IMG/VR virus record: IMGVR_UViG_3300024982_000007
Span: 1-40,139 of that record
Strand: one strand, 5' to 3'
DNA from: a virus
Length of the DNA stretch: 40,139 nt
Positions within the stretch are counted from its first letter, which is position 1; every line of letters begins with the position of its first letter. The position numbers and the translations under genes were made by a program. The notes under the pieces were generated by a model, which saw only the letters and a program-made list of their open reading frames with translations, did no database searches and was not told the DNA's origin. Below, piece by piece: positions 1-40,139 of the stretch.

Positions 1-1188
1 GCTCTACCTACAGGGGCTTCTACGGAAACAACATCAGCAGCTATTTTGGCAAAAATTATTACCTCTCCTGCGACTGAAGCAAAACAGGACACAGGGAATA
101 GTTCTTTATCTACGATTGCTGCGAAGGACTTTGCAACAGAGACATCTCTTGCAGCTCTTCTAGCTAAAATTATTGCAGCTCCTGCAACAGAAACTAAACA
201 AGATACTGTTATTACAGCTGTAGGAGGAGTAACTGAAACAGCCCCTGGAACCGATACAGCCAGTTCAGGTTTAAATGGGCGTCTACAGCGTGTAGCTCAG
301 AGATTAACCTCTCTAATAGCTCTTGTACCTACGTCTCTAGGGCAGAAGACTATGGCTGGAAGTCTTGCAGTCACAGTTGCAAGTGACCAATCTACTATTG
401 CCGTATCAGCAGCTTCCTTACCTCTTCCAACTGGAGCAGCTCTTGAGGCAGGAAATTTAGCTACGATTGTAACAGACCTTGGAGGATTAACAGAAACTGC
501 ACCTGGAACTGACACTGCAAGTAGTGGTCTTAATGGACGTTTGCAACGAGTTGCTCAAAGAATAACTTCTCTTATAGCTCTACTTCCAACAGCCCTTGGT
601 CAAGGTACAATGGCAACTTCTTTAAAAGTTGTGCTTCCGTCTGACCAATCTTCTATACCTGTTGCAGCTACACTTTCAGCAGAAACAACAAAAGTTATTG
701 GTACTGTAACTAATAGCTCAAACGGACATAGCGCAACAGTTACAATAACACGTCCAAGTAATACTACTGCTTACACAGCAGGTGATGTAATTGGTGATAC
801 AAACGGTTCTGCTATCTTTACTTTTGCCTCTATGATTCGTGCTGCTGGAGAAGTAGAGATTACATCAATTGAATACGAAGTAGATGAGTCAGCTAGACCC
901 TCTGGTATGGATATGTTTGATGTGAGACTATACAATGCCTCTCCTACAGCAATTGCAGATAACGCTGTCTTTGACATACCTTCAGGGGATAGGGGAAAAT
1001 ACCTTGGTAAAGTTCGTATTGGCGTTCCAATTGATGAAGGAAGTACACTCTTTATTGACAACGACTGTATTGGAAAACAAATCACACTCTCTAGTACAAG
1101 TCTGTACGTGATTTTGCAGACAGTCGGAGCTTATACACCAACATCTGCTGGTGTTAGTCGCCTTACTATTCATACAAGAGATATTTAA
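1..1188 (+). CDS. Repetitive phage structural (tail) protein, 5' end missing
   Basis: The reading frame is open from base 1, so the gene begins outside the window; the TTG at 46 is an internal leucine, not a start. It is the mirror copy of 38952-40139, identical in translation. It runs into the ATG of the adhesin gene (taATG overlap at 1186-1190), which suggests coupled late expression directed toward the unique region. Confidence 0.8.
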   Translation, partial: ALPTGASTETTSAAILAKIITSPATEAKQDTGNSSLSTIAAKDFATETSLAALLAKIIAAPATETKQDTVITAVGGVTETAPGTDTASSGLNGRLQRVAQRLTSLIALVPTSLGQKTMAGSLAVTVASDQSTIAVSAASLPLPTGAALEAGNLATIVTDLGGLTETAPGTDTASSGLNGRLQRVAQRITSLIALLPTALGQGTMATSLKVVLPSDQSSIPVAATLSAETTKVIGTVTNSSNGHSATVTITRPSNTTAYTAGDVIGDTNGSAIFTFASMIRAAGEVEITSIEYEVDESARPSGMDMFDVRLYNASPTAIADNAVFDIPSGDRGKYLGKVRIGVPIDEGSTLFIDNDCIGKQITLSSTSLYVILQTVGAYTPTSAGVSRLTIHTRDI

Positions 1189-2210
1189 TGTATCCGAATA
1201 AATCCTCATGGACTCCAAAAAACCTTTTTAAAAGAGGACAGAAAGGCCTTTGGTGGCAGTTTGCAAAAACTACAGGTCTTTATCAGGATAGTACGGTAAC
1301 TACGCCAGTAAATGGAGCTGCACAACCTGTAGGTTTTTTCCCTGACTTAACTACAAACGCAATTAATGGCACACAAGCTACTTCCGCAGCAAGACCTACT
1401 TATCAAATAAGTCCCTCTCGTGTCACACTTGATAGGGTTGATGACACTATTAGTTTCACAGTACCAACTGGTGGTATTATAGGAACTATGATTTATGCAA
1501 CTACGTTGGGAACACTAGCACATGGTGTGTCAATTCCTGCTGGTACTTATACTGTAGGAGGACTTTATGCACCTGTACTTGATATTGTCGGAATTATAAT
1601 CAGAGAAGGAGAAATGAGTTGTGCAGAAATAGAGCGTTGTTATACTTATTTTAAATCAATAGGTGGTGGTCCTGCTGGAATAAGTGCATATAGGTCACAA
1701 ACAAACATATCAAATATATTTAGAGGAACCGTTTCTGGAAATATTTTTGCTAAAGTTACAAATTTTCCTGTTTTTGCTACCAGTTCTACAACTAATTTTG
1801 TTAGTGCATTTAGAGGAATGACTTCTTTAACAAGTTTCCCTAGTATAAATACATCCTCTGCAACTTCTTTTTCGGGAATGTGTGATGGAAATACTTCTTT
1901 AACGTCTTTTCCTCTACTAACTACTACGAGCGTAACATCTTGTTCAACGGCTTGGAATGGTTGTACAAATCTAGCAACTTTTCCAGCTAATATGTTTGAT
2001 GCAACTGGTTGTACAAACTTTTCATCTGCCTTTACTGGATGTGCGCTTACGCAGACAAGTGTAGATAATATCCTTGTTTCAATCGATACCGCAGGTACAA
2101 GTAATGGTACATTAAATCTTACTGGTGGAACAAACTCTACACCTTCAGCAACAGGACTAACTGCAAAGACAAATCTACAAGGTCGTGGTTGGACAGTTAC
2201 GAATAATTAA
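1188..2210 (+). CDS. BspA-like repeat adhesin / tail-fibre-type protein
   Basis: Mirror copy of 37930-38952 with identical 340-residue translation. See that entry for the repeat structure. It starts directly at the stop codon of the upstream structural gene and is followed 9 nt later by the 110-residue gene, giving one compact late transcription unit. Confidence 0.75.
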   Translation: MYPNKSSWTPKNLFKRGQKGLWWQFAKTTGLYQDSTVTTPVNGAAQPVGFFPDLTTNAINGTQATSAARPTYQISPSRVTLDRVDDTISFTVPTGGIIGTMIYATTLGTLAHGVSIPAGTYTVGGLYAPVLDIVGIIIREGEMSCAEIERCYTYFKSIGGGPAGISAYRSQTNISNIFRGTVSGNIFAKVTNFPVFATSSTTNFVSAFRGMTSLTSFPSINTSSATSFSGMCDGNTSLTSFPLLTTTSVTSCSTAWNGCTNLATFPANMFDATGCTNFSSAFTGCALTQTSVDNILVSIDTAGTSNGTLNLTGGTNSTPSATGLTAKTNLQGRGWTVTNN

Positions 2211-2219
2211 GGAAACCTT

Positions 2220-2552
2220 ATGAATGTTGAAAAAGTAATATTAATTGATCCAAACTATGTAGACCTTGCACGTAGAGCTGCTATAATTCTATCTCCTATA
2301 CATGGTGCAGGTATGTTTCAAGTACCTGTATATGATTTTTCTGGAAACATCCACTATTACATCTCTAGTGGATGGATAGATGATGGAGTTATTCCTTTTA
2401 TGACCAATGCAAATACTCTATATAATATTGTAAAGTCTTTTGCGACTCTTTCAGACTGTATAGGGTTAATCTCAACAGGTATTGTTTCAGACACTCCTCC
2501 GTATGATCTTCTCGCAGAACTAGGACTTACACTATTTCTGCTAGATGTCTGA
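2220..2552 (+). CDS. Small late protein of unknown function
   Basis: Mirror copy of 37588-37920 with identical 110-residue translation. An AGGAAAC ribosome-binding site lies just upstream of the ATG. It converges with the leftward 98-residue gene, with 6 bp between the stop codons and no visible terminator. Confidence 0.65.
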   Translation: MNVEKVILIDPNYVDLARRAAIILSPIHGAGMFQVPVYDFSGNIHYYISSGWIDDGVIPFMTNANTLYNIVKSFATLSDCIGLISTGIVSDTPPYDLLAELGLTLFLLDV

Positions 2553-2558
2553 GGAGTA

Positions 2559-2855
2559 TCATCCTCCTCCTCCTCCCAACCAAACCAACGTCACGATTAC
2601 TAACACAAACCAAACAACTACATCACTCTTCTCAAACTCAAACCCATCTATCTCAAAATCCCTCCAAGCAGATAAATCTGTAACTTCCTTTGTACTACAT
2701 ATCTTATCTAAGACTTTTAGTCTATCCTTCACAATTTTGGGAGATTTTTTCCACTTAGGACCTTTAGAGCTTTCTGCTTCCGTTCTCTCCATCTTCCTCT
2801 GTTCCTCTCTCAATCTCTTCCAAGTCCCCAACATTTCACTCTGATACTTCATCAT
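2559..2855 (-). CDS. C-terminally membrane-anchored small protein
   Basis: Mirror copy of 37285-37581. It differs at two bases: 2699 gives Cys here where the right copy has Gly, and 2712 is silent. The rest of the 98-residue protein, including the hydrophobic C-terminal segment and terminal glycine run, is identical. Confidence 0.6.
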   Translation of the reverse strand: MMKYQSEMLGTWKRLREEQRKMERTEAESSKGPKWKKSPKIVKDRLKVLDKICSTKEVTDLSAWRDFEIDGFEFEKSDVVVWFVLVIVTLVWLGGGGG

Positions 2856-3043
2856 TTCATCTCCTCTCGTTTAAACTTTTCTTCCCATTCCTTCGCATCT
2901 CGTACATATACCTTATCTTCTTCACCAATCTTACAGTACACAATAACTCTTACACCATCTCTACTATTTGTACAATCAATAGCGTTGTAGAGAACCTTGT
3001 ATAAATTTCCTGTCTTTATATGTTTATATAGCCTCTCATTCAT
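2852..3043 (-). CDS. DUF1653-like small protein
   Basis: Mirror copy of 37097-37288, identical 63-residue translation. Its start overlaps the stop of the upstream mini-ORF and its stop overlaps the next start (ATGA-type junctions), so translation is probably coupled. Confidence 0.6.
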   Translation of the reverse strand: MNERLYKHIKTGNLYKVLYNAIDCTNSRDGVRVIVYCKIGEEDKVYVRDAKEWEEKFKREEMK

Positions 3044-3168
3044 CTCATCTCTCCCAAACTCTCCAACTCAATCGGCCTTAGCCCTGTTCTCTCAGCACTT
3101 ACACAGATATACCTACTGTCTGGAAGACAATTCCCATGTAAATCCCCAATCACATATACCTTACTCAT
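3040..3168 (-). pseudogene. Remnant of a metallophosphoesterase gene, 42 codons
   Basis: Mirror copy of 36972-37100. It keeps an IGDLHGN metal-binding motif directly followed by what looks like the C-terminal tail of the same family. Both ends overlap neighbouring genes. Confidence 0.5.
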
Positions 3169-3595
3169 ATCTCACCTTCTCCTTCATACATCTTTTATGA
3201 ATAACCCATTTTATTCCCTCAATTTCTCTAACCTCTCTATATCTAGCCTCTAATTTTACTTTACATACCTTGCATATCTCTACATTCAATCCATGTCTAT
3301 TTAGTTTCTTTTCTACCTCTGCCCCATCAAAACGTAATTTCTTATCATACCATCCTTCATCTTTTGGAAAGTCTTCAGGAAAACCTTCCATAACCTTTAT
3401 TAACTCTATGTCTATGAGCATAATACAAGCTTCAAAACTATACTTTCCTTTTTTAAACCTATTACATATACTCTGTACCTTTGGTTTAAAAGCTCTATAA
3501 GCTTTTTCATTCCCATAGCTTCCTTGCAAGACTTTAGAGTATGGGAATTTTCCGAGTAAATCTTCCTTTGTTATCTCATACATGTGTAAACTCAA
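3161..3595 (-). CDS. Small protein with CxxC...HxxC zinc-site pattern
   Basis: Mirror copy of 36545-36979 and the most divergent gene between the arms. Substitutions at 3212, 3440, 3442, 3452 and 3459 give Ile for Met near the zinc site, Tyr for Glu and Arg for Lys in mid-protein, plus one silent change. The Tyr codon differs from the Glu codon by two bases. Both copies remain open. Confidence 0.6.
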   Translation of the reverse strand: MSLHMYEITKEDLLGKFPYSKVLQGSYGNEKAYRAFKPKVQSICNRFKKGKYSFEACIMLIDIELIKVMEGFPEDFPKDEGWYDKKLRFDGAEVEKKLNRHGLNVEICKVCKVKLEARYREVREIEGIKWVIHKRCMKEKVRYE

Positions 3596-4238
3596 CTCTA
3601 TCTCCTACTACCTTAGTTTTCAAACTAACTCCAATCCTATTATACATGTCTTTCAACGTCGGTTTAATTATACTTCTATGAAGCTCCTTGAATTGTTTAT
3701 ACTCACTACCCTTTAATCCTAATTGTTCTCTAATCTCTCCTTTTCCTAGAAAGAATCTACTCTCACGGGCAAGCTTCCATAGATATTTTTGTATAAGCAA
3801 ATACATTGCATATCTATGCGTACTCTGTACCTCTATCATTGCTATATCTGCCATAAGAAAAGTTCCTTTAAGCATATTACCTGAAATCAATGGAATAAAG
3901 TCCTTGTTCCAGTTTATCAAGAGTACATTCTTCTCTTTCTCGTAAACAATCCCATGTATCAAATTTGTCACCAACGTCTTTCCATCAACCAACTTCAACT
4001 CTAACTTTATCTCATTTAACTTTGTTGCCATGTTGAAAGCACTTTCATAAGCCTCTGACAGTGTCAGATTACATACTTCTTTATACTTATATATATTCAC
4101 CGGATAGTAGTCATATTCTCCATACTTAGTCCCTTGTCCTGTCCCTAAGAGACAACAGTTAATAAACCTAGTTGAGTATAACTCAATATCTTTAAATATC
4201 GCTATAGCGTTATGGTGAAGTTTTATTTCAGTTTCCAT
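3576..4238 (-). CDS. rep: Rep_3-superfamily plasmid replication initiator
   Basis: Mirror copy of 35902-36564 with identical 220-residue translation; see that entry for the domain evidence. It is transcribed leftward from the iteron/operator region at 4239-4713. Confidence 0.8.
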   Translation of the reverse strand: METEIKLHHNAIAIFKDIELYSTRFINCCLLGTGQGTKYGEYDYYPVNIYKYKEVCNLTLSEAYESAFNMATKLNEIKLELKLVDGKTLVTNLIHGIVYEKEKNVLLINWNKDFIPLISGNMLKGTFLMADIAMIEVQSTHRYAMYLLIQKYLWKLARESRFFLGKGEIREQLGLKGSEYKQFKELHRSIIKPTLKDMYNRIGVSLKTKVVGDRVEFTHV

Positions 4239-4713
4239 ATATTCTCCTGAGTGCTTTGTTTATTTTATATTAAGGTGTAAGGTAAAGCAAGTTAATAATA
4301 CACCTTAAATTATATAGTGGCATAGGTTAAAAGTTGGCATGGTTTTTGATTTCAGAAAAACCGTACACCTTTTTGGGAAAAACCCTACACCTTTTTGCAC
4401 TTAAGTCGTTGAAATTTAACACTTTCTTTCACTACTACCATTGTAATTTGCAATTACATTTGGCGGGTGGTGAAAAGAGTAGCTATAGCTATATAAAGCT
4501 AATCTATCCTCTATCTAGCATAAGCTATTCTGAGGCAAAGCCTCCTCTATTCTATAAGCATAGCTTATTTAGTCTTCGTCTAGGAAAATTTAATATATAC
4601 GCTTGGTCGCTGTAGTTACACTACGCATACAGTTTCAACATCCAGGTAGTACCTTTCTAGTCTACCGACCATACAGCTAGATAAAGGTGCCATCCTTGGC
4701 AAGGTTGTTAAAG
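4239..4713. other. Origin-like control region upstream of rep (left copy)
   Basis: No credible gene lies in these 475 bp. They hold the mirror images of the rep promoter (4262-4290), the operator inverted repeat (4270-4308), two tandem 22-bp iterons (4354-4397) and a cluster of short hairpins (about 4480-4570). The open frame at 4334-4615 crosses all of these and is judged spurious. Confidence 0.7.
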
Positions 4714-4983
4714 CTATCTAAAGTTTATCTCAAGTATTGCATGAGCAAAGTGTTTGTCATCTGTACATGATATTGCTCCATGTACCTTTGCAAGTTTAAT
4801 ATAAACTTGATTTAACCTTTGCAGATTGCCAGCATTAAGCGTGTATCTTGCTTGTTTGACTGTATGATCGATGCAGACACGCTTAAGGCTATCATAGCAA
4901 CGATTATCTGAGCGCTCAATGATTGTACTAGAAACTGGTACAGTGATGTAAGTAAGTGCATTTTTAAATGATTCGTATGACAT
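4714..4983 (-). CDS. Unknown 89-residue protein next to the origin
   Basis: Mirror copy of 35157-35426, identical translation. The start at 4983 follows an AACTGGAGA ribosome-binding site. A longer frame back to 5103 would cross the promoter and the parS-like site. Confidence 0.6.
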   Translation of the reverse strand: MSYESFKNALTYITVPVSSTIIERSDNRCYDSLKRVCIDHTVKQARYTLNAGNLQRLNQVYIKLAKVHGAISCTDDKHFAHAILEINFR

Positions 4984-5030
4984 TATGGTATCTCCAGTTG
5001 TATAAATCAGGATTGACTTAACTTGACTAT

Positions 5031-5060
5031 AGGATAATCGCAAATGACAGAGTATGTCAA
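5031..5060 (-). promoter_or_regulatory. Sigma70-type promoter (left copy)
   Basis: On the minus strand TTGACA is followed after 18 nt by TATCCT, upstream of the 89-residue gene. Mirror of 35080-35109. Confidence 0.5.
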
Positions 5061-5082
5061 GAATTATTTTAACAACATACTG

Positions 5083-5098
5083 TGTTCCATGTGAAACA
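5083..5098. other. parS-like 16-bp site (left copy)
   Basis: The plus strand reads TGTTCCATGTGAAACA. The bacterial chromosomal parS consensus is TGTTNCACGTGAAACA, so only the eighth base (T for C) differs. Mirror of 35042-35057. Confidence 0.5.
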
Positions 5099-5099
5099 A

Positions 5100-5366
5100 T
5101 CAAAGACTATCTACGTAGATAACATTACGCCAGCGCGCAAATTGTGTGATTTGCTTACTTGTTGTACGAGAATACTTCTCACGAGTAAGCACCCAGCAAG
5201 CTTGTACATCATCATAGTAACCTACTATCATACGATATGATACAAGGATTTTATTATACCCTGAATCATTAGGGATTCGTTGTGAACAGATAAACAACTG
5301 TTTACGATCAACCTGTATATGCTTTGCATAATCACTGAAGAGTGACTTTATCTGTTTAAGATTCAT
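5100..5366 (-). CDS. Unknown 88-residue protein, paralogue of its neighbour
   Basis: Mirror copy of 34774-35040, identical. Its ATG overlaps the stop of the 84-residue paralogue. Confidence 0.6.
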   Translation of the reverse strand: MNLKQIKSLFSDYAKHIQVDRKQLFICSQRIPNDSGYNKILVSYRMIVGYYDDVQACWVLTREKYSRTTSKQITQFARWRNVIYVDSL

Positions 5367-5617
5367 AATACACGCTCCGTTACGATGAATTGTTGACCAG
5401 CAAGCAAGGATTGTACAAGAGTCACACTATTTGATTGAACAATCCAAACATACTGTATAGTGTCAAAGTAAGCATGCACTTTGTACACGTCTGCAATAAT
5501 AAGACGGTACCCTGGCAAGCCGTCAACTAGCTGACTACAAAGATAGACCGCCCCTGTAAGATGATGATACAGTTTGTAAACAGGGTATATTTGATTGACC
5601 TTTCTTAAAATAATCAT
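5363..5617 (-). CDS. Unknown 84-residue protein, paralogue of its neighbour
   Basis: Mirror copy of 34523-34777, identical. Its ATG overlaps the stop of the 33-residue membrane peptide gene (ATGA). Confidence 0.6.
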   Translation of the reverse strand: MIILRKVNQIYPVYKLYHHLTGAVYLCSQLVDGLPGYRLIIADVYKVHAYFDTIQYVWIVQSNSVTLVQSLLAGQQFIVTERVL

Positions 5618-5715
5618 GACAGGAATCCTACAATGACAACGGCTTGGATAGCCGCGATGATAATATACGATAGTATCAGTAAGACACTATCACGGTTAAA
5701 TTTCGGTAAGTACAT
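5614..5715 (-). CDS. 33-residue single-span membrane peptide
   Basis: Mirror copy of 34425-34526. A GGAGG ribosome-binding site precedes the start, and a 7-bp hairpin (5727-5745) lies just upstream of it. Confidence 0.5.
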   Translation of the reverse strand: MYLPKFNRDSVLLILSYIIIAAIQAVVIVGFLS

Positions 5716-5769
5716 CGATCCTCCAAGGTGGGAATGTATCCCACCTATTATAGTTGTTGAAGCAAAGAC

Positions 5770-6552
5770 TTAGTCTTTTATAGATAGGGTGAGGAAGTAT
5801 CTCGCAGGTGATACTTGAATGAATCCGTCCATGCGAGCAGGTTGGACATTGATAGAGGTTAGCGGATACATACCATTATCTTTATTAGTTAAGGTTTGCA
5901 GTGCTTGAGTAGCATCTGGGTCCAGATCAAGACGCACGCAACCTGTAAGGGATTTATCACTAGAAGCTTTTAGTGCTTCAAGGTAAGGTGTAAGCGCAAG
6001 CATTGCAGCTTGTACACCAGCTTCTTTGCGGTATGCCTCATCAATCGCAGCCTGTCTATCGGATGGTAGTGATATTGCATCCTGCAAGCGTGCAAATATA
6101 GCCGCTTTAGTATCAGTATCACGTAATGATTTAATCACTGTAACAAGTTCCACTAAATCAAGTAATTCTATGTAAGACTGCCGCTCGAATGCTTCAGCGG
6201 TTAGGTAGTGGCCGATAAGTGGAGTGGTACTCACTTCAGAAGGTTTTGTACCATCTAAAGGTTTAAATTTGTTGTTAACCGCACCAGCTTTCCAGAATTG
6301 ACTTTCAAAAGCCGGTATTTTAGCACCAGCATTAGATACGAGACCAAGTAAGCGAATAGGGGATAGTGTCTCGATTGTACCATCTGATACACGCCGTGCA
6401 GTGAGGATGTTATCATTATATGATAACTCTGTGTAATAAGTATCGAGAGCTGCACACTGAGCAACTGCAAGGCTATTAAGCCGTCCGTCGTCGTTAGTTA
6501 CACGATAGAAGGTTTTGAAAAAATCTAATGATGTTTGTGTTTGAGTAGTCAT
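5770..6552 (-). CDS. Unknown 260-residue protein
   Basis: Mirror copy of 33588-34370, identical. The start at 6552 is preferred over the upstream in-frame codon because AAGGTG lies a suitable distance before it. Confidence 0.65.
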   Translation of the reverse strand: MTTQTQTSLDFFKTFYRVTNDDGRLNSLAVAQCAALDTYYTELSYNDNILTARRVSDGTIETLSPIRLLGLVSNAGAKIPAFESQFWKAGAVNNKFKPLDGTKPSEVSTTPLIGHYLTAEAFERQSYIELLDLVELVTVIKSLRDTDTKAAIFARLQDAISLPSDRQAAIDEAYRKEAGVQAAMLALTPYLEALKASSDKSLTGCVRLDLDPDATQALQTLTNKDNGMYPLTSINVQPARMDGFIQVSPARYFLTLSIKD

Positions 6553-6603
6553 TGTATTCACCTTGTAAATTAGTTGGCATTATTGCCTTCGATGCTAGAT
6601 TGC

Positions 6604-6636
6604 ATCAAGCTATAGTCGAGACAACTATAACTTGAT
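6604..6636. other. 13-bp stem hairpin (left copy)
   Basis: Mirror of 33504-33536: a 13-bp inverted repeat with a 7-nt loop between two leftward genes. No T-tract follows. Confidence 0.6.
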
Positions 6637-6640
6637 TAGT

Positions 6641-6904
6641 CTAATCGACTCTATCGACTCTATCAAATCCAATAACACACATAGACCTATTTCCGTAGTT
6701 TAAATAACTCAAATTACTAAATGACCGTTGGTAAAAATGGTCAACTAACTCTGACCCGTTAAAACGACGTATTAATTCAGTTGCTAAAAATTCTGATTGT
6801 ACAAAGATATAAAACTCCGTTAAATGTCTATCATCTAGTTTTGATATTACGACCATATCAACTGCCATAGCTATTATAGCATCGATTGCTTCTCCTCTTT
6901 TCAT
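6641..6904 (-). CDS. Unknown 87-residue protein
   Basis: Mirror copy of 33236-33499, identical. The ATG at 6904 follows GGAGAAGG. Confidence 0.55.
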   Translation of the reverse strand: MKRGEAIDAIIAMAVDMVVISKLDDRHLTEFYIFVQSEFLATELIRRFNGSELVDHFYQRSFSNLSYLNYGNRSMCVIGFDRVDRVD

Positions 6905-6919
6905 TTCCTTCTCCAATTG

Positions 6920-7048
6920 TTATAAATTTGATGTGCTATTCTCAACTATCTCTATATGAGATGTCAAGCTGTCTTTAAAACTTTCTACAAGAGCATTACA
7001 TGCAAATAGAGTAGAGATGATGATAGCAAGTATAAGTAAAGTTTTCAT
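6920..7048 (-). CDS. Small lipoprotein, 42 residues
   Basis: Mirror copy of 33092-33220. Lys-Thr-Leu start, hydrophobic core and an LFAC lipobox; see the right copy. Confidence 0.55.
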   Translation of the reverse strand: MKTLLILAIIISTLFACNALVESFKDSLTSHIEIVENSTSNL

Positions 7049-7085
7049 GAGAGTCTCTCCGTGTAAATCTGTTTAAGTTGGACAT

Positions 7086-7115
7086 AGTTTAGATCAAATC
7101 TATAAGCAATGTCAA
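7086..7115 (-). promoter_or_regulatory. Promoter of the lipoprotein gene (left copy)
   Basis: On the minus strand TTGACA, 18 nt, TAAACT. Mirror of 33025-33054. Confidence 0.6.
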
Positions 7116-7727
7116 TCTTTTTTTTATACATGCAAACAAGATTATCATACTACCCTACCTACCCTGCCCTGCCCTACCTGACTAGCTTGACATCTATATC
7201 ATACCCTGAGCTGGACACCTGACATCATCTTTCTATTCATCTATACCACTCCCTGACATCATCTCCGCCACGGCTTCAACGCATCCTCCTCATTTACACC
7301 TGCTGTCCAACCGCCTTGGTATACAGGCACATGTACATGTATTAATAACCCTAGGTCGCCAGAAGGAGTGAAAGTATATAACGAAGTCAGGTCGCCGGAA
7401 GATATGCTATTAGTGTAGTTGGTCGCCAGACGATTTAATTAAACGGTGTTATTTAGATTTTGAGGTTTGCGGGGCGATTTTGTAGGCCTGTGTGGTAGGG
7501 CGGTGTGGGTAGATCGGGGCGTGGTGAGGCGTATTTTACCGGAATTTAAAGGGATTTTGGGTAGTGATCGGGTAATGCGGGCAGTGAGCGGATTAATGCG
7601 GCTGGGTCGCCGGAAGGAGGGAAGATGTGAGCGGAATACTATATAATGAAGTTGTGTAGTTGTAGGTAGAATCTGTAAGATAGAATGAAGTTGACCTAGT
7701 TTGTACGATACTAGGAAACGGATGGGA
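7116..7727. other. Gene-free repeat-rich region (left copy)
   Basis: No credible gene. It contains four copies of GGTCGCC(A/G)GAAG-type motifs at 7354-7365, 7390-7401, 7421-7432 (one mismatch) and 7605-7616. It also has an imperfect 21-bp tandem repeat at 7560-7601, a 13-bp direct repeat CCTGACATCATCT at 7218-7230 and 7252-7264, and the perfect palindrome ACATGTACATGT at about 7329. It looks more GC-rich and strand-biased (G on plus here) than flanking genes. Confidence 0.6.
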
Positions 7728-8132
7728 TTAGAGGAAGGTGGCGGAGAGTATCTTATATAACATTAATACTAAAATCCCAAGTAATGCTATATTCTTAATA
7801 AATATCTTTTCTTCTAAGTCTTCTTTTTCCTCCATTAAATCATAGATAGTCTTTCTATGTTTTTCTGTCTCAACTTCAACTACATATGCAAGCATGTTTG
7901 ATAGATTCTTGTAGAAATCTTTCTTAGAAGATAGACTTATTGGTTCTTCTTCATAGATAAAGACATCAAGAGGAGTTGGAGGATCAATTCCATGTTTTTT
8001 AAACATAGGAGTCCAACTATCTATACGATCTACAAAATATCTAGGTAGTTCTGGTATTGCTCCTTCTTCTGTAAATTCCTCAAACTTTGCTATACGTTCT
8101 GAAACTTCTTGGTAGGTTGGAATTTTAATCAT
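7728..8132 (-). CDS. C-terminal membrane-anchored protein whose end lies in the repeat
   Basis: A 134-residue protein, acidic and helical in the middle, followed by a charged stretch (EEKEDLEEK) and one hydrophobic C-terminal span (about residues 114-134). The last seven codons and stop (7728-7751) lie inside the inverted repeat and reuse the 3' tail of the tRNA-Ser sequence, so the natural C-terminus may have been replaced when the junction formed. Its ATG overlaps the stop of the upstream 86-residue gene. I do not recognise a family. Confidence 0.65.
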   Translation of the reverse strand: MIKIPTYQEVSERIAKFEEFTEEGAIPELPRYFVDRIDSWTPMFKKHGIDPPTPLDVFIYEEEPISLSSKKDFYKNLSNMLAYVVEVETEKHRKTIYDLMEEKEDLEEKIFIKNIALLGILVLMLYKILSATFL

Positions 8133-8389
8133 AAAGTATCTTTTGTGCTAGAGGTTTTATGTAAATTAACTCCACGTTTAGCATAGTAGAGTATTTTATT
8201 AGCCTCACGAAGTTTAGAAGATGTCCCATCAGTAGCTCGTGTCGATCTTTCAGGGAAAGCATAGCAAGTTTTAAAGATTTCTCCTAACCAGAAAGGCATA
8301 TTTTTAAACTCTATAAGATCATTGAGTGTTTTAGCATTTTTTGGGACAGAATAGTAATCTGTTGTTCCACCATTATTTATATCTGTCAT
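8129..8389 (-). CDS. DUF3310-like phage protein
   Basis: An 86-residue protein with the pattern LNDLIEFKNMPFWLGEIFK, then an aromatic/Cys stretch, then a helix ending NKILYYAKRGVNLH. This layout resembles small phage proteins of the DUF3310 type, sometimes labelled nucleotide kinase without proof. Here the usual DHY is replaced by DYYSVPKNA. It lies 11 nt downstream of the dam-like gene in the same operon. The assignment is a pattern match only. Confidence 0.55.
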   Translation of the reverse strand: MTDINNGGTTDYYSVPKNAKTLNDLIEFKNMPFWLGEIFKTCYAFPERSTRATDGTSSKLREANKILYYAKRGVNLHKTSSTKDTL

Positions 8390-8400
8390 TGCTCTCTATC

Positions 8401-9093
8401 CTATAATGTAAATAATTTTTCAATGGCTCTCTTACTTCCAGTGTCTTTAGTAAGACTAGAAGTTTGTTCTTTAGACCAGATACATCTAAAATCATCTGGC
8501 ATATTATACTCACTTACAAAAATAGTATGACCTTCGGCTTTCTTATCTCTACACCATTGATAGAACTTTTCATGGTTAAAGGAATCTTTATAACCTGTTG
8601 TTCCTCTGTAAGGAGGATCACAATAGATAAGACTCTTTGATGGGATGCTCAACCTCTCATAACTGTTATGCTCTATCTGGATACCTTGTATTGCTTCATA
8701 CTGTTTAAGAATATTGTTTTTACTTTCTAAGCAGTAGTTTCTAGGCGTACCGTTATTAGTATTACCTCTAGCATATCCACCAAACCATTTCCCGGAGTAA
8801 CTACAACCAAAACCTATAAAAGATACTAAAGGAGTTACTTCACGATTAAGACTTGCACTCTTATACTCAGTTTCAGCTATGTTATCTGGAGGTAGCCAAC
8901 CAGACTGAATAGCAGTAAATAAAATTGTAACGTATGGGTTACAGTCAGCAGCTAACCTATTTTCTTTTACTTTGTCTATAAGGTTAAAACCTCCTACAAA
9001 AGGTTCCACATAACATTGACCTTCTTTCCTATCTTTGAGGATAATTGGAAGAATGTACTTAGCTATTCTATTCTTACTCCCCATATATTTCAT
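8401..9093 (-). CDS. dam: DNA adenine-N6 methyltransferase, Dam/D12 class
   Basis: This 230-residue protein should transfer a methyl group from S-adenosylmethionine to adenine N6 in DNA. It shows the D12-class order: N-terminal MKYMGSKNRIAKYIL (AdoMet site, FxGxG equivalent), VEPFVGGFNL, then CNPYVTILF, and the catalytic YCDPPY motif near residues 156-161, ending in the usual ...AIEKLFTL. Likely roles are protection from host restriction or marking phage DNA; the target sequence cannot be read from the protein. The ATG overlaps the stop of the exonuclease gene upstream. Confidence 0.88.
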   Translation of the reverse strand: MKYMGSKNRIAKYILPIILKDRKEGQCYVEPFVGGFNLIDKVKENRLAADCNPYVTILFTAIQSGWLPPDNIAETEYKSASLNREVTPLVSFIGFGCSYSGKWFGGYARGNTNNGTPRNYCLESKNNILKQYEAIQGIQIEHNSYERLSIPSKSLIYCDPPYRGTTGYKDSFNHEKFYQWCRDKKAEGHTIFVSEYNMPDDFRCIWSKEQTSSLTKDTGSKRAIEKLFTL

Positions 9094-9731
9094 TTCTTTT
9101 TTACTCCTTTCAGTGTTGTTTGTAATTTAGATAATTCTTCCCATGTTCGTACATTCTCTAATGGAGTTATGAGTTTAAAAAGTACAACCATAGTTCGTAG
9201 AATATCTAAAGAAGAAGAATGATATTTAGAGAAAAGTAATTCTTTATCTTCTGGAAAGAAGGTCTTCACAAGGTAATCAAGATTAAAGGCTTCTAACCCT
9301 AAGCTTTGATGTTTATTTAATGCTCTTGCTAATGGAATTGCATCTATAAGTTTAATAGTTGAAAGTCTATCTTTTATTGCACTATTAGATTGTCCTAACA
9401 TTTTTACATCAAAAGGGATATTTTGCCCGATAAGGTAATCTACCTCTGGTATATCAACAAATTTTGAATGTCTCTCTCCAGCAAGTTCTGCTCTTCTTAT
9501 ACCATGACAATTAAAAGCAAATTCATTTATTGGCATAGACGGGAAGAATCTTTCTGTGACTACATCTTGAAGAAAATATTCCTTGTAATTTGCAATTGAA
9601 GAACTTTTAAAAATATCTAACTCTTCTTCGAGAGAGCTTAATTTATTATAAGAAACTTCTATTACGTCATCGGTTTTACCTGTACCAGTAGTCTCTGTAT
9701 CGAGGATATATACTTTAATCATACCGTCCAT
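9090..9731 (-). CDS. DnaQ/ExoX-like 3'-5' exonuclease, catalytic residues intact
   Basis: This 213-residue DEDD-type exonuclease has motif I DTETTG near the N-terminus (both acidic residues present), motif II QNIPFDVKML and a motif III of the H-x4-D form (HSSSLD) near residue 165. Such enzymes degrade or proofread DNA 3' ends. The next upstream gene is a second family member lacking one catalytic residue, and the two overlap by 13 nt. Whether the pair acts together is inference. Confidence 0.75.
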   Translation of the reverse strand: MDGMIKVYILDTETTGTGKTDDVIEVSYNKLSSLEEELDIFKSSSIANYKEYFLQDVVTERFFPSMPINEFAFNCHGIRRAELAGERHSKFVDIPEVDYLIGQNIPFDVKMLGQSNSAIKDRLSTIKLIDAIPLARALNKHQSLGLEAFNLDYLVKTFFPEDKELLFSKYHSSSLDILRTMVVLFKLITPLENVRTWEELSKLQTTLKGVKKK

Positions 9732-10399
9732 CCTGCGGCACGAAGTGCTTTTAATTGATACTCATTTGGTGGAGTATCACTCTTAGTAAGCCACCATTGA
9801 ATATAACCATAATCTAATGCTGTGTAAGGTTTACCTTTAAACTTACCAAAAGAAATAGTTTTAGGTACTCGTGCTAGTTCGGAAAGTTCCCAGAGTTCCT
9901 CAAAAGATATTTGACCTACTTCTTTAATTATCTCTGTAAGAAGATTAAGATTACTATAGACATTATCTAAAGCATTATGCGCATTTTTCAAAAGATCTGT
10001 TGCAATAGATCTGTAACGATAGTAAATCAAAGCACTTTGTGAATATGAATCAAGTCCCGGCCATAGATGTTGGGACAATGCTTTAGTACAAATACGTTTT
10101 ACATTAGACTCTCCAAGAACCTTCCAATCGTAGTCTATATTATGCCCGATCATATAAGTAATATCTTTTGGAAGGTCATGCTCTGCTTGCGTATAGGAGA
10201 TTTGATCTATTAAATCTTCATCCATAATATGTGATGTAGCCAATGCTCCAAGTTCTATAGATTTACTTGGACGATAACGCCTTAGAAAACTATCATAAAC
10301 CTTATAATCTTCTGTAAGTTCTAACCAAGCCATCTCAATTGGTTGTATTGGTTCAATAAGACCTGTTGTCGCTGTATCTACTATATATGCTTTTGACAT
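9719..10399 (-). CDS. ExoX-like protein with altered motif I, probably inactive or modified
   Basis: The 226-residue protein follows the ExoX plan: exonuclease fold at residues 1-160 and a C-terminal FGKFKGKPYTAL...YIQWWL element, as in ExoX/DUF3820-type tails. Motif II (GHNIDYD) and motif III (HNALDN) are present. Motif I reads DTATTG instead of DTETTG, so the metal-binding glutamate is an alanine. It may be inactive, metal-impaired or act as a binding partner of the neighbouring intact exonuclease. It starts with an ATG 34 nt after the preceding gene. Confidence 0.75.
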   Translation of the reverse strand: MSKAYIVDTATTGLIEPIQPIEMAWLELTEDYKVYDSFLRRYRPSKSIELGALATSHIMDEDLIDQISYTQAEHDLPKDITYMIGHNIDYDWKVLGESNVKRICTKALSQHLWPGLDSYSQSALIYYRYRSIATDLLKNAHNALDNVYSNLNLLTEIIKEVGQISFEELWELSELARVPKTISFGKFKGKPYTALDYGYIQWWLTKSDTPPNEYQLKALRAAGWTV

Positions 10400-10433
10400 A
10401 AAATTTTCCTCTAAATTAGTTTAATTAAATTTT

Positions 10434-11072
10434 CTATCCACACTTACTATAATAACAACTTGTACATGTTAGACAACCATCTAACATAAGAGCATTTCTT
10501 GTATTACATGCTGGGCAAAGTAACATTTTACTTTGCTCCTCTGGATATTCAACGTCTGCAACATCTACGATTTCAATCTCTTCAAAAGAAACTTTTGTTT
10601 CTTGTAGAGCTAAACCATCAATATGAGTTTTTATAATATCTGCAATCTCTCCTATAAAACTTTTATAAAATTTGCCTTTCTCACCTTTAACTTTAGGTTT
10701 TCCCCAATAGTCTCCACCCATAGCAGGAATATCACTATACTCTTCGAGTAAATGTGTAATATCCTGTTGAAGTCTAAATAACGTAGTTATTGTTAAAGAC
10801 AATACTTCCATAAAATGGAATAGTTCCACATTCTTTGAAGAGATAAAAAGTTCATAGGGAAGGACTTTGTCTTCAACAACTATATTGTTTATCGTAATAT
10901 ATAATCCATGTTGAAGGACAAGTGGTTTAATTTTATAGGTTGTTCCAGATAAGACTTCTGGTCGGGTTAAGAGAACTTTAGTTCGTTGAATAACTGGTTC
11001 TATTGTTAGAAGATTCTCTTTATCTTTCTCTGTAAGAACTTTGTATCCGATTATCTTTTTCTCAATTTTCAA
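10434..11072 (-). CDS. Stand-alone protein like the class II ribonucleotide reductase C-terminus
   Basis: This 212-residue protein resembles the C-terminal (TSCPD/zinc-ribbon) region of adenosylcobalamin-dependent reductase NrdJ. It has RPEVLSGTTYKIK, ...LYITINNIVVED..., PYELFISSKN, then GDYWGKP...GKFYKSFIGEIADII, and a terminal zinc-ribbon-like CPACNTRNAL...GCLTCTSCYYSKCG. In the full enzyme the C-terminal cysteines re-reduce the active site. No catalytic reductase gene is in the window, so it may act on a host enzyme or one encoded elsewhere on the phage. The stop overlaps the ligase region by 4 nt. Confidence 0.65.
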   Translation of the reverse strand: MKIEKKIIGYKVLTEKDKENLLTIEPVIQRTKVLLTRPEVLSGTTYKIKPLVLQHGLYITINNIVVEDKVLPYELFISSKNVELFHFMEVLSLTITTLFRLQQDITHLLEEYSDIPAMGGDYWGKPKVKGEKGKFYKSFIGEIADIIKTHIDGLALQETKVSFEEIEIVDVADVEYPEEQSKMLLCPACNTRNALMLDGCLTCTSCYYSKCG

Positions 11073-11935
11073 TCTATATCTCCTATTCTTTTATCTTCTC
11101 TTACATGTTTAAACACAGGCTGGCGTACCTGACCATCATCATATACCTCCATACCTTTAATTTCTACAACCTTACCAATAATACTCGTAGAGTCTTCTTT
11201 AAACCTCTTCTGATCTTCATGTTTTCCAATCACCGTGCGAATCTCTATACCATTAGCACGTTGAGATACTAACGTCAATGCCGTAAGTCCTTTATCTCCA
11301 ATTGATTCTTCAAGTCTCACTGCAAGTGCATCTATTGTACACTCAAGTTTTAACTTCAATAAGTCTGCGTTACGTTTTCCAGGGGAATAAAAACTATCAA
11401 CACGTTTTGCTACAATACCTTCACCATTGTTTTCAACTACAGACTCGAAAGTCTTTAACCATAGTTTCTCATTATATGTTGATAGCAGAAGAACTTCAGG
11501 TCTGTCAAAGTATCTAAGTTCTTCAAACCTAAAAGTGTGTTGAAAACGTACATTAGCTCGTTGAAGATAATCATTTTGGACTATATCATGAACTATGAAT
11601 TTTACATCTTTACAATGATAATTTCCTATACTACGGTTGAAAATCCCATTCGTAATGAAGAATGGGCAGTCTGGTATGTATGCTTCTGCAATAAGAACTG
11701 CATCTGAGTTATATTTTGGTAACGTAGTTAAATCCATCCATTCAAATGCAGGAATAGGTCTACCTGCGGAACTTTTAGGAGTATGCCATACTCCATTAAT
11801 ATATTCAAAATACACATACCAACCATCTATTTTTTCAGTAAGTATATATTCTCCTTGTAGTTTTGGTTTTTTCTTTGCAAGTTCATCCTTTAAAGAGAGT
11901 ACTTTTTGTGGTTTAAATATCATAACATGTTCCAT
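11069..11935 (-). CDS. ATP-dependent DNA ligase
   Basis: A minimal 288-residue ligase. Motif I is EKIDGWY with the nucleotidyl-lysine at residue 35. SSAGRPIP, AEAYIPD, the motif IV region EGIVAK, and Y.PGKR...LLKLK (motif V) follow in order, with a C-terminal OB-like part containing IGKVVEIKG. It seals nicks during phage replication and repair. The alternative ATG at 11923 has a better-placed GGAAC ribosome-binding site than 11935, so the first four residues are uncertain. Both starts overlap the upstream gene. Confidence 0.88.
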   Translation of the reverse strand: MEHVMIFKPQKVLSLKDELAKKKPKLQGEYILTEKIDGWYVYFEYINGVWHTPKSSAGRPIPAFEWMDLTTLPKYNSDAVLIAEAYIPDCPFFITNGIFNRSIGNYHCKDVKFIVHDIVQNDYLQRANVRFQHTFRFEELRYFDRPEVLLLSTYNEKLWLKTFESVVENNGEGIVAKRVDSFYSPGKRNADLLKLKLECTIDALAVRLEESIGDKGLTALTLVSQRANGIEIRTVIGKHEDQKRFKEDSTSIIGKVVEIKGMEVYDDGQVRQPVFKHVREDKRIGDID

Positions 11936-12275
11936 TAATAGGAAGGATAATAGGATAATCTTTTAGCTCTTGTTTTATAACTTTAATCATCTCTTTCTCT
12001 ATAACATTTCTTTCTTCTTTATCAATCAAGTGTGTTATATTTCCAGATCGAAAAAAGATTTCATCAAGACTATATCCTTCGGATGTTTTGTAATACGTCA
12101 CGTCAAGATCATACTTACTTCCCTTGACTTCTCCTTTAACATATCCTATCAAAGATACCATCTTTGCTTTCTTAGTTTCTTTGATAATAGTATAGATACT
12201 TTGTATAACTTCATCAGGTAGTTCTGAGAACTTCGTATTTGCAATTTCTTTTATCATTACATGTATTGGAAGCAT
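11913..12275 (-). CDS. Unknown 120-residue protein
   Basis: No family recognised. The N-terminal half is amphipathic helix (about 1-40), followed by a beta-rich stretch (VSLIGYVKGEVKG...DVTYYK) and a lysine-rich helix. It sits between a small unknown gene and the ligase and overlaps the ligase start, so it is probably co-translated. The true start could be the ATG seven codons in (MIKEIANTK), which would shorten it slightly. Confidence 0.55.
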   Translation of the reverse strand: MLPIHVMIKEIANTKFSELPDEVIQSIYTIIKETKKAKMVSLIGYVKGEVKGSKYDLDVTYYKTSEGYSLDEIFFRSGNITHLIDKEERNVIEKEMIKVIKQELKDYPIILPINGTCYDI

Positions 12276-12278
12276 AGG

Positions 12279-12467
12279 TTATACCTTATATATGTTAAAA
12301 CTACGATCTTTTCGTTTAATCATTATATCTCTACCAGCTTCTTCTGCTTCTTTCTTAGTCCTAAACTCTTTAATAATATTTCCAGAGTTATCATAAACAT
12401 TTCTGTGCACTGTTTCTTGACAACCACAACTCAAAGTTATCTCGTAGCAAGTTGTTACTCTAAACAT
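12279..12467 (-). CDS. Unknown 62-residue protein
   Basis: A short basic protein with a CxCxE motif (SCGCQE, residues 13-18) and a helical EFRTKKEAEEAGRDI stretch typical of small phage early proteins. No function can be assigned. It starts 5 nt after the stop of the upstream zinc-ribbon gene (12472). Confidence 0.5.
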   Translation of the reverse strand: MFRVTTCYEITLSCGCQETVHRNVYDNSGNIIKEFRTKKEAEEAGRDIMIKRKDRSFNIYKV

Positions 12468-12471
12468 AGAA

Positions 12472-12615
12472 TTACCTCTGGGATTTAATTAATGCTTTTT
12501 GTTTTTCTTTCAATTTCCAAGGAATCTCTATTCTACAATCTGTACAAATAAGTTTATTTAAAGAATAGAGCCTTAGAAGAAAAGTATTTCCACATTTAGG
12601 ACATTTCTTATCCAT
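12472..12615 (-). CDS. Small zinc-ribbon protein, 47 residues
   Basis: The peptide begins MDKKCPKCGN and has a second pair CTDC after about 15 residues, a classic four-cysteine zinc ribbon. It ends with IPWKLKEKQKAL, a tail I recall from small conserved phage zinc proteins. Its ATG overlaps the stop of the upstream membrane peptide (ATGGATAA), giving coupled translation. Probable nucleic-acid or protein binding; no defined role. Confidence 0.65.
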   Translation of the reverse strand: MDKKCPKCGNTFLLRLYSLNKLICTDCRIEIPWKLKEKQKALIKSQR

Positions 12616-12763
12616 TGAGTATTTTCTTTAACAGGAAAAAAGGAAAGAAAAAGATTCTATCAAGTAATCTAGTAGATTCTTTAAGAAAAGAAACAACAAG
12701 TCCTAGAAAAGTATATATAACAGAAGCTATCACTGAAAATTGTAAAATAATTATATCACACAT
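12608..12763 (-). CDS. 51-residue hydrophobic membrane peptide
   Basis: It begins MCDIIILQFSVIAS and has a hydrophobic span at about residues 4-28 and a second hydrophobic, phenylalanine-rich stretch near the C-terminus (FFFPFFLL). AAAGGAAC is placed 5-9 nt before the ATG, and the stop overlaps the next gene. Probably an inner-membrane peptide of unknown role. Confidence 0.5.
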   Translation of the reverse strand: MCDIIILQFSVIASVIYTFLGLVVSFLKESTRLLDRIFFFPFFLLKKILNG

Positions 12764-12791
12764 AAAAGTTCCTTTATAATATAAAGTTTAA

Positions 12792-12989
12792 TTAGCCAAT
12801 TGCTATAAAAGTATTTCCTAAAGACGCATCATCTGAAGATAGAAAAGATACTCCAGTACTAGCTTTTTTTAATTCTATGTAATTTATTGCTTCAAAGCAA
12901 TTAAATTCAAGGTTACGTTTTCCTACTTCTATGTTTCCATGAAGCTCTATAAGGTCTTGTAACTGATGTATTATCTCTACTGCTTTCAT
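12792..12989 (-). CDS. Small conserved-type phage protein, 65 residues
   Basis: It begins MKAVEIIHQLQDLIELHGNI. This opening (helix, HGN/HGD turn, then a short strand) recurs in small phage proteins that continue DVRF-like; here it reads IEVGKRNLEF. No function is known. It is the first gene after the terminator-like hairpin at 13004-13034, with AAGGAAC before the ATG. Confidence 0.55.
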   Translation of the reverse strand: MKAVEIIHQLQDLIELHGNIEVGKRNLEFNCFEAINYIELKKASTGVSFLSSDDASLGNTFIAIG

Positions 12990-13003
12990 AAGAGTTCCTT
13001 AAA

Positions 13004-13034
13004 GGTATAAAAAGAGGGAGAGATAACCTCTCCC
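13004..13034 (-). terminator. Rho-independent terminator within the leftward operon
   Basis: On the minus strand GGGAGAG (13034-13028) pairs with CTCTCCC (13022-13016) around the 5-nt loop GTTAT. The 3' arm is followed by TCTTTTTAT. This should at least attenuate transcription from the thyA/dUTPase block into the ligase/Dam block. Confidence 0.7.
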
Positions 13035-13040
13035 TTGAAT

Positions 13041-13069
13041 GCGACTACTTTCGGAGGCTAGCGTAGTCA
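13041..13069. other. Second hairpin beside the terminator
   Basis: GACTAC and GTAGTC form a 6-bp stem with an internal GC-richer loop, just upstream (in the minus sense) of the terminator. It has no T-tract. It could be an RNA-stability or anti-termination element. Confidence 0.45.
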
Positions 13070-13098
13070 ACTAGGTTAATACAATATACTTTAAGAGA

Positions 13099-13320
13099 TT
13101 AAAGGGATGGTTTACAATCTAAGAACTTACCTGTATTGCAAAAATGTACTAAGGAATTTAATCTGATTTGCTCATCTAAAACTTCAATAAGACTATCCTC
13201 AAGAAACTCTTCAAAAGGTTCCCAGATGTCTTTACTGACTATCCCATACATAAATTCTCCTATTATAGCATTACAGTAAAAATAGTTATTTATAGATGTA
13301 TTTATCTCTTCTTGTGTCAT
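13099..13320 (-). CDS. Unknown 73-residue acidic protein
   Basis: It begins MTQEEINTSINNYFYCNAI and has an acidic middle (WEPFEEFLEDSLIEVLDEQ). No recognised family. It lies 11 nt after thyA, with an ACGGGAAC ribosome-binding region, and precedes the operon terminator. Confidence 0.5.
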   Translation of the reverse strand: MTQEEINTSINNYFYCNAIIGEFMYGIVSKDIWEPFEEFLEDSLIEVLDEQIRLNSLVHFCNTGKFLDCKPSL

Positions 13321-13331
13321 TAGAGTTCCCG

Positions 13332-14189
13332 TTAAATTAATTTAATTTTATGTGTAATAACTGGATCTGGTATATTTCCTGAGATAGTAAAATCTTTTGC
13401 CCTGAAAATTGGAACATTATTGCCATCATATTCTAAATCTTTTGGAGTATAGGATAATGAAATTTGATAAGTTGCATCATTGGTATTATTTTTAGCATAG
13501 TTTACTAAAGAATATAAAGCTTCTATATGGGAATTTTCTTCATATACATGAGTATCTCCCCACACCCAAGTTATAGTACCGACTTCTAACCCACTATGAT
13601 AGGCAAAATATAGTAACATTGCCCAAGACTGTACCCAATTATGTGGTACACCTAACAACATATCAGCACTACGTTGATAGGTTTTCATATGTAGTGTATT
13701 ATGTCGAACAAAGAACTGAATTATTATACTATGACAACACGTTGGTGTATTAGAGTTTTGATTATACTCTATAATATTTGCCATATCATATGGATTCCAC
13801 ATAGAGATTATTAGTCTTCTGCTCTTAGGAGAATTTTTCAGACCATCGAGAATAAACTTAACTTGGTCAAAAGGTAAAACACTATTTTCACCGGATTCTC
13901 TGAACTGCGTAGAGTATCCTCCTACTAATTGATTATTTTTATTCAACTGCCCTTTCCACCAATCTAATAGGGTATTAGGACAAACAGGGTCTTCTGAAAG
14001 AAACCATTCCATCTCCCTAATTGCCTTCTTAGCAGCCGTTTTCCTGAGAGTTACTAGAGGAAACTCTGTAAATGTTACGTTAGGTAGATTAAAATGGGAT
14101 AATGTTATACTATTACGAGTAGTTATAAGATCTCCTTCATTTTTAATAGTCTCTAATAATCTTACATAAATTTTATCAGCACTTGTCAT
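13332..14189 (-). CDS. thyA: Thymidylate synthase
   Basis: A 285-residue folate-dependent thymidylate synthase that methylates dUMP to dTMP. Visible hallmarks in order: ITTRNS near residue 22, EMEWFLS (59-65), DWWKGQ, the catalytic NTPTCCH (Cys152-His153), YQRSADMLLGVPHN (171-184), and W-GDTHVYEEN for nucleotide/folate binding. With the dUTPase immediately upstream (8 nt) it forms a dUTP to dUMP to dTMP pathway that feeds phage DNA synthesis. TAGGAGA precedes the ATG. Confidence 0.95.
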   Translation of the reverse strand: MTSADKIYVRLLETIKNEGDLITTRNSITLSHFNLPNVTFTEFPLVTLRKTAAKKAIREMEWFLSEDPVCPNTLLDWWKGQLNKNNQLVGGYSTQFRESGENSVLPFDQVKFILDGLKNSPKSRRLIISMWNPYDMANIIEYNQNSNTPTCCHSIIIQFFVRHNTLHMKTYQRSADMLLGVPHNWVQSWAMLLYFAYHSGLEVGTITWVWGDTHVYEENSHIEALYSLVNYAKNNTNDATYQISLSYTPKDLEYDGNNVPIFRAKDFTISGNIPDPVITHKIKLI

Positions 14190-14197
14190 AAAATCTC

Positions 14198-14686
14198 CTA
14201 ATAGTTCAGTTGTGTTAAGTAGGTTTCTTTTGAAATTATATCACTAGAACCAAAACCTTTTTCTCCTCGACTTGTCTCTTCTTCAAAACTACCTACAAGA
14301 ACTGGAATAGGTGTAACAATTGGAACAATAAGTAGTTGTGCTATCTTTGCACCGACTTTAATCTTAAAACTATCTGTTCCAAAATTATACAAATGTACCT
14401 TTATCTCCCCTTGATAACCTGAGTCTACTACACCTGCACCTGTTTCTATATCTGATTTACATGAAAGCCCACTTCTAGGCCAGATAAGCCCTACATAACC
14501 TTCAGGAATCTCCACACATACCCCACTTGGGACAATAATTGAGTCTTGTTCAAGAACAATATTGTTCTCTATTGAGAATAAATCAAGTCCTGCATCTGTT
14601 GGATTAGCCCTGATAGGTATAAAAGATATTCCATCTTCTGATAGAATCTTTGCTTCTTCTGTTAATTTAATTTTAATCTCTTTCAT
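14198..14686 (-). CDS. dut: dUTPase (trimeric type)
   Basis: This 162-residue enzyme hydrolyses dUTP to dUMP and pyrophosphate. All five trimeric-dUTPase motifs are readable: TDAGLDLFS, PRSGLS, GVVDSGYQGEIKV, IAQLLI and RGEKGFGSS. It keeps uracil out of DNA and supplies dUMP to the adjacent ThyA. Confidence 0.95.
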   Translation of the reverse strand: MKEIKIKLTEEAKILSEDGISFIPIRANPTDAGLDLFSIENNIVLEQDSIIVPSGVCVEIPEGYVGLIWPRSGLSCKSDIETGAGVVDSGYQGEIKVHLYNFGTDSFKIKVGAKIAQLLIVPIVTPIPVLVGSFEEETSRGEKGFGSSDIISKETYLTQLNY

Positions 14687-14749
14687 TAGTAATCTCTATT
14701 ATATAAATTTTATTTTATGTTAAGAATCTCTCTATCTTACTGAAGAGTT

Positions 14750-14905
14750 TTAATGCTTTCTTTGGGTAGCTTCGGCATAGCTAAGACATGATATGGCCGT
14801 TGTTAATGTAAGAATAATAAAGAACTCTTTAGAAAGTATATAACCTAAACTTCCTAAGTAAATTCCTAAGATTCCATATATAACGTAGATTAGAAGTATT
14901 TTCAT
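14750..14905 (-). CDS. 51-residue two-span membrane peptide
   Basis: It begins MKILLIYVIYGILGIY. Two hydrophobic segments (about 3-23 and 27-43) flank a short charged turn (SKEF), and the peptide ends in a polar tail. GAGAAAG precedes the ATG. It sits between the polymerase C-terminal gene and dut. Function unknown; a holin-like topology is possible but unsupported by position. Confidence 0.5.
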   Translation of the reverse strand: MKILLIYVIYGILGIYLGSLGYILSKEFFIILTLTTAISCLSYAEATQRKH

Positions 14906-14916
14906 AATCTTTCTCT

Positions 14917-15714
14917 CTATTTAATTTTACTCGTATCACCGTAAGATACTCTCGAAACCTTTATATCAGCTCCAATAAGCAATGGTGGGTTATAAGGTAT
15001 TGGTACAACAGTCAATTCAGGTATTCTTCTTCTACATAGTTCCGCTATTTCAAAAGGGTATTGTAATGTTAAACTATCATGTGTTTGCATAAGTACATGC
15101 ACACCATCAATAGATTTATCTTTTCTCTCATAGTACAGTTCTTTTCTAATCCTTACCCATGCACGGTTAATTACATCACCAATTGTTGACTGAGGTATTG
15201 CTGCGGCTACCTCAGTCATAACTGTAGGATTATTTTTTGTTATCCAGAACTCCATTCTTCTGCCGAACTTGTTTCTCACATATCCTTTAGTCTTAACGTC
15301 ATTTTCAATCCTTTTATGCCATTGTCGTATCTCTGGGTTAAGTTGAAAGTAGAAGTCTTGTAGGCCTTGAGCGAGTTTAAAAGGTATTCCAGCCATTAAA
15401 GCTAGCTTCTTTACTCCCATAAGATAGTTTGTCCCATGAAAGACACCTTTATACATCTTGTATTCATCAGACTTGTCTGATATATCTCTTTGAAAGTATT
15501 CACTCGCTATATAAGCATATACTTTCTTCTTCTCCCCACTAGCAAAGAAATCAAGAAGCCATTTACATTCACTATCCGCTGCTACTACTTGAATATCAGC
15601 TCCAGATAAGTCTACATCAGCTATTTCGTAATCTTCATCTGGAAGGAAGATACGTTTGATATTTGGCAGAAGAATCTTTCCTTCAGGTGAGTAGGTGACG
15701 TAGTTACTTTGCAT
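14917..15714 (-). CDS. Family-A DNA polymerase, C-terminal (palm/fingers) polypeptide
   Basis: A 265-residue protein carrying the catalytic core. Motif A is ADVDLSGADIQVVAADS (metal-binding Asp). A motif-B helix KGVFHGTNYLMGVKKLA follows. Motif C is QTHDSL, with HDS in place of the common HDE, a variant I associate with some phage polymerases. LLPNIKRIFLPDEDYE just before motif A is the normal lead-in. An in-frame stop lies three codons before the ATG, so this is a separate polypeptide. The N-terminal half is encoded 440 bp upstream, and the two must associate to give a working enzyme. Confidence 0.85.
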   Translation of the reverse strand: MQSNYVTYSPEGKILLPNIKRIFLPDEDYEIADVDLSGADIQVVAADSECKWLLDFFASGEKKKVYAYIASEYFQRDISDKSDEYKMYKGVFHGTNYLMGVKKLALMAGIPFKLAQGLQDFYFQLNPEIRQWHKRIENDVKTKGYVRNKFGRRMEFWITKNNPTVMTEVAAAIPQSTIGDVINRAWVRIRKELYYERKDKSIDGVHVLMQTHDSLTLQYPFEIAELCRRRIPELTVVPIPYNPPLLIGADIKVSRVSYGDTSKIK

Positions 15715-15735
15715 AGAGAATTATCCCCGTAACTC

Positions 15736-15870
15736 TTATAAAAGTTTTAGTACCAATTCTTTCTCCTTTTTCTTTCTATCCTTATAAAAGATAGTAGGTA
15801 TATAGTTATCCTTATAGTAACTTAAAGCAGCTTTTATAAGCATTATTTCATCTGTATTTAACTCATTCAT
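15736..15870 (-). CDS. 44-residue lysine-rich peptide between polymerase halves
   Basis: It begins MNELNTDEIMLIKAALSYYK and ends in a basic stretch (DRKKKEKE). AGGAG is well placed before the ATG. It is one of two small genes separating the polymerase pieces. No family recognised. Confidence 0.5.
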   Translation of the reverse strand: MNELNTDEIMLIKAALSYYKDNYIPTIFYKDRKKKEKELVLKLL

Positions 15871-15872
15871 AA

Positions 15873-16166
15873 TCAACTCCTATTTCTATTTATAATGTAG
15901 TTCCCATGATAATCTGGTCTAAGCTCTATCAGCCCTAAGTTTTGTACCCGCTGTTTATCCACCAACATTAGATTATCATAATTAATACAAAGACTATGAT
16001 GGACTCTATAAAGTCTACAAAGTTCTTTAAAACCTATGTAATGTTTATCTTTGTCGGTTTTACTTATTACAAATCCTGGATAAACTAAGTATTGTTTGTT
16101 TCTAAAAATTGTATTAAATTTTGAGTCCTCCATGTAGTTAGTTTTTATTCTACTACATTTCACCAT
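15873..16166 (-). CDS. Unknown 97-residue protein inserted between polymerase halves
   Basis: A basic protein with a mixed strand/helix pattern (YIGFKELCRLYRVHHS) and an ending ELRPDYHGNY. I see no GIY-YIG, HNH or LAGLIDADG motif, so it does not look like a homing endonuclease. The start overlaps the stop of the polymerase N-terminal gene (GAAATGTAG), so it is probably translated by coupling. Confidence 0.55.
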   Translation of the reverse strand: MVKCSRIKTNYMEDSKFNTIFRNKQYLVYPGFVISKTDKDKHYIGFKELCRLYRVHHSLCINYDNLMLVDKQRVQNLGLIELRPDYHGNYIINRNRS

Positions 16167-18111
16167 AATCAGCTCCTTCTATTATCTCAAGATTTTGTAT
16201 AAATTCTAAACTATCTTCGGATGAATCCTCGGTAGAAATTCCTTGAAGTAGCTGCAAAATATAATATATTGGTATCTTTCCCTTTTCAGGTAAGTTTTGA
16301 AAATTAGCACCACCTCCCCATACATTCTTAGTTGATGCAAGTCTACCAAAAGCTGTACCTGTTATTCTATACTGTGTTCTAGCTCTATCATCAGAGTCTA
16401 ATTTCATTCCTAAGAATGTGTTTGTAAACTTTCCTAGAGCAGAGAACTCAAGTAGAACTCCAAGAAAAGGTTTTAGCAATGGATATTCTTCCATATAGGC
16501 AAGCATAGCCTTAGCATCACAAGTTTCTACTTCAGCTTTACCTTTTTTCTTATTTGTCTTGAGATCAATTGCAAAGAACTCTTTAAACAATTTTTTCTTT
16601 TGTGGTGTAGAGTTAGAGTTAAAGGAAAATCCAAGTATTTCATTTATCTTATCTGGAACTTGTAAAAGCATAGATTTAAAGAAATTATACAAATCCTCCT
16701 TCATATCTTTATTTACCTTCACCCCAACATTCATTGTCTCTACAAGTTCAGGATGGAGTTCATTCATTTGAAACTGATAAAGTTCTTGTAATTCTTTATC
16801 ACCAATACCTTCAAGAATATCAAGGATAACTAAAAGAACTTCAAGTGTGTAGCAACAGTCTTTCGAGTTATATATCCAACGAGTTTCTGGATTTTCTTTA
16901 GTTCCGTCAATTTCACCTTTCCAATATGTATAAATTTCACAGTATAAGCTTGCTAGAAAAGCTAAATCTTTAGGCATTTTATTATGGAGTAAATGGTGTA
17001 AAACCATTGCATCATGTGTTGGCTTAACATGCAATCCCCAAAGTTTATAAAAATACTGGCAGTCGTATTGATAATTTTGTCCAATGTGTAAGCAGTTTGG
17101 ATGTAGAAGAACTTCTCTAATCTTGCAAAGAATTTCTATCTCGTCCTCAATACTCCATAAACTTGATTTATCTTTAGCTGCAAAAGGTATACAACATCCA
17201 CGATTTACTTCATAAGCAAAACCTACACAATCTATTGTAGACCTAAAGAAAGTTTCAATATCTATTGAAACTAAAGTTTTTTTAGTATCTAAGATATTAC
17301 ATAACTCGTTTAAATATTCAAGTGCTTTTTCTTTTGTGTCTCCTATAATATATTCTTTCTCTGGACGTATGTAGTAATCTATTCCAACATCTTTACTCTG
17401 TTGATACATCCAACAGATTTTCTGAATATCTAAATCCATTATATATGCCTTGTCTGGCATAGAGATAGAATGAATCGTGTGGTAGATTGGAACTAAAATA
17501 TGTTCGTTTGATACGTCAAAGACTTCATTTATTTGCAATATCGAAGATCGGAATTTTGCTAATGCTCCTAAAGGTTTAGGTTCTCCAGGTTTACTCATAT
17601 TTGCTGTAAGGCTTGCACACCCTGTAAGGAAGAATAGACTCCATTTACCTGTACAGATAATTATCTTAGGGGAGCAAGCTTTTATTTCTTCAAGAAGTCC
17701 TTTAAACTCCATCCATAATCTTTGGGAAACAAATACATCTTTCTGATGTTCTAGTTTTATATAAGAGATTTCAGGATTAGTTTTATCAACAAGACATTGC
17801 TTGTCAAAGTCCTCTACAAGGTCTTTTCGTTTCTTAAACTCTTTACAAAAGTCAAAGTTCTTCTCAACTTCGTTTTCACCATAGTAGGTATAGTCAAGAT
17901 ATGTTGTATAAATGTCTTTATATGTTATGTTTGGTAAAGTCTTATCAGTAGTTCCAGAATAGATGTCAAGACAACCTAGGCGAAATGCTTTAAGTAGGTT
18001 CATGTTTGAAATAGCAGAAAACTTCTCTCCTAGATTAATCTCATTTTTAACTGGAACATCATTTATGATCATTACATCTTTCTGTCTTTTTGGAATTATT
18101 CTATTGATCAT
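16153..18111 (-). CDS. Family-A DNA polymerase, N-terminal polypeptide (UDG-like, exonuclease and thumb domains)
   Basis: A 652-residue protein. Residues ~30-235 resemble a uracil-DNA-glycosylase-like fold (KIIICTGKWSLFFLTG near 149-164 and VPIYHTIHS near 207-215); activity is unproven. Residues ~278-440 are a 3'-5' proofreading exonuclease: SIDIETF (Asp284, Glu286), GQNYQYD (Asp350) and YNSKDC (Asp418). A helical thumb follows, then TGTAFGRLAS...NFQNLP, the conserved motif preceding the palm. The protein stops 40 residues later, before motif A, which is supplied by the 14917-15714 gene. The start overlaps the upstream methyltransferase stop by 4 nt. Confidence 0.85.
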   Translation of the reverse strand: MINRIIPKRQKDVMIINDVPVKNEINLGEKFSAISNMNLLKAFRLGCLDIYSGTTDKTLPNITYKDIYTTYLDYTYYGENEVEKNFDFCKEFKKRKDLVEDFDKQCLVDKTNPEISYIKLEHQKDVFVSQRLWMEFKGLLEEIKACSPKIIICTGKWSLFFLTGCASLTANMSKPGEPKPLGALAKFRSSILQINEVFDVSNEHILVPIYHTIHSISMPDKAYIMDLDIQKICWMYQQSKDVGIDYYIRPEKEYIIGDTKEKALEYLNELCNILDTKKTLVSIDIETFFRSTIDCVGFAYEVNRGCCIPFAAKDKSSLWSIEDEIEILCKIREVLLHPNCLHIGQNYQYDCQYFYKLWGLHVKPTHDAMVLHHLLHNKMPKDLAFLASLYCEIYTYWKGEIDGTKENPETRWIYNSKDCCYTLEVLLVILDILEGIGDKELQELYQFQMNELHPELVETMNVGVKVNKDMKEDLYNFFKSMLLQVPDKINEILGFSFNSNSTPQKKKLFKEFFAIDLKTNKKKGKAEVETCDAKAMLAYMEEYPLLKPFLGVLLEFSALGKFTNTFLGMKLDSDDRARTQYRITGTAFGRLASTKNVWGGGANFQNLPEKGKIPIYYILQLLQGISTEDSSEDSLEFIQNLEIIEGADYGEM

Positions 18112-18581
18112 ATATGGTGTATTCCTTTAGGTGTTCTAGCTGTTTTATCCCAAATATACCAACAATATTCAGTTGAATCCGTCTTACCATTTATAAAACT
18201 TGGGCGTTTACTTAATACAATAAGTCCAGAGGGTGGATTAACTTTCCACCAATTAAATCTTATTTGACTACCTAAGTAATTTAAACGTTGTAGCATTATA
18301 ACAGTATTAGCTTCTAAGATAGCTTTATCGAAAAATTGTATAGCTTTACTAAAAGGTGGATTGGTTAATATTAAATCTATATTAGTGTATGGAGTCTTTA
18401 GATAATCTATACCCAATGACAATTCTGCCCACTCTACAGTTAATCCTTTACTTTCTAAAAACTTAACAATACGACCATCACCTTTGCAGGGTTCTAAGGC
18501 TAATGTAAATTGCTTAAAGTCAATTGGAAGCTGTTCATAACACCATGAGGGTGTTGGATAATATTCATCTTTCCTGCACAT
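18108..18581 (-). CDS. Adenine-specific methyltransferase-like protein, short
   Basis: A 157-residue protein with a methyltransferase layout: YYPTPSW near the N-terminus, an AdoMet-site-like LEPCKGDGRI (residues 29-38) and a catalytic TNPPF motif near residue 74. The downstream region (VIMLQRLNYLGS...PSFINGKTD...YCWYIW) matches the usual fold end of small phage N6-adenine enzymes. It is shorter than typical DNA methyltransferases and lacks an obvious target-recognition domain. Substrate unknown. Confidence 0.65.
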   Translation of the reverse strand: MCRKDEYYPTPSWCYEQLPIDFKQFTLALEPCKGDGRIVKFLESKGLTVEWAELSLGIDYLKTPYTNIDLILTNPPFSKAIQFFDKAILEANTVIMLQRLNYLGSQIRFNWWKVNPPSGLIVLSKRPSFINGKTDSTEYCWYIWDKTARTPKGIHHI

Positions 18582-18613
18582 AAGTTACCTTAAATTAATT
18601 TTAGATTTTCATT

Positions 18614-18724
18614 CTATTGTGGGAATAAAGAAAGTTTCAATGTCAATTGATACTCTTTTCGTACAGGGACATCATTGATAATTAAAATATCCTTTTGTCT
18701 TTTTGGTACTATTCTTTCAAGCAT
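18614..18724 (-). pseudogene. Remnant of a second DNA polymerase gene
   Basis: A 36-codon frame starts MLERIVPKRQKDILIINDVP, clearly related to the polymerase N-terminus MINRIIPKRQKDVMIINDVP. After about 24 codons the similarity jumps, one frame off, to VSIDIETFFIPTIE, matching the exonuclease motif at polymerase residues 281-293. So about 250 codons have been lost and the frame shifted. GAGGAG still sits 6 nt before the ATG, so a short peptide may be made. Confidence 0.75.
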
Positions 18725-18763
18725 AGATTCTCCTCAAGGAAGGACATCCTTGTCCAAGTAAAC

Positions 18764-19525
18764 TTATTCTCCTACAGGTAATAATCCACAAGAACTACCA
18801 AAGTTTCCTGTATTGATTGCGTTCTCAAACTCATTAGGTTCGTTACGTTTGTTCCTTCTCAATACATTGACTTTCACTTCTTTCCCATTCACATGCTCAC
18901 AGATAAGTGAGAAGAATGTTTTATAGTATAAACAAGCTGCAAGCATATCTTCTACACCTGGTACATTTGCGAGACGTTCAGGAATAGTAAACTCTTGATC
19001 TTCATCAAACGGTGTTGCTTCTGCAATCTCATTGACTTCATCATCGGTTAAACCGACAGCTTTATAAAATGCTACCATTGTTCTATTAACAATACCATAG
19101 TCGTTAACAGAATTATCCAAGCCCCAGTTACCTTCATTGTCTTTTGCAAAGTGTATATCAAGTCGTCCTCCAAAAATAGTCATAGTATCCATTGGGAGTT
19201 CTTGTGTTCCAGGAACATTTTGTAGTTCTACCATATAAGTAATTGCACCTACAATCTTGTATTCACCGGTATGAACTCTTGCATCTTTCTTACCTGTGAT
19301 AATCTCGATCACATCGAAAAGTTGAAGGTCTTCTACTTCAAACCAACCTGCCATCATCTTATCAGCCGCATCGGCTTTGAGATTTTTAATATTACCAACA
19401 TATATACCGTCCTTAATGGTAGGAACTGAAGTAGGTATATTTGCCGTACTTACACCAAAACGTCTTTTTGGTTTGCCTGAAGTTTCTGTTGAAGTATTTT
19501 CTGTAGTTTCTTTATTTCTTGCCAT
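18764..19525 (-). CDS. Probable DNA-metabolism accessory protein (ssDNA-binding candidate)
   Basis: The 253-residue protein has a polar Thr/Glu-rich head (residues 1-25), a basic KPKRRFG patch, a beta-rich core and acidic segments (DDEVNEIAEATPFDEDQEF). No diagnostic motif was recognised. Its place between the Sak4-like ATPase and the polymerase is where many phages encode a single-strand binding protein or annealing partner; that role is inferred from context only. Confidence 0.55.
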   Translation of the reverse strand: MARNKETTENTSTETSGKPKRRFGVSTANIPTSVPTIKDGIYVGNIKNLKADAADKMMAGWFEVEDLQLFDVIEIITGKKDARVHTGEYKIVGAITYMVELQNVPGTQELPMDTMTIFGGRLDIHFAKDNEGNWGLDNSVNDYGIVNRTMVAFYKAVGLTDDEVNEIAEATPFDEDQEFTIPERLANVPGVEDMLAACLYYKTFFSLICEHVNGKEVKVNVLRRNKRNEPNEFENAINTGNFGSSCGLLPVGE

Positions 19526-19612
19526 TTGTGTATTCTCTTATTTAGTTAATTTAATATATTTAGTTTTCTGCTTACTCTTACAGAATCAGATTGTCGTACT
19601 GATAGCTTTACG

Positions 19613-19630
19613 ATAAGGTATCGGCCTTAT
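19613..19630. other. Short hairpin upstream of the 253-residue gene
   Basis: ATAAGG and CCTTAT form a 6-bp stem around TATCGG in the 112-nt gap between the ATPase gene and the next gene. No T-tract follows on either strand. Possible processing site. Confidence 0.35.
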
Positions 19631-19637
19631 AGGGATT

Positions 19638-20573
19638 TCATTTCTTCTTCTCCTGATAAGTTCCTACGTTCCCAAAAAGATTATACAAACTAAAGTCTGG
19701 AGTTAATCCCGTTTCTTTAGGTAATTTCCTAGAAGTACAAGCTACTTTAGGCTTTTCACACTCCCATTTATAAGAAGTGCCAAACCGATAGCAGTGGACA
19801 ATTTCTGTAAAACAACCCATAAGAGTTGAATAAGTACTTTGACCTACTCCAGTATTTACTACTGTTTCTATTAGATTACTCTCCTTATCTGTTAAATCTC
19901 TTGAATGTGCCATTAGAATTACATTAGCTTCAATAGAACCAAGATTCTGCATAATGTCGTTCATTAAGTATTGCGCTGGCATAAAATCATTTTGACTTAT
20001 AGCTATTTTATCTCCTTGAGTAACCTTCCATACTTCAGTATAGATAGGAGATAATCCATCCACAACAAGAATATCGGATATATCTAAATCACCTATATTA
20101 CCAAGAGAAACTTCTTTACCTGTAGCATAATCGATACCTTTAAAATCTTCCATACATTTAAAGATTTCATCAAAATAACTGTAGTTTTCTTTACCTGCTG
20201 TAACATCTTTTTTACCTGACAGTGCCACGGTTTTACTTTCTTTTTGAAAAGCACTGACAGCTCTTCGCATATTTGAGAAAGTCTTTTCTTTACGCTTAGG
20301 AAATACATATAGAAGTTGTCCTTCCTCTATAGTTATATTGTAATACTCTAAGCCACGTTTTAACCCACTGACAGCGTTTCTTTCAGTCATTACATAAATG
20401 ACTCTTCTATTCGCTAGAAGTTCTTTAATATAATCGCTATCATTCTCTTTAGCAGGTTTAAACAAACTTGCAATACAGAAAGACTTTCCTACAGAATTTT
20501 TACCAAAAAGTAATACTTTATCACTTTCTCTATGGAAGTCATTGTTTAAGATTGGTATATTAGCTTCAGCCAT
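19638..20573 (-). CDS. RecA-like ATPase, Sak4-type recombination protein
   Basis: A 311-residue single-domain P-loop ATPase. Walker A is GKNSVGKS near residues 24-31 and the Walker B-like strand is DILVVDGLSP near 168-177. A sensor-like VILMAHSRD follows. The size and motifs resemble the Sak4 group of phage recombinases, which promote strand annealing or exchange with an SSB partner. It overlaps the start region of the nuclease-encoding gene upstream by 8 nt, which supports a recombination role. Confidence 0.7.
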   Translation of the reverse strand: MAEANIPILNNDFHRESDKVLLFGKNSVGKSFCIASLFKPAKENDSDYIKELLANRRVIYVMTERNAVSGLKRGLEYYNITIEEGQLLYVFPKRKEKTFSNMRRAVSAFQKESKTVALSGKKDVTAGKENYSYFDEIFKCMEDFKGIDYATGKEVSLGNIGDLDISDILVVDGLSPIYTEVWKVTQGDKIAISQNDFMPAQYLMNDIMQNLGSIEANVILMAHSRDLTDKESNLIETVVNTGVGQSTYSTLMGCFTEIVHCYRFGTSYKWECEKPKVACTSRKLPKETGLTPDFSLYNLFGNVGTYQEKKK

Positions 20574-21585
20574 TCTTATCTCCTATTGTTTTCATATAAT
20601 CTTGTAAAGACACTTCTATATGATTCTTTCTATCATAGACTTTCTGCATATATTTCTCACTAAGCAAAACTTCTCCATCTTCAGAAAGACACCCTTCTTG
20701 GTACATACAAGGACGAGAATAGTTCATACAAGCCGTGCCAGTGCCTGCCATAGGAAAGATTTCTCCAACAGATCGTTTAGTTCCAACGATAGTACGTTTA
20801 TAAGACTTGTAGTCTTCTACTAGAGAAACCAGAGTCTTATAAAGACCTTTCTCCCATGTATTTATTTGCCATTGTGTTATAGGAACTTCAAGTTCGAAGC
20901 TTTCTTCAAACGTAGACATTATTGGTATTCTACGAATTAGAGAACTCTCAGTAGAAACTCCTAGTTTCCTTGCTGCCCAATGATACGCAATCAATTGCGT
21001 AGATGTTTTATATTGTGCAAGTTCTTTTTGATAGTCTATAGTTTTACTACCTCCGACACGAAAGACACTCTTACAAGTCTTTTCGTCAAGAACATATCGT
21101 TTCGTAGAACGTAGTGTTACGTCTTCACAAAGATAATCTAGTTTTCCTGTAAACTGTAGGTTTACACCTTCAAGGTCTGGATGTGGAATACCAAGATCAA
21201 ACTGGAATTTATATTCTACTGCATGTGTTCCATCAGATAAAGCACAAGCAGGGAATGTTTCACTTAAACGAAACTTTTTAAAATACTGTCGTAGACAGAA
21301 GGCAATGTTTTCATTAGATTTTGTAGAGTCTCCTGTATCTTCTGCTTCGAGTATATACTCAATACCTAATTCAATTGCCTCTGTCTCTGACAAACCTTCT
21401 GTGAAGAAAGCGTTTCGTACTGTCTCACATCCTTTGGCTATATGACCTCCGGCTATAAGGTCAGGGTTCTTAGCTGAGGACTTTAGATGTTGAATGTTTC
21501 TACGGAAGAAGAACATAGGACATTTTAAGTCATCAAGCATAGAGGCGCTTATGTGGGTTGGGAAGAGAGTTGGTAGGTTATTCAT
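20566..21585 (-). CDS. PD-(D/E)XK nuclease, RecB/Cas4-like, with probable Fe-S cluster
   Basis: This 339-residue nuclease shows FTGKLDYL (motif II Asp), VLDEKT (motif III D-E-K) and QLIAYHWAARK (QxxxY-like motif). One cysteine near the N-terminus (LKCPMFFF) and three near the C-terminus (CMNYSRPCMYQEGC) match the four-cysteine Fe-S arrangement of Cas4/AddB nucleases. It probably resects DNA ends for the Sak4-like protein encoded next. The start at 21585 is chosen because the frame back to 21654 overlaps a separate small gene; the ATG overlaps that gene's stop. Confidence 0.8.
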   Translation of the reverse strand: MNNLPTLFPTHISASMLDDLKCPMFFFRRNIQHLKSSAKNPDLIAGGHIAKGCETVRNAFFTEGLSETEAIELGIEYILEAEDTGDSTKSNENIAFCLRQYFKKFRLSETFPACALSDGTHAVEYKFQFDLGIPHPDLEGVNLQFTGKLDYLCEDVTLRSTKRYVLDEKTCKSVFRVGGSKTIDYQKELAQYKTSTQLIAYHWAARKLGVSTESSLIRRIPIMSTFEESFELEVPITQWQINTWEKGLYKTLVSLVEDYKSYKRTIVGTKRSVGEIFPMAGTGTACMNYSRPCMYQEGCLSEDGEVLLSEKYMQKVYDRKNHIEVSLQDYMKTIGDKNG

Positions 21586-21670
21586 AATCGTTCCAATCTT
21601 CTTCTCGCCCTTGTTCTTCTTCCTCTTCCCAGTTACTCCCATCAGTGAAATCATAATCTTCTGCTGCCAT
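21578..21670 (-). CDS. 30-residue very acidic peptide
   Basis: It begins MAAEDYDFTDGSNW and continues with a glutamate run. AGGAG lies 7 nt before the ATG at 21670; an ATG at 21676 is too close to it. The stop overlaps the nuclease start (ATGAATAA), so it may be a coupling leader or a small DNA-mimic-like peptide. Confidence 0.45.
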   Translation of the reverse strand: MAAEDYDFTDGSNWEEEEEQGREEDWNDYE

Positions 21671-21680
21671 AACCATTCTC

Positions 21681-22091
21681 CTACTTATATTGAGTATTAT
21701 AAAAACTTTCTTCTTCTTCACTTACTTCCTTCCCAAAAGCTTTCTTCATTATAATCTCTTGAAGTTTTGCTTGTACTTGATCTTTAGTCAATTTCTTTTC
21801 TTTCGGAAGCTTTTCTTTAACTACTTTTTCCTTTGGAACTTTAGGTACTCTTTCTTTCTTTACTTTCTCAGGATGAAGGATAAACTCTTCTGTTCGATTT
21901 ATACGAAACCACGGAGCTACTATAGCTTTAAATTCCTCTAGTGTTACTGGAAAAAGTGTTAAATCTCGTTGATCAAGAAGAGCTTTCTCTCTTTTAATCC
22001 TATCTTCTTCTTCTGGAGTGTATCCTGAAGAGTATTTTGATGGTTCAGTAGACTCTGGAAGAGTCATTGATGTTGGTGGAGTGAAAGCCAT
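21681..22091 (-). CDS. Unknown protein with a lysine-rich coiled tail
   Basis: The 136-residue protein has a Pro/Ser/Thr-rich head, an acidic helix (EEEDRIKREKALL), a VTLEEFKAIVAPWF segment, then a repetitive KVPKEKVVKEKLPKEKK basic stretch and a helical end. It resembles small DNA- or protein-binding phage proteins, but no family can be named. The ATG overlaps the stop of the RNA ligase gene by one base. Confidence 0.55.
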   Translation of the reverse strand: MAFTPPTSMTLPESTEPSKYSSGYTPEEEDRIKREKALLDQRDLTLFPVTLEEFKAIVAPWFRINRTEEFILHPEKVKKERVPKVPKEKVVKEKLPKEKKLTKDQVQAKLQEIIMKKAFGKEVSEEEESFYNTQYK

Positions 22092-22714
22092 TAGAAGTCT
22101 CTCTTAAATCCAAAATCACTTTTACGAATCTTGCACATTCTGCCGTCAGGATGATGAAAAACAATACCTTCTATATCTTCTGCTTTAAGGTAGTCTCTTA
22201 TATCATCGTAGACATAGGAATTTAGATTACATAGAATACTTCCATGTTTTATAAGCATATGCCCTTGAAGTTTTTCTGGATTATTACCTATCTTTTCTCC
22301 ACACAGTTCATAAGTTCCATCTTCTAACGTTTCTAAAGTAGATATGAATCCTTCAAAGAAGTATTTGTCTTCTTTTTTAGAATAATCGCATCTTACCCAA
22401 TGAGGCCAATGTCCTGTTATCCTATCAGGTTCTTGACAAGCAATAGCATCTACAGGAACTTCTTTAAACTCGGCTACCTCCCAAGGTGTCCCTTCTAGGT
22501 GTTTTTTATAAGCTTCCTTCGTAGGTTTTACATCATATCTTTTATGCATAATTCCGTTTATAAATGCTACAGCAGTTCCATCAAATTTTCTAGTAGCTTT
22601 TACACCTTTATCAGTATAAACCCAAGAGTTTTCTGGGCGTACGTCTGTTGTAATAACTCCTTTTACCCCCTTCTCCTTGTAAACTATCTTAAATAATGTA
22701 GTTATTTTTTTCAT
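22091..22714 (-). CDS. RNA ligase-like nucleotidyltransferase (DUF5565-type)
   Basis: This 207-residue protein carries the covalent nucleotidyltransferase signature. Motif I is ATRKFDGTAVAF with the KxDG lysine near residue 43. A motif III-like DGTYELCGEKIGNNPE follows. Motif IV/V is EGIVFHHPDGRMCKIRKSDFG near the C-terminus. It resembles phage RNA ligases annotated as DUF5565. With the phage tRNA genes, a tRNA-break repair role is plausible, though no polynucleotide kinase partner is in the window. Confidence 0.75.
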   Translation of the reverse strand: MKKITTLFKIVYKEKGVKGVITTDVRPENSWVYTDKGVKATRKFDGTAVAFINGIMHKRYDVKPTKEAYKKHLEGTPWEVAEFKEVPVDAIACQEPDRITGHWPHWVRCDYSKKEDKYFFEGFISTLETLEDGTYELCGEKIGNNPEKLQGHMLIKHGSILCNLNSYVYDDIRDYLKAEDIEGIVFHHPDGRMCKIRKSDFGFKRDF

Positions 22715-24012
22715 ATCAATCCCCTATAAACCATTAATTCTTTACTCGCTCTACTAGCTCCGACATACATACACTTTGCCCTCTCAACTCTATTACTATT
22801 CTTATTCACATCACTTCCTATAACAAGAACCTTTTCAATACTACTTCCCTGAAGTCTATGACATGTACTTCCGTAAAAGTGTTTTACCTGTGCAAAGAAC
22901 TTAAGAAGTAATGCTCTTTCTTTATATGCTTTATCTTTAGATTGTTTAGAACTCATTCCCCAAGCTTTATGTTCGTAGTAGTCTGCTATCCTCTTATAGT
23001 CATGCTTGTAGACAAGTTCATAAACAAACGTAGTTCCTTCAAAAGTCTTAAGCTTAAGCTTGTAGCATTGAAAGACTAAGGCTTTATTAAGTCTTATTGT
23101 AACTTCACTAACATCTTCTACAACACCATCTGTAGAGTTATAAACATCAACTGCGTCTTTAACTGCTCTAAGAATCAAAGTATCTGTGAGATATTCAAGA
23201 AAGTTAAGTGAGATTATGTTATTTGTCAAAATAACTCGATCTCCTGGAAGATACTTAAACTTTGCTTCGTTTCCCCAAAGAAGTTTCCTAACCTTTAGAT
23301 TTACTTTATCAAGACCTTCATTTGTCCAAAGAGCTACTTTAAGATTACCTGAGAGAAAATCCTCTCTACTCTCCGTTGAGCTAAAGAAATCATTAAAGTC
23401 TCGTTGAGATAGATCAAACGTAGTTGGTACTTTTACACTATCATCATATATACGTTGCTCCAGCAAGTTACAAAACTCCCATAACTCTCCTATATTCCTC
23501 TTCGGTATCCATAGATGACTTTCATCATAACCTTTCTCGAACACTGGAGAGATACATTTATCGAATATACTACGATTCTCTCGTATCGGTGGAAGCTGAC
23601 TCTTATGCCCAACGTAGAGAATCTTAACGCCAAGTGTTTTAAATATGTCTATATGACTATCATCTATCATTCCGCTCTCATCGCATACAACAAAGTCTAT
23701 AGTTTCCCAGAAAGAAGGTAAAGATATTTGTTCAAACTTAAGGTCTTTACCTTCATCTATTGGACGGATACCAAGAGCATTTGCTACAGTGCGAAACTCA
23801 TAGGGATGATGACATTTCTCCTTTAATTGGCGCAATGCCTTGTGTGTAGGTGCAAGCAGAACTACTTTATCTTTAGGGAGTTCCTCAAGGATTGAGTCTA
23901 CTACGAAACTCTTCCCTACTCCTGCTGCGCCATTAAGTATATGGAAAGCTTTATTTCCTCTATACCATTGTTTTATCTCTTGTACTGCACGGAGTTGATC
24001 TTGTGCAAGCAC
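22711..24012 (-). CDS. Dda/RecD-like SF1B DNA helicase
   Basis: A 433-residue helicase. Walker A is GAAGVGKS (residues 28-35), motif Ia LLAPTHKALRQL, motif II VVCDESGM, motif III VGHKSQLPP, then C-terminal YGSTCHRLQGSS (motif V) and YVGASRASKEL (motif VI). It is similar in order and size to T4 Dda, a 5'-3' helicase that assists origin opening and fork movement. The start codon is GTG with no strong ribosome-binding site, 3 nt after the upstream stop, so coupling is likely. Confidence 0.88.
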   Translation of the reverse strand: MLAQDQLRAVQEIKQWYRGNKAFHILNGAAGVGKSFVVDSILEELPKDKVVLLAPTHKALRQLKEKCHHPYEFRTVANALGIRPIDEGKDLKFEQISLPSFWETIDFVVCDESGMIDDSHIDIFKTLGVKILYVGHKSQLPPIRENRSIFDKCISPVFEKGYDESHLWIPKRNIGELWEFCNLLEQRIYDDSVKVPTTFDLSQRDFNDFFSSTESREDFLSGNLKVALWTNEGLDKVNLKVRKLLWGNEAKFKYLPGDRVILTNNIISLNFLEYLTDTLILRAVKDAVDVYNSTDGVVEDVSEVTIRLNKALVFQCYKLKLKTFEGTTFVYELVYKHDYKRIADYYEHKAWGMSSKQSKDKAYKERALLLKFFAQVKHFYGSTCHRLQGSSIEKVLVIGSDVNKNSNRVERAKCMYVGASRASKELMVYRGLI

Positions 24013-24015
24013 TTA

Positions 24016-24381
24016 CTAATACCAACAAGAATATTCTATAATATACCCTTCAGAGATAGCTTTAACACTCTTAAAGACAAAATTAAAAACTGAATCTTCT
24101 AATTCTCTCCAACGCTCAGCGTTATACTTTGTATCCCCAAAAAAGAATCCAGGTACTCCCTCATAATTTCTTTTCTTAGTATCGTCTAGGAGTCTGAAAA
24201 GATCATCTATAGATAATTCAAGAGGGATACAATTAAATTCATCAGTTCCTCCTTTTTCTTTATATAACCTCTCCATCCACCCATGCAAAGCATTTTCTTT
24301 TCTCCAGTAGGCAAGTTCTACTATTTCTTTTATCGCAAGCTTACTTTTCTTTACTTTGTGTGCAAACATATCTAAGCCCAT
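24016..24381 (-). CDS. GLDMY-family phage protein
   Basis: A 121-residue protein starting MGLDMFAHKVKKS, with VELAYWRKENALHGWMERL and a central VPGFFFGDTKYNAERW. This layout (MGLDM, YWRKxNAIHxW, GFFFG) is a widespread uncharacterised family in phages and prophages. No enzymatic role is established. It is encoded just upstream of the helicase. Confidence 0.7.
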   Translation of the reverse strand: MGLDMFAHKVKKSKLAIKEIVELAYWRKENALHGWMERLYKEKGGTDEFNCIPLELSIDDLFRLLDDTKKRNYEGVPGFFFGDTKYNAERWRELEDSVFNFVFKSVKAISEGYIIEYSCWY

Positions 24382-24382
24382 A

Positions 24383-24565
24383 CTAAATCTCCAATTCTAC
24401 TTTAAGGTGTTGCCTATAACTTTTTTTATGATACCGTCTCGCAGACTGTCTAGTCTTAGACTGCATCTTCATACAACATGATTTTGCTCCACGTTTTAAA
24501 CATTCTTCCTTATCCATATAACCATTTTCAAATCCAGGATATCTAGGTAAGCCATAAGGTTTCAT
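24383..24565 (-). CDS. Small basic protein, 60 residues
   Basis: It begins MKPYGLPRYPGFENGYMDKE. It contains three cysteines and a strongly basic C-terminal half (KTRQSARRYHKKSYRQHLK). Small arginine/lysine-rich phage proteins of this shape are common but uncharacterised. TTGGAGG is well placed before the ATG. Confidence 0.55.
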   Translation of the reverse strand: MKPYGLPRYPGFENGYMDKEECLKRGAKSCCMKMQSKTRQSARRYHKKSYRQHLKVELEI

Positions 24566-24630
24566 TAATCCTCCAAGATTGTATTTTCAAATACAAACAT
24601 AATCTTTCCTTCTTGTGTAATATCAGTCAT
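24565..24630 (-). CDS. 21-codon ORF resembling the tail of the preceding gene
   Basis: It begins MTDITQEGKIMFVFENTILE. Its ATG overlaps the stop of the 76-residue gene and its stop overlaps the next ATG. The end KIMFVFENTILED resembles the end of that preceding protein (KTYFVAKDTILDD), so it may be a leftover of a tandem duplication that now only carries the downstream ribosome-binding site. Confidence 0.35.
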   Translation of the reverse strand: MTDITQEGKIMFVFENTILED

Positions 24631-24853
24631 CTAAAATAGTATCCTTTGCAACAAAATAAGTTTTTCCACGGTAAGTAATCTTGCACTTGATGTACTTCTC
24701 ACCTGTCACAAGTGAAGTGAACTCTTCCCAATATTGTGCAGTCCTTGTAATAAGTTTACCTGATTCTGTGTAAAGATGTATCTTGTCTCTGTCTCCTACA
24801 TCATTAATATTACACCAACGTGTTTTGATAGAGTTTAAATAGACTTTTTGCAT
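24623..24853 (-). CDS. Unknown 76-residue protein
   Basis: Begins MQKVYLNSIKTRWCNINDVG. Predicted beta-rich, ending YRGKTYFVAKDTILDD. No family recognised. CTCCTTAATAA-type spacing leaves AAGGAGAG before the ATG. Confidence 0.5.
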   Translation of the reverse strand: MQKVYLNSIKTRWCNINDVGDRDKIHLYTESGKLITRTAQYWEEFTSLVTGEKYIKCKITYRGKTYFVAKDTILDD

Positions 24854-24863
24854 ATCTCTCTCC

Positions 24864-25181
24864 TTAATAATATCTTCTAAGATATTCTCTATACTCTGGA
24901 TGGTCTTGAAGTTTCATCCCATTAAGAATTAACCAGTTTCCTTTAGAGTCTATATAGTTAAAACCTCTATAACAGTTTTGTTGATGTAAAACATTCTCTA
25001 ACATCGCTGTATGACCTTCTATTCTTCCTATAATAGTGTCAATAGATGTTTCTTGTAACCAAGGTTGGATATTCTCTAAAGATAATGTTTCTTTAACCTT
25101 TATCCAGCCAGCCATAACTATAACAGTTTCTTGATGTTGTTTTAAAAGTTCATCAACTAACTTTGTATTTGTTTTTCTCAT
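24864..25181 (-). CDS. Unknown 105-residue early protein
   Basis: Begins MRKTNTKLVDELLKQHQETV and contains a WIKVKETL segment with later MLENVLHQQNCYRGFNYIDS. Mostly helical N-terminus with a strand-rich end. No recognised family. TAGGAGATT precedes the ATG. Confidence 0.5.
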   Translation of the reverse strand: MRKTNTKLVDELLKQHQETVIVMAGWIKVKETLSLENIQPWLQETSIDTIIGRIEGHTAMLENVLHQQNCYRGFNYIDSKGNWLILNGMKLQDHPEYREYLRRYY

Positions 25182-25244
25182 TTTAATCTCCTAGATTTTA
25201 GAACTAGCTACTAAAGTAGCCTAAAGTAGCCTAAATACTATCGT

Positions 25245-25547
25245 TTATGGGATCATCCTAAATGAATTAATAAATTCTTGCTCTTCTGTACTTGTAATAT
25301 CAGAACAGCCTTTAATAGCTTTTATTTGTTTTTTCACTAAACTTTCTGCAATCGGATAAAGGTTATCACTTCCTTCTAAACTATCTCTTCCTATCATTAA
25401 AGCTAAAGTAGCCGCAAATTCTTCATCAGTAGCTTCTATTGTTAGTACTTTTCCAGTACGTGGACAACATTGTGTTATTTTCCATGTATTCTCTCCTCTT
25501 AAAGCATTAAATTGGGTATCTTCTATATTAGCCATTAATGCAAGCAT
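25245..25547 (-). CDS. First gene of the leftward early operon, unknown function
   Basis: A 100-residue protein beginning MLALMANIEDTQFNALRGEN. It includes TQCCPRTGKVLTIEATDEEF and a helical C-terminal half. No family recognised. It is the promoter-proximal gene of the long leftward unit, with GAGGAAAG before its ATG; an internal ATG at 25535 is a possible alternative start. Position suggests an immediate-early role. Confidence 0.55.
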   Translation of the reverse strand: MLALMANIEDTQFNALRGENTWKITQCCPRTGKVLTIEATDEEFAATLALMIGRDSLEGSDNLYPIAESLVKKQIKAIKGCSDITSTEEQEFINSFRMIP

Positions 25548-25579
25548 ATACTTTCCTCTATTTGTTTATTTACTATAAC

Positions 25580-25597
25580 TTAACTTATATAAGTTAA
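25580..25597. promoter_or_regulatory. Perfect 18-bp palindrome, candidate operator
   Basis: TTAACTTATATAAGTTAA is its own reverse complement. It lies between the leftward promoter and the first leftward gene, where a bound dimeric repressor would block transcription. No repressor gene is recognisable in the window. Confidence 0.5.
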
Positions 25598-25639
25598 ATA
25601 TTTTTGACAATTTTAAAACTTTTTTTGTTTCGAGCGGCC

Positions 25640-25667
25640 ATTTTAAGCTTTTTTCACATTTTGTCAA
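25640..25667 (-). promoter_or_regulatory. Leftward early promoter
   Basis: On the minus strand a consensus TTGACA (25667-25662) is followed after 16 nt by TAAAAT (25645-25640). It would drive the whole leftward operon starting at the 100-residue gene. Confidence 0.6.
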
Positions 25668-25787
25668 TTTAATTTCTCTATTTCCAGATTTATTTAATTA
25701 AACGATGTTATATTAAAATTGCACTAGTCGTATATATAAGGAATAAAATTATATAAGCGGATAAGGTGAAAATAATTAATTATTTGC

Positions 25788-25816
25788 TTGCCTGGGCTTG
25801 CAGCTTTCGATATAAT
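25788..25816 (+). promoter_or_regulatory. Rightward early promoter
   Basis: TTGCCT, 17 nt, consensus TATAAT. It lies 44 nt before the first rightward ATG (25860), and it argues against the longer open frame beginning at 25788. Confidence 0.7.
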
Positions 25817-25859
25817 GCCGTTAAGCTTTTTTATTCTATTAATTCGCAAGGCGGATAAC

Positions 25860-26018
25860 ATGAAAACCAATAAATTTATTTTCCCTGAAAGCTTACAAAC
25901 TGACTTATTAGCAGTGTTACCAATATACAGTATAACGTCTATACTTCCCTTAGAACCTCCTTATGTACAAGTGACTAAGGGGAAACATGTTAATAAAACT
26001 AAACTAGTAGGAGAGTGA
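25860..26018 (+). CDS. First gene of the rightward operon, 52 residues, unknown
   Basis: It begins MKTNKFIFPESLQTDLLAVL; the middle is hydrophobic (VLPIYSITSILPLEPPY) and the tail basic. The start is set at 25860 because the upstream part of the frame overlaps the promoter; AAGGCGG precedes the ATG. No family recognised. Confidence 0.5.
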   Translation: MKTNKFIFPESLQTDLLAVLPIYSITSILPLEPPYVQVTKGKHVNKTKLVGE

Positions 26019-26019
26019 A

Positions 26020-26271
26020 ATGAAAATCAACCAAGAAGATTATATTAAACTTCGCACAGCAATAGAATCCTTAGATATTTCCTTAGTGCAAAGTCATTAT
26101 GATTTGCTTAAAACTAATTTTATGGTAAAAGATTTAGCTCTTAGATTCCGTTGGGATTTATTATATGCAACTAGGGTAGATTTACTGGAGATGTATACAT
26201 ATTTAGATGATAGCCATATTGATACTGCTTTAAAACAAATAGTTAAAGAACTTAGATTGGGGCAACTATGA
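26020..26271 (+). CDS. Small conserved-type phage protein, 83 residues
   Basis: It begins MKINQEDYIKLRTAIESL. The pattern LRFRWDLLYAT and the end YLDDSHIDTALKQIVKEL (DDxHIDTALR-like) recur in small uncharacterised phage proteins. GGAGAG precedes the ATG, which comes 1 nt after the upstream stop. Function unknown. Confidence 0.6.
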   Translation: MKINQEDYIKLRTAIESLDISLVQSHYDLLKTNFMVKDLALRFRWDLLYATRVDLLEMYTYLDDSHIDTALKQIVKELRLGQL

Positions 26272-26345
26272 ACATATTCTATCTTGACGAAGACCCAAAG
26301 CTTGGGTTAAGTTTAAATTGCAAAAATATTATAAATAAGCTATAG
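26268..26345 (+). pseudogene. Truncated MNIFYLD-family gene, 25 codons
   Basis: The frame opens MNIFYLDEDPKLGLSLNCKN. I recognise the start of a common phage family that reads MNIFYLDxDP...HCDKHVVKMILE; here the cysteine/lysine/isoleucine pattern is recognisable but the frame stops after 25 residues instead of well over 100. Its ATG overlaps the upstream stop (ATGA). Probably a deletion remnant that may still be translated. Confidence 0.55.
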
Positions 26346-26354
26346 GAGAAAAAA

Positions 26355-26726
26355 ATGAACAATCTACACATGCAAAAACTATACTTTGTTTCTCAAACAG
26401 AAAAGAAACGTAAACACTTCCGGTTCAAAGTTCGTGAAGTCTTAAAAACTCTTTCAGAAGAGAGTTTTACCTTGCTAGCAATAGAGTGTTTGCATAGCAA
26501 CCATTATCCTATTCTTGAAGAGTATATTCGACTGTCTTTGGACTGGAAAGAACTCCCACATAAAGATAAATCCTGTTATAGAAAGTCAAAATCCATCAAT
26601 GATACGTTGTATCTATTAAAGAGTCATAGGAAGACTATTGTAAATATTCTAACAGGATTTGAACCTGACGGTTATAGTCCTGAAGTAGTAGAATGGTTAG
26701 TTGTTAATGATTTTTGGAGAGTGTGA
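26355..26726 (+). CDS. Unknown 123-residue protein
   Basis: A basic, mostly helical protein beginning MNNLHMQKLYFVSQTEKKRK, with a hydrophobic core near residues 30-55 and the ending VVEWLVVNDFWRV. No family recognised. ATAGGAGAA precedes the ATG. Its TGA overlaps the next ATG (TGATG). Confidence 0.5.
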   Translation: MNNLHMQKLYFVSQTEKKRKHFRFKVREVLKTLSEESFTLLAIECLHSNHYPILEEYIRLSLDWKELPHKDKSCYRKSKSINDTLYLLKSHRKTIVNILTGFEPDGYSPEVVEWLVVNDFWRV

Positions 26727-27013
26727 TGGAAGATATTGTAATAAAGTTAGATAGAGTCTCAGATAAAAACAAGTGGGAAAGAGTCAGGCTCTTACAACAA
26801 TGGTTAGATACCAAAGGTATTCCTTATAGTATCTATAATATGAATACACATATCAAGATAGTTCATAAAGACTACCATAGTATAGATATTTGGCCGACTA
26901 CAATTAAAGCTCATATAGCGCATTATGATGGTAAAAGAACTTCTTTAGACTCATGGAATAGCATAATAACTTTTTTAACTACTTTGGAATTTTTTTATGA
27001 ACCTTATCTATAA
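26726..27013 (+). CDS. Unknown 95-residue protein
   Basis: The start is placed at the ATG overlapping the upstream stop (preceded by GGAGAG), not at the TTG four codons earlier. The protein reads MEDIVIKLDRVSDKNKWERV..., mixed alpha/beta, ending FFYEPYL. No family recognised. Confidence 0.5.
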   Translation: MEDIVIKLDRVSDKNKWERVRLLQQWLDTKGIPYSIYNMNTHIKIVHKDYHSIDIWPTTIKAHIAHYDGKRTSLDSWNSIITFLTTLEFFYEPYL

Positions 27014-27326
27014 ATACTACCCAGAAGATTCATCAGTTGTTGAAGACGATTTTAATATTCCTATCACAATAAATTATATCTGCCTTGAAATAGAGTTTAC
27101 AGTTGATAAAGCTGAAAAACAATCAAAATTTTTTCCTGGAGAACTTGGAGAAATAAAGATAGAATCTATTAGTATCCTATATATAACATGTTTTGAGTTT
27201 CCTGAGCTAAAAATATATGTTCTAGGGGATCAAAAAGATATACTAGAAGCTTTAGTTGATTCATATGAATTATACGATATACTTCGGGAAGCTTGGAGGA
27301 AAGAAAATGAAAAATTGCAAAACTAG
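26997..27326 (+). CDS. Unknown 109-residue acidic protein
   Basis: Begins MNLIYKYYPEDSSVVEDDFN; beta-rich core and an acidic helical end (LVDSYELYDILREAW). It overlaps the upstream gene by 17 nt and the next by 20 nt. No family recognised. Confidence 0.5.
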   Translation: MNLIYKYYPEDSSVVEDDFNIPITINYICLEIEFTVDKAEKQSKFFPGELGEIKIESISILYITCFEFPELKIYVLGDQKDILEALVDSYELYDILREAWRKENEKLQN

Positions 27327-27441
27327 ATTTATCATTATTAAAGGTAATCTTGAGTGTAGAACAAATCTTCTAGGTGTTGTAAGAATACTCCAAAGACTTG
27401 GATGGAAAGTAAAACATAATGAACTTAGTGAATTAATTTAG
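27307..27441 (+). CDS. Unknown 44-residue basic peptide
   Basis: Begins MKNCKTRFIIIKGNLECRTN and contains LLGVVRILQRLGWKVK. The start at 27307 is supported by GGAGG 7 nt upstream; the longer frame from 27256 starts at a TTG without such a site. Function unknown. Confidence 0.45.
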   Translation: MKNCKTRFIIIKGNLECRTNLLGVVRILQRLGWKVKHNELSELI

Positions 27442-27451
27442 GGGAAAAGAG

Positions 27452-27727
27452 ATGAAAGCAATAACCACAGAAATAGATAAACATCATCCGAGATTAGAGA
27501 TAACATCTACATTACAGATAATAGTATCTCCAGAGCACCTTGCAGAACTTTTTTGGAACATGGAGTCAGCAGAGCAAGCACTGGTTTTTAACCATCTTGC
27601 AGAAATAGCACATTCATTACCTATGCAGCTACAGTTTGTTACTGATAGTGAGGAACTTACACTAAAAGGAAGAGGAGTTATGAGACTTATAGGAGAGTAT
27701 AGTATAGGAGAACATCATGACATTTAA
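27452..27727 (+). CDS. Small conserved-type phage protein, 91 residues
   Basis: Begins MKAITTEIDKHHPRLEI. The segment LAELFWNMESAEQALVFNHL followed by LPMQLQFV and GRGVMRLIGEY matches a small uncharacterised phage family by recall. Its stop overlaps the helicase start; AGGAG within its end serves the helicase. Confidence 0.6.
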   Translation: MKAITTEIDKHHPRLEITSTLQIIVSPEHLAELFWNMESAEQALVFNHLAEIAHSLPMQLQFVTDSEELTLKGRGVMRLIGEYSIGEHHDI

Positions 27728-29642
27728 AAGACCAATCATACAGACACAAGAAAGAAAGAGTTTCACTCCTACAGCGGAGCAAGTAGTAAATAAAGACCTT
27801 GTGCTTGGAGGAAATGATGTAAAGATAGTAGCTGGAGCTGGATCAGGAAAGTCTTCATCTCTTAGATATATCGCAAGCTGCTATCCTGAGAAACAATTTC
27901 TTGTCCTATGTTTCAATTCTGCAAATGCTAAAGAGAGTAATGCTCATGCAGAACGACCAGAGAATATTGTCTATTCAACAGGCCATAGTCTAGCGTACCG
28001 CGCAATCATGGACTATAAGATGAGGAATAAACTCTCTAAGTCCGGACTACTTTACAGTGATCTGGAAGAGTTCTATTTATATCAATTTGCTCCTCAAGGA
28101 GAAAGTGAGAAGGAATGGAAGGATAATATTAGAATTATCACAAAAGAAGTCTTGCAGACGGTAGAGTATTTTTGTCGTTCTAGTGCTATTGATATAGACA
28201 CATTTAGCCTTAACAGATTAGTTTATATTTTCAGCAGTAAATCTCCTGAAGAGAATATAGGAAGACTTATACTAGAAGACAATATTATTAGAGCTTTAGT
28301 AGACAATGTAAAGACTTATTGGAATAATCTTATTAATTCTAACCATCCTGCAAAAATAACACATGACGTATACTTAAAACTCTATGATCTTAGAGAAATA
28401 TCTGTAGATGAAGTATGGGATGATAGGGCTAAAGCCTATGTTAGTGTGGATGTACTATGTCTCGATGAGAGTCAGGACACGAATCCTGTAATGGAGAGTA
28501 TCTTCCGTAGGCAATCACACTTACAACGTATCATTGTAGGAGATCCGAACCAGCAACTCTATGCTTGGAGAGGTGCTAATGATATGATGAAATTACCGTA
28601 CTATAGTGATTTCACTACAGGGTATCTGACGGAGAGTTTCCGATTCAACCAAGGTATTGCAGATAAAGCGAATGTAGTTCTTGAGGCACTGCAAGCAGAC
28701 CTAAGGATTGTTGGTTCAGGGAGTAAAACTGAGATAGATAGTAGAGCGATTCTTTGTAGAACAAATGCTAGTGTGGTAGAGAGGATATTTGATAACATTG
28801 ACTCTGGCAAATCTATCTATACAAGTATTAATACTTCAGAAGTATTCAGTAAACTATTTCATCTTGAAGCATGTTATTATAACAATCTTCCAAAATACCC
28901 TTGTAAAGAGCTTTCACATATAGTTGATAGAGAGAGCTTAGAGAAAGCAGTTGAATACTCTGATGAACTCCAAAGACTACTACGTTTACAAAAGAGTCTT
29001 GTGAAGACGAGAACCTTGTGGCAAGCAAAGCAACTCCTTGAGAAGAGTCTTGTTAAGACACAGGAAGAAGCTGACATTGTAATCACTACATGTCATGCTT
29101 CTAAAGGAATGGAGTATGCTCACGTTACTATTGATGATGATTTTCTTGTTATCATGGATGATGAAACTACACAGGATGCAGTTGAAAGACTCTATGAGAC
29201 TGAGAGTCTACTCTGTTTACTTTATGTGTCGTTGACAAGAGCACAAGTAGAGGTGGAATATCCTTGGTATTTGAAAAGTATGTTCGACAAGTATGAGGAA
29301 CTTGATGAAGGAGAAATGGAAGAAGTAGATAATTTGATGAAAACAATAGCTACGTTTGATAACATAGTTCAAAACGCTCCTTATGTTGTATATAGACTCT
29401 ACGACCATAATAAAACTCTTCTATTCATTGGTGTTACATGTAATCTTGGTAATAGATTAAAACAGCATGTTAGAGTAGATGATTGGTTTGGTGAGGTATG
29501 TTTGAATAATATTGAAACGGTTGGGTATGGAGATAGGAATAGCGGGTATGAAGGTAGAAGAGAAGCTTTACTTTCGAGTGAACCATTGTATAAAGGTATA
29601 TATCAGACTGATAAGGTATTTGAAGATAATGTGAATTATTGA
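27717..29642 (+). CDS. UvrD/Rep-like SF1A helicase with C-terminal GIY-YIG-like domain
   Basis: A 641-residue protein. Residues ~15-540 are an SF1A helicase: Walker A AGAGSGKSSS (39-48), motif II LCLDESQD, motif III VGDPNQQLYAWRGA, motif V TTCHASKGMEY and motif VI LYVSLTRAQ. Residues ~554-641 read VYRLYDHNKTLLFIG, then a spaced arginine in LGNRLKQH and a glutamate in RREALLSSEP, the order of GIY-YIG nuclease residues (Tyr, Phe/Tyr-Ile-Gly, Arg, Glu). One polypeptide could thus unwind and nick DNA. The helicase assignment is firm, nuclease activity is inferred. Confidence 0.85.
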   Translation: MTFKRPIIQTQERKSFTPTAEQVVNKDLVLGGNDVKIVAGAGSGKSSSLRYIASCYPEKQFLVLCFNSANAKESNAHAERPENIVYSTGHSLAYRAIMDYKMRNKLSKSGLLYSDLEEFYLYQFAPQGESEKEWKDNIRIITKEVLQTVEYFCRSSAIDIDTFSLNRLVYIFSSKSPEENIGRLILEDNIIRALVDNVKTYWNNLINSNHPAKITHDVYLKLYDLREISVDEVWDDRAKAYVSVDVLCLDESQDTNPVMESIFRRQSHLQRIIVGDPNQQLYAWRGANDMMKLPYYSDFTTGYLTESFRFNQGIADKANVVLEALQADLRIVGSGSKTEIDSRAILCRTNASVVERIFDNIDSGKSIYTSINTSEVFSKLFHLEACYYNNLPKYPCKELSHIVDRESLEKAVEYSDELQRLLRLQKSLVKTRTLWQAKQLLEKSLVKTQEEADIVITTCHASKGMEYAHVTIDDDFLVIMDDETTQDAVERLYETESLLCLLYVSLTRAQVEVEYPWYLKSMFDKYEELDEGEMEEVDNLMKTIATFDNIVQNAPYVVYRLYDHNKTLLFIGVTCNLGNRLKQHVRVDDWFGEVCLNNIETVGYGDRNSGYEGRREALLSSEPLYKGIYQTDKVFEDNVNY

Positions 29643-29693
29643 TTAAACAGATAGAAGAAAATGAAAGTAAATATTTTATAACAGGTTAAGATT

Positions 29694-29747
29694 ATGACTA
29701 AGATAGATGATAAACTTAATCGTAGTATTAAAAAGGAGATTCTTTAA
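29694..29747 (+). CDS. 17-codon leader-like ORF
   Basis: Starts ATGACTAAGATAG after a GGTTAAGA sequence and ends at the ATG of the next gene. The AAGGAG used by the next gene lies inside it, so its translation could influence that start. Very weak as a gene. Confidence 0.25.
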   Translation: MTKIDDKLNRSIKKEIL

Positions 29748-29975
29748 ATGAAAATAGAACAAATAACATATCTCTGCGATTGTTGTAGGAAAACTCTAAC
29801 TAATGAAGAAATAAAATTCGCAACTTCAGAACAAAATTCTATACATATTATCTCTATCACTTATGATGTCTGGTATGGAGGAGTCTTTAAGATACGCGAT
29901 ATATGTACGGACTGTAGGAGCAAGATAGTAAAATTTTTAAAAAACGAAAATATGTTAAGAGGACAGAAACAATGA
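29748..29975 (+). CDS. Small protein with two CxxC pairs
   Basis: A 75-residue protein with CDCCRK near residue 10 and CTDC near residue 53, a four-cysteine zinc-binding layout. AAGGAG precedes the ATG and the stop overlaps the next start. Possibly nucleic-acid binding; no family named. Confidence 0.55.
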   Translation: MKIEQITYLCDCCRKTLTNEEIKFATSEQNSIHIISITYDVWYGGVFKIRDICTDCRSKIVKFLKNENMLRGQKQ

Positions 29976-30814
29976 CAAAATATGTAAGAACAAACTATGT
30001 GCCTGAAAGACATAAAAAATTACTGACAGTAGGAAAACTTTATGAAATTATAGATGAAGGAATGTGTCAAGAGATTATAAATGATATTGGGAAATCTATC
30101 TTGATATATCTACCACACTGTGCATATTTAGATGATAAATCTTGGGAAGTAGTAGAAATTAACGAGGAAGAGGAAGCAAAGATAAAAGAAAGAGAATTGA
30201 AAGTTGGTGATTATGTTAAAGTAATAAAGGATGAAAAACGTCAATTCGGACTGAATTCTATTATAGAGCCTTTTGTAAATAAGGTATATAAAATTGTGAG
30301 TGTTAAAGGACAGTCATACATTCTTGACATTCCTTCCAATGTACTTACATACTATTTTGCTAGAGATAGCTTGGAGTTAGTAGAAGGAAAAATACAACAA
30401 GGTTGCTCACATGTAGACCTTATCCTTGAGTATGCAAAAGACTGTCAGAAGTATAAAAAACCTTGGTTGTTATGGCAACATTGTGAAGATGGGGGGATAT
30501 GGGAAGACTTTCCAGAATACTACGGGCATTTAATGTGGAACAGTAAGAGTCACTATAGACGTAGACCTTCTTCAATTAATATTAATGGTTTTGAAGTACC
30601 AGAACCATTAAGAGAGGTTCCTAAAGAAAGAATTGCAGTTTATCTGTCTTGGATTTACCACAAAGATTATTTTATCAAAATTTATTGGGATAACAGTAAT
30701 CTCAGTCACCAAAAATGGTTGGCTAGAGGATTACTCCATTTATTAAGAGAATCTGCAATTTATCATACAAAAGCACTACTTTCATTTACAGAGATTCCTA
30801 ATGTCAACAACTAA
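29972..30814 (+). CDS. Phage protein with SH3-like segment and conserved YRRRP tail
   Basis: A 280-residue protein. Residues ~75-137 (LKVGDYVKVI...VYKIVSV...) look like an SH3-type beta barrel. The second half contains KPWLLWQHCEDGGIWED, MWNSKSHYRRRPSSININGFEVPEP, a module repeatedly seen in phage early proteins of unknown function. ATG overlaps the upstream stop (CAATGA). Role unknown. Confidence 0.6.
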   Translation: MTKYVRTNYVPERHKKLLTVGKLYEIIDEGMCQEIINDIGKSILIYLPHCAYLDDKSWEVVEINEEEEAKIKERELKVGDYVKVIKDEKRQFGLNSIIEPFVNKVYKIVSVKGQSYILDIPSNVLTYYFARDSLELVEGKIQQGCSHVDLILEYAKDCQKYKKPWLLWQHCEDGGIWEDFPEYYGHLMWNSKSHYRRRPSSININGFEVPEPLREVPKERIAVYLSWIYHKDYFIKIYWDNSNLSHQKWLARGLLHLLRESAIYHTKALLSFTEIPNVNN

Positions 30815-30941
30815 TTTTATATTTGCATGTATCGCTATAGTGATTATATTTATCTTTTCTAATTTATACTCAAATCCGTGTAGTGCATTTCGACCAGATA
30901 CTTTTTGCAGTATGTTTATGCAGGAGGGTGAAGAGAGATGA
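30801..30941 (+). CDS. 46-residue single-span membrane peptide
   Basis: Begins MSTTNFIFACIAIVIIFIFS: a hydrophobic span at about residues 6-21 followed by a polar tail with two cysteines. It overlaps the upstream gene end, and AGGAGGG near its 3' end is the ribosome-binding site of the next gene. Function unknown. Confidence 0.45.
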   Translation: MSTTNFIFACIAIVIIFIFSNLYSNPCSAFRPDTFCSMFMQEGEER

Positions 30942-31267
30942 TAGAAAAATATACAAATGAGTTCGGAAAGGTATGGTATCGTGGTGTAACTTCTGAAACA
31001 CCATTTACAGACTTAGAGTTCTACAAATGCCCGGAACAATTCGAAGATAATGTACTATACGCTTTGCATACTAATCTAGGAAGTCTAACTGTTCTTGATA
31101 GAATGACTGGCTTTGGCTACAGGGATACTGAGACAGGGTATAGAGATATGGAAGGTAATTTCTGGTTAGCTTTAGGTATGCAGGATGTTAGAAAAAGTAA
31201 ATCAACTACGATGCAAGAAGCTATCGATTGGGTAAAGAAAAATGCAAATAATTATCTCGGAGTCTAA
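30938..31267 (+). CDS. Conserved-type phage protein, 109 residues
   Basis: Begins MIEKYTNEFGKVWYRGVTSE, with LTVLDRMTGFGYRDTETGYRD and FWLALGMQDVR. This glycine/aspartate-rich core is familiar from uncharacterised early phage proteins. AGGAGGG is well placed before the ATG. Function unknown. Confidence 0.65.
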   Translation: MIEKYTNEFGKVWYRGVTSETPFTDLEFYKCPEQFEDNVLYALHTNLGSLTVLDRMTGFGYRDTETGYRDMEGNFWLALGMQDVRKSKSTTMQEAIDWVKKNANNYLGV

Positions 31268-31285
31268 TAAATTTTATTTAAATAC

Positions 31286-31314
31286 TTGTGTAAAAAATAA
31301 ACCTTCTGTATAAT
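31286..31314 (+). promoter_or_regulatory. Promoter before the 213-residue gene
   Basis: TTGTGT, 17 nt, consensus TATAAT, ending 57 nt before the ATG. It can separately drive the 213-residue gene and possibly the tRNA cluster. Confidence 0.7.
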
Positions 31315-31371
31315 AACCACATCAATTAGAAATTCTCTGATTGAATTAAAACCAACTTTGAGGACTCCAAA

Positions 31372-32013
31372 ATGACCGAAGAAAACACAAACGTAGAAGT
31401 AACCGAAACTCCAATTAAAGCAGTTGTTTCAAACATCGTCACTATGGAAAATGGTGAAAACATTGATTTCGGTAAATCTGGTAAAATAAAAGCATCATAT
31501 GATGTTGCAACATCTACTATTACTTTCAAAACTGTTGTTGGTTCAATCATCAACTACGTTGTAGATGGATTAGATAATTTATCAGACTTTCAAAAAGAAG
31601 TCTACCTATACGGCGTAATGGAGAAAATTAAATCTACTCTTGCACCAACTAAAATAGAAGACCTTGAGGCAAAGATAAATAAACAGATTGAAGAAGTTAA
31701 ATCTGGTGTGTTTACTACAAGAACAATGGATAGTACTGTAGAACTAAGCGATTTTCTAAAAGCTTTTGCTATTATTAACGCTACACAGAGATTATTTACC
31801 CCTATGGGTTATGTTGATGTTGCAATGCCAGTAGAAGCTTTAAAAGTTACTGAATTACAACCACATTGGGTTAATGTAAATAATTCAGAAGTTATTAAAG
31901 AAGTATCAGATTTCTGGACTGCATTGCCTAAAGGAGAAAAATCAGCACAAAGAGGGAATAGCTTTGTAAAAGCACAACTTAGTTTCATTGAAAATAACCT
32001 TGTTACCTTGTAG
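31372..32013 (+). CDS. Unknown 213-residue protein with its own promoter
   Basis: The protein begins MTEENTNVEVTETPIKAVVS and has ENGENIDFGKSGKIKASYD, a lysine/glutamate helix (KIEDLEAKINKQIEEV) and a C-terminal ALPKGEKSAQRGNSFVKAQL. I recall similar phage proteins in early regions but cannot name a function. Its own strong promoter and tidy codon use suggest high expression, as for an SSB-like or abundant accessory protein; this is speculation. Confidence 0.6.
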   Translation: MTEENTNVEVTETPIKAVVSNIVTMENGENIDFGKSGKIKASYDVATSTITFKTVVGSIINYVVDGLDNLSDFQKEVYLYGVMEKIKSTLAPTKIEDLEAKINKQIEEVKSGVFTTRTMDSTVELSDFLKAFAIINATQRLFTPMGYVDVAMPVEALKVTELQPHWVNVNNSEVIKEVSDFWTALPKGEKSAQRGNSFVKAQLSFIENNLVTL

Positions 32014-32043
32014 ACTCTAAATTTAGGACTATATTTAAGATAG

Positions 32044-32110
32044 ACTTTAGTATTATCAGTGAGAATAGTGTGCGGCAACGCTTCTGTGCATTACACTGGA
32101 TTACTAAAGT
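32044..32110 (+). ncRNA. Structured RNA element ahead of the tRNA cluster
   Basis: ACTTTAGTA at the 5' end pairs with TACTAAAGT at the 3' end (9 bp), enclosing AGTGT/ACACT and a GCG-GCAA-CGC hairpin with a GNRA tetraloop. It lacks a T-loop, so it is not a normal tRNA. The 5' strand can alternatively pair with CTAAAGT at 32135-32141. It may be an RNA-processing element or a decayed tRNA. Confidence 0.45.
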
Positions 32111-32144
32111 TTCCTCTTTGAAAGCCTAGAAGGTCTAAAGTTTT

Positions 32145-32225
32145 GGAAGATAGCGTACAGGGTACAAACAAGTCTTGAAAACTTGGCTAACCGAAAGGTT
32201 AATGGTTCGATTCCTTTATCTTCCG
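32145..32225 (+). tRNA. tRNA-Ser(UGA)
   Basis: The acceptor GGAAGAT/ATCTTCC is perfect over 7 bp. The anticodon arm is CAAGT-CTTGAAA-ACTTG with anticodon TGA. A variable arm (GCTAACC...GGTTAA) and a TTCGATT T-loop follow. The T-stem has one T-T mismatch and the D-arm is poor, so the gene may be slightly degraded. CCA is not encoded. Confidence 0.8.
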
Positions 32226-32235
32226 TATCTATATT

Positions 32236-32310
32236 GCCTATGTGCAGGGAATGGTTACTGACTGGACTGCAAATCCGGTGATGCTGGTTCGAATCCAGTC
32301 ATAGGCTCCA
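32236..32310 (+). tRNA. tRNA-Cys(GCA)
   Basis: Acceptor GCCTATG/CATAGGC, anticodon arm CTGGA-CTGCAAA-TCCGG with anticodon GCA, T-arm CTGG-TTCGAAT-CCAG, the discriminator T expected for cysteine and an encoded CCA. All arms fold well. Confidence 0.92.
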
Positions 32311-32315
32311 ATCTA

Positions 32316-32401
32316 GGAGAGTTACGTTAACGGTAAACGGACAGTTTGCTAAACTGTTGACCTAATGGGTCTTATAGGTTCGAGTCCTATACTCTCCGCC
32401 A
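32316..32401 (+). tRNA. tRNA-Ser(GCU)
   Basis: Acceptor GGAGAGT/ACTCTCC, D-stem CGTT/AACG, anticodon arm ACAGT-TTGCTAA-ACTGT with anticodon GCT, long variable arm GACC/GGTC, T-arm ATAGG-TTCGAGT-CCTAT, discriminator G and encoded CCA. Its last 13 nt (32389-32401) lie inside the inverted repeat, so the repeat boundary falls at the edge of the acceptor stem. Confidence 0.93.
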
Positions 32402-32523
32402 CCTTCCTCTAATCCCATCCGTTTCCTAGTATCGTACAAACTAGGTCAACTTCATTCTATCTTACAGATTCTACCTACAACTACACAACTTCATTATATA
32501 GTATTCCGCTCACATCTTCCCTC

Positions 32524-32786
32524 CTTCCGGCGACCCAGCCGCATTAATCCGCTCACTGCCCGCATTACCCGATCACTACCCAAAATCCCTTTAAATTCCG
32601 GTAAAATACGCCTCACCACGCCCCGATCTACCCACACCGCCCTACCACACAGGCCTACAAAATCGCCCCGCAAACCTCAAAATCTAAATAACACCGTTTA
32701 ATTAAATCGTCTGGCGACCAACTACACTAATAGCATATCTTCCGGCGACCTGACTTCGTTATATACTTTCACTCCTTCTGGCGACC
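32524..32786 (+). repeat. Four dispersed copies of a 12-bp motif
   Basis: CTTCCGGCGACC at 32524-32535 and 32739-32750, CTTCTGGCGACC at 32775-32786, and CGTCTGGCGACC at 32708-32719. All have the same orientation. The three clustered copies are 31 and 36 bp apart, close to three helical turns, which suits cooperative protein binding. No further copy was noticed outside the arms. Confidence 0.7.
32539..32580 (+). repeat. Imperfect 21-bp tandem repeat
   Basis: CCGCATTAATCCGCTCACTG is followed after 21 bp by CCGCATTACCCGATCACTAC, with a related TTCCGCTCAC just upstream near 32505. It directly abuts the first 12-bp motif. Confidence 0.6.
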
Positions 32787-33024
32787 TAGGGTTATTAATA
32801 CATGTACATGTGCCTGTATACCAAGGCGGTTGGACAGCAGGTGTAAATGAGGAGGATGCGTTGAAGCCGTGGCGGAGATGATGTCAGGGAGTGGTATAGA
32901 TGAATAGAAAGATGATGTCAGGTGTCCAGCTCAGGGTATGATATAGATGTCAAGCTAGTCAGGTAGGGCAGGGCAGGGTAGGTAGGGTAGTATGATAATC
33001 TTGTTTGCATGTATAAAAAAAAGA

Positions 33025-33054
33025 TTGACATTGCTTATAGATTTGATCTAAACT
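33025..33054 (+). promoter_or_regulatory. Promoter of the lipoprotein gene
   Basis: Consensus TTGACA, 18 nt, TAAACT, about 38 nt before the ATG at 33092. It is probably the start of the plasmid-like block, independent of read-through from the unique region. Confidence 0.65.
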
Positions 33055-33091
33055 ATGTCCAACTTAAACAGATTTACACGGAGAGACTCTC

Positions 33092-33220
33092 ATGAAAACT
33101 TTACTTATACTTGCTATCATCATCTCTACTCTATTTGCATGTAATGCTCTTGTAGAAAGTTTTAAAGACAGCTTGACATCTCATATAGAGATAGTTGAGA
33201 ATAGCACATCAAATTTATAA
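33092..33220 (+). CDS. Small lipoprotein, 42 residues
   Basis: The peptide begins MKTLLILAIIISTLFACNAL: a basic residue, a hydrophobic core and the lipobox LFAC, so signal peptidase II should leave Cys17 as the lipidated N-terminus of a ~26-residue tail. The size and design resemble plasmid bacteriocin-release (lysis) lipoproteins and entericidins, but the tail has no recognisable similarity. It has its own strong promoter and a GGAGAG ribosome-binding site. Role unknown; a lysis or envelope function is a guess. Confidence 0.6.
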   Translation: MKTLLILAIIISTLFACNALVESFKDSLTSHIEIVENSTSNL

Positions 33221-33235
33221 CAATTGGAGAAGGAA

Positions 33236-33499
33236 ATGAAAAGAGGAGAAGCAATCGATGCTATAATAGCTATGGCAGTTGATATGGTCGTAATATCAAA
33301 ACTAGATGATAGACATTTAACGGAGTTTTATATCTTTGTACAATCAGAATTTTTAGCAACTGAATTAATACGTCGTTTTAACGGGTCAGAGTTAGTTGAC
33401 CATTTTTACCAACGGTCATTTAGTAATTTGAGTTATTTAAACTACGGAAATAGGTCTATGTGTGTTATTGGATTTGATAGAGTCGATAGAGTCGATTAG
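33236..33499 (+). CDS. Unknown 87-residue protein
   Basis: The start is placed at ATG 33236 behind GGAGAAGG rather than the TTG at 33224. It begins MKRGEAIDAIIAMAVDMVVI; the first half is helical and hydrophobic, the second polar, ending in a short DRVDRVD repeat encoded by a tandem gatagagtc repeat. No family recognised. Confidence 0.55.
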   Translation: MKRGEAIDAIIAMAVDMVVISKLDDRHLTEFYIFVQSEFLATELIRRFNGSELVDHFYQRSFSNLSYLNYGNRSMCVIGFDRVDRVD

Positions 33500-33503
33500 A
33501 CTA

Positions 33504-33536
33504 ATCAAGTTATAGTTGTCTCGACTATAGCTTGAT
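33504..33536 (+). other. 13-bp stem hairpin between genes
   Basis: ATCAAGTTATAGT pairs with ACTATAGCTTGAT (one T-G wobble in RNA) around the 7-nt loop TGTCTCG. It lies 4 nt after a stop codon and 51 nt before the next start. Without a T-run it is more likely an RNA-stability, processing or antisense-type element than a terminator. Confidence 0.65.
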
Positions 33537-33587
33537 GCAATCTAGCATCGAAGGCAATAATGCCAACTAATTTACAAGGTGAATACA

Positions 33588-34370
33588 ATGACTACTCAAA
33601 CACAAACATCATTAGATTTTTTCAAAACCTTCTATCGTGTAACTAACGACGACGGACGGCTTAATAGCCTTGCAGTTGCTCAGTGTGCAGCTCTCGATAC
33701 TTATTACACAGAGTTATCATATAATGATAACATCCTCACTGCACGGCGTGTATCAGATGGTACAATCGAGACACTATCCCCTATTCGCTTACTTGGTCTC
33801 GTATCTAATGCTGGTGCTAAAATACCGGCTTTTGAAAGTCAATTCTGGAAAGCTGGTGCGGTTAACAACAAATTTAAACCTTTAGATGGTACAAAACCTT
33901 CTGAAGTGAGTACCACTCCACTTATCGGCCACTACCTAACCGCTGAAGCATTCGAGCGGCAGTCTTACATAGAATTACTTGATTTAGTGGAACTTGTTAC
34001 AGTGATTAAATCATTACGTGATACTGATACTAAAGCGGCTATATTTGCACGCTTGCAGGATGCAATATCACTACCATCCGATAGACAGGCTGCGATTGAT
34101 GAGGCATACCGCAAAGAAGCTGGTGTACAAGCTGCAATGCTTGCGCTTACACCTTACCTTGAAGCACTAAAAGCTTCTAGTGATAAATCCCTTACAGGTT
34201 GCGTGCGTCTTGATCTGGACCCAGATGCTACTCAAGCACTGCAAACCTTAACTAATAAAGATAATGGTATGTATCCGCTAACCTCTATCAATGTCCAACC
34301 TGCTCGCATGGACGGATTCATTCAAGTATCACCTGCGAGATACTTCCTCACCCTATCTATAAAAGACTAA
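33588..34370 (+). CDS. Unknown 260-residue protein
   Basis: The protein begins MTTQTQTSLDFFKTFYRVTN and is alpha/beta without membrane spans or recognisable motifs. A helical, alanine-rich middle (AAIFARLQDAISL...AAMLALTPYLEALKAS) precedes a strand-rich end (VQPARMDGFIQVSPARYFLTL). Codon use looks less AT-biased than the phage replication genes, suggesting a separate origin. AAGGTG precedes the ATG. A short hairpin AAAGAC-TAA-GTCTTT overlaps the stop. Confidence 0.65.
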   Translation: MTTQTQTSLDFFKTFYRVTNDDGRLNSLAVAQCAALDTYYTELSYNDNILTARRVSDGTIETLSPIRLLGLVSNAGAKIPAFESQFWKAGAVNNKFKPLDGTKPSEVSTTPLIGHYLTAEAFERQSYIELLDLVELVTVIKSLRDTDTKAAIFARLQDAISLPSDRQAAIDEAYRKEAGVQAAMLALTPYLEALKASSDKSLTGCVRLDLDPDATQALQTLTNKDNGMYPLTSINVQPARMDGFIQVSPARYFLTLSIKD

Positions 34371-34394
34371 GTCTTTGCTTCAACAACTATAATA

Positions 34395-34413
34395 GGTGGG
34401 ATACATTCCCACC
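34395..34413 (+). promoter_or_regulatory. Hairpin just ahead of a ribosome-binding site
   Basis: GGTGGGA pairs with TCCCACC over 7 bp around a 5-nt loop, ending 3 nt before GGAGG of the 33-residue gene. It may shield or stabilise the leader and tune translation. Confidence 0.45.
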
Positions 34414-34424
34414 TTGGAGGATCG

Positions 34425-34526
34425 ATGTACTTACCGAAATTTAACCGTGATAGTGTCTTACTGATACTATCGTATATTATCATCGCGGCTATCCAAGCCG
34501 TTGTCATTGTAGGATTCCTGTCATGA
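34425..34526 (+). CDS. 33-residue single-span membrane peptide
   Basis: Begins MYLPKFNRDSVLLILSYIII; a hydrophobic span covers about residues 11-32. A perfect GGAGG precedes the ATG and the stop overlaps the next start (ATGA). No homologue recognised. Confidence 0.55.
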   Translation: MYLPKFNRDSVLLILSYIIIAAIQAVVIVGFLS

Positions 34527-34777
34527 TTATTTTAAGAAAGGTCAATCAAATATACCCTGTTTACAAACTGTATCATCATCTTACAGGGGCGGTCTATCTT
34601 TGTAGTCAGCTAGTTGACGGCTTGCCAGGGTACCGTCTTATTATTGCAGACGTGTACAAAGTGCATGCTTACTTTGACACTATACAGTATGTTTGGATTG
34701 TTCAATCAAATAGTGTGACTCTTGTACAATCCTTGCTTGCTGGTCAACAATTCATCGTAACGGAGCGTGTATTATGA
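34523..34777 (+). CDS. Unknown 84-residue protein, first of two paralogues
   Basis: Begins MIILRKVNQIYPVYKLYHHL. Its segment CSQ(x6)GY(x2)I(x9)YxD(x2)Q(x2)W is shared without gaps with the next protein. It is predicted mostly beta. Overlaps at both ends indicate coupled translation. No family recognised. Confidence 0.6.
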   Translation: MIILRKVNQIYPVYKLYHHLTGAVYLCSQLVDGLPGYRLIIADVYKVHAYFDTIQYVWIVQSNSVTLVQSLLAGQQFIVTERVL

Positions 34778-35040
34778 ATCTTAAACAGATAAAGTCACTC
34801 TTCAGTGATTATGCAAAGCATATACAGGTTGATCGTAAACAGTTGTTTATCTGTTCACAACGAATCCCTAATGATTCAGGGTATAATAAAATCCTTGTAT
34901 CATATCGTATGATAGTAGGTTACTATGATGATGTACAAGCTTGCTGGGTGCTTACTCGTGAGAAGTATTCTCGTACAACAAGTAAGCAAATCACACAATT
35001 TGCGCGCTGGCGTAATGTTATCTACGTAGATAGTCTTTGA
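34774..35040 (+). CDS. Unknown 88-residue protein, second of two paralogues
   Basis: Begins MNLKQIKSLFSDYAKHIQVD. It shares Cys-Ser-Gln, Gly-Tyr, Ile, Tyr-x-Asp, Gln and Trp at matched spacing with the 84-residue protein, so the pair arose by tandem duplication. A basic C-terminal stretch distinguishes it. The parS-like site starts 2 nt after its stop. Confidence 0.6.
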   Translation: MNLKQIKSLFSDYAKHIQVDRKQLFICSQRIPNDSGYNKILVSYRMIVGYYDDVQACWVLTREKYSRTTSKQITQFARWRNVIYVDSL

Positions 35041-35041
35041 T

Positions 35042-35057
35042 TGTTTCACATGGAACA
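35042..35057. other. parS-like 16-bp site
   Basis: The minus strand reads TGTTCCATGTGAAACA, 15 of 16 identical to TGTTCCACGTGAAACA, a site bound by ParB/Spo0J. The near-palindrome lies directly upstream of a promoter. No ParA or ParB gene is in the window, so a host ParB or one encoded beyond the window would be needed. Confidence 0.5.
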
Positions 35058-35079
35058 CAGTATGTTGTTAAAATAATTC

Positions 35080-35109
35080 TTGACATACTCTGTCATTTGC
35101 GATTATCCT
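35080..35109 (+). promoter_or_regulatory. Promoter of the 89-residue gene
   Basis: TTGACA, 18 nt, TATCCT; 23 bp after the parS-like site and 48 nt before the ATG at 35157. Confidence 0.55.
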
Positions 35110-35156
35110 ATAGTCAAGTTAAGTCAATCCTGATTTATACAACTGGAGATACCATA

Positions 35157-35426
35157 ATGTCATACGAATCATTTAAAAATGCACTTACTTACATCACTGT
35201 ACCAGTTTCTAGTACAATCATTGAGCGCTCAGATAATCGTTGCTATGATAGCCTTAAGCGTGTCTGCATCGATCATACAGTCAAACAAGCAAGATACACG
35301 CTTAATGCTGGCAATCTGCAAAGGTTAAATCAAGTTTATATTAAACTTGCAAAGGTACATGGAGCAATATCATGTACAGATGACAAACACTTTGCTCATG
35401 CAATACTTGAGATAAACTTTAGATAG
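35157..35426 (+). CDS. Unknown 89-residue protein next to the origin
   Basis: Begins MSYESFKNALTYITVPVSST. Mainly helical with a basic middle (DSLKRVCIDHTVKQARY) and a histidine-bearing end. The start follows CTGGAGA; the longer frame from 35037 is excluded because it would span the promoter and parS-like site. It could regulate replication or partition by position alone. Confidence 0.6.
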   Translation: MSYESFKNALTYITVPVSSTIIERSDNRCYDSLKRVCIDHTVKQARYTLNAGNLQRLNQVYIKLAKVHGAISCTDDKHFAHAILEINFR

Positions 35427-35742
35427 CTTTAACAACCTTGCCAAGGATGGCACCTTTATCTAGCTGTATGGTCGGTAGACTAGAAAGGTACTACCTGGAT
35501 GTTGAAACTGTATGCGTAGTGTAACTACAGCGACCAAGCGTATATATTAAATTTTCCTAGACGAAGACTAAATAAGCTATGCTTATAGAATAGAGGAGGC
35601 TTTGCCTCAGAATAGCTTATGCTAGATAGAGGATAGATTAGCTTTATATAGCTATAGCTACTCTTTTCACCACCCGCCAAATGTAATTGCAAATTACAAT
35701 GGTAGTAGTGAAAGAAAGTGTTAAATTTCAACGACTTAAGTG

Positions 35743-35786
35743 CAAAAAGGTGTAGGGTTTTTCCCAAAAAGGTGTACGGTTTTTCT
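35743..35786 (+). repeat. Two tandem 22-bp iterons
   Basis: Two head-to-tail units begin CAAAAAGGTGTA and end GGTTTTTC(C/T), differing at two positions (35755/35777 and the last base). Spacing is exactly two helical turns. The core AGGTGTA recurs in both arms of the operator at 35832-35870, as expected if Rep binds both. A hairpin GGTTTTT/AAAAACC follows. Confidence 0.75.
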
Positions 35787-35831
35787 GAAATCAAAAACCA
35801 TGCCAACTTTTAACCTATGCCACTATATAAT

Positions 35832-35870
35832 TTAAGGTGTATTATTAACTTGCTTTACCTTACACCTTAA
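35832..35870. promoter_or_regulatory. Rep autoregulation operator (inverted repeat)
   Basis: TTAAGGTGTA and TACACCTTAA form a perfect 10-bp inverted repeat with a 19-bp spacer. The second arm lies between the -35 and -10 of the rep promoter, so Rep dimers bound here should repress rep, as in other Rep_3 plasmids. Confidence 0.65.
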
Positions 35871-35878
35871 TATAAAAT
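35850..35878 (+). promoter_or_regulatory. rep promoter
   Basis: TTGCTT, 17 nt, TAAAAT, ending 23 nt before the rep ATG; CAGGAGA is the ribosome-binding site. Confidence 0.55.
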
Positions 35879-35901
35879 AAACAAAGCACTCAGGAGAATA
35901 T

Positions 35902-36564
35902 ATGGAAACTGAAATAAAACTTCACCATAACGCTATAGCGATATTTAAAGATATTGAGTTATACTCAACTAGGTTTATTAACTGTTGTCTCTTAGGGACA
36001 GGACAAGGGACTAAGTATGGAGAATATGACTACTATCCGGTGAATATATATAAGTATAAAGAAGTATGTAATCTGACACTGTCAGAGGCTTATGAAAGTG
36101 CTTTCAACATGGCAACAAAGTTAAATGAGATAAAGTTAGAGTTGAAGTTGGTTGATGGAAAGACGTTGGTGACAAATTTGATACATGGGATTGTTTACGA
36201 GAAAGAGAAGAATGTACTCTTGATAAACTGGAACAAGGACTTTATTCCATTGATTTCAGGTAATATGCTTAAAGGAACTTTTCTTATGGCAGATATAGCA
36301 ATGATAGAGGTACAGAGTACGCATAGATATGCAATGTATTTGCTTATACAAAAATATCTATGGAAGCTTGCCCGTGAGAGTAGATTCTTTCTAGGAAAAG
36401 GAGAGATTAGAGAACAATTAGGATTAAAGGGTAGTGAGTATAAACAATTCAAGGAGCTTCATAGAAGTATAATTAAACCGACGTTGAAAGACATGTATAA
36501 TAGGATTGGAGTTAGTTTGAAAACTAAGGTAGTAGGAGATAGAGTTGAGTTTACACATGTATGA
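35902..36564 (+). CDS. rep: Rep_3-superfamily plasmid replication initiator
   Basis: A 220-residue protein with the two winged-helix domains of RepB/Rep_3 initiators. The first domain has NIYKYKEVCNLTLSEAYESA, the hinge region VLLINWNKDFIPLISG, and a helix ending QSTHRYAMYLLIQKYLW (the S-x-YAxRLYEL-like signature). The second has GEIREQLGLKGSEYKQFKEL, IIKPTLKDM and VEFTHV. It should bind the iterons upstream and open the origin. It is slightly short for the family. The end overlaps the next gene. Confidence 0.82.
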   Translation: METEIKLHHNAIAIFKDIELYSTRFINCCLLGTGQGTKYGEYDYYPVNIYKYKEVCNLTLSEAYESAFNMATKLNEIKLELKLVDGKTLVTNLIHGIVYEKEKNVLLINWNKDFIPLISGNMLKGTFLMADIAMIEVQSTHRYAMYLLIQKYLWKLARESRFFLGKGEIREQLGLKGSEYKQFKELHRSIIKPTLKDMYNRIGVSLKTKVVGDRVEFTHV

Positions 36565-36979
36565 GATAACAAAGGAAGATTTACTCGGAAAATTCCCATA
36601 CTCTAAAGTCTTGCAAGGAAGCTATGGGAATGAAAAAGCTTATAGAGCTTTTAAACCAAAGGTACAGAGTATATGTAATAAGTTTAAGAAAGGAAAGGAG
36701 AGTTTTGAAGCTTGTATTATGCTCATAGACATAGAGTTAATAAAGGTTATGGAAGGTTTTCCTGAAGACTTTCCAAAAGATGAAGGATGGTATGATAAGA
36801 AATTACGTTTTGATGGGGCAGAGGTAGAAAAGAAACTAAATAGACATGGATTGAATGTAGAGATATGCAAGGTATGTAAAGTAAAATTAGAGGCTAGATA
36901 TAGAGAGGTTAGAGAAATTGAGGGAATGAAATGGGTTATTCATAAAAGATGTATGAAGGAGAAGGTGAGATATGAGTAA
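36545..36979 (+). CDS. Small protein with CxxC...HxxC zinc-site pattern
   Basis: 144 residues from a TTG at 36545, which has AGGAG 6 nt upstream; the first ATG is at 36557 but lacks a spaced ribosome-binding site. The protein has a helical first half and ends with CKVCKVKLEARYREV...KWVIHKRCMKEK, a plausible four-ligand zinc knuckle as in small phage DNA-binding proteins. It is where most differences between the two arms lie. Confidence 0.6.
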   Translation: MSLHMYEITKEDLLGKFPYSKVLQGSYGNEKAYRAFKPKVQSICNKFKKGKESFEACIMLIDIELIKVMEGFPEDFPKDEGWYDKKLRFDGAEVEKKLNRHGLNVEICKVCKVKLEARYREVREIEGMKWVIHKRCMKEKVRYE

Positions 36980-37100
36980 GGTATATGTGATTGGGGATTT
37001 ACATGGGAATTGTCTTCCAGACAGTAGGTATATCTGTGTAAGTGCTGAGAGAACAGGGCTAAGGCCGATTGAGTTGGAGAGTTTGGGAGAGATGAGATGA
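36972..37100 (+). pseudogene. Remnant of a metallophosphoesterase gene, 42 codons
   Basis: Begins MSKVYVIGDLHGNCLPD: the IGDLHGN motif is the first metal-binding motif of calcineurin-like phosphoesterases. The second half RYICVSAERTGLRPIELESL resembles the C-terminal strand of the same enzymes (VxVxxxxYRPVSLDEI-like). The catalytic middle, over 100 residues in the family, is missing. Tight overlaps at both ends suggest it is still translated. Confidence 0.55.
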
Positions 37101-37288
37101 ATGAGAGGCTATATAAACATATAAAGACAGGAAATTTATACAAGGTTCTCTACAACGCTATTGATTGTACAAATAGTAGAGATGGTGTAAGAGTTATTGT
37201 GTACTGTAAGATTGGTGAAGAAGATAAGGTATATGTACGAGATGCGAAGGAATGGGAAGAAAAGTTTAAACGAGAGGAGATGAAATGA
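37097..37288 (+). CDS. DUF1653-like small protein
   Basis: 63 residues beginning MNERLYKHIKTGNLYKVLYN. The order YKHIKTGNLY, then VLYNAIDCTNS, a VIVYCKI strand and VYVRDAKEWEEKF matches the small DUF1653 beta-barrel family (YxHxKGxxYxV...VYR...VRPxxxF). Function unknown. Confidence 0.65.
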   Translation: MNERLYKHIKTGNLYKVLYNAIDCTNSRDGVRVIVYCKIGEEDKVYVRDAKEWEEKFKREEMK

Positions 37289-37581
37289 TGAAGTATCAGA
37301 GTGAAATGTTGGGGACTTGGAAGAGATTGAGAGAGGAACAGAGGAAGATGGAGAGAACGGAAGCAGAAAGCTCTAAAGGTCCTAAGTGGAAAAAATCTCC
37401 CAAAATTGTGAAGGATAGACTAAAAGTATTAGATAAGATAGGTAGTACAAAGGAAGTTACAGATTTATCTGCTTGGAGGGATTTTGAGATAGATGGGTTT
37501 GAGTTTGAGAAGAGTGATGTAGTTGTTTGGTTTGTGTTAGTAATCGTGACGTTGGTTTGGTTGGGAGGAGGAGGAGGATGA
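37285..37581 (+). CDS. C-terminally membrane-anchored small protein
   Basis: 98 residues. The first half is basic and helical (GTWKRLREEQRKMERTE). A single hydrophobic span (VVVWFVLVIVTLVWL) is near the C-terminus, followed by five glycines encoded by a (gga)n run at 37568-37579. It has a tail-anchor layout. It ends 6 bp from the convergent late gene. No family recognised. Confidence 0.6.
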   Translation: MMKYQSEMLGTWKRLREEQRKMERTEAESSKGPKWKKSPKIVKDRLKVLDKIGSTKEVTDLSAWRDFEIDGFEFEKSDVVVWFVLVIVTLVWLGGGGG

Positions 37582-37587
37582 TACTCC

Positions 37588-37920
37588 TCAGACATCTAGC
37601 AGAAATAGTGTAAGTCCTAGTTCTGCGAGAAGATCATACGGAGGAGTGTCTGAAACAATACCTGTTGAGATTAACCCTATACAGTCTGAAAGAGTCGCAA
37701 AAGACTTTACAATATTATATAGAGTATTTGCATTGGTCATAAAAGGAATAACTCCATCATCTATCCATCCACTAGAGATGTAATAGTGGATGTTTCCAGA
37801 AAAATCATATACAGGTACTTGAAACATACCTGCACCATGTATAGGAGATAGAATTATAGCAGCTCTACGTGCAAGGTCTACATAGTTTGGATCAATTAAT
37901 ATTACTTTTTCAACATTCAT
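37588..37920 (-). CDS. Small late protein of unknown function
   Basis: 110 residues beginning MNVEKVILIDPNYVDLARRA. A hydrophobic, strand-rich middle contains GAGMFQVPVYDF and a C-terminal LLAELGLTLFLLDV. It is the last gene of the late unit, following the adhesin by 9 nt, so it may be a chaperone or tail accessory. No motif supports either. Confidence 0.6.
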   Translation of the reverse strand: MNVEKVILIDPNYVDLARRAAIILSPIHGAGMFQVPVYDFSGNIHYYISSGWIDDGVIPFMTNANTLYNIVKSFATLSDCIGLISTGIVSDTPPYDLLAELGLTLFLLDV

Positions 37921-37929
37921 AAGGTTTCC

Positions 37930-38952
37930 TTAATTATTCGTAACTGTCCAACCACGACCTTGTAGATTTGTCTTTGCAGTTAGTCCTGTTGCTGAAGGTG
38001 TAGAGTTTGTTCCACCAGTAAGATTTAATGTACCATTACTTGTACCTGCGGTATCGATTGAAACAAGGATATTATCTACACTTGTCTGCGTAAGCGCACA
38101 TCCAGTAAAGGCAGATGAAAAGTTTGTACAACCAGTTGCATCAAACATATTAGCTGGAAAAGTTGCTAGATTTGTACAACCATTCCAAGCCGTTGAACAA
38201 GATGTTACGCTCGTAGTAGTTAGTAGAGGAAAAGACGTTAAAGAAGTATTTCCATCACACATTCCCGAAAAAGAAGTTGCAGAGGATGTATTTATACTAG
38301 GGAAACTTGTTAAAGAAGTCATTCCTCTAAATGCACTAACAAAATTAGTTGTAGAACTGGTAGCAAAAACAGGAAAATTTGTAACTTTAGCAAAAATATT
38401 TCCAGAAACGGTTCCTCTAAATATATTTGATATGTTTGTTTGTGACCTATATGCACTTATTCCAGCAGGACCACCACCTATTGATTTAAAATAAGTATAA
38501 CAACGCTCTATTTCTGCACAACTCATTTCTCCTTCTCTGATTATAATTCCGACAATATCAAGTACAGGTGCATAAAGTCCTCCTACAGTATAAGTACCAG
38601 CAGGAATTGACACACCATGTGCTAGTGTTCCCAACGTAGTTGCATAAATCATAGTTCCTATAATACCACCAGTTGGTACTGTGAAACTAATAGTGTCATC
38701 AACCCTATCAAGTGTGACACGAGAGGGACTTATTTGATAAGTAGGTCTTGCTGCGGAAGTAGCTTGTGTGCCATTAATTGCGTTTGTAGTTAAGTCAGGG
38801 AAAAAACCTACAGGTTGTGCAGCTCCATTTACTGGCGTAGTTACCGTACTATCCTGATAAAGACCTGTAGTTTTTGCAAACTGCCACCAAAGGCCTTTCT
38901 GTCCTCTTTTAAAAAGGTTTTTTGGAGTCCATGAGGATTTATTCGGATACAT
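37930..38952 (-). CDS. BspA-like repeat adhesin / tail-fibre-type protein
   Basis: A 340-residue protein. Residues ~1-150 form a head region of Gly/Thr/Ala-rich strands. From ~165 on, repeats of about 20-24 residues follow the form (T)NFxSAFxGMTSLTSFPxxxT, with NTSLTSFPLL, CTNLATFPANMFDA and CTNFSSAFTGC. This is the BspA-type leucine-rich-repeat-like pattern found in phage and bacterial surface adhesins. The end (DNILVSIDTAG...GTLNLTGGTNS...LQGRGWTVTNN) is typical of phage receptor-binding or tail-associated proteins. Receptor unknown. Confidence 0.75.
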   Translation of the reverse strand: MYPNKSSWTPKNLFKRGQKGLWWQFAKTTGLYQDSTVTTPVNGAAQPVGFFPDLTTNAINGTQATSAARPTYQISPSRVTLDRVDDTISFTVPTGGIIGTMIYATTLGTLAHGVSIPAGTYTVGGLYAPVLDIVGIIIREGEMSCAEIERCYTYFKSIGGGPAGISAYRSQTNISNIFRGTVSGNIFAKVTNFPVFATSSTTNFVSAFRGMTSLTSFPSINTSSATSFSGMCDGNTSLTSFPLLTTTSVTSCSTAWNGCTNLATFPANMFDATGCTNFSSAFTGCALTQTSVDNILVSIDTAGTSNGTLNLTGGTNSTPSATGLTAKTNLQGRGWTVTNN

Positions 38953-40139
38953 TAAATATCTCTTGTATGAATAGTAAGGCGACTAACACCAGCAGATGTT
39001 GGTGTATAAGCTCCGACTGTCTGCAAAATCACGTACAGACTTGTACTAGAGAGTGTGATTTGTTTTCCAATACAGTCGTTGTCAATAAAGAGTGTACTTC
39101 CTTCATCAATTGGAACGCCAATACGAACTTTACCAAGGTATTTTCCCCTATCCCCTGAAGGTATGTCAAAGACAGCGTTATCTGCAATTGCTGTAGGAGA
39201 GGCATTGTATAGTCTCACATCAAACATATCCATACCAGAGGGTCTAGCTGACTCATCTACTTCGTATTCAATTGATGTAATCTCTACTTCTCCAGCAGCA
39301 CGAATCATAGAGGCAAAAGTAAAGATAGCAGAACCGTTTGTATCACCAATTACATCACCTGCTGTGTAAGCAGTAGTATTACTTGGACGTGTTATTGTAA
39401 CTGTTGCGCTATGTCCGTTTGAGCTATTAGTTACAGTACCAATAACTTTTGTTGTTTCTGCTGAAAGTGTAGCTGCAACAGGTATAGAAGATTGGTCAGA
39501 CGGAAGCACAACTTTTAAAGAAGTTGCCATTGTACCTTGACCAAGGGCTGTTGGAAGTAGAGCTATAAGAGAAGTTATTCTTTGAGCAACTCGTTGCAAA
39601 CGTCCATTAAGACCACTACTTGCAGTGTCAGTTCCAGGTGCAGTTTCTGTTAATCCTCCAAGGTCTGTTACAATCGTAGCTAAATTTCCTGCCTCAAGAG
39701 CTGCTCCAGTTGGAAGAGGTAAGGAAGCTGCTGATACGGCAATAGTAGATTGGTCACTTGCAACTGTGACTGCAAGACTTCCAGCCATAGTCTTCTGCCC
39801 TAGAGACGTAGGTACAAGAGCTATTAGAGAGGTTAATCTCTGAGCTACACGCTGTAGACGCCCATTTAAACCTGAACTGGCTGTATCGGTTCCAGGGGCT
39901 GTTTCAGTTACTCCTCCTACAGCTGTAATAACAGTATCTTGTTTAGTTTCTGTTGCAGGAGCTGCAATAATTTTAGCTAGAAGAGCTGCAAGAGATGTCT
40001 CTGTTGCAAAGTCCTTCGCAGCAATCGTAGATAAAGAACTATTCCCTGTGTCCTGTTTTGCTTCAGTCGCAGGAGAGGTAATAATTTTTGCCAAAATAGC
40101 TGCTGATGTTGTTTCCGTAGAAGCCCCTGTAGGTAGAGC
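38952..40139 (-). CDS. Repetitive phage structural (tail) protein, 5' end missing
   Basis: The frame is open to the window edge; at least 395 residues are visible. It contains two ~90-residue repeats (TETAPGTDTASSGLNGRLQR, VAQR(L/I)TSLIAL(V/L)PT(S/A)LGQ, then SDQS(T/S)I(A/P)V) and shorter ATEAKQDT/ATETKQDT units, a phage tail or virion-protein style. The C-terminal ~170 residues form a non-repeated beta domain (DVRLYN...DIPSGDRGKYLG). It is a probable virion component. Its start and partners lie outside the window. Confidence 0.8.
   Translation of the reverse strand, partial: ALPTGASTETTSAAILAKIITSPATEAKQDTGNSSLSTIAAKDFATETSLAALLAKIIAAPATETKQDTVITAVGGVTETAPGTDTASSGLNGRLQRVAQRLTSLIALVPTSLGQKTMAGSLAVTVASDQSTIAVSAASLPLPTGAALEAGNLATIVTDLGGLTETAPGTDTASSGLNGRLQRVAQRITSLIALLPTALGQGTMATSLKVVLPSDQSSIPVAATLSAETTKVIGTVTNSSNGHSATVTITRPSNTTAYTAGDVIGDTNGSAIFTFASMIRAAGEVEITSIEYEVDESARPSGMDMFDVRLYNASPTAIADNAVFDIPSGDRGKYLGKVRIGVPIDEGSTLFIDNDCIGKQITLSSTSLYVILQTVGAYTPTSAGVSRLTIHTRDI

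Follow-up and report, generated by a model that had tools for sequence, protein, structure and literature searches.

The DNA analyzed here (the window) is IMG/VR record IMGVR_UViG_3300024982_000007, a 40,139-base stretch from an uncultured phage-like virus. Its two ends are arms that form a 7751-bp inverted repeat (positions 1 to 7751 and 32389 to 40139), wherein 7 mismatches distinguish one arm from the other, all of them within positions 2699 to 3459 of the left arm. The arms flank a 24.6-kb core of replication and nucleotide-metabolism genes, which encode a family A polymerase (two ORFs), a ligase, a thymidylate synthase, a D12 methyltransferase, helicases, an RNA ligase, a Sak4-like ATPase, and an exonuclease. 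The polymerase region (14917–18111) is split such that a separate 97-amino-acid ORF (15873–16166) lies between the two polymerase ORFs. Each arm encodes a Rep_3 initiator and, at its outer end, a tail-like gene that is cut by the end of the contig; both outer ends stop at the same base inside this tail-like ORF. Very strong C-over-G bias is evident in the outer arm at 3044–3160 and 2501–4000 (skew about −0.5 to −0.57), and this bias exceeds that of the motif stretch described below. No terminase, portal, or capsid protein was recognized among 27 different window proteins, each scanned against at least one library.

On the right, the inverted repeat begins at position 32389, inside the 3′ end of a plus-strand tRNA-Ser (GCT) gene (32316–32401). 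On the left, arm sequence supplies the last codons and the stop of a 134-amino-acid ORF (7728–8132). The first member of the tRNA cluster, at 32144–32226, is called tRNA-Ser(TGA) by ARAGORN and gives in Rfam only a sub-threshold match to tRNA-Sec (33.8 bits versus 47).

Scans with the core, as well as a search with a 20-bp element discussed below, recovered a single relative, the 24,981-base contig IMGVR_UViG_3300024979_000019 from another sample. This contig spans window positions 7625–32515, with identities of 99.98% over 7625–20105, 99.9% over 20106–27704, and 99.07% over 27705–32515. At 27704/27705, where the identity drops to 99.07%, the relative has about 90 additional bases just before the UvrD-like helicase ORF. 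Both ends of the relative carry the same 127 arm bases in inverted orientation, a pattern expected where a short-read assembly graph, apparently of word length 127, runs up against an inverted repeat. Because the relative ends at both junctions with inverted arm bases, both core/arm junctions are present in a second, slightly different strain, and the inverted repeat of the arms is probably real. The relative retains the junction and stops at the equivalent of position 32515, 9 bases before the first motif of the array described below. Two phages, ctMlz233 (MW202489) and Microcystis phage Mel-JY34 (PP438425), have a replication half (polymerase, nuclease, AAA, helicase) similar to the core, but they lack a long inverted repeat, and neither common arm proteins nor a common motif region was detected by tblastx.

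A directional motif array in a gene-poor stretch

Between the tRNA-Ser gene and a 42-amino-acid ORF that begins at 33092 lie 690 bp (32402–33091) without a convincing gene, for which an identical mirror copy exists in the left arm (7049–7738). The longest ORF in this stretch encodes 59 amino acids (32494–32673, minus strand), and a stop-free run of this length arises in 133 of 1000 shuffled sequences. Thus, the initial annotation was justified in calling the region gene-free, and a small gene is unlikely given that no ORF is longer than chance allows. A structured RNA was likewise rejected, as neither half of the stretch folds better than its shuffled versions (z scores of 0.05 and 0.15) and no RNA family beyond the tRNAs is found in Rfam.

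The stretch carries four 12-bp copies of the CTTCYGGCGACC type, each of which includes GGTCGCC on the minus strand, and all four point in one direction. On the minus strand, copy 1 (32524–32535) and copy 3 (32739–32750) read GGTCGCCGGAAG, copy 2 (32708–32719) reads GGTCGCCAGACG, and copy 4 (32775–32786) reads GGTCGCCAGAAG. Their start-to-start spacing is irregular, at 184, 31, and 36 bp. The motifs point toward the core; on the right they run antisense to the tRNA cluster, on the left to the 134-amino-acid ORF.

The four same-strand copies are present as initially annotated, and their clustering exceeds chance. In the 399 nucleotides from 32402 to 32800, the expected count of GGCGACC is 0.011; among 5000 dinucleotide shuffles the maximum was one copy, and none reached four. 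A test open to any word is less extreme, with some 7-mer reaching at least four copies in 9 of 1000 shuffles. Similarly, four-member families of 12-mers with no more than two mismatches appear in 2 of 500 shuffles and in 14 of 243 core windows of 400 nucleotides, the latter mostly AT-rich or of low complexity. When three mismatches are allowed, the 12-mer occurs 15 times in the window versus 14.5 expected, such that the enrichment is gone and no additional diverged copies can be counted.

Across the whole window, GGTCGCC is found 8 times versus 0.50 expected from whole-window shuffles. The four sites account for half of these 8 occurrences and their mirror images in the opposite arm for the rest, and therefore only 4 are independent. 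The motifs had been described as occurring at both junctions, and indeed the two copies of 32389–33100 are identical. However, this is one fact rather than two: duplication of the entire flanking arm is the sole reason that the motif region occurs on both sides of the core, and the identical mirror copies add no evidence. Nor does the array lie exactly where the arms meet the core, as had been proposed, since the junction at 32389 is inside tRNA-Ser, and 135 bp of arm sequence separate it from the nearest motif.

Larger imperfect duplications partly overlap the repeats, as exemplified by 32517–32548 and 32768–32799, which match at 78%, and the motif is the best-kept part of these duplications. 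A possible −10-like box, TATATAA-NGAAGT, follows copies 1 and 4, near the latter and further from the former, whereas none follows copies 2 and 3.

Adjoining the first motif is the tandem repeat of about 21 bp that had been noted previously (32539–32581; unit 20–21 bp, period 20, 2.1 copies, 82% matches, score 56). An array this strong is equaled or beaten in 1 of 1000 shuffles, and within the window it ranks second, behind the iteron-like pair upstream of rep described below. The strong strand bias reported for the stretch is also borne out. G/C skew is −0.519 over 32402–32792 and +0.533 over 32820–33000, and the reversal occurs near 32778–32820, with the cumulative G−C minimum at 32778. The left-hand value by itself is not unique, as 76 of 3200 sliding 390-nucleotide windows over positions 1–32388 attain it. 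Near the reversal, a perfect 12-bp palindrome, ACATGTACATGT, can be read from the sequence (32801–32812), and a plus-strand G-quadruplex motif sequence at 32966–32987 has no counterpart elsewhere in the window except its mirror copy.

The GC content of the stretch is 44.8%, versus 17–34% at coding third positions and 22–39% in core intergenic gaps of at least 80 bp. The intergenic values rest on a hand-picked gene list that includes a 53-amino-acid ORF at 25860 and the 42-amino-acid ORF, and no others under 60 amino acids. Other intergenic gaps of the arm are also GC-rich (0.356–0.453), so the elevated GC content may characterize the arm as a whole. AT-rich patches are nonetheless found within the stretch, for example TTTAATTAAA.

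A 20-bp element, ATTTAATTAAACGGTGTTAT, lies on the minus strand at 32688–32707, where it overlaps no motif and ends 1 bp from copy 2. Its second copy is on the plus strand at 25692–25711, within the divergent intergenic region of the core (25548–25859), and the two copies are identical at 19 of 20 positions. The gapped score of this match (17.5) was equaled in none of 1000 shuffles; when 103 overlapping core pieces were compared, it was attained solely by the two that contain 25692–25711. By an ungapped test, 19 of 20 identities were reached in none of 60 shuffles, and 18 of 20 in 4 of 60. In viral_contigs, the element is found only in the relative contig. This link between arm and core is new beyond the initial annotation.

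The Rep_3 gene of the arm and searches for relatives

The arm protein encoded at 35902–36564 (mirror copy 3576–4238) matches both the N and the C domains of Rep_3 above the Pfam cut-offs, and its best plasmid match is a replication protein. Directly upstream of rep are two 22-bp iteron-like repeats (35743–35786), of which no further copies within three mismatches were found, followed by an inverted, operator-like pair containing GGTGTA (35832–35870) before the rep start. This upstream region (35743–35870) is mirrored at 4270–4397. Together, the Rep_3 gene and its upstream repeats constitute a predicted plasmid-type origin on a phage-like contig. The possibility that the motif array is the Rep_3 iteron array was rejected, as the 22-bp repeats are separate from and unlike the motif, and the array is about 3 kb from rep. 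No family match was obtained for the adjacent 91- and 263-amino-acid proteins, and a single-sequence structure model of the latter was unusable (pLDDT 49). Among the arm proteins scanned, no partition ATPase, actin-like, or adaptor protein was recognized.

Protein scans of viral_contigs and genome_contigs with the 263-amino-acid protein and Rep yielded no arm relative, and the outer arm end gave no match as an exact 50-base pattern. The motif-array pattern occurred in 42 stretches of viral_contigs, all of which were compared with the window by tblastx. Only two matched, and these share common enzymes only (UvrD helicase in stretch L020 and thymidylate synthase in L032). The sole low-GC stretch among the 42 (L039, 33% GC) was judged unrelated; its motif falls within a coding gene that neighbors a terminase-like gene. 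A longer motif pattern returned 4 stretches of 60–64% GC, none with a tblastx match to the window, so that these sequence searches revealed no motif-bearing relative. At the DNA level, the 690-bp stretch matched 4 phage records, the best over 36 bases at 88.9%, which we take to be chance, and it matched nothing in plasmids. The sequence of the motif stretch is therefore without a match in the viral contigs, phages, and plasmids searched. Literature searches found no account of a phage with this architecture or motif, a result that does not establish its absence from print.

Candidate functions of the motif stretch

The findings support the presence of a same-direction array of sites of a protein-binding type, embedded in a gene-poor and strand-asymmetric stretch. 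Most likely, the four 12-bp sites would be recognized by one sequence-specific DNA-binding protein, which would load with a single orientation on each arm, and the 21-bp repeats and the 20-bp element may provide the same control circuit with additional sites. We tentatively favor the reading, at a probability of roughly 0.35, that the stretch acts in cis as a DNA control region for replication or maintenance (an auxiliary origin, a copy-control site, or a centromere-like site) of a virus that encodes Rep_3.

Comparison with known systems reveals both likenesses and differences. As in Rep_3 plasmid iteron origins, short same-direction repeats are found in a segment that encodes a Rep_3 initiator. 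However, the repeats of such origins are about 17–22 bp long, regular, and helically phased, whereas those observed here are 12 bp at spacings of 31, 36, and 184 bp. The repeats of iteron origins also adjoin rep and are related to its operator, in contrast to the present array, which is remote from rep and unlike rep's own repeats. As described previously, such origins include an AT-rich unwinding element and DnaA boxes, with DnaA optional for some hosts (PMC4980987). Here the GC content is high apart from the AT-rich patches, and no DnaA box was found in the stretch by exact search or between 32094 and 34808 at one mismatch. Partition (centromere) sites composed of direct repeats are known in plasmids and phage-plasmids, and the array resembles them in that its short direct repeats lie close to a replication module yet outside it; the difference is that no par-type protein was recognized among the arm proteins scanned.

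The earlier proposal of a second origin survives as a possibility. In bidirectional origins generally, the skew reverses such that the leading strands are G-rich on both sides. The same sense of reversal is seen here, although it is local, extending over a few hundred bases, and the 20-bp element is held in common with the divergent region of the core. The lack of DnaA boxes, the GC richness, and the dissimilarity to the iteron-like repeats of rep speak against that proposal, and the irregular spacing of the motifs and their distance from rep weigh on the replication or maintenance reading as a whole. A more specific form is that each arm has its own bidirectional origin, GC-rich, oppositely G-skewed, and equipped with a G-quadruplex sequence and a directional array, which would suit RNA-primed (R-loop) initiation. 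The genome would then be a plastid-like inverted-repeat genome with two mirror origins that face the core, in addition to its Rep_3 plasmid origin. We regard this combination as quite improbable.

Alternatively, the motifs could serve as operators or promoter elements under a phage regulator whose action extends to the divergent promoter region of the core. The 20-bp element recurs in what is the main divergent intergenic region of the core, the −10-like boxes after copies 1 and 4 could mark promoters, and a promoter-like pair (33025–33054) precedes the 42-amino-acid ORF. Transcription control ranks only slightly below replication or maintenance in probability. Against it, the motifs are antisense to the flanking tRNA cluster and 134-amino-acid ORF, the TATATAA box is at unequal distances and missing after two of the copies, and a promoter scan gave no minus-strand site within 32402–33024. 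The 20-bp element suits transcription and replication or maintenance alike. Replication or maintenance is favored over promoter function because of the plasmid-type initiator of the arm, the skew reversal in the origin sense, and the absence of a gene on the downstream side to which the motifs point. It is unlikely that the stretch has no selected function and represents foreign or degenerate DNA whose asymmetry derives from past transcription and whose repeats arose by slippage or duplication. This view retains some weight because the other gaps of the arm are also GC-rich; it is further consistent with the position of the repeats partly within larger imperfect duplications, with the lack of RNA structure or family beyond tRNAs, and with the lack of a DNA match in phages or plasmids beyond chance. 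However, the motif is what these duplications keep best, and the 20-bp element is common to a distant noncoding site.

The initial annotation also entertained a binding array for a recombinase. Such an array would make or flip the arm/core junction. The array is indeed in the arm and close to the junction, and the junction falls within the 3′-terminal part of a tRNA gene, a usual target of integration. Even so, the 135 bp that separate junction and motif, together with the lack of any integrase or resolvase match among the window proteins scanned, render this function very unlikely. Moreover, inverted arms can simply recombine by homology. Xer/dif sites consist of two 11-bp half sites with a 6–8-bp spacer, and no dif-like site stands out, the best matches to the dif consensus having 6 mismatches in 22 and falling outside the stretch. 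Least probable of all is a packaging signal, for which a gene-poor, repeat-rich stretch is the only point in favor. With two copies in each genome there would be two cutting sites, and the lack of a terminase or capsid protein recognized among the window proteins scanned suggests that the packaging module is elsewhere.

Directional repeat arrays in phage and plasmid control regions are of a known kind, and nothing in the tests conducted sets the mechanism of the present array apart. By itself, the motif array is an ordinary kind of regulatory DNA. The genome architecture, with long inverted arms around a replication core and backed by a second contig, is less usual; it is a separate finding and the more interesting lead. 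Should the array prove to control replication or maintenance, it would reveal how a virus that has both plasmid-type and phage-type replication genes, and whose replication core is flanked by long inverted repeats, is copied or switches between modes.

Follow-up and report, generated by a model that had tools for sequence, protein, structure and literature searches.

Rep_3 initiators are commonly taken to signal plasmids, and they are used in metagenomes to call phage-plasmids. The classical Rep_3 arrangement consists of iterons together with an operator that carries inverted half-iterons. The iterons form tandem arrays close to the gene, with a length of 17-22 bp each. The iteron number differs among plasmids, three or more being typical, not strictly defining. 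In the Rep_3 iteron plasmids F (RepE), R6K (Pi), pPS10 (RepA) and P1 (RepA), the initiator has two winged-helix domains (PF01051 and PF21205), and an inverted-repeat operator with the iteron core lies between the iterons and the gene. The origins of F and pPS10 have four iterons each, and three or more is the usual number at known Rep_3 plasmid origins (PMC4980987). Phage lambda encodes its own iteron-binding initiator, O, next to its replication genes, and an A+T-rich segment there is the DNA to be opened. The lambda iterons are four inverted repeats that lie within the O gene and bind dimers (PMC5043065). Phage-plasmids such as P1 have a Rep_3-type initiator in a tailed phage; partition genes, and genes for lysogeny control (repressor) or multimer resolution (integrase-type recombinase, serine resolvase), are further marks of this class. 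Large inverted repeats with duplicated origins are found at oriS of herpes simplex virus and in plastid DNA.

The phage locus described here shares with the Rep_3 plasmids the two winged-helix domains, the position of an operator-like inverted repeat with the iteron core and, with R6K and pPS10, the iteron length of 22 bp. It differs from them in carrying two iterons instead of three or more, in having no exact DnaA box and no recognised partition genes, and in belonging to a phage with a polymerase of its own; Rep is about 24-25% identical in sequence to the plasmid members. It resembles lambda O and its origin, by functional analogy, in a phage-encoded iteron-binding initiator next to replication genes and in A+T-rich DNA for opening; it differs in having two direct repeats upstream of a Rep_3-type gene and not iterons inside the gene. 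Like P1, it is a phage with a Rep_3-type initiator; unlike in P1, no partition, repressor, integrase or resolvase genes were recognised.

The window, that is, the whole stretch of DNA analysed, is an entire IMG/VR virus record of 40,139 nt, from a tailed bacterial virus that is uncultured. Its core encodes PolA in two ORFs, a Dda-like helicase, a UvrD-type helicase with a GIY-YIG tail and a Sak4-like protein, along with two exonucleases of the polymerase-exonuclease family, DNA and RNA ligases, DNA methylases, a dUTPase and a thymidylate synthase (ThyA). The polymerase, the SF1 helicases and the recombination genes agree with the phage gene set that the initial annotation had described. Three tRNA genes stand at the right end of the core, and tRNAs were the sole matches of an Rfam search. 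No capsid, portal or terminase was detected among the window proteins scanned. The two polymerase ORFs (14917-18111; 652 and 265 aa) are separated by a 97-aa ORF. The same split occurs in L101 and in G001 (IMGVR_UViG_3300020045_002782, 55,027 nt), a relative found through polymerase searches. The second part of the G001 polymerase carries an intein-like insert of ~319 aa, with Cys first after Gly, Thr afterwards and a weak LAGLIDADG match.

A Rep_3-family gene preceded by two iterons

Using the curated Pfam cut-offs, we find both Rep_3 domains in the rep ORF: Rep3_N (WH1, PF01051) at 27.7 bits against a cut-off of 22.4, and Rep3_C (WH2, PF21205) at 23.6 against 21.1. A profile of Rep and its G001 homologue matched R6K Pi and pPS10 RepA in the PDB. 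Performing Foldseek searches with a structure model of modest confidence (pLDDT 62.7), we obtained the F RepE-operator complex, Pi and RepA as the best folds, with a probability of 1.00 and whole-chain TM-scores of 0.3-0.4. The assignment of the ORF to the Rep_3 family (RepE/Pi/RepA-type) is secure.

Rep has no near homologue in the plasmid and phage collections searched, and a conserved-peptide scan of genomes of about 85,000 species gave none either. Only two of the 72,556 plasmid records matched, at 24-25% identity. When viral and genome contigs were searched with Rep alone or with the two-sequence profile, G001 was the sole match. The best phage-protein families were PHROG 2172 (E 1e-8) and PHROG 4402 (E 0.0045). 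The latter is annotated as a replication initiation protein; the former has no assigned function, and the Rep match covers just part of its profile.

Upstream of rep, the two iterons are directly tandem and identical at 20 of 22 positions. When the 475-nt region was shuffled 1000 times with dinucleotides preserved, no pair as good arose, and TRF ranks the pair as the top-scoring tandem array in the window. Scanning the unique part of the record, we found no third iteron; the next best site matches at 16/22 positions and lies elsewhere. Thus the window has exactly two iterons, as does G001, in comparison to the three or more of F, pPS10, pSC101 and R6K. Between the iterons and the rep start codon sits a perfect inverted repeat. 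By itself this repeat is weak, with 39 of 1000 shuffles being as good. Both of its arms contain the iteron core AAGGTGTA, which occurs four times in the 475 nt (8/1000 shuffles) compared to four times in the other unique 32 kb. The exact DnaA box TTATNCACA is absent from 35427-35901, where sites with one mismatch are as frequent as in shuffles, and promoter-like sites are not above the chance level.

The initial annotation had read this locus as a complete plasmid origin, made up of a Rep_3 initiator, tandem iterons and an autoregulatory operator. The domain, profile and fold searches bear out the initiator, and the shuffling test bears out the iterons. An operator-like inverted repeat with the iteron core is indeed present, the repeat alone being weak. 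A complete plasmid origin is not confirmed, given the two iterons, the missing exact DnaA box and the chance-level promoter sites.

Table 1. Coordinates of the rep cassette, the inverted-repeat arms and the core in the window
Feature	Position	Strand	Details
Iteron 1, CAAAAAGGTGTAGGGTTTTTCC	35743..35764	+	22 bp
Iteron 2, CAAAAAGGTGTACGGTTTTTCT	35765..35786	+	22 bp
Both iterons, left-arm copy	4354..4397	-	
Fixed element ACCATGCCAACT next to the iterons	35797..35808	+	Single occurrence per genome; nearly the same iteron distance in G001
Putative operator of rep: inverted repeat with perfectly matching 10-nt arms (TTAAGGTGTA / TACACCTTAA)	35832..35870	.	Arms 35832-35841 / 35861-35870
Conserved non-coding element upstream of the iterons, about 77 nt	35482..35557	+	79% identical in G001; first part in G016 too
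rep, Rep_3-family initiator	35902..36564	+	Right-arm copy; 220 aa, two winged-helix domains; Pfam, PDB profile, Foldseek, G001 homologue
rep, exact second copy	3576..4238	-	Left arm; protein match 100% at both places
Gene after rep, about 140 aa	36557..36979	+	8-nt overlap with the rep stop codon; same neighbour in G001 (204 aa)
Left arm of terminal inverted repeat	1..7751	.	Colinear with the G001 rep region
Right arm of terminal inverted repeat	32389..40139	.	Starts in the 3' end of tRNA-Ser(gct) 32316-32401; ends in an open fibre ORF
Single-copy core	7752..32388		24,637 nt; replication, recombination and nucleotide genes and three tRNAs

Conservation of the cassette in relatives

The polymerases of G001 and the window are 69% identical, and their Rep proteins are 36% identical. 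The G001 Rep is likewise assigned to Rep_3 by both Pfam domains (34.5 and 23.1 bits). Upstream of it we find two tandem iterons with a 21-bp step (1/500 shuffles) and an inverted repeat just ahead of rep. The sequence ACCRTGCCAACT occurs once in each of the two genomes, 9-11 nt past the second iteron. The common order is the 77-nt element, two iterons, ACCRTGCCAACT, the inverted repeat, rep, the next gene, and then the fibre and late genes. Beyond the gene that follows rep, G001 continues with fibre genes on the opposite strand, followed by terminase, portal, major head, tail, endolysin and spanin-like genes. The comparison with G001 places the rep cassette where the replication module meets the fibre/late genes, in agreement with the position between these modules stated earlier for the window.

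The iteron count of two has been maintained despite the low Rep identity. Since the same layout stands at the same module boundary in the diverged G001, the cassette is an old, selected and fixed component of the lineage. The minimal two-iteron layout and the unexplained fixed ACCRTGCCAACT, shared by two phages this diverged, make the origin architecture open to comparison.

Not every member of the wider group has the cassette: the more distant relative G016 keeps the neighbouring genes and the initial portion of the conserved element, and it carries an unrelated 318-aa protein in the place of rep. As a candidate second initiator this protein was rejected: it had no profile or PDB match, and its structure model was useless. 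The 223 nt upstream of this protein (phrog_36702) hold four TGTACA sites, compared to 12 in the 43-kb record, which is suggestive only. Compared to G001, the late-gene module of G016 (L094-L096) has the opposite orientation.

The element at 35482-35557 is conserved above the level of the downstream Rep, and it begins with AGAAAGGTACT in three phages. We checked it as a possible RNA structure and found no structure signal, with z-scores of 0.05-0.47 for the element and -0.20 for a longer stretch.

Proposed role in phage replication

We searched for lifestyle genes in the window and five related records (six records, all fragments) and in 14 control genomes. Phage_integrase, ParA-type AAA_31, ParB_N, HTH_3 and Resolvase gave no match in the six records, while the controls matched in 10-14 of the 14 genomes (ParA 14/14, ParB 10/14). 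The HTH_3, integrase and serine resolvase searches would miss divergent types, and as all the records are fragments and missing genes could lie outside them, these absences are evidence and not proof. From its phage polymerase, nucleotide metabolism genes, methylases and ligases, the gene set appears virulent.

Given that no plasmid or lysogeny genes were recognised, that Rep has no near relatives in the plasmid, phage and genome sets searched and that lambda O provides a precedent, we take the cassette to encode an initiator that serves the phage itself. This is the most likely role of the locus in the lineage, and we hold it, together with the mechanism proposed here, with moderate confidence. 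A Rep_3 protein, probably monomeric, would bind the two 22-bp iterons, which lie some 100 nt ahead of rep, and the bound Rep would open the adjoining A+T-rich DNA, firing the origin in the lytic cycle. Rep would recruit the replicative helicase, most likely the host DnaB, because DnaB_C and Toprim_2 searches of the phage records recognised neither a DnaB-type helicase nor a Toprim primase. The phage polymerase and helicases may carry out the extension after initiation. Rep dimers on the inverted repeat ahead of rep may repress the gene, and initiation would be limited early in infection. An iteron initiator with lytic replication has a precedent in lambda O (PMC5043065). By this analogy, the cassette would likelier fill the role of the lambda O-ori module with a protein of a plasmid family. 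A literature search on Rep_3 in virulent phages gave nothing direct. The presence of two iterons only, the lack of an exact DnaA box, the promoter sites at chance level and the absence of the cassette from G016 are points against the own-initiator reading.

The cassette could instead keep the phage as an extrachromosomal prophage with a controlled copy number, as RepA does for P1. This phage-plasmid lifestyle had been put forward in the initial annotation, and it is suggested by Rep_3, iterons and operator forming a plasmid replicon of the P1/F type and by plasmid initiators being the best PDB matches of Rep. We consider it unlikely and, as far as gene content goes, not supported, because ParA, ParB, integrase, HTH_3 repressor and resolvase were all missing from the six related records, the genes are of virulent type, and neither the plasmid records nor the genome contigs hold a close relative of Rep. 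That Rep merely regulates, binding the repeats to control early/late transcription while replication starts elsewhere, e.g. via the phage recombinases, is quite improbable: the location at the early/late module boundary, the mere two iterons and the inverted repeat directly ahead of rep would suit such a regulator, but both phages retain the two winged-helix domains, the two-iteron arrays with the fixed neighbour element stand upstream of rep and are not spread over many promoters, and the record has no further iteron-like site.

Here a Rep_3 gene is conserved in a virulent-looking, polymerase-bearing lineage where maintenance genes were not recognised. Thus the marker by itself can mislead when phage-plasmids are called.

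The long inverted repeat and a possible doubling of the cassette

The first and last 7,751 nt of the record are exact reverse complements (100% identity), so that the record holds an exact copy of the cassette in each arm, as had been stated earlier. Both outer record ends fall in a fibre ORF that has no start codon. The homologue of this ORF in the relative G005 extends about 100 residues beyond this point and is followed by late genes. Since the fibre ORF runs off both ends, the record is a fragment; this and the additional residues in G005 rule out the inverted repeat as natural linear genome termini. A de Bruijn assembler can produce exact arms by using one repeat edge twice. The exact identity of the arms is therefore uninformative on its own about the copy number.

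A second record, G002 (IMGVR_UViG_3300024979_000019, 24,981 nt), represents a different strain from another sample. Its length is accounted for exactly by the core (24,637 nt), an insertion of 90 nt and, on either side, 127 nt of the arm. It differs from the window by 13 SNPs across 20 kb, 45 SNPs across 4.8 kb and the 90-nt indel. An assembly graph with k = 127 leaves a 127-nt overlap at a repeat. As both ends of G002 fall 127 nt inside the repeat, both core ends adjoin only the repeat in the second sample too. The ends of G002 argue against a random chimera, and they fit two inverted copies per genome, though the core may instead end physically on one side. A simple inversion of the core with another neighbour at the free end is disfavoured, as G002 would then stop at the branch point and not 127 nt in.

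The doubled copy may well be unreal, to which we would give somewhat less than an even chance: the genome would have one repeat unit, which the assembler or a chimera placed on either side of the core. The complete identity of the arms and the ORFs leaving both record ends are in line with this, and G001 and G016 each have one such region. Incompleteness is also common among contigs with terminal inverted repeats: where an estimate existed, only 33.2% were of high quality (PMC8116208). These points have to be set against G002, whose strain and sample are different and whose two ends both lie exactly 127 nt inside the repeat, because a random chimera is not expected to recur at identical bases.

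To a real doubled copy we give the same weight, again short of an even chance. Two inverted 7.75-kb repeats, both bearing a rep-iteron cassette, would lie between the replication core and a late-gene core, and recombination could flip the replication core. Both inner junctions are found again in G002. The fibre ORF runs open off the outer ends, and in G005 late genes follow it, so a second single-copy region is expected. An exact-pattern search with the outer-end sequence of the repeat gave no same-strain contig linking it to late genes, and no relative carrying the same repeat was found; both count against the doubled copy.

Two origins on one molecule are plausible from these junctions. The earlier remark that a pair of opposed origins is unusual with regard to copy control presumes this arrangement, which goes beyond what the record alone shows and gains from the G002 junctions; likewise, the one copy per arm is established for the record and for the repeat next to both core ends in G002, not for one molecule. 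If the long inverted repeat is true, two opposed origins per phage genome bear on how interference is avoided, and the possible duplication of origins would be the more unusual part of the finding. A tailed phage whose two opposed 7.75-kb rep-iteron repeats flank an invertible core, as a bacterial-virus counterpart of the herpesvirus and plastid layout, is a tentative and rather doubtful idea. The likeness, a single-copy region between long origin-bearing repeats, exists only if the arms are real; the systems are not homologous, and the two-copy state of the phage comes from assemblies only.

The right junction falls within the 3' acceptor strand of tRNA-Ser(gct), and the left junction follows a 134-aa ORF. 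The gene order of G001 suggests that the left junction is ancestral, and the tRNA tail in the arm suggests that the inner-edge sequence of the repeat derives from the right side.

Several smaller features of the arms and the core were also seen. With the repeat boundary (32389) inside tRNA-Ser(gct), the left arm starts with the tRNA tail joined to the end of the 134-aa ORF. The start of the UvrD-type gene (27704-28634) contains the 90-nt indel and is only 95% identical to G002, compared to 99.9% for the remaining core. The fibre-like gene (38952-40139 and 1-1188) has internal repeats (LPTGA.., TEAKQDT..), and pieces of it are found in dozens of unrelated viral contigs. The stretch at 32401-33050 (and 7090-7739) is non-coding and carries four YGGCGACC motifs; at the matching place in G001, GGCGACC motifs stand at 17788, 18001 and 18029.
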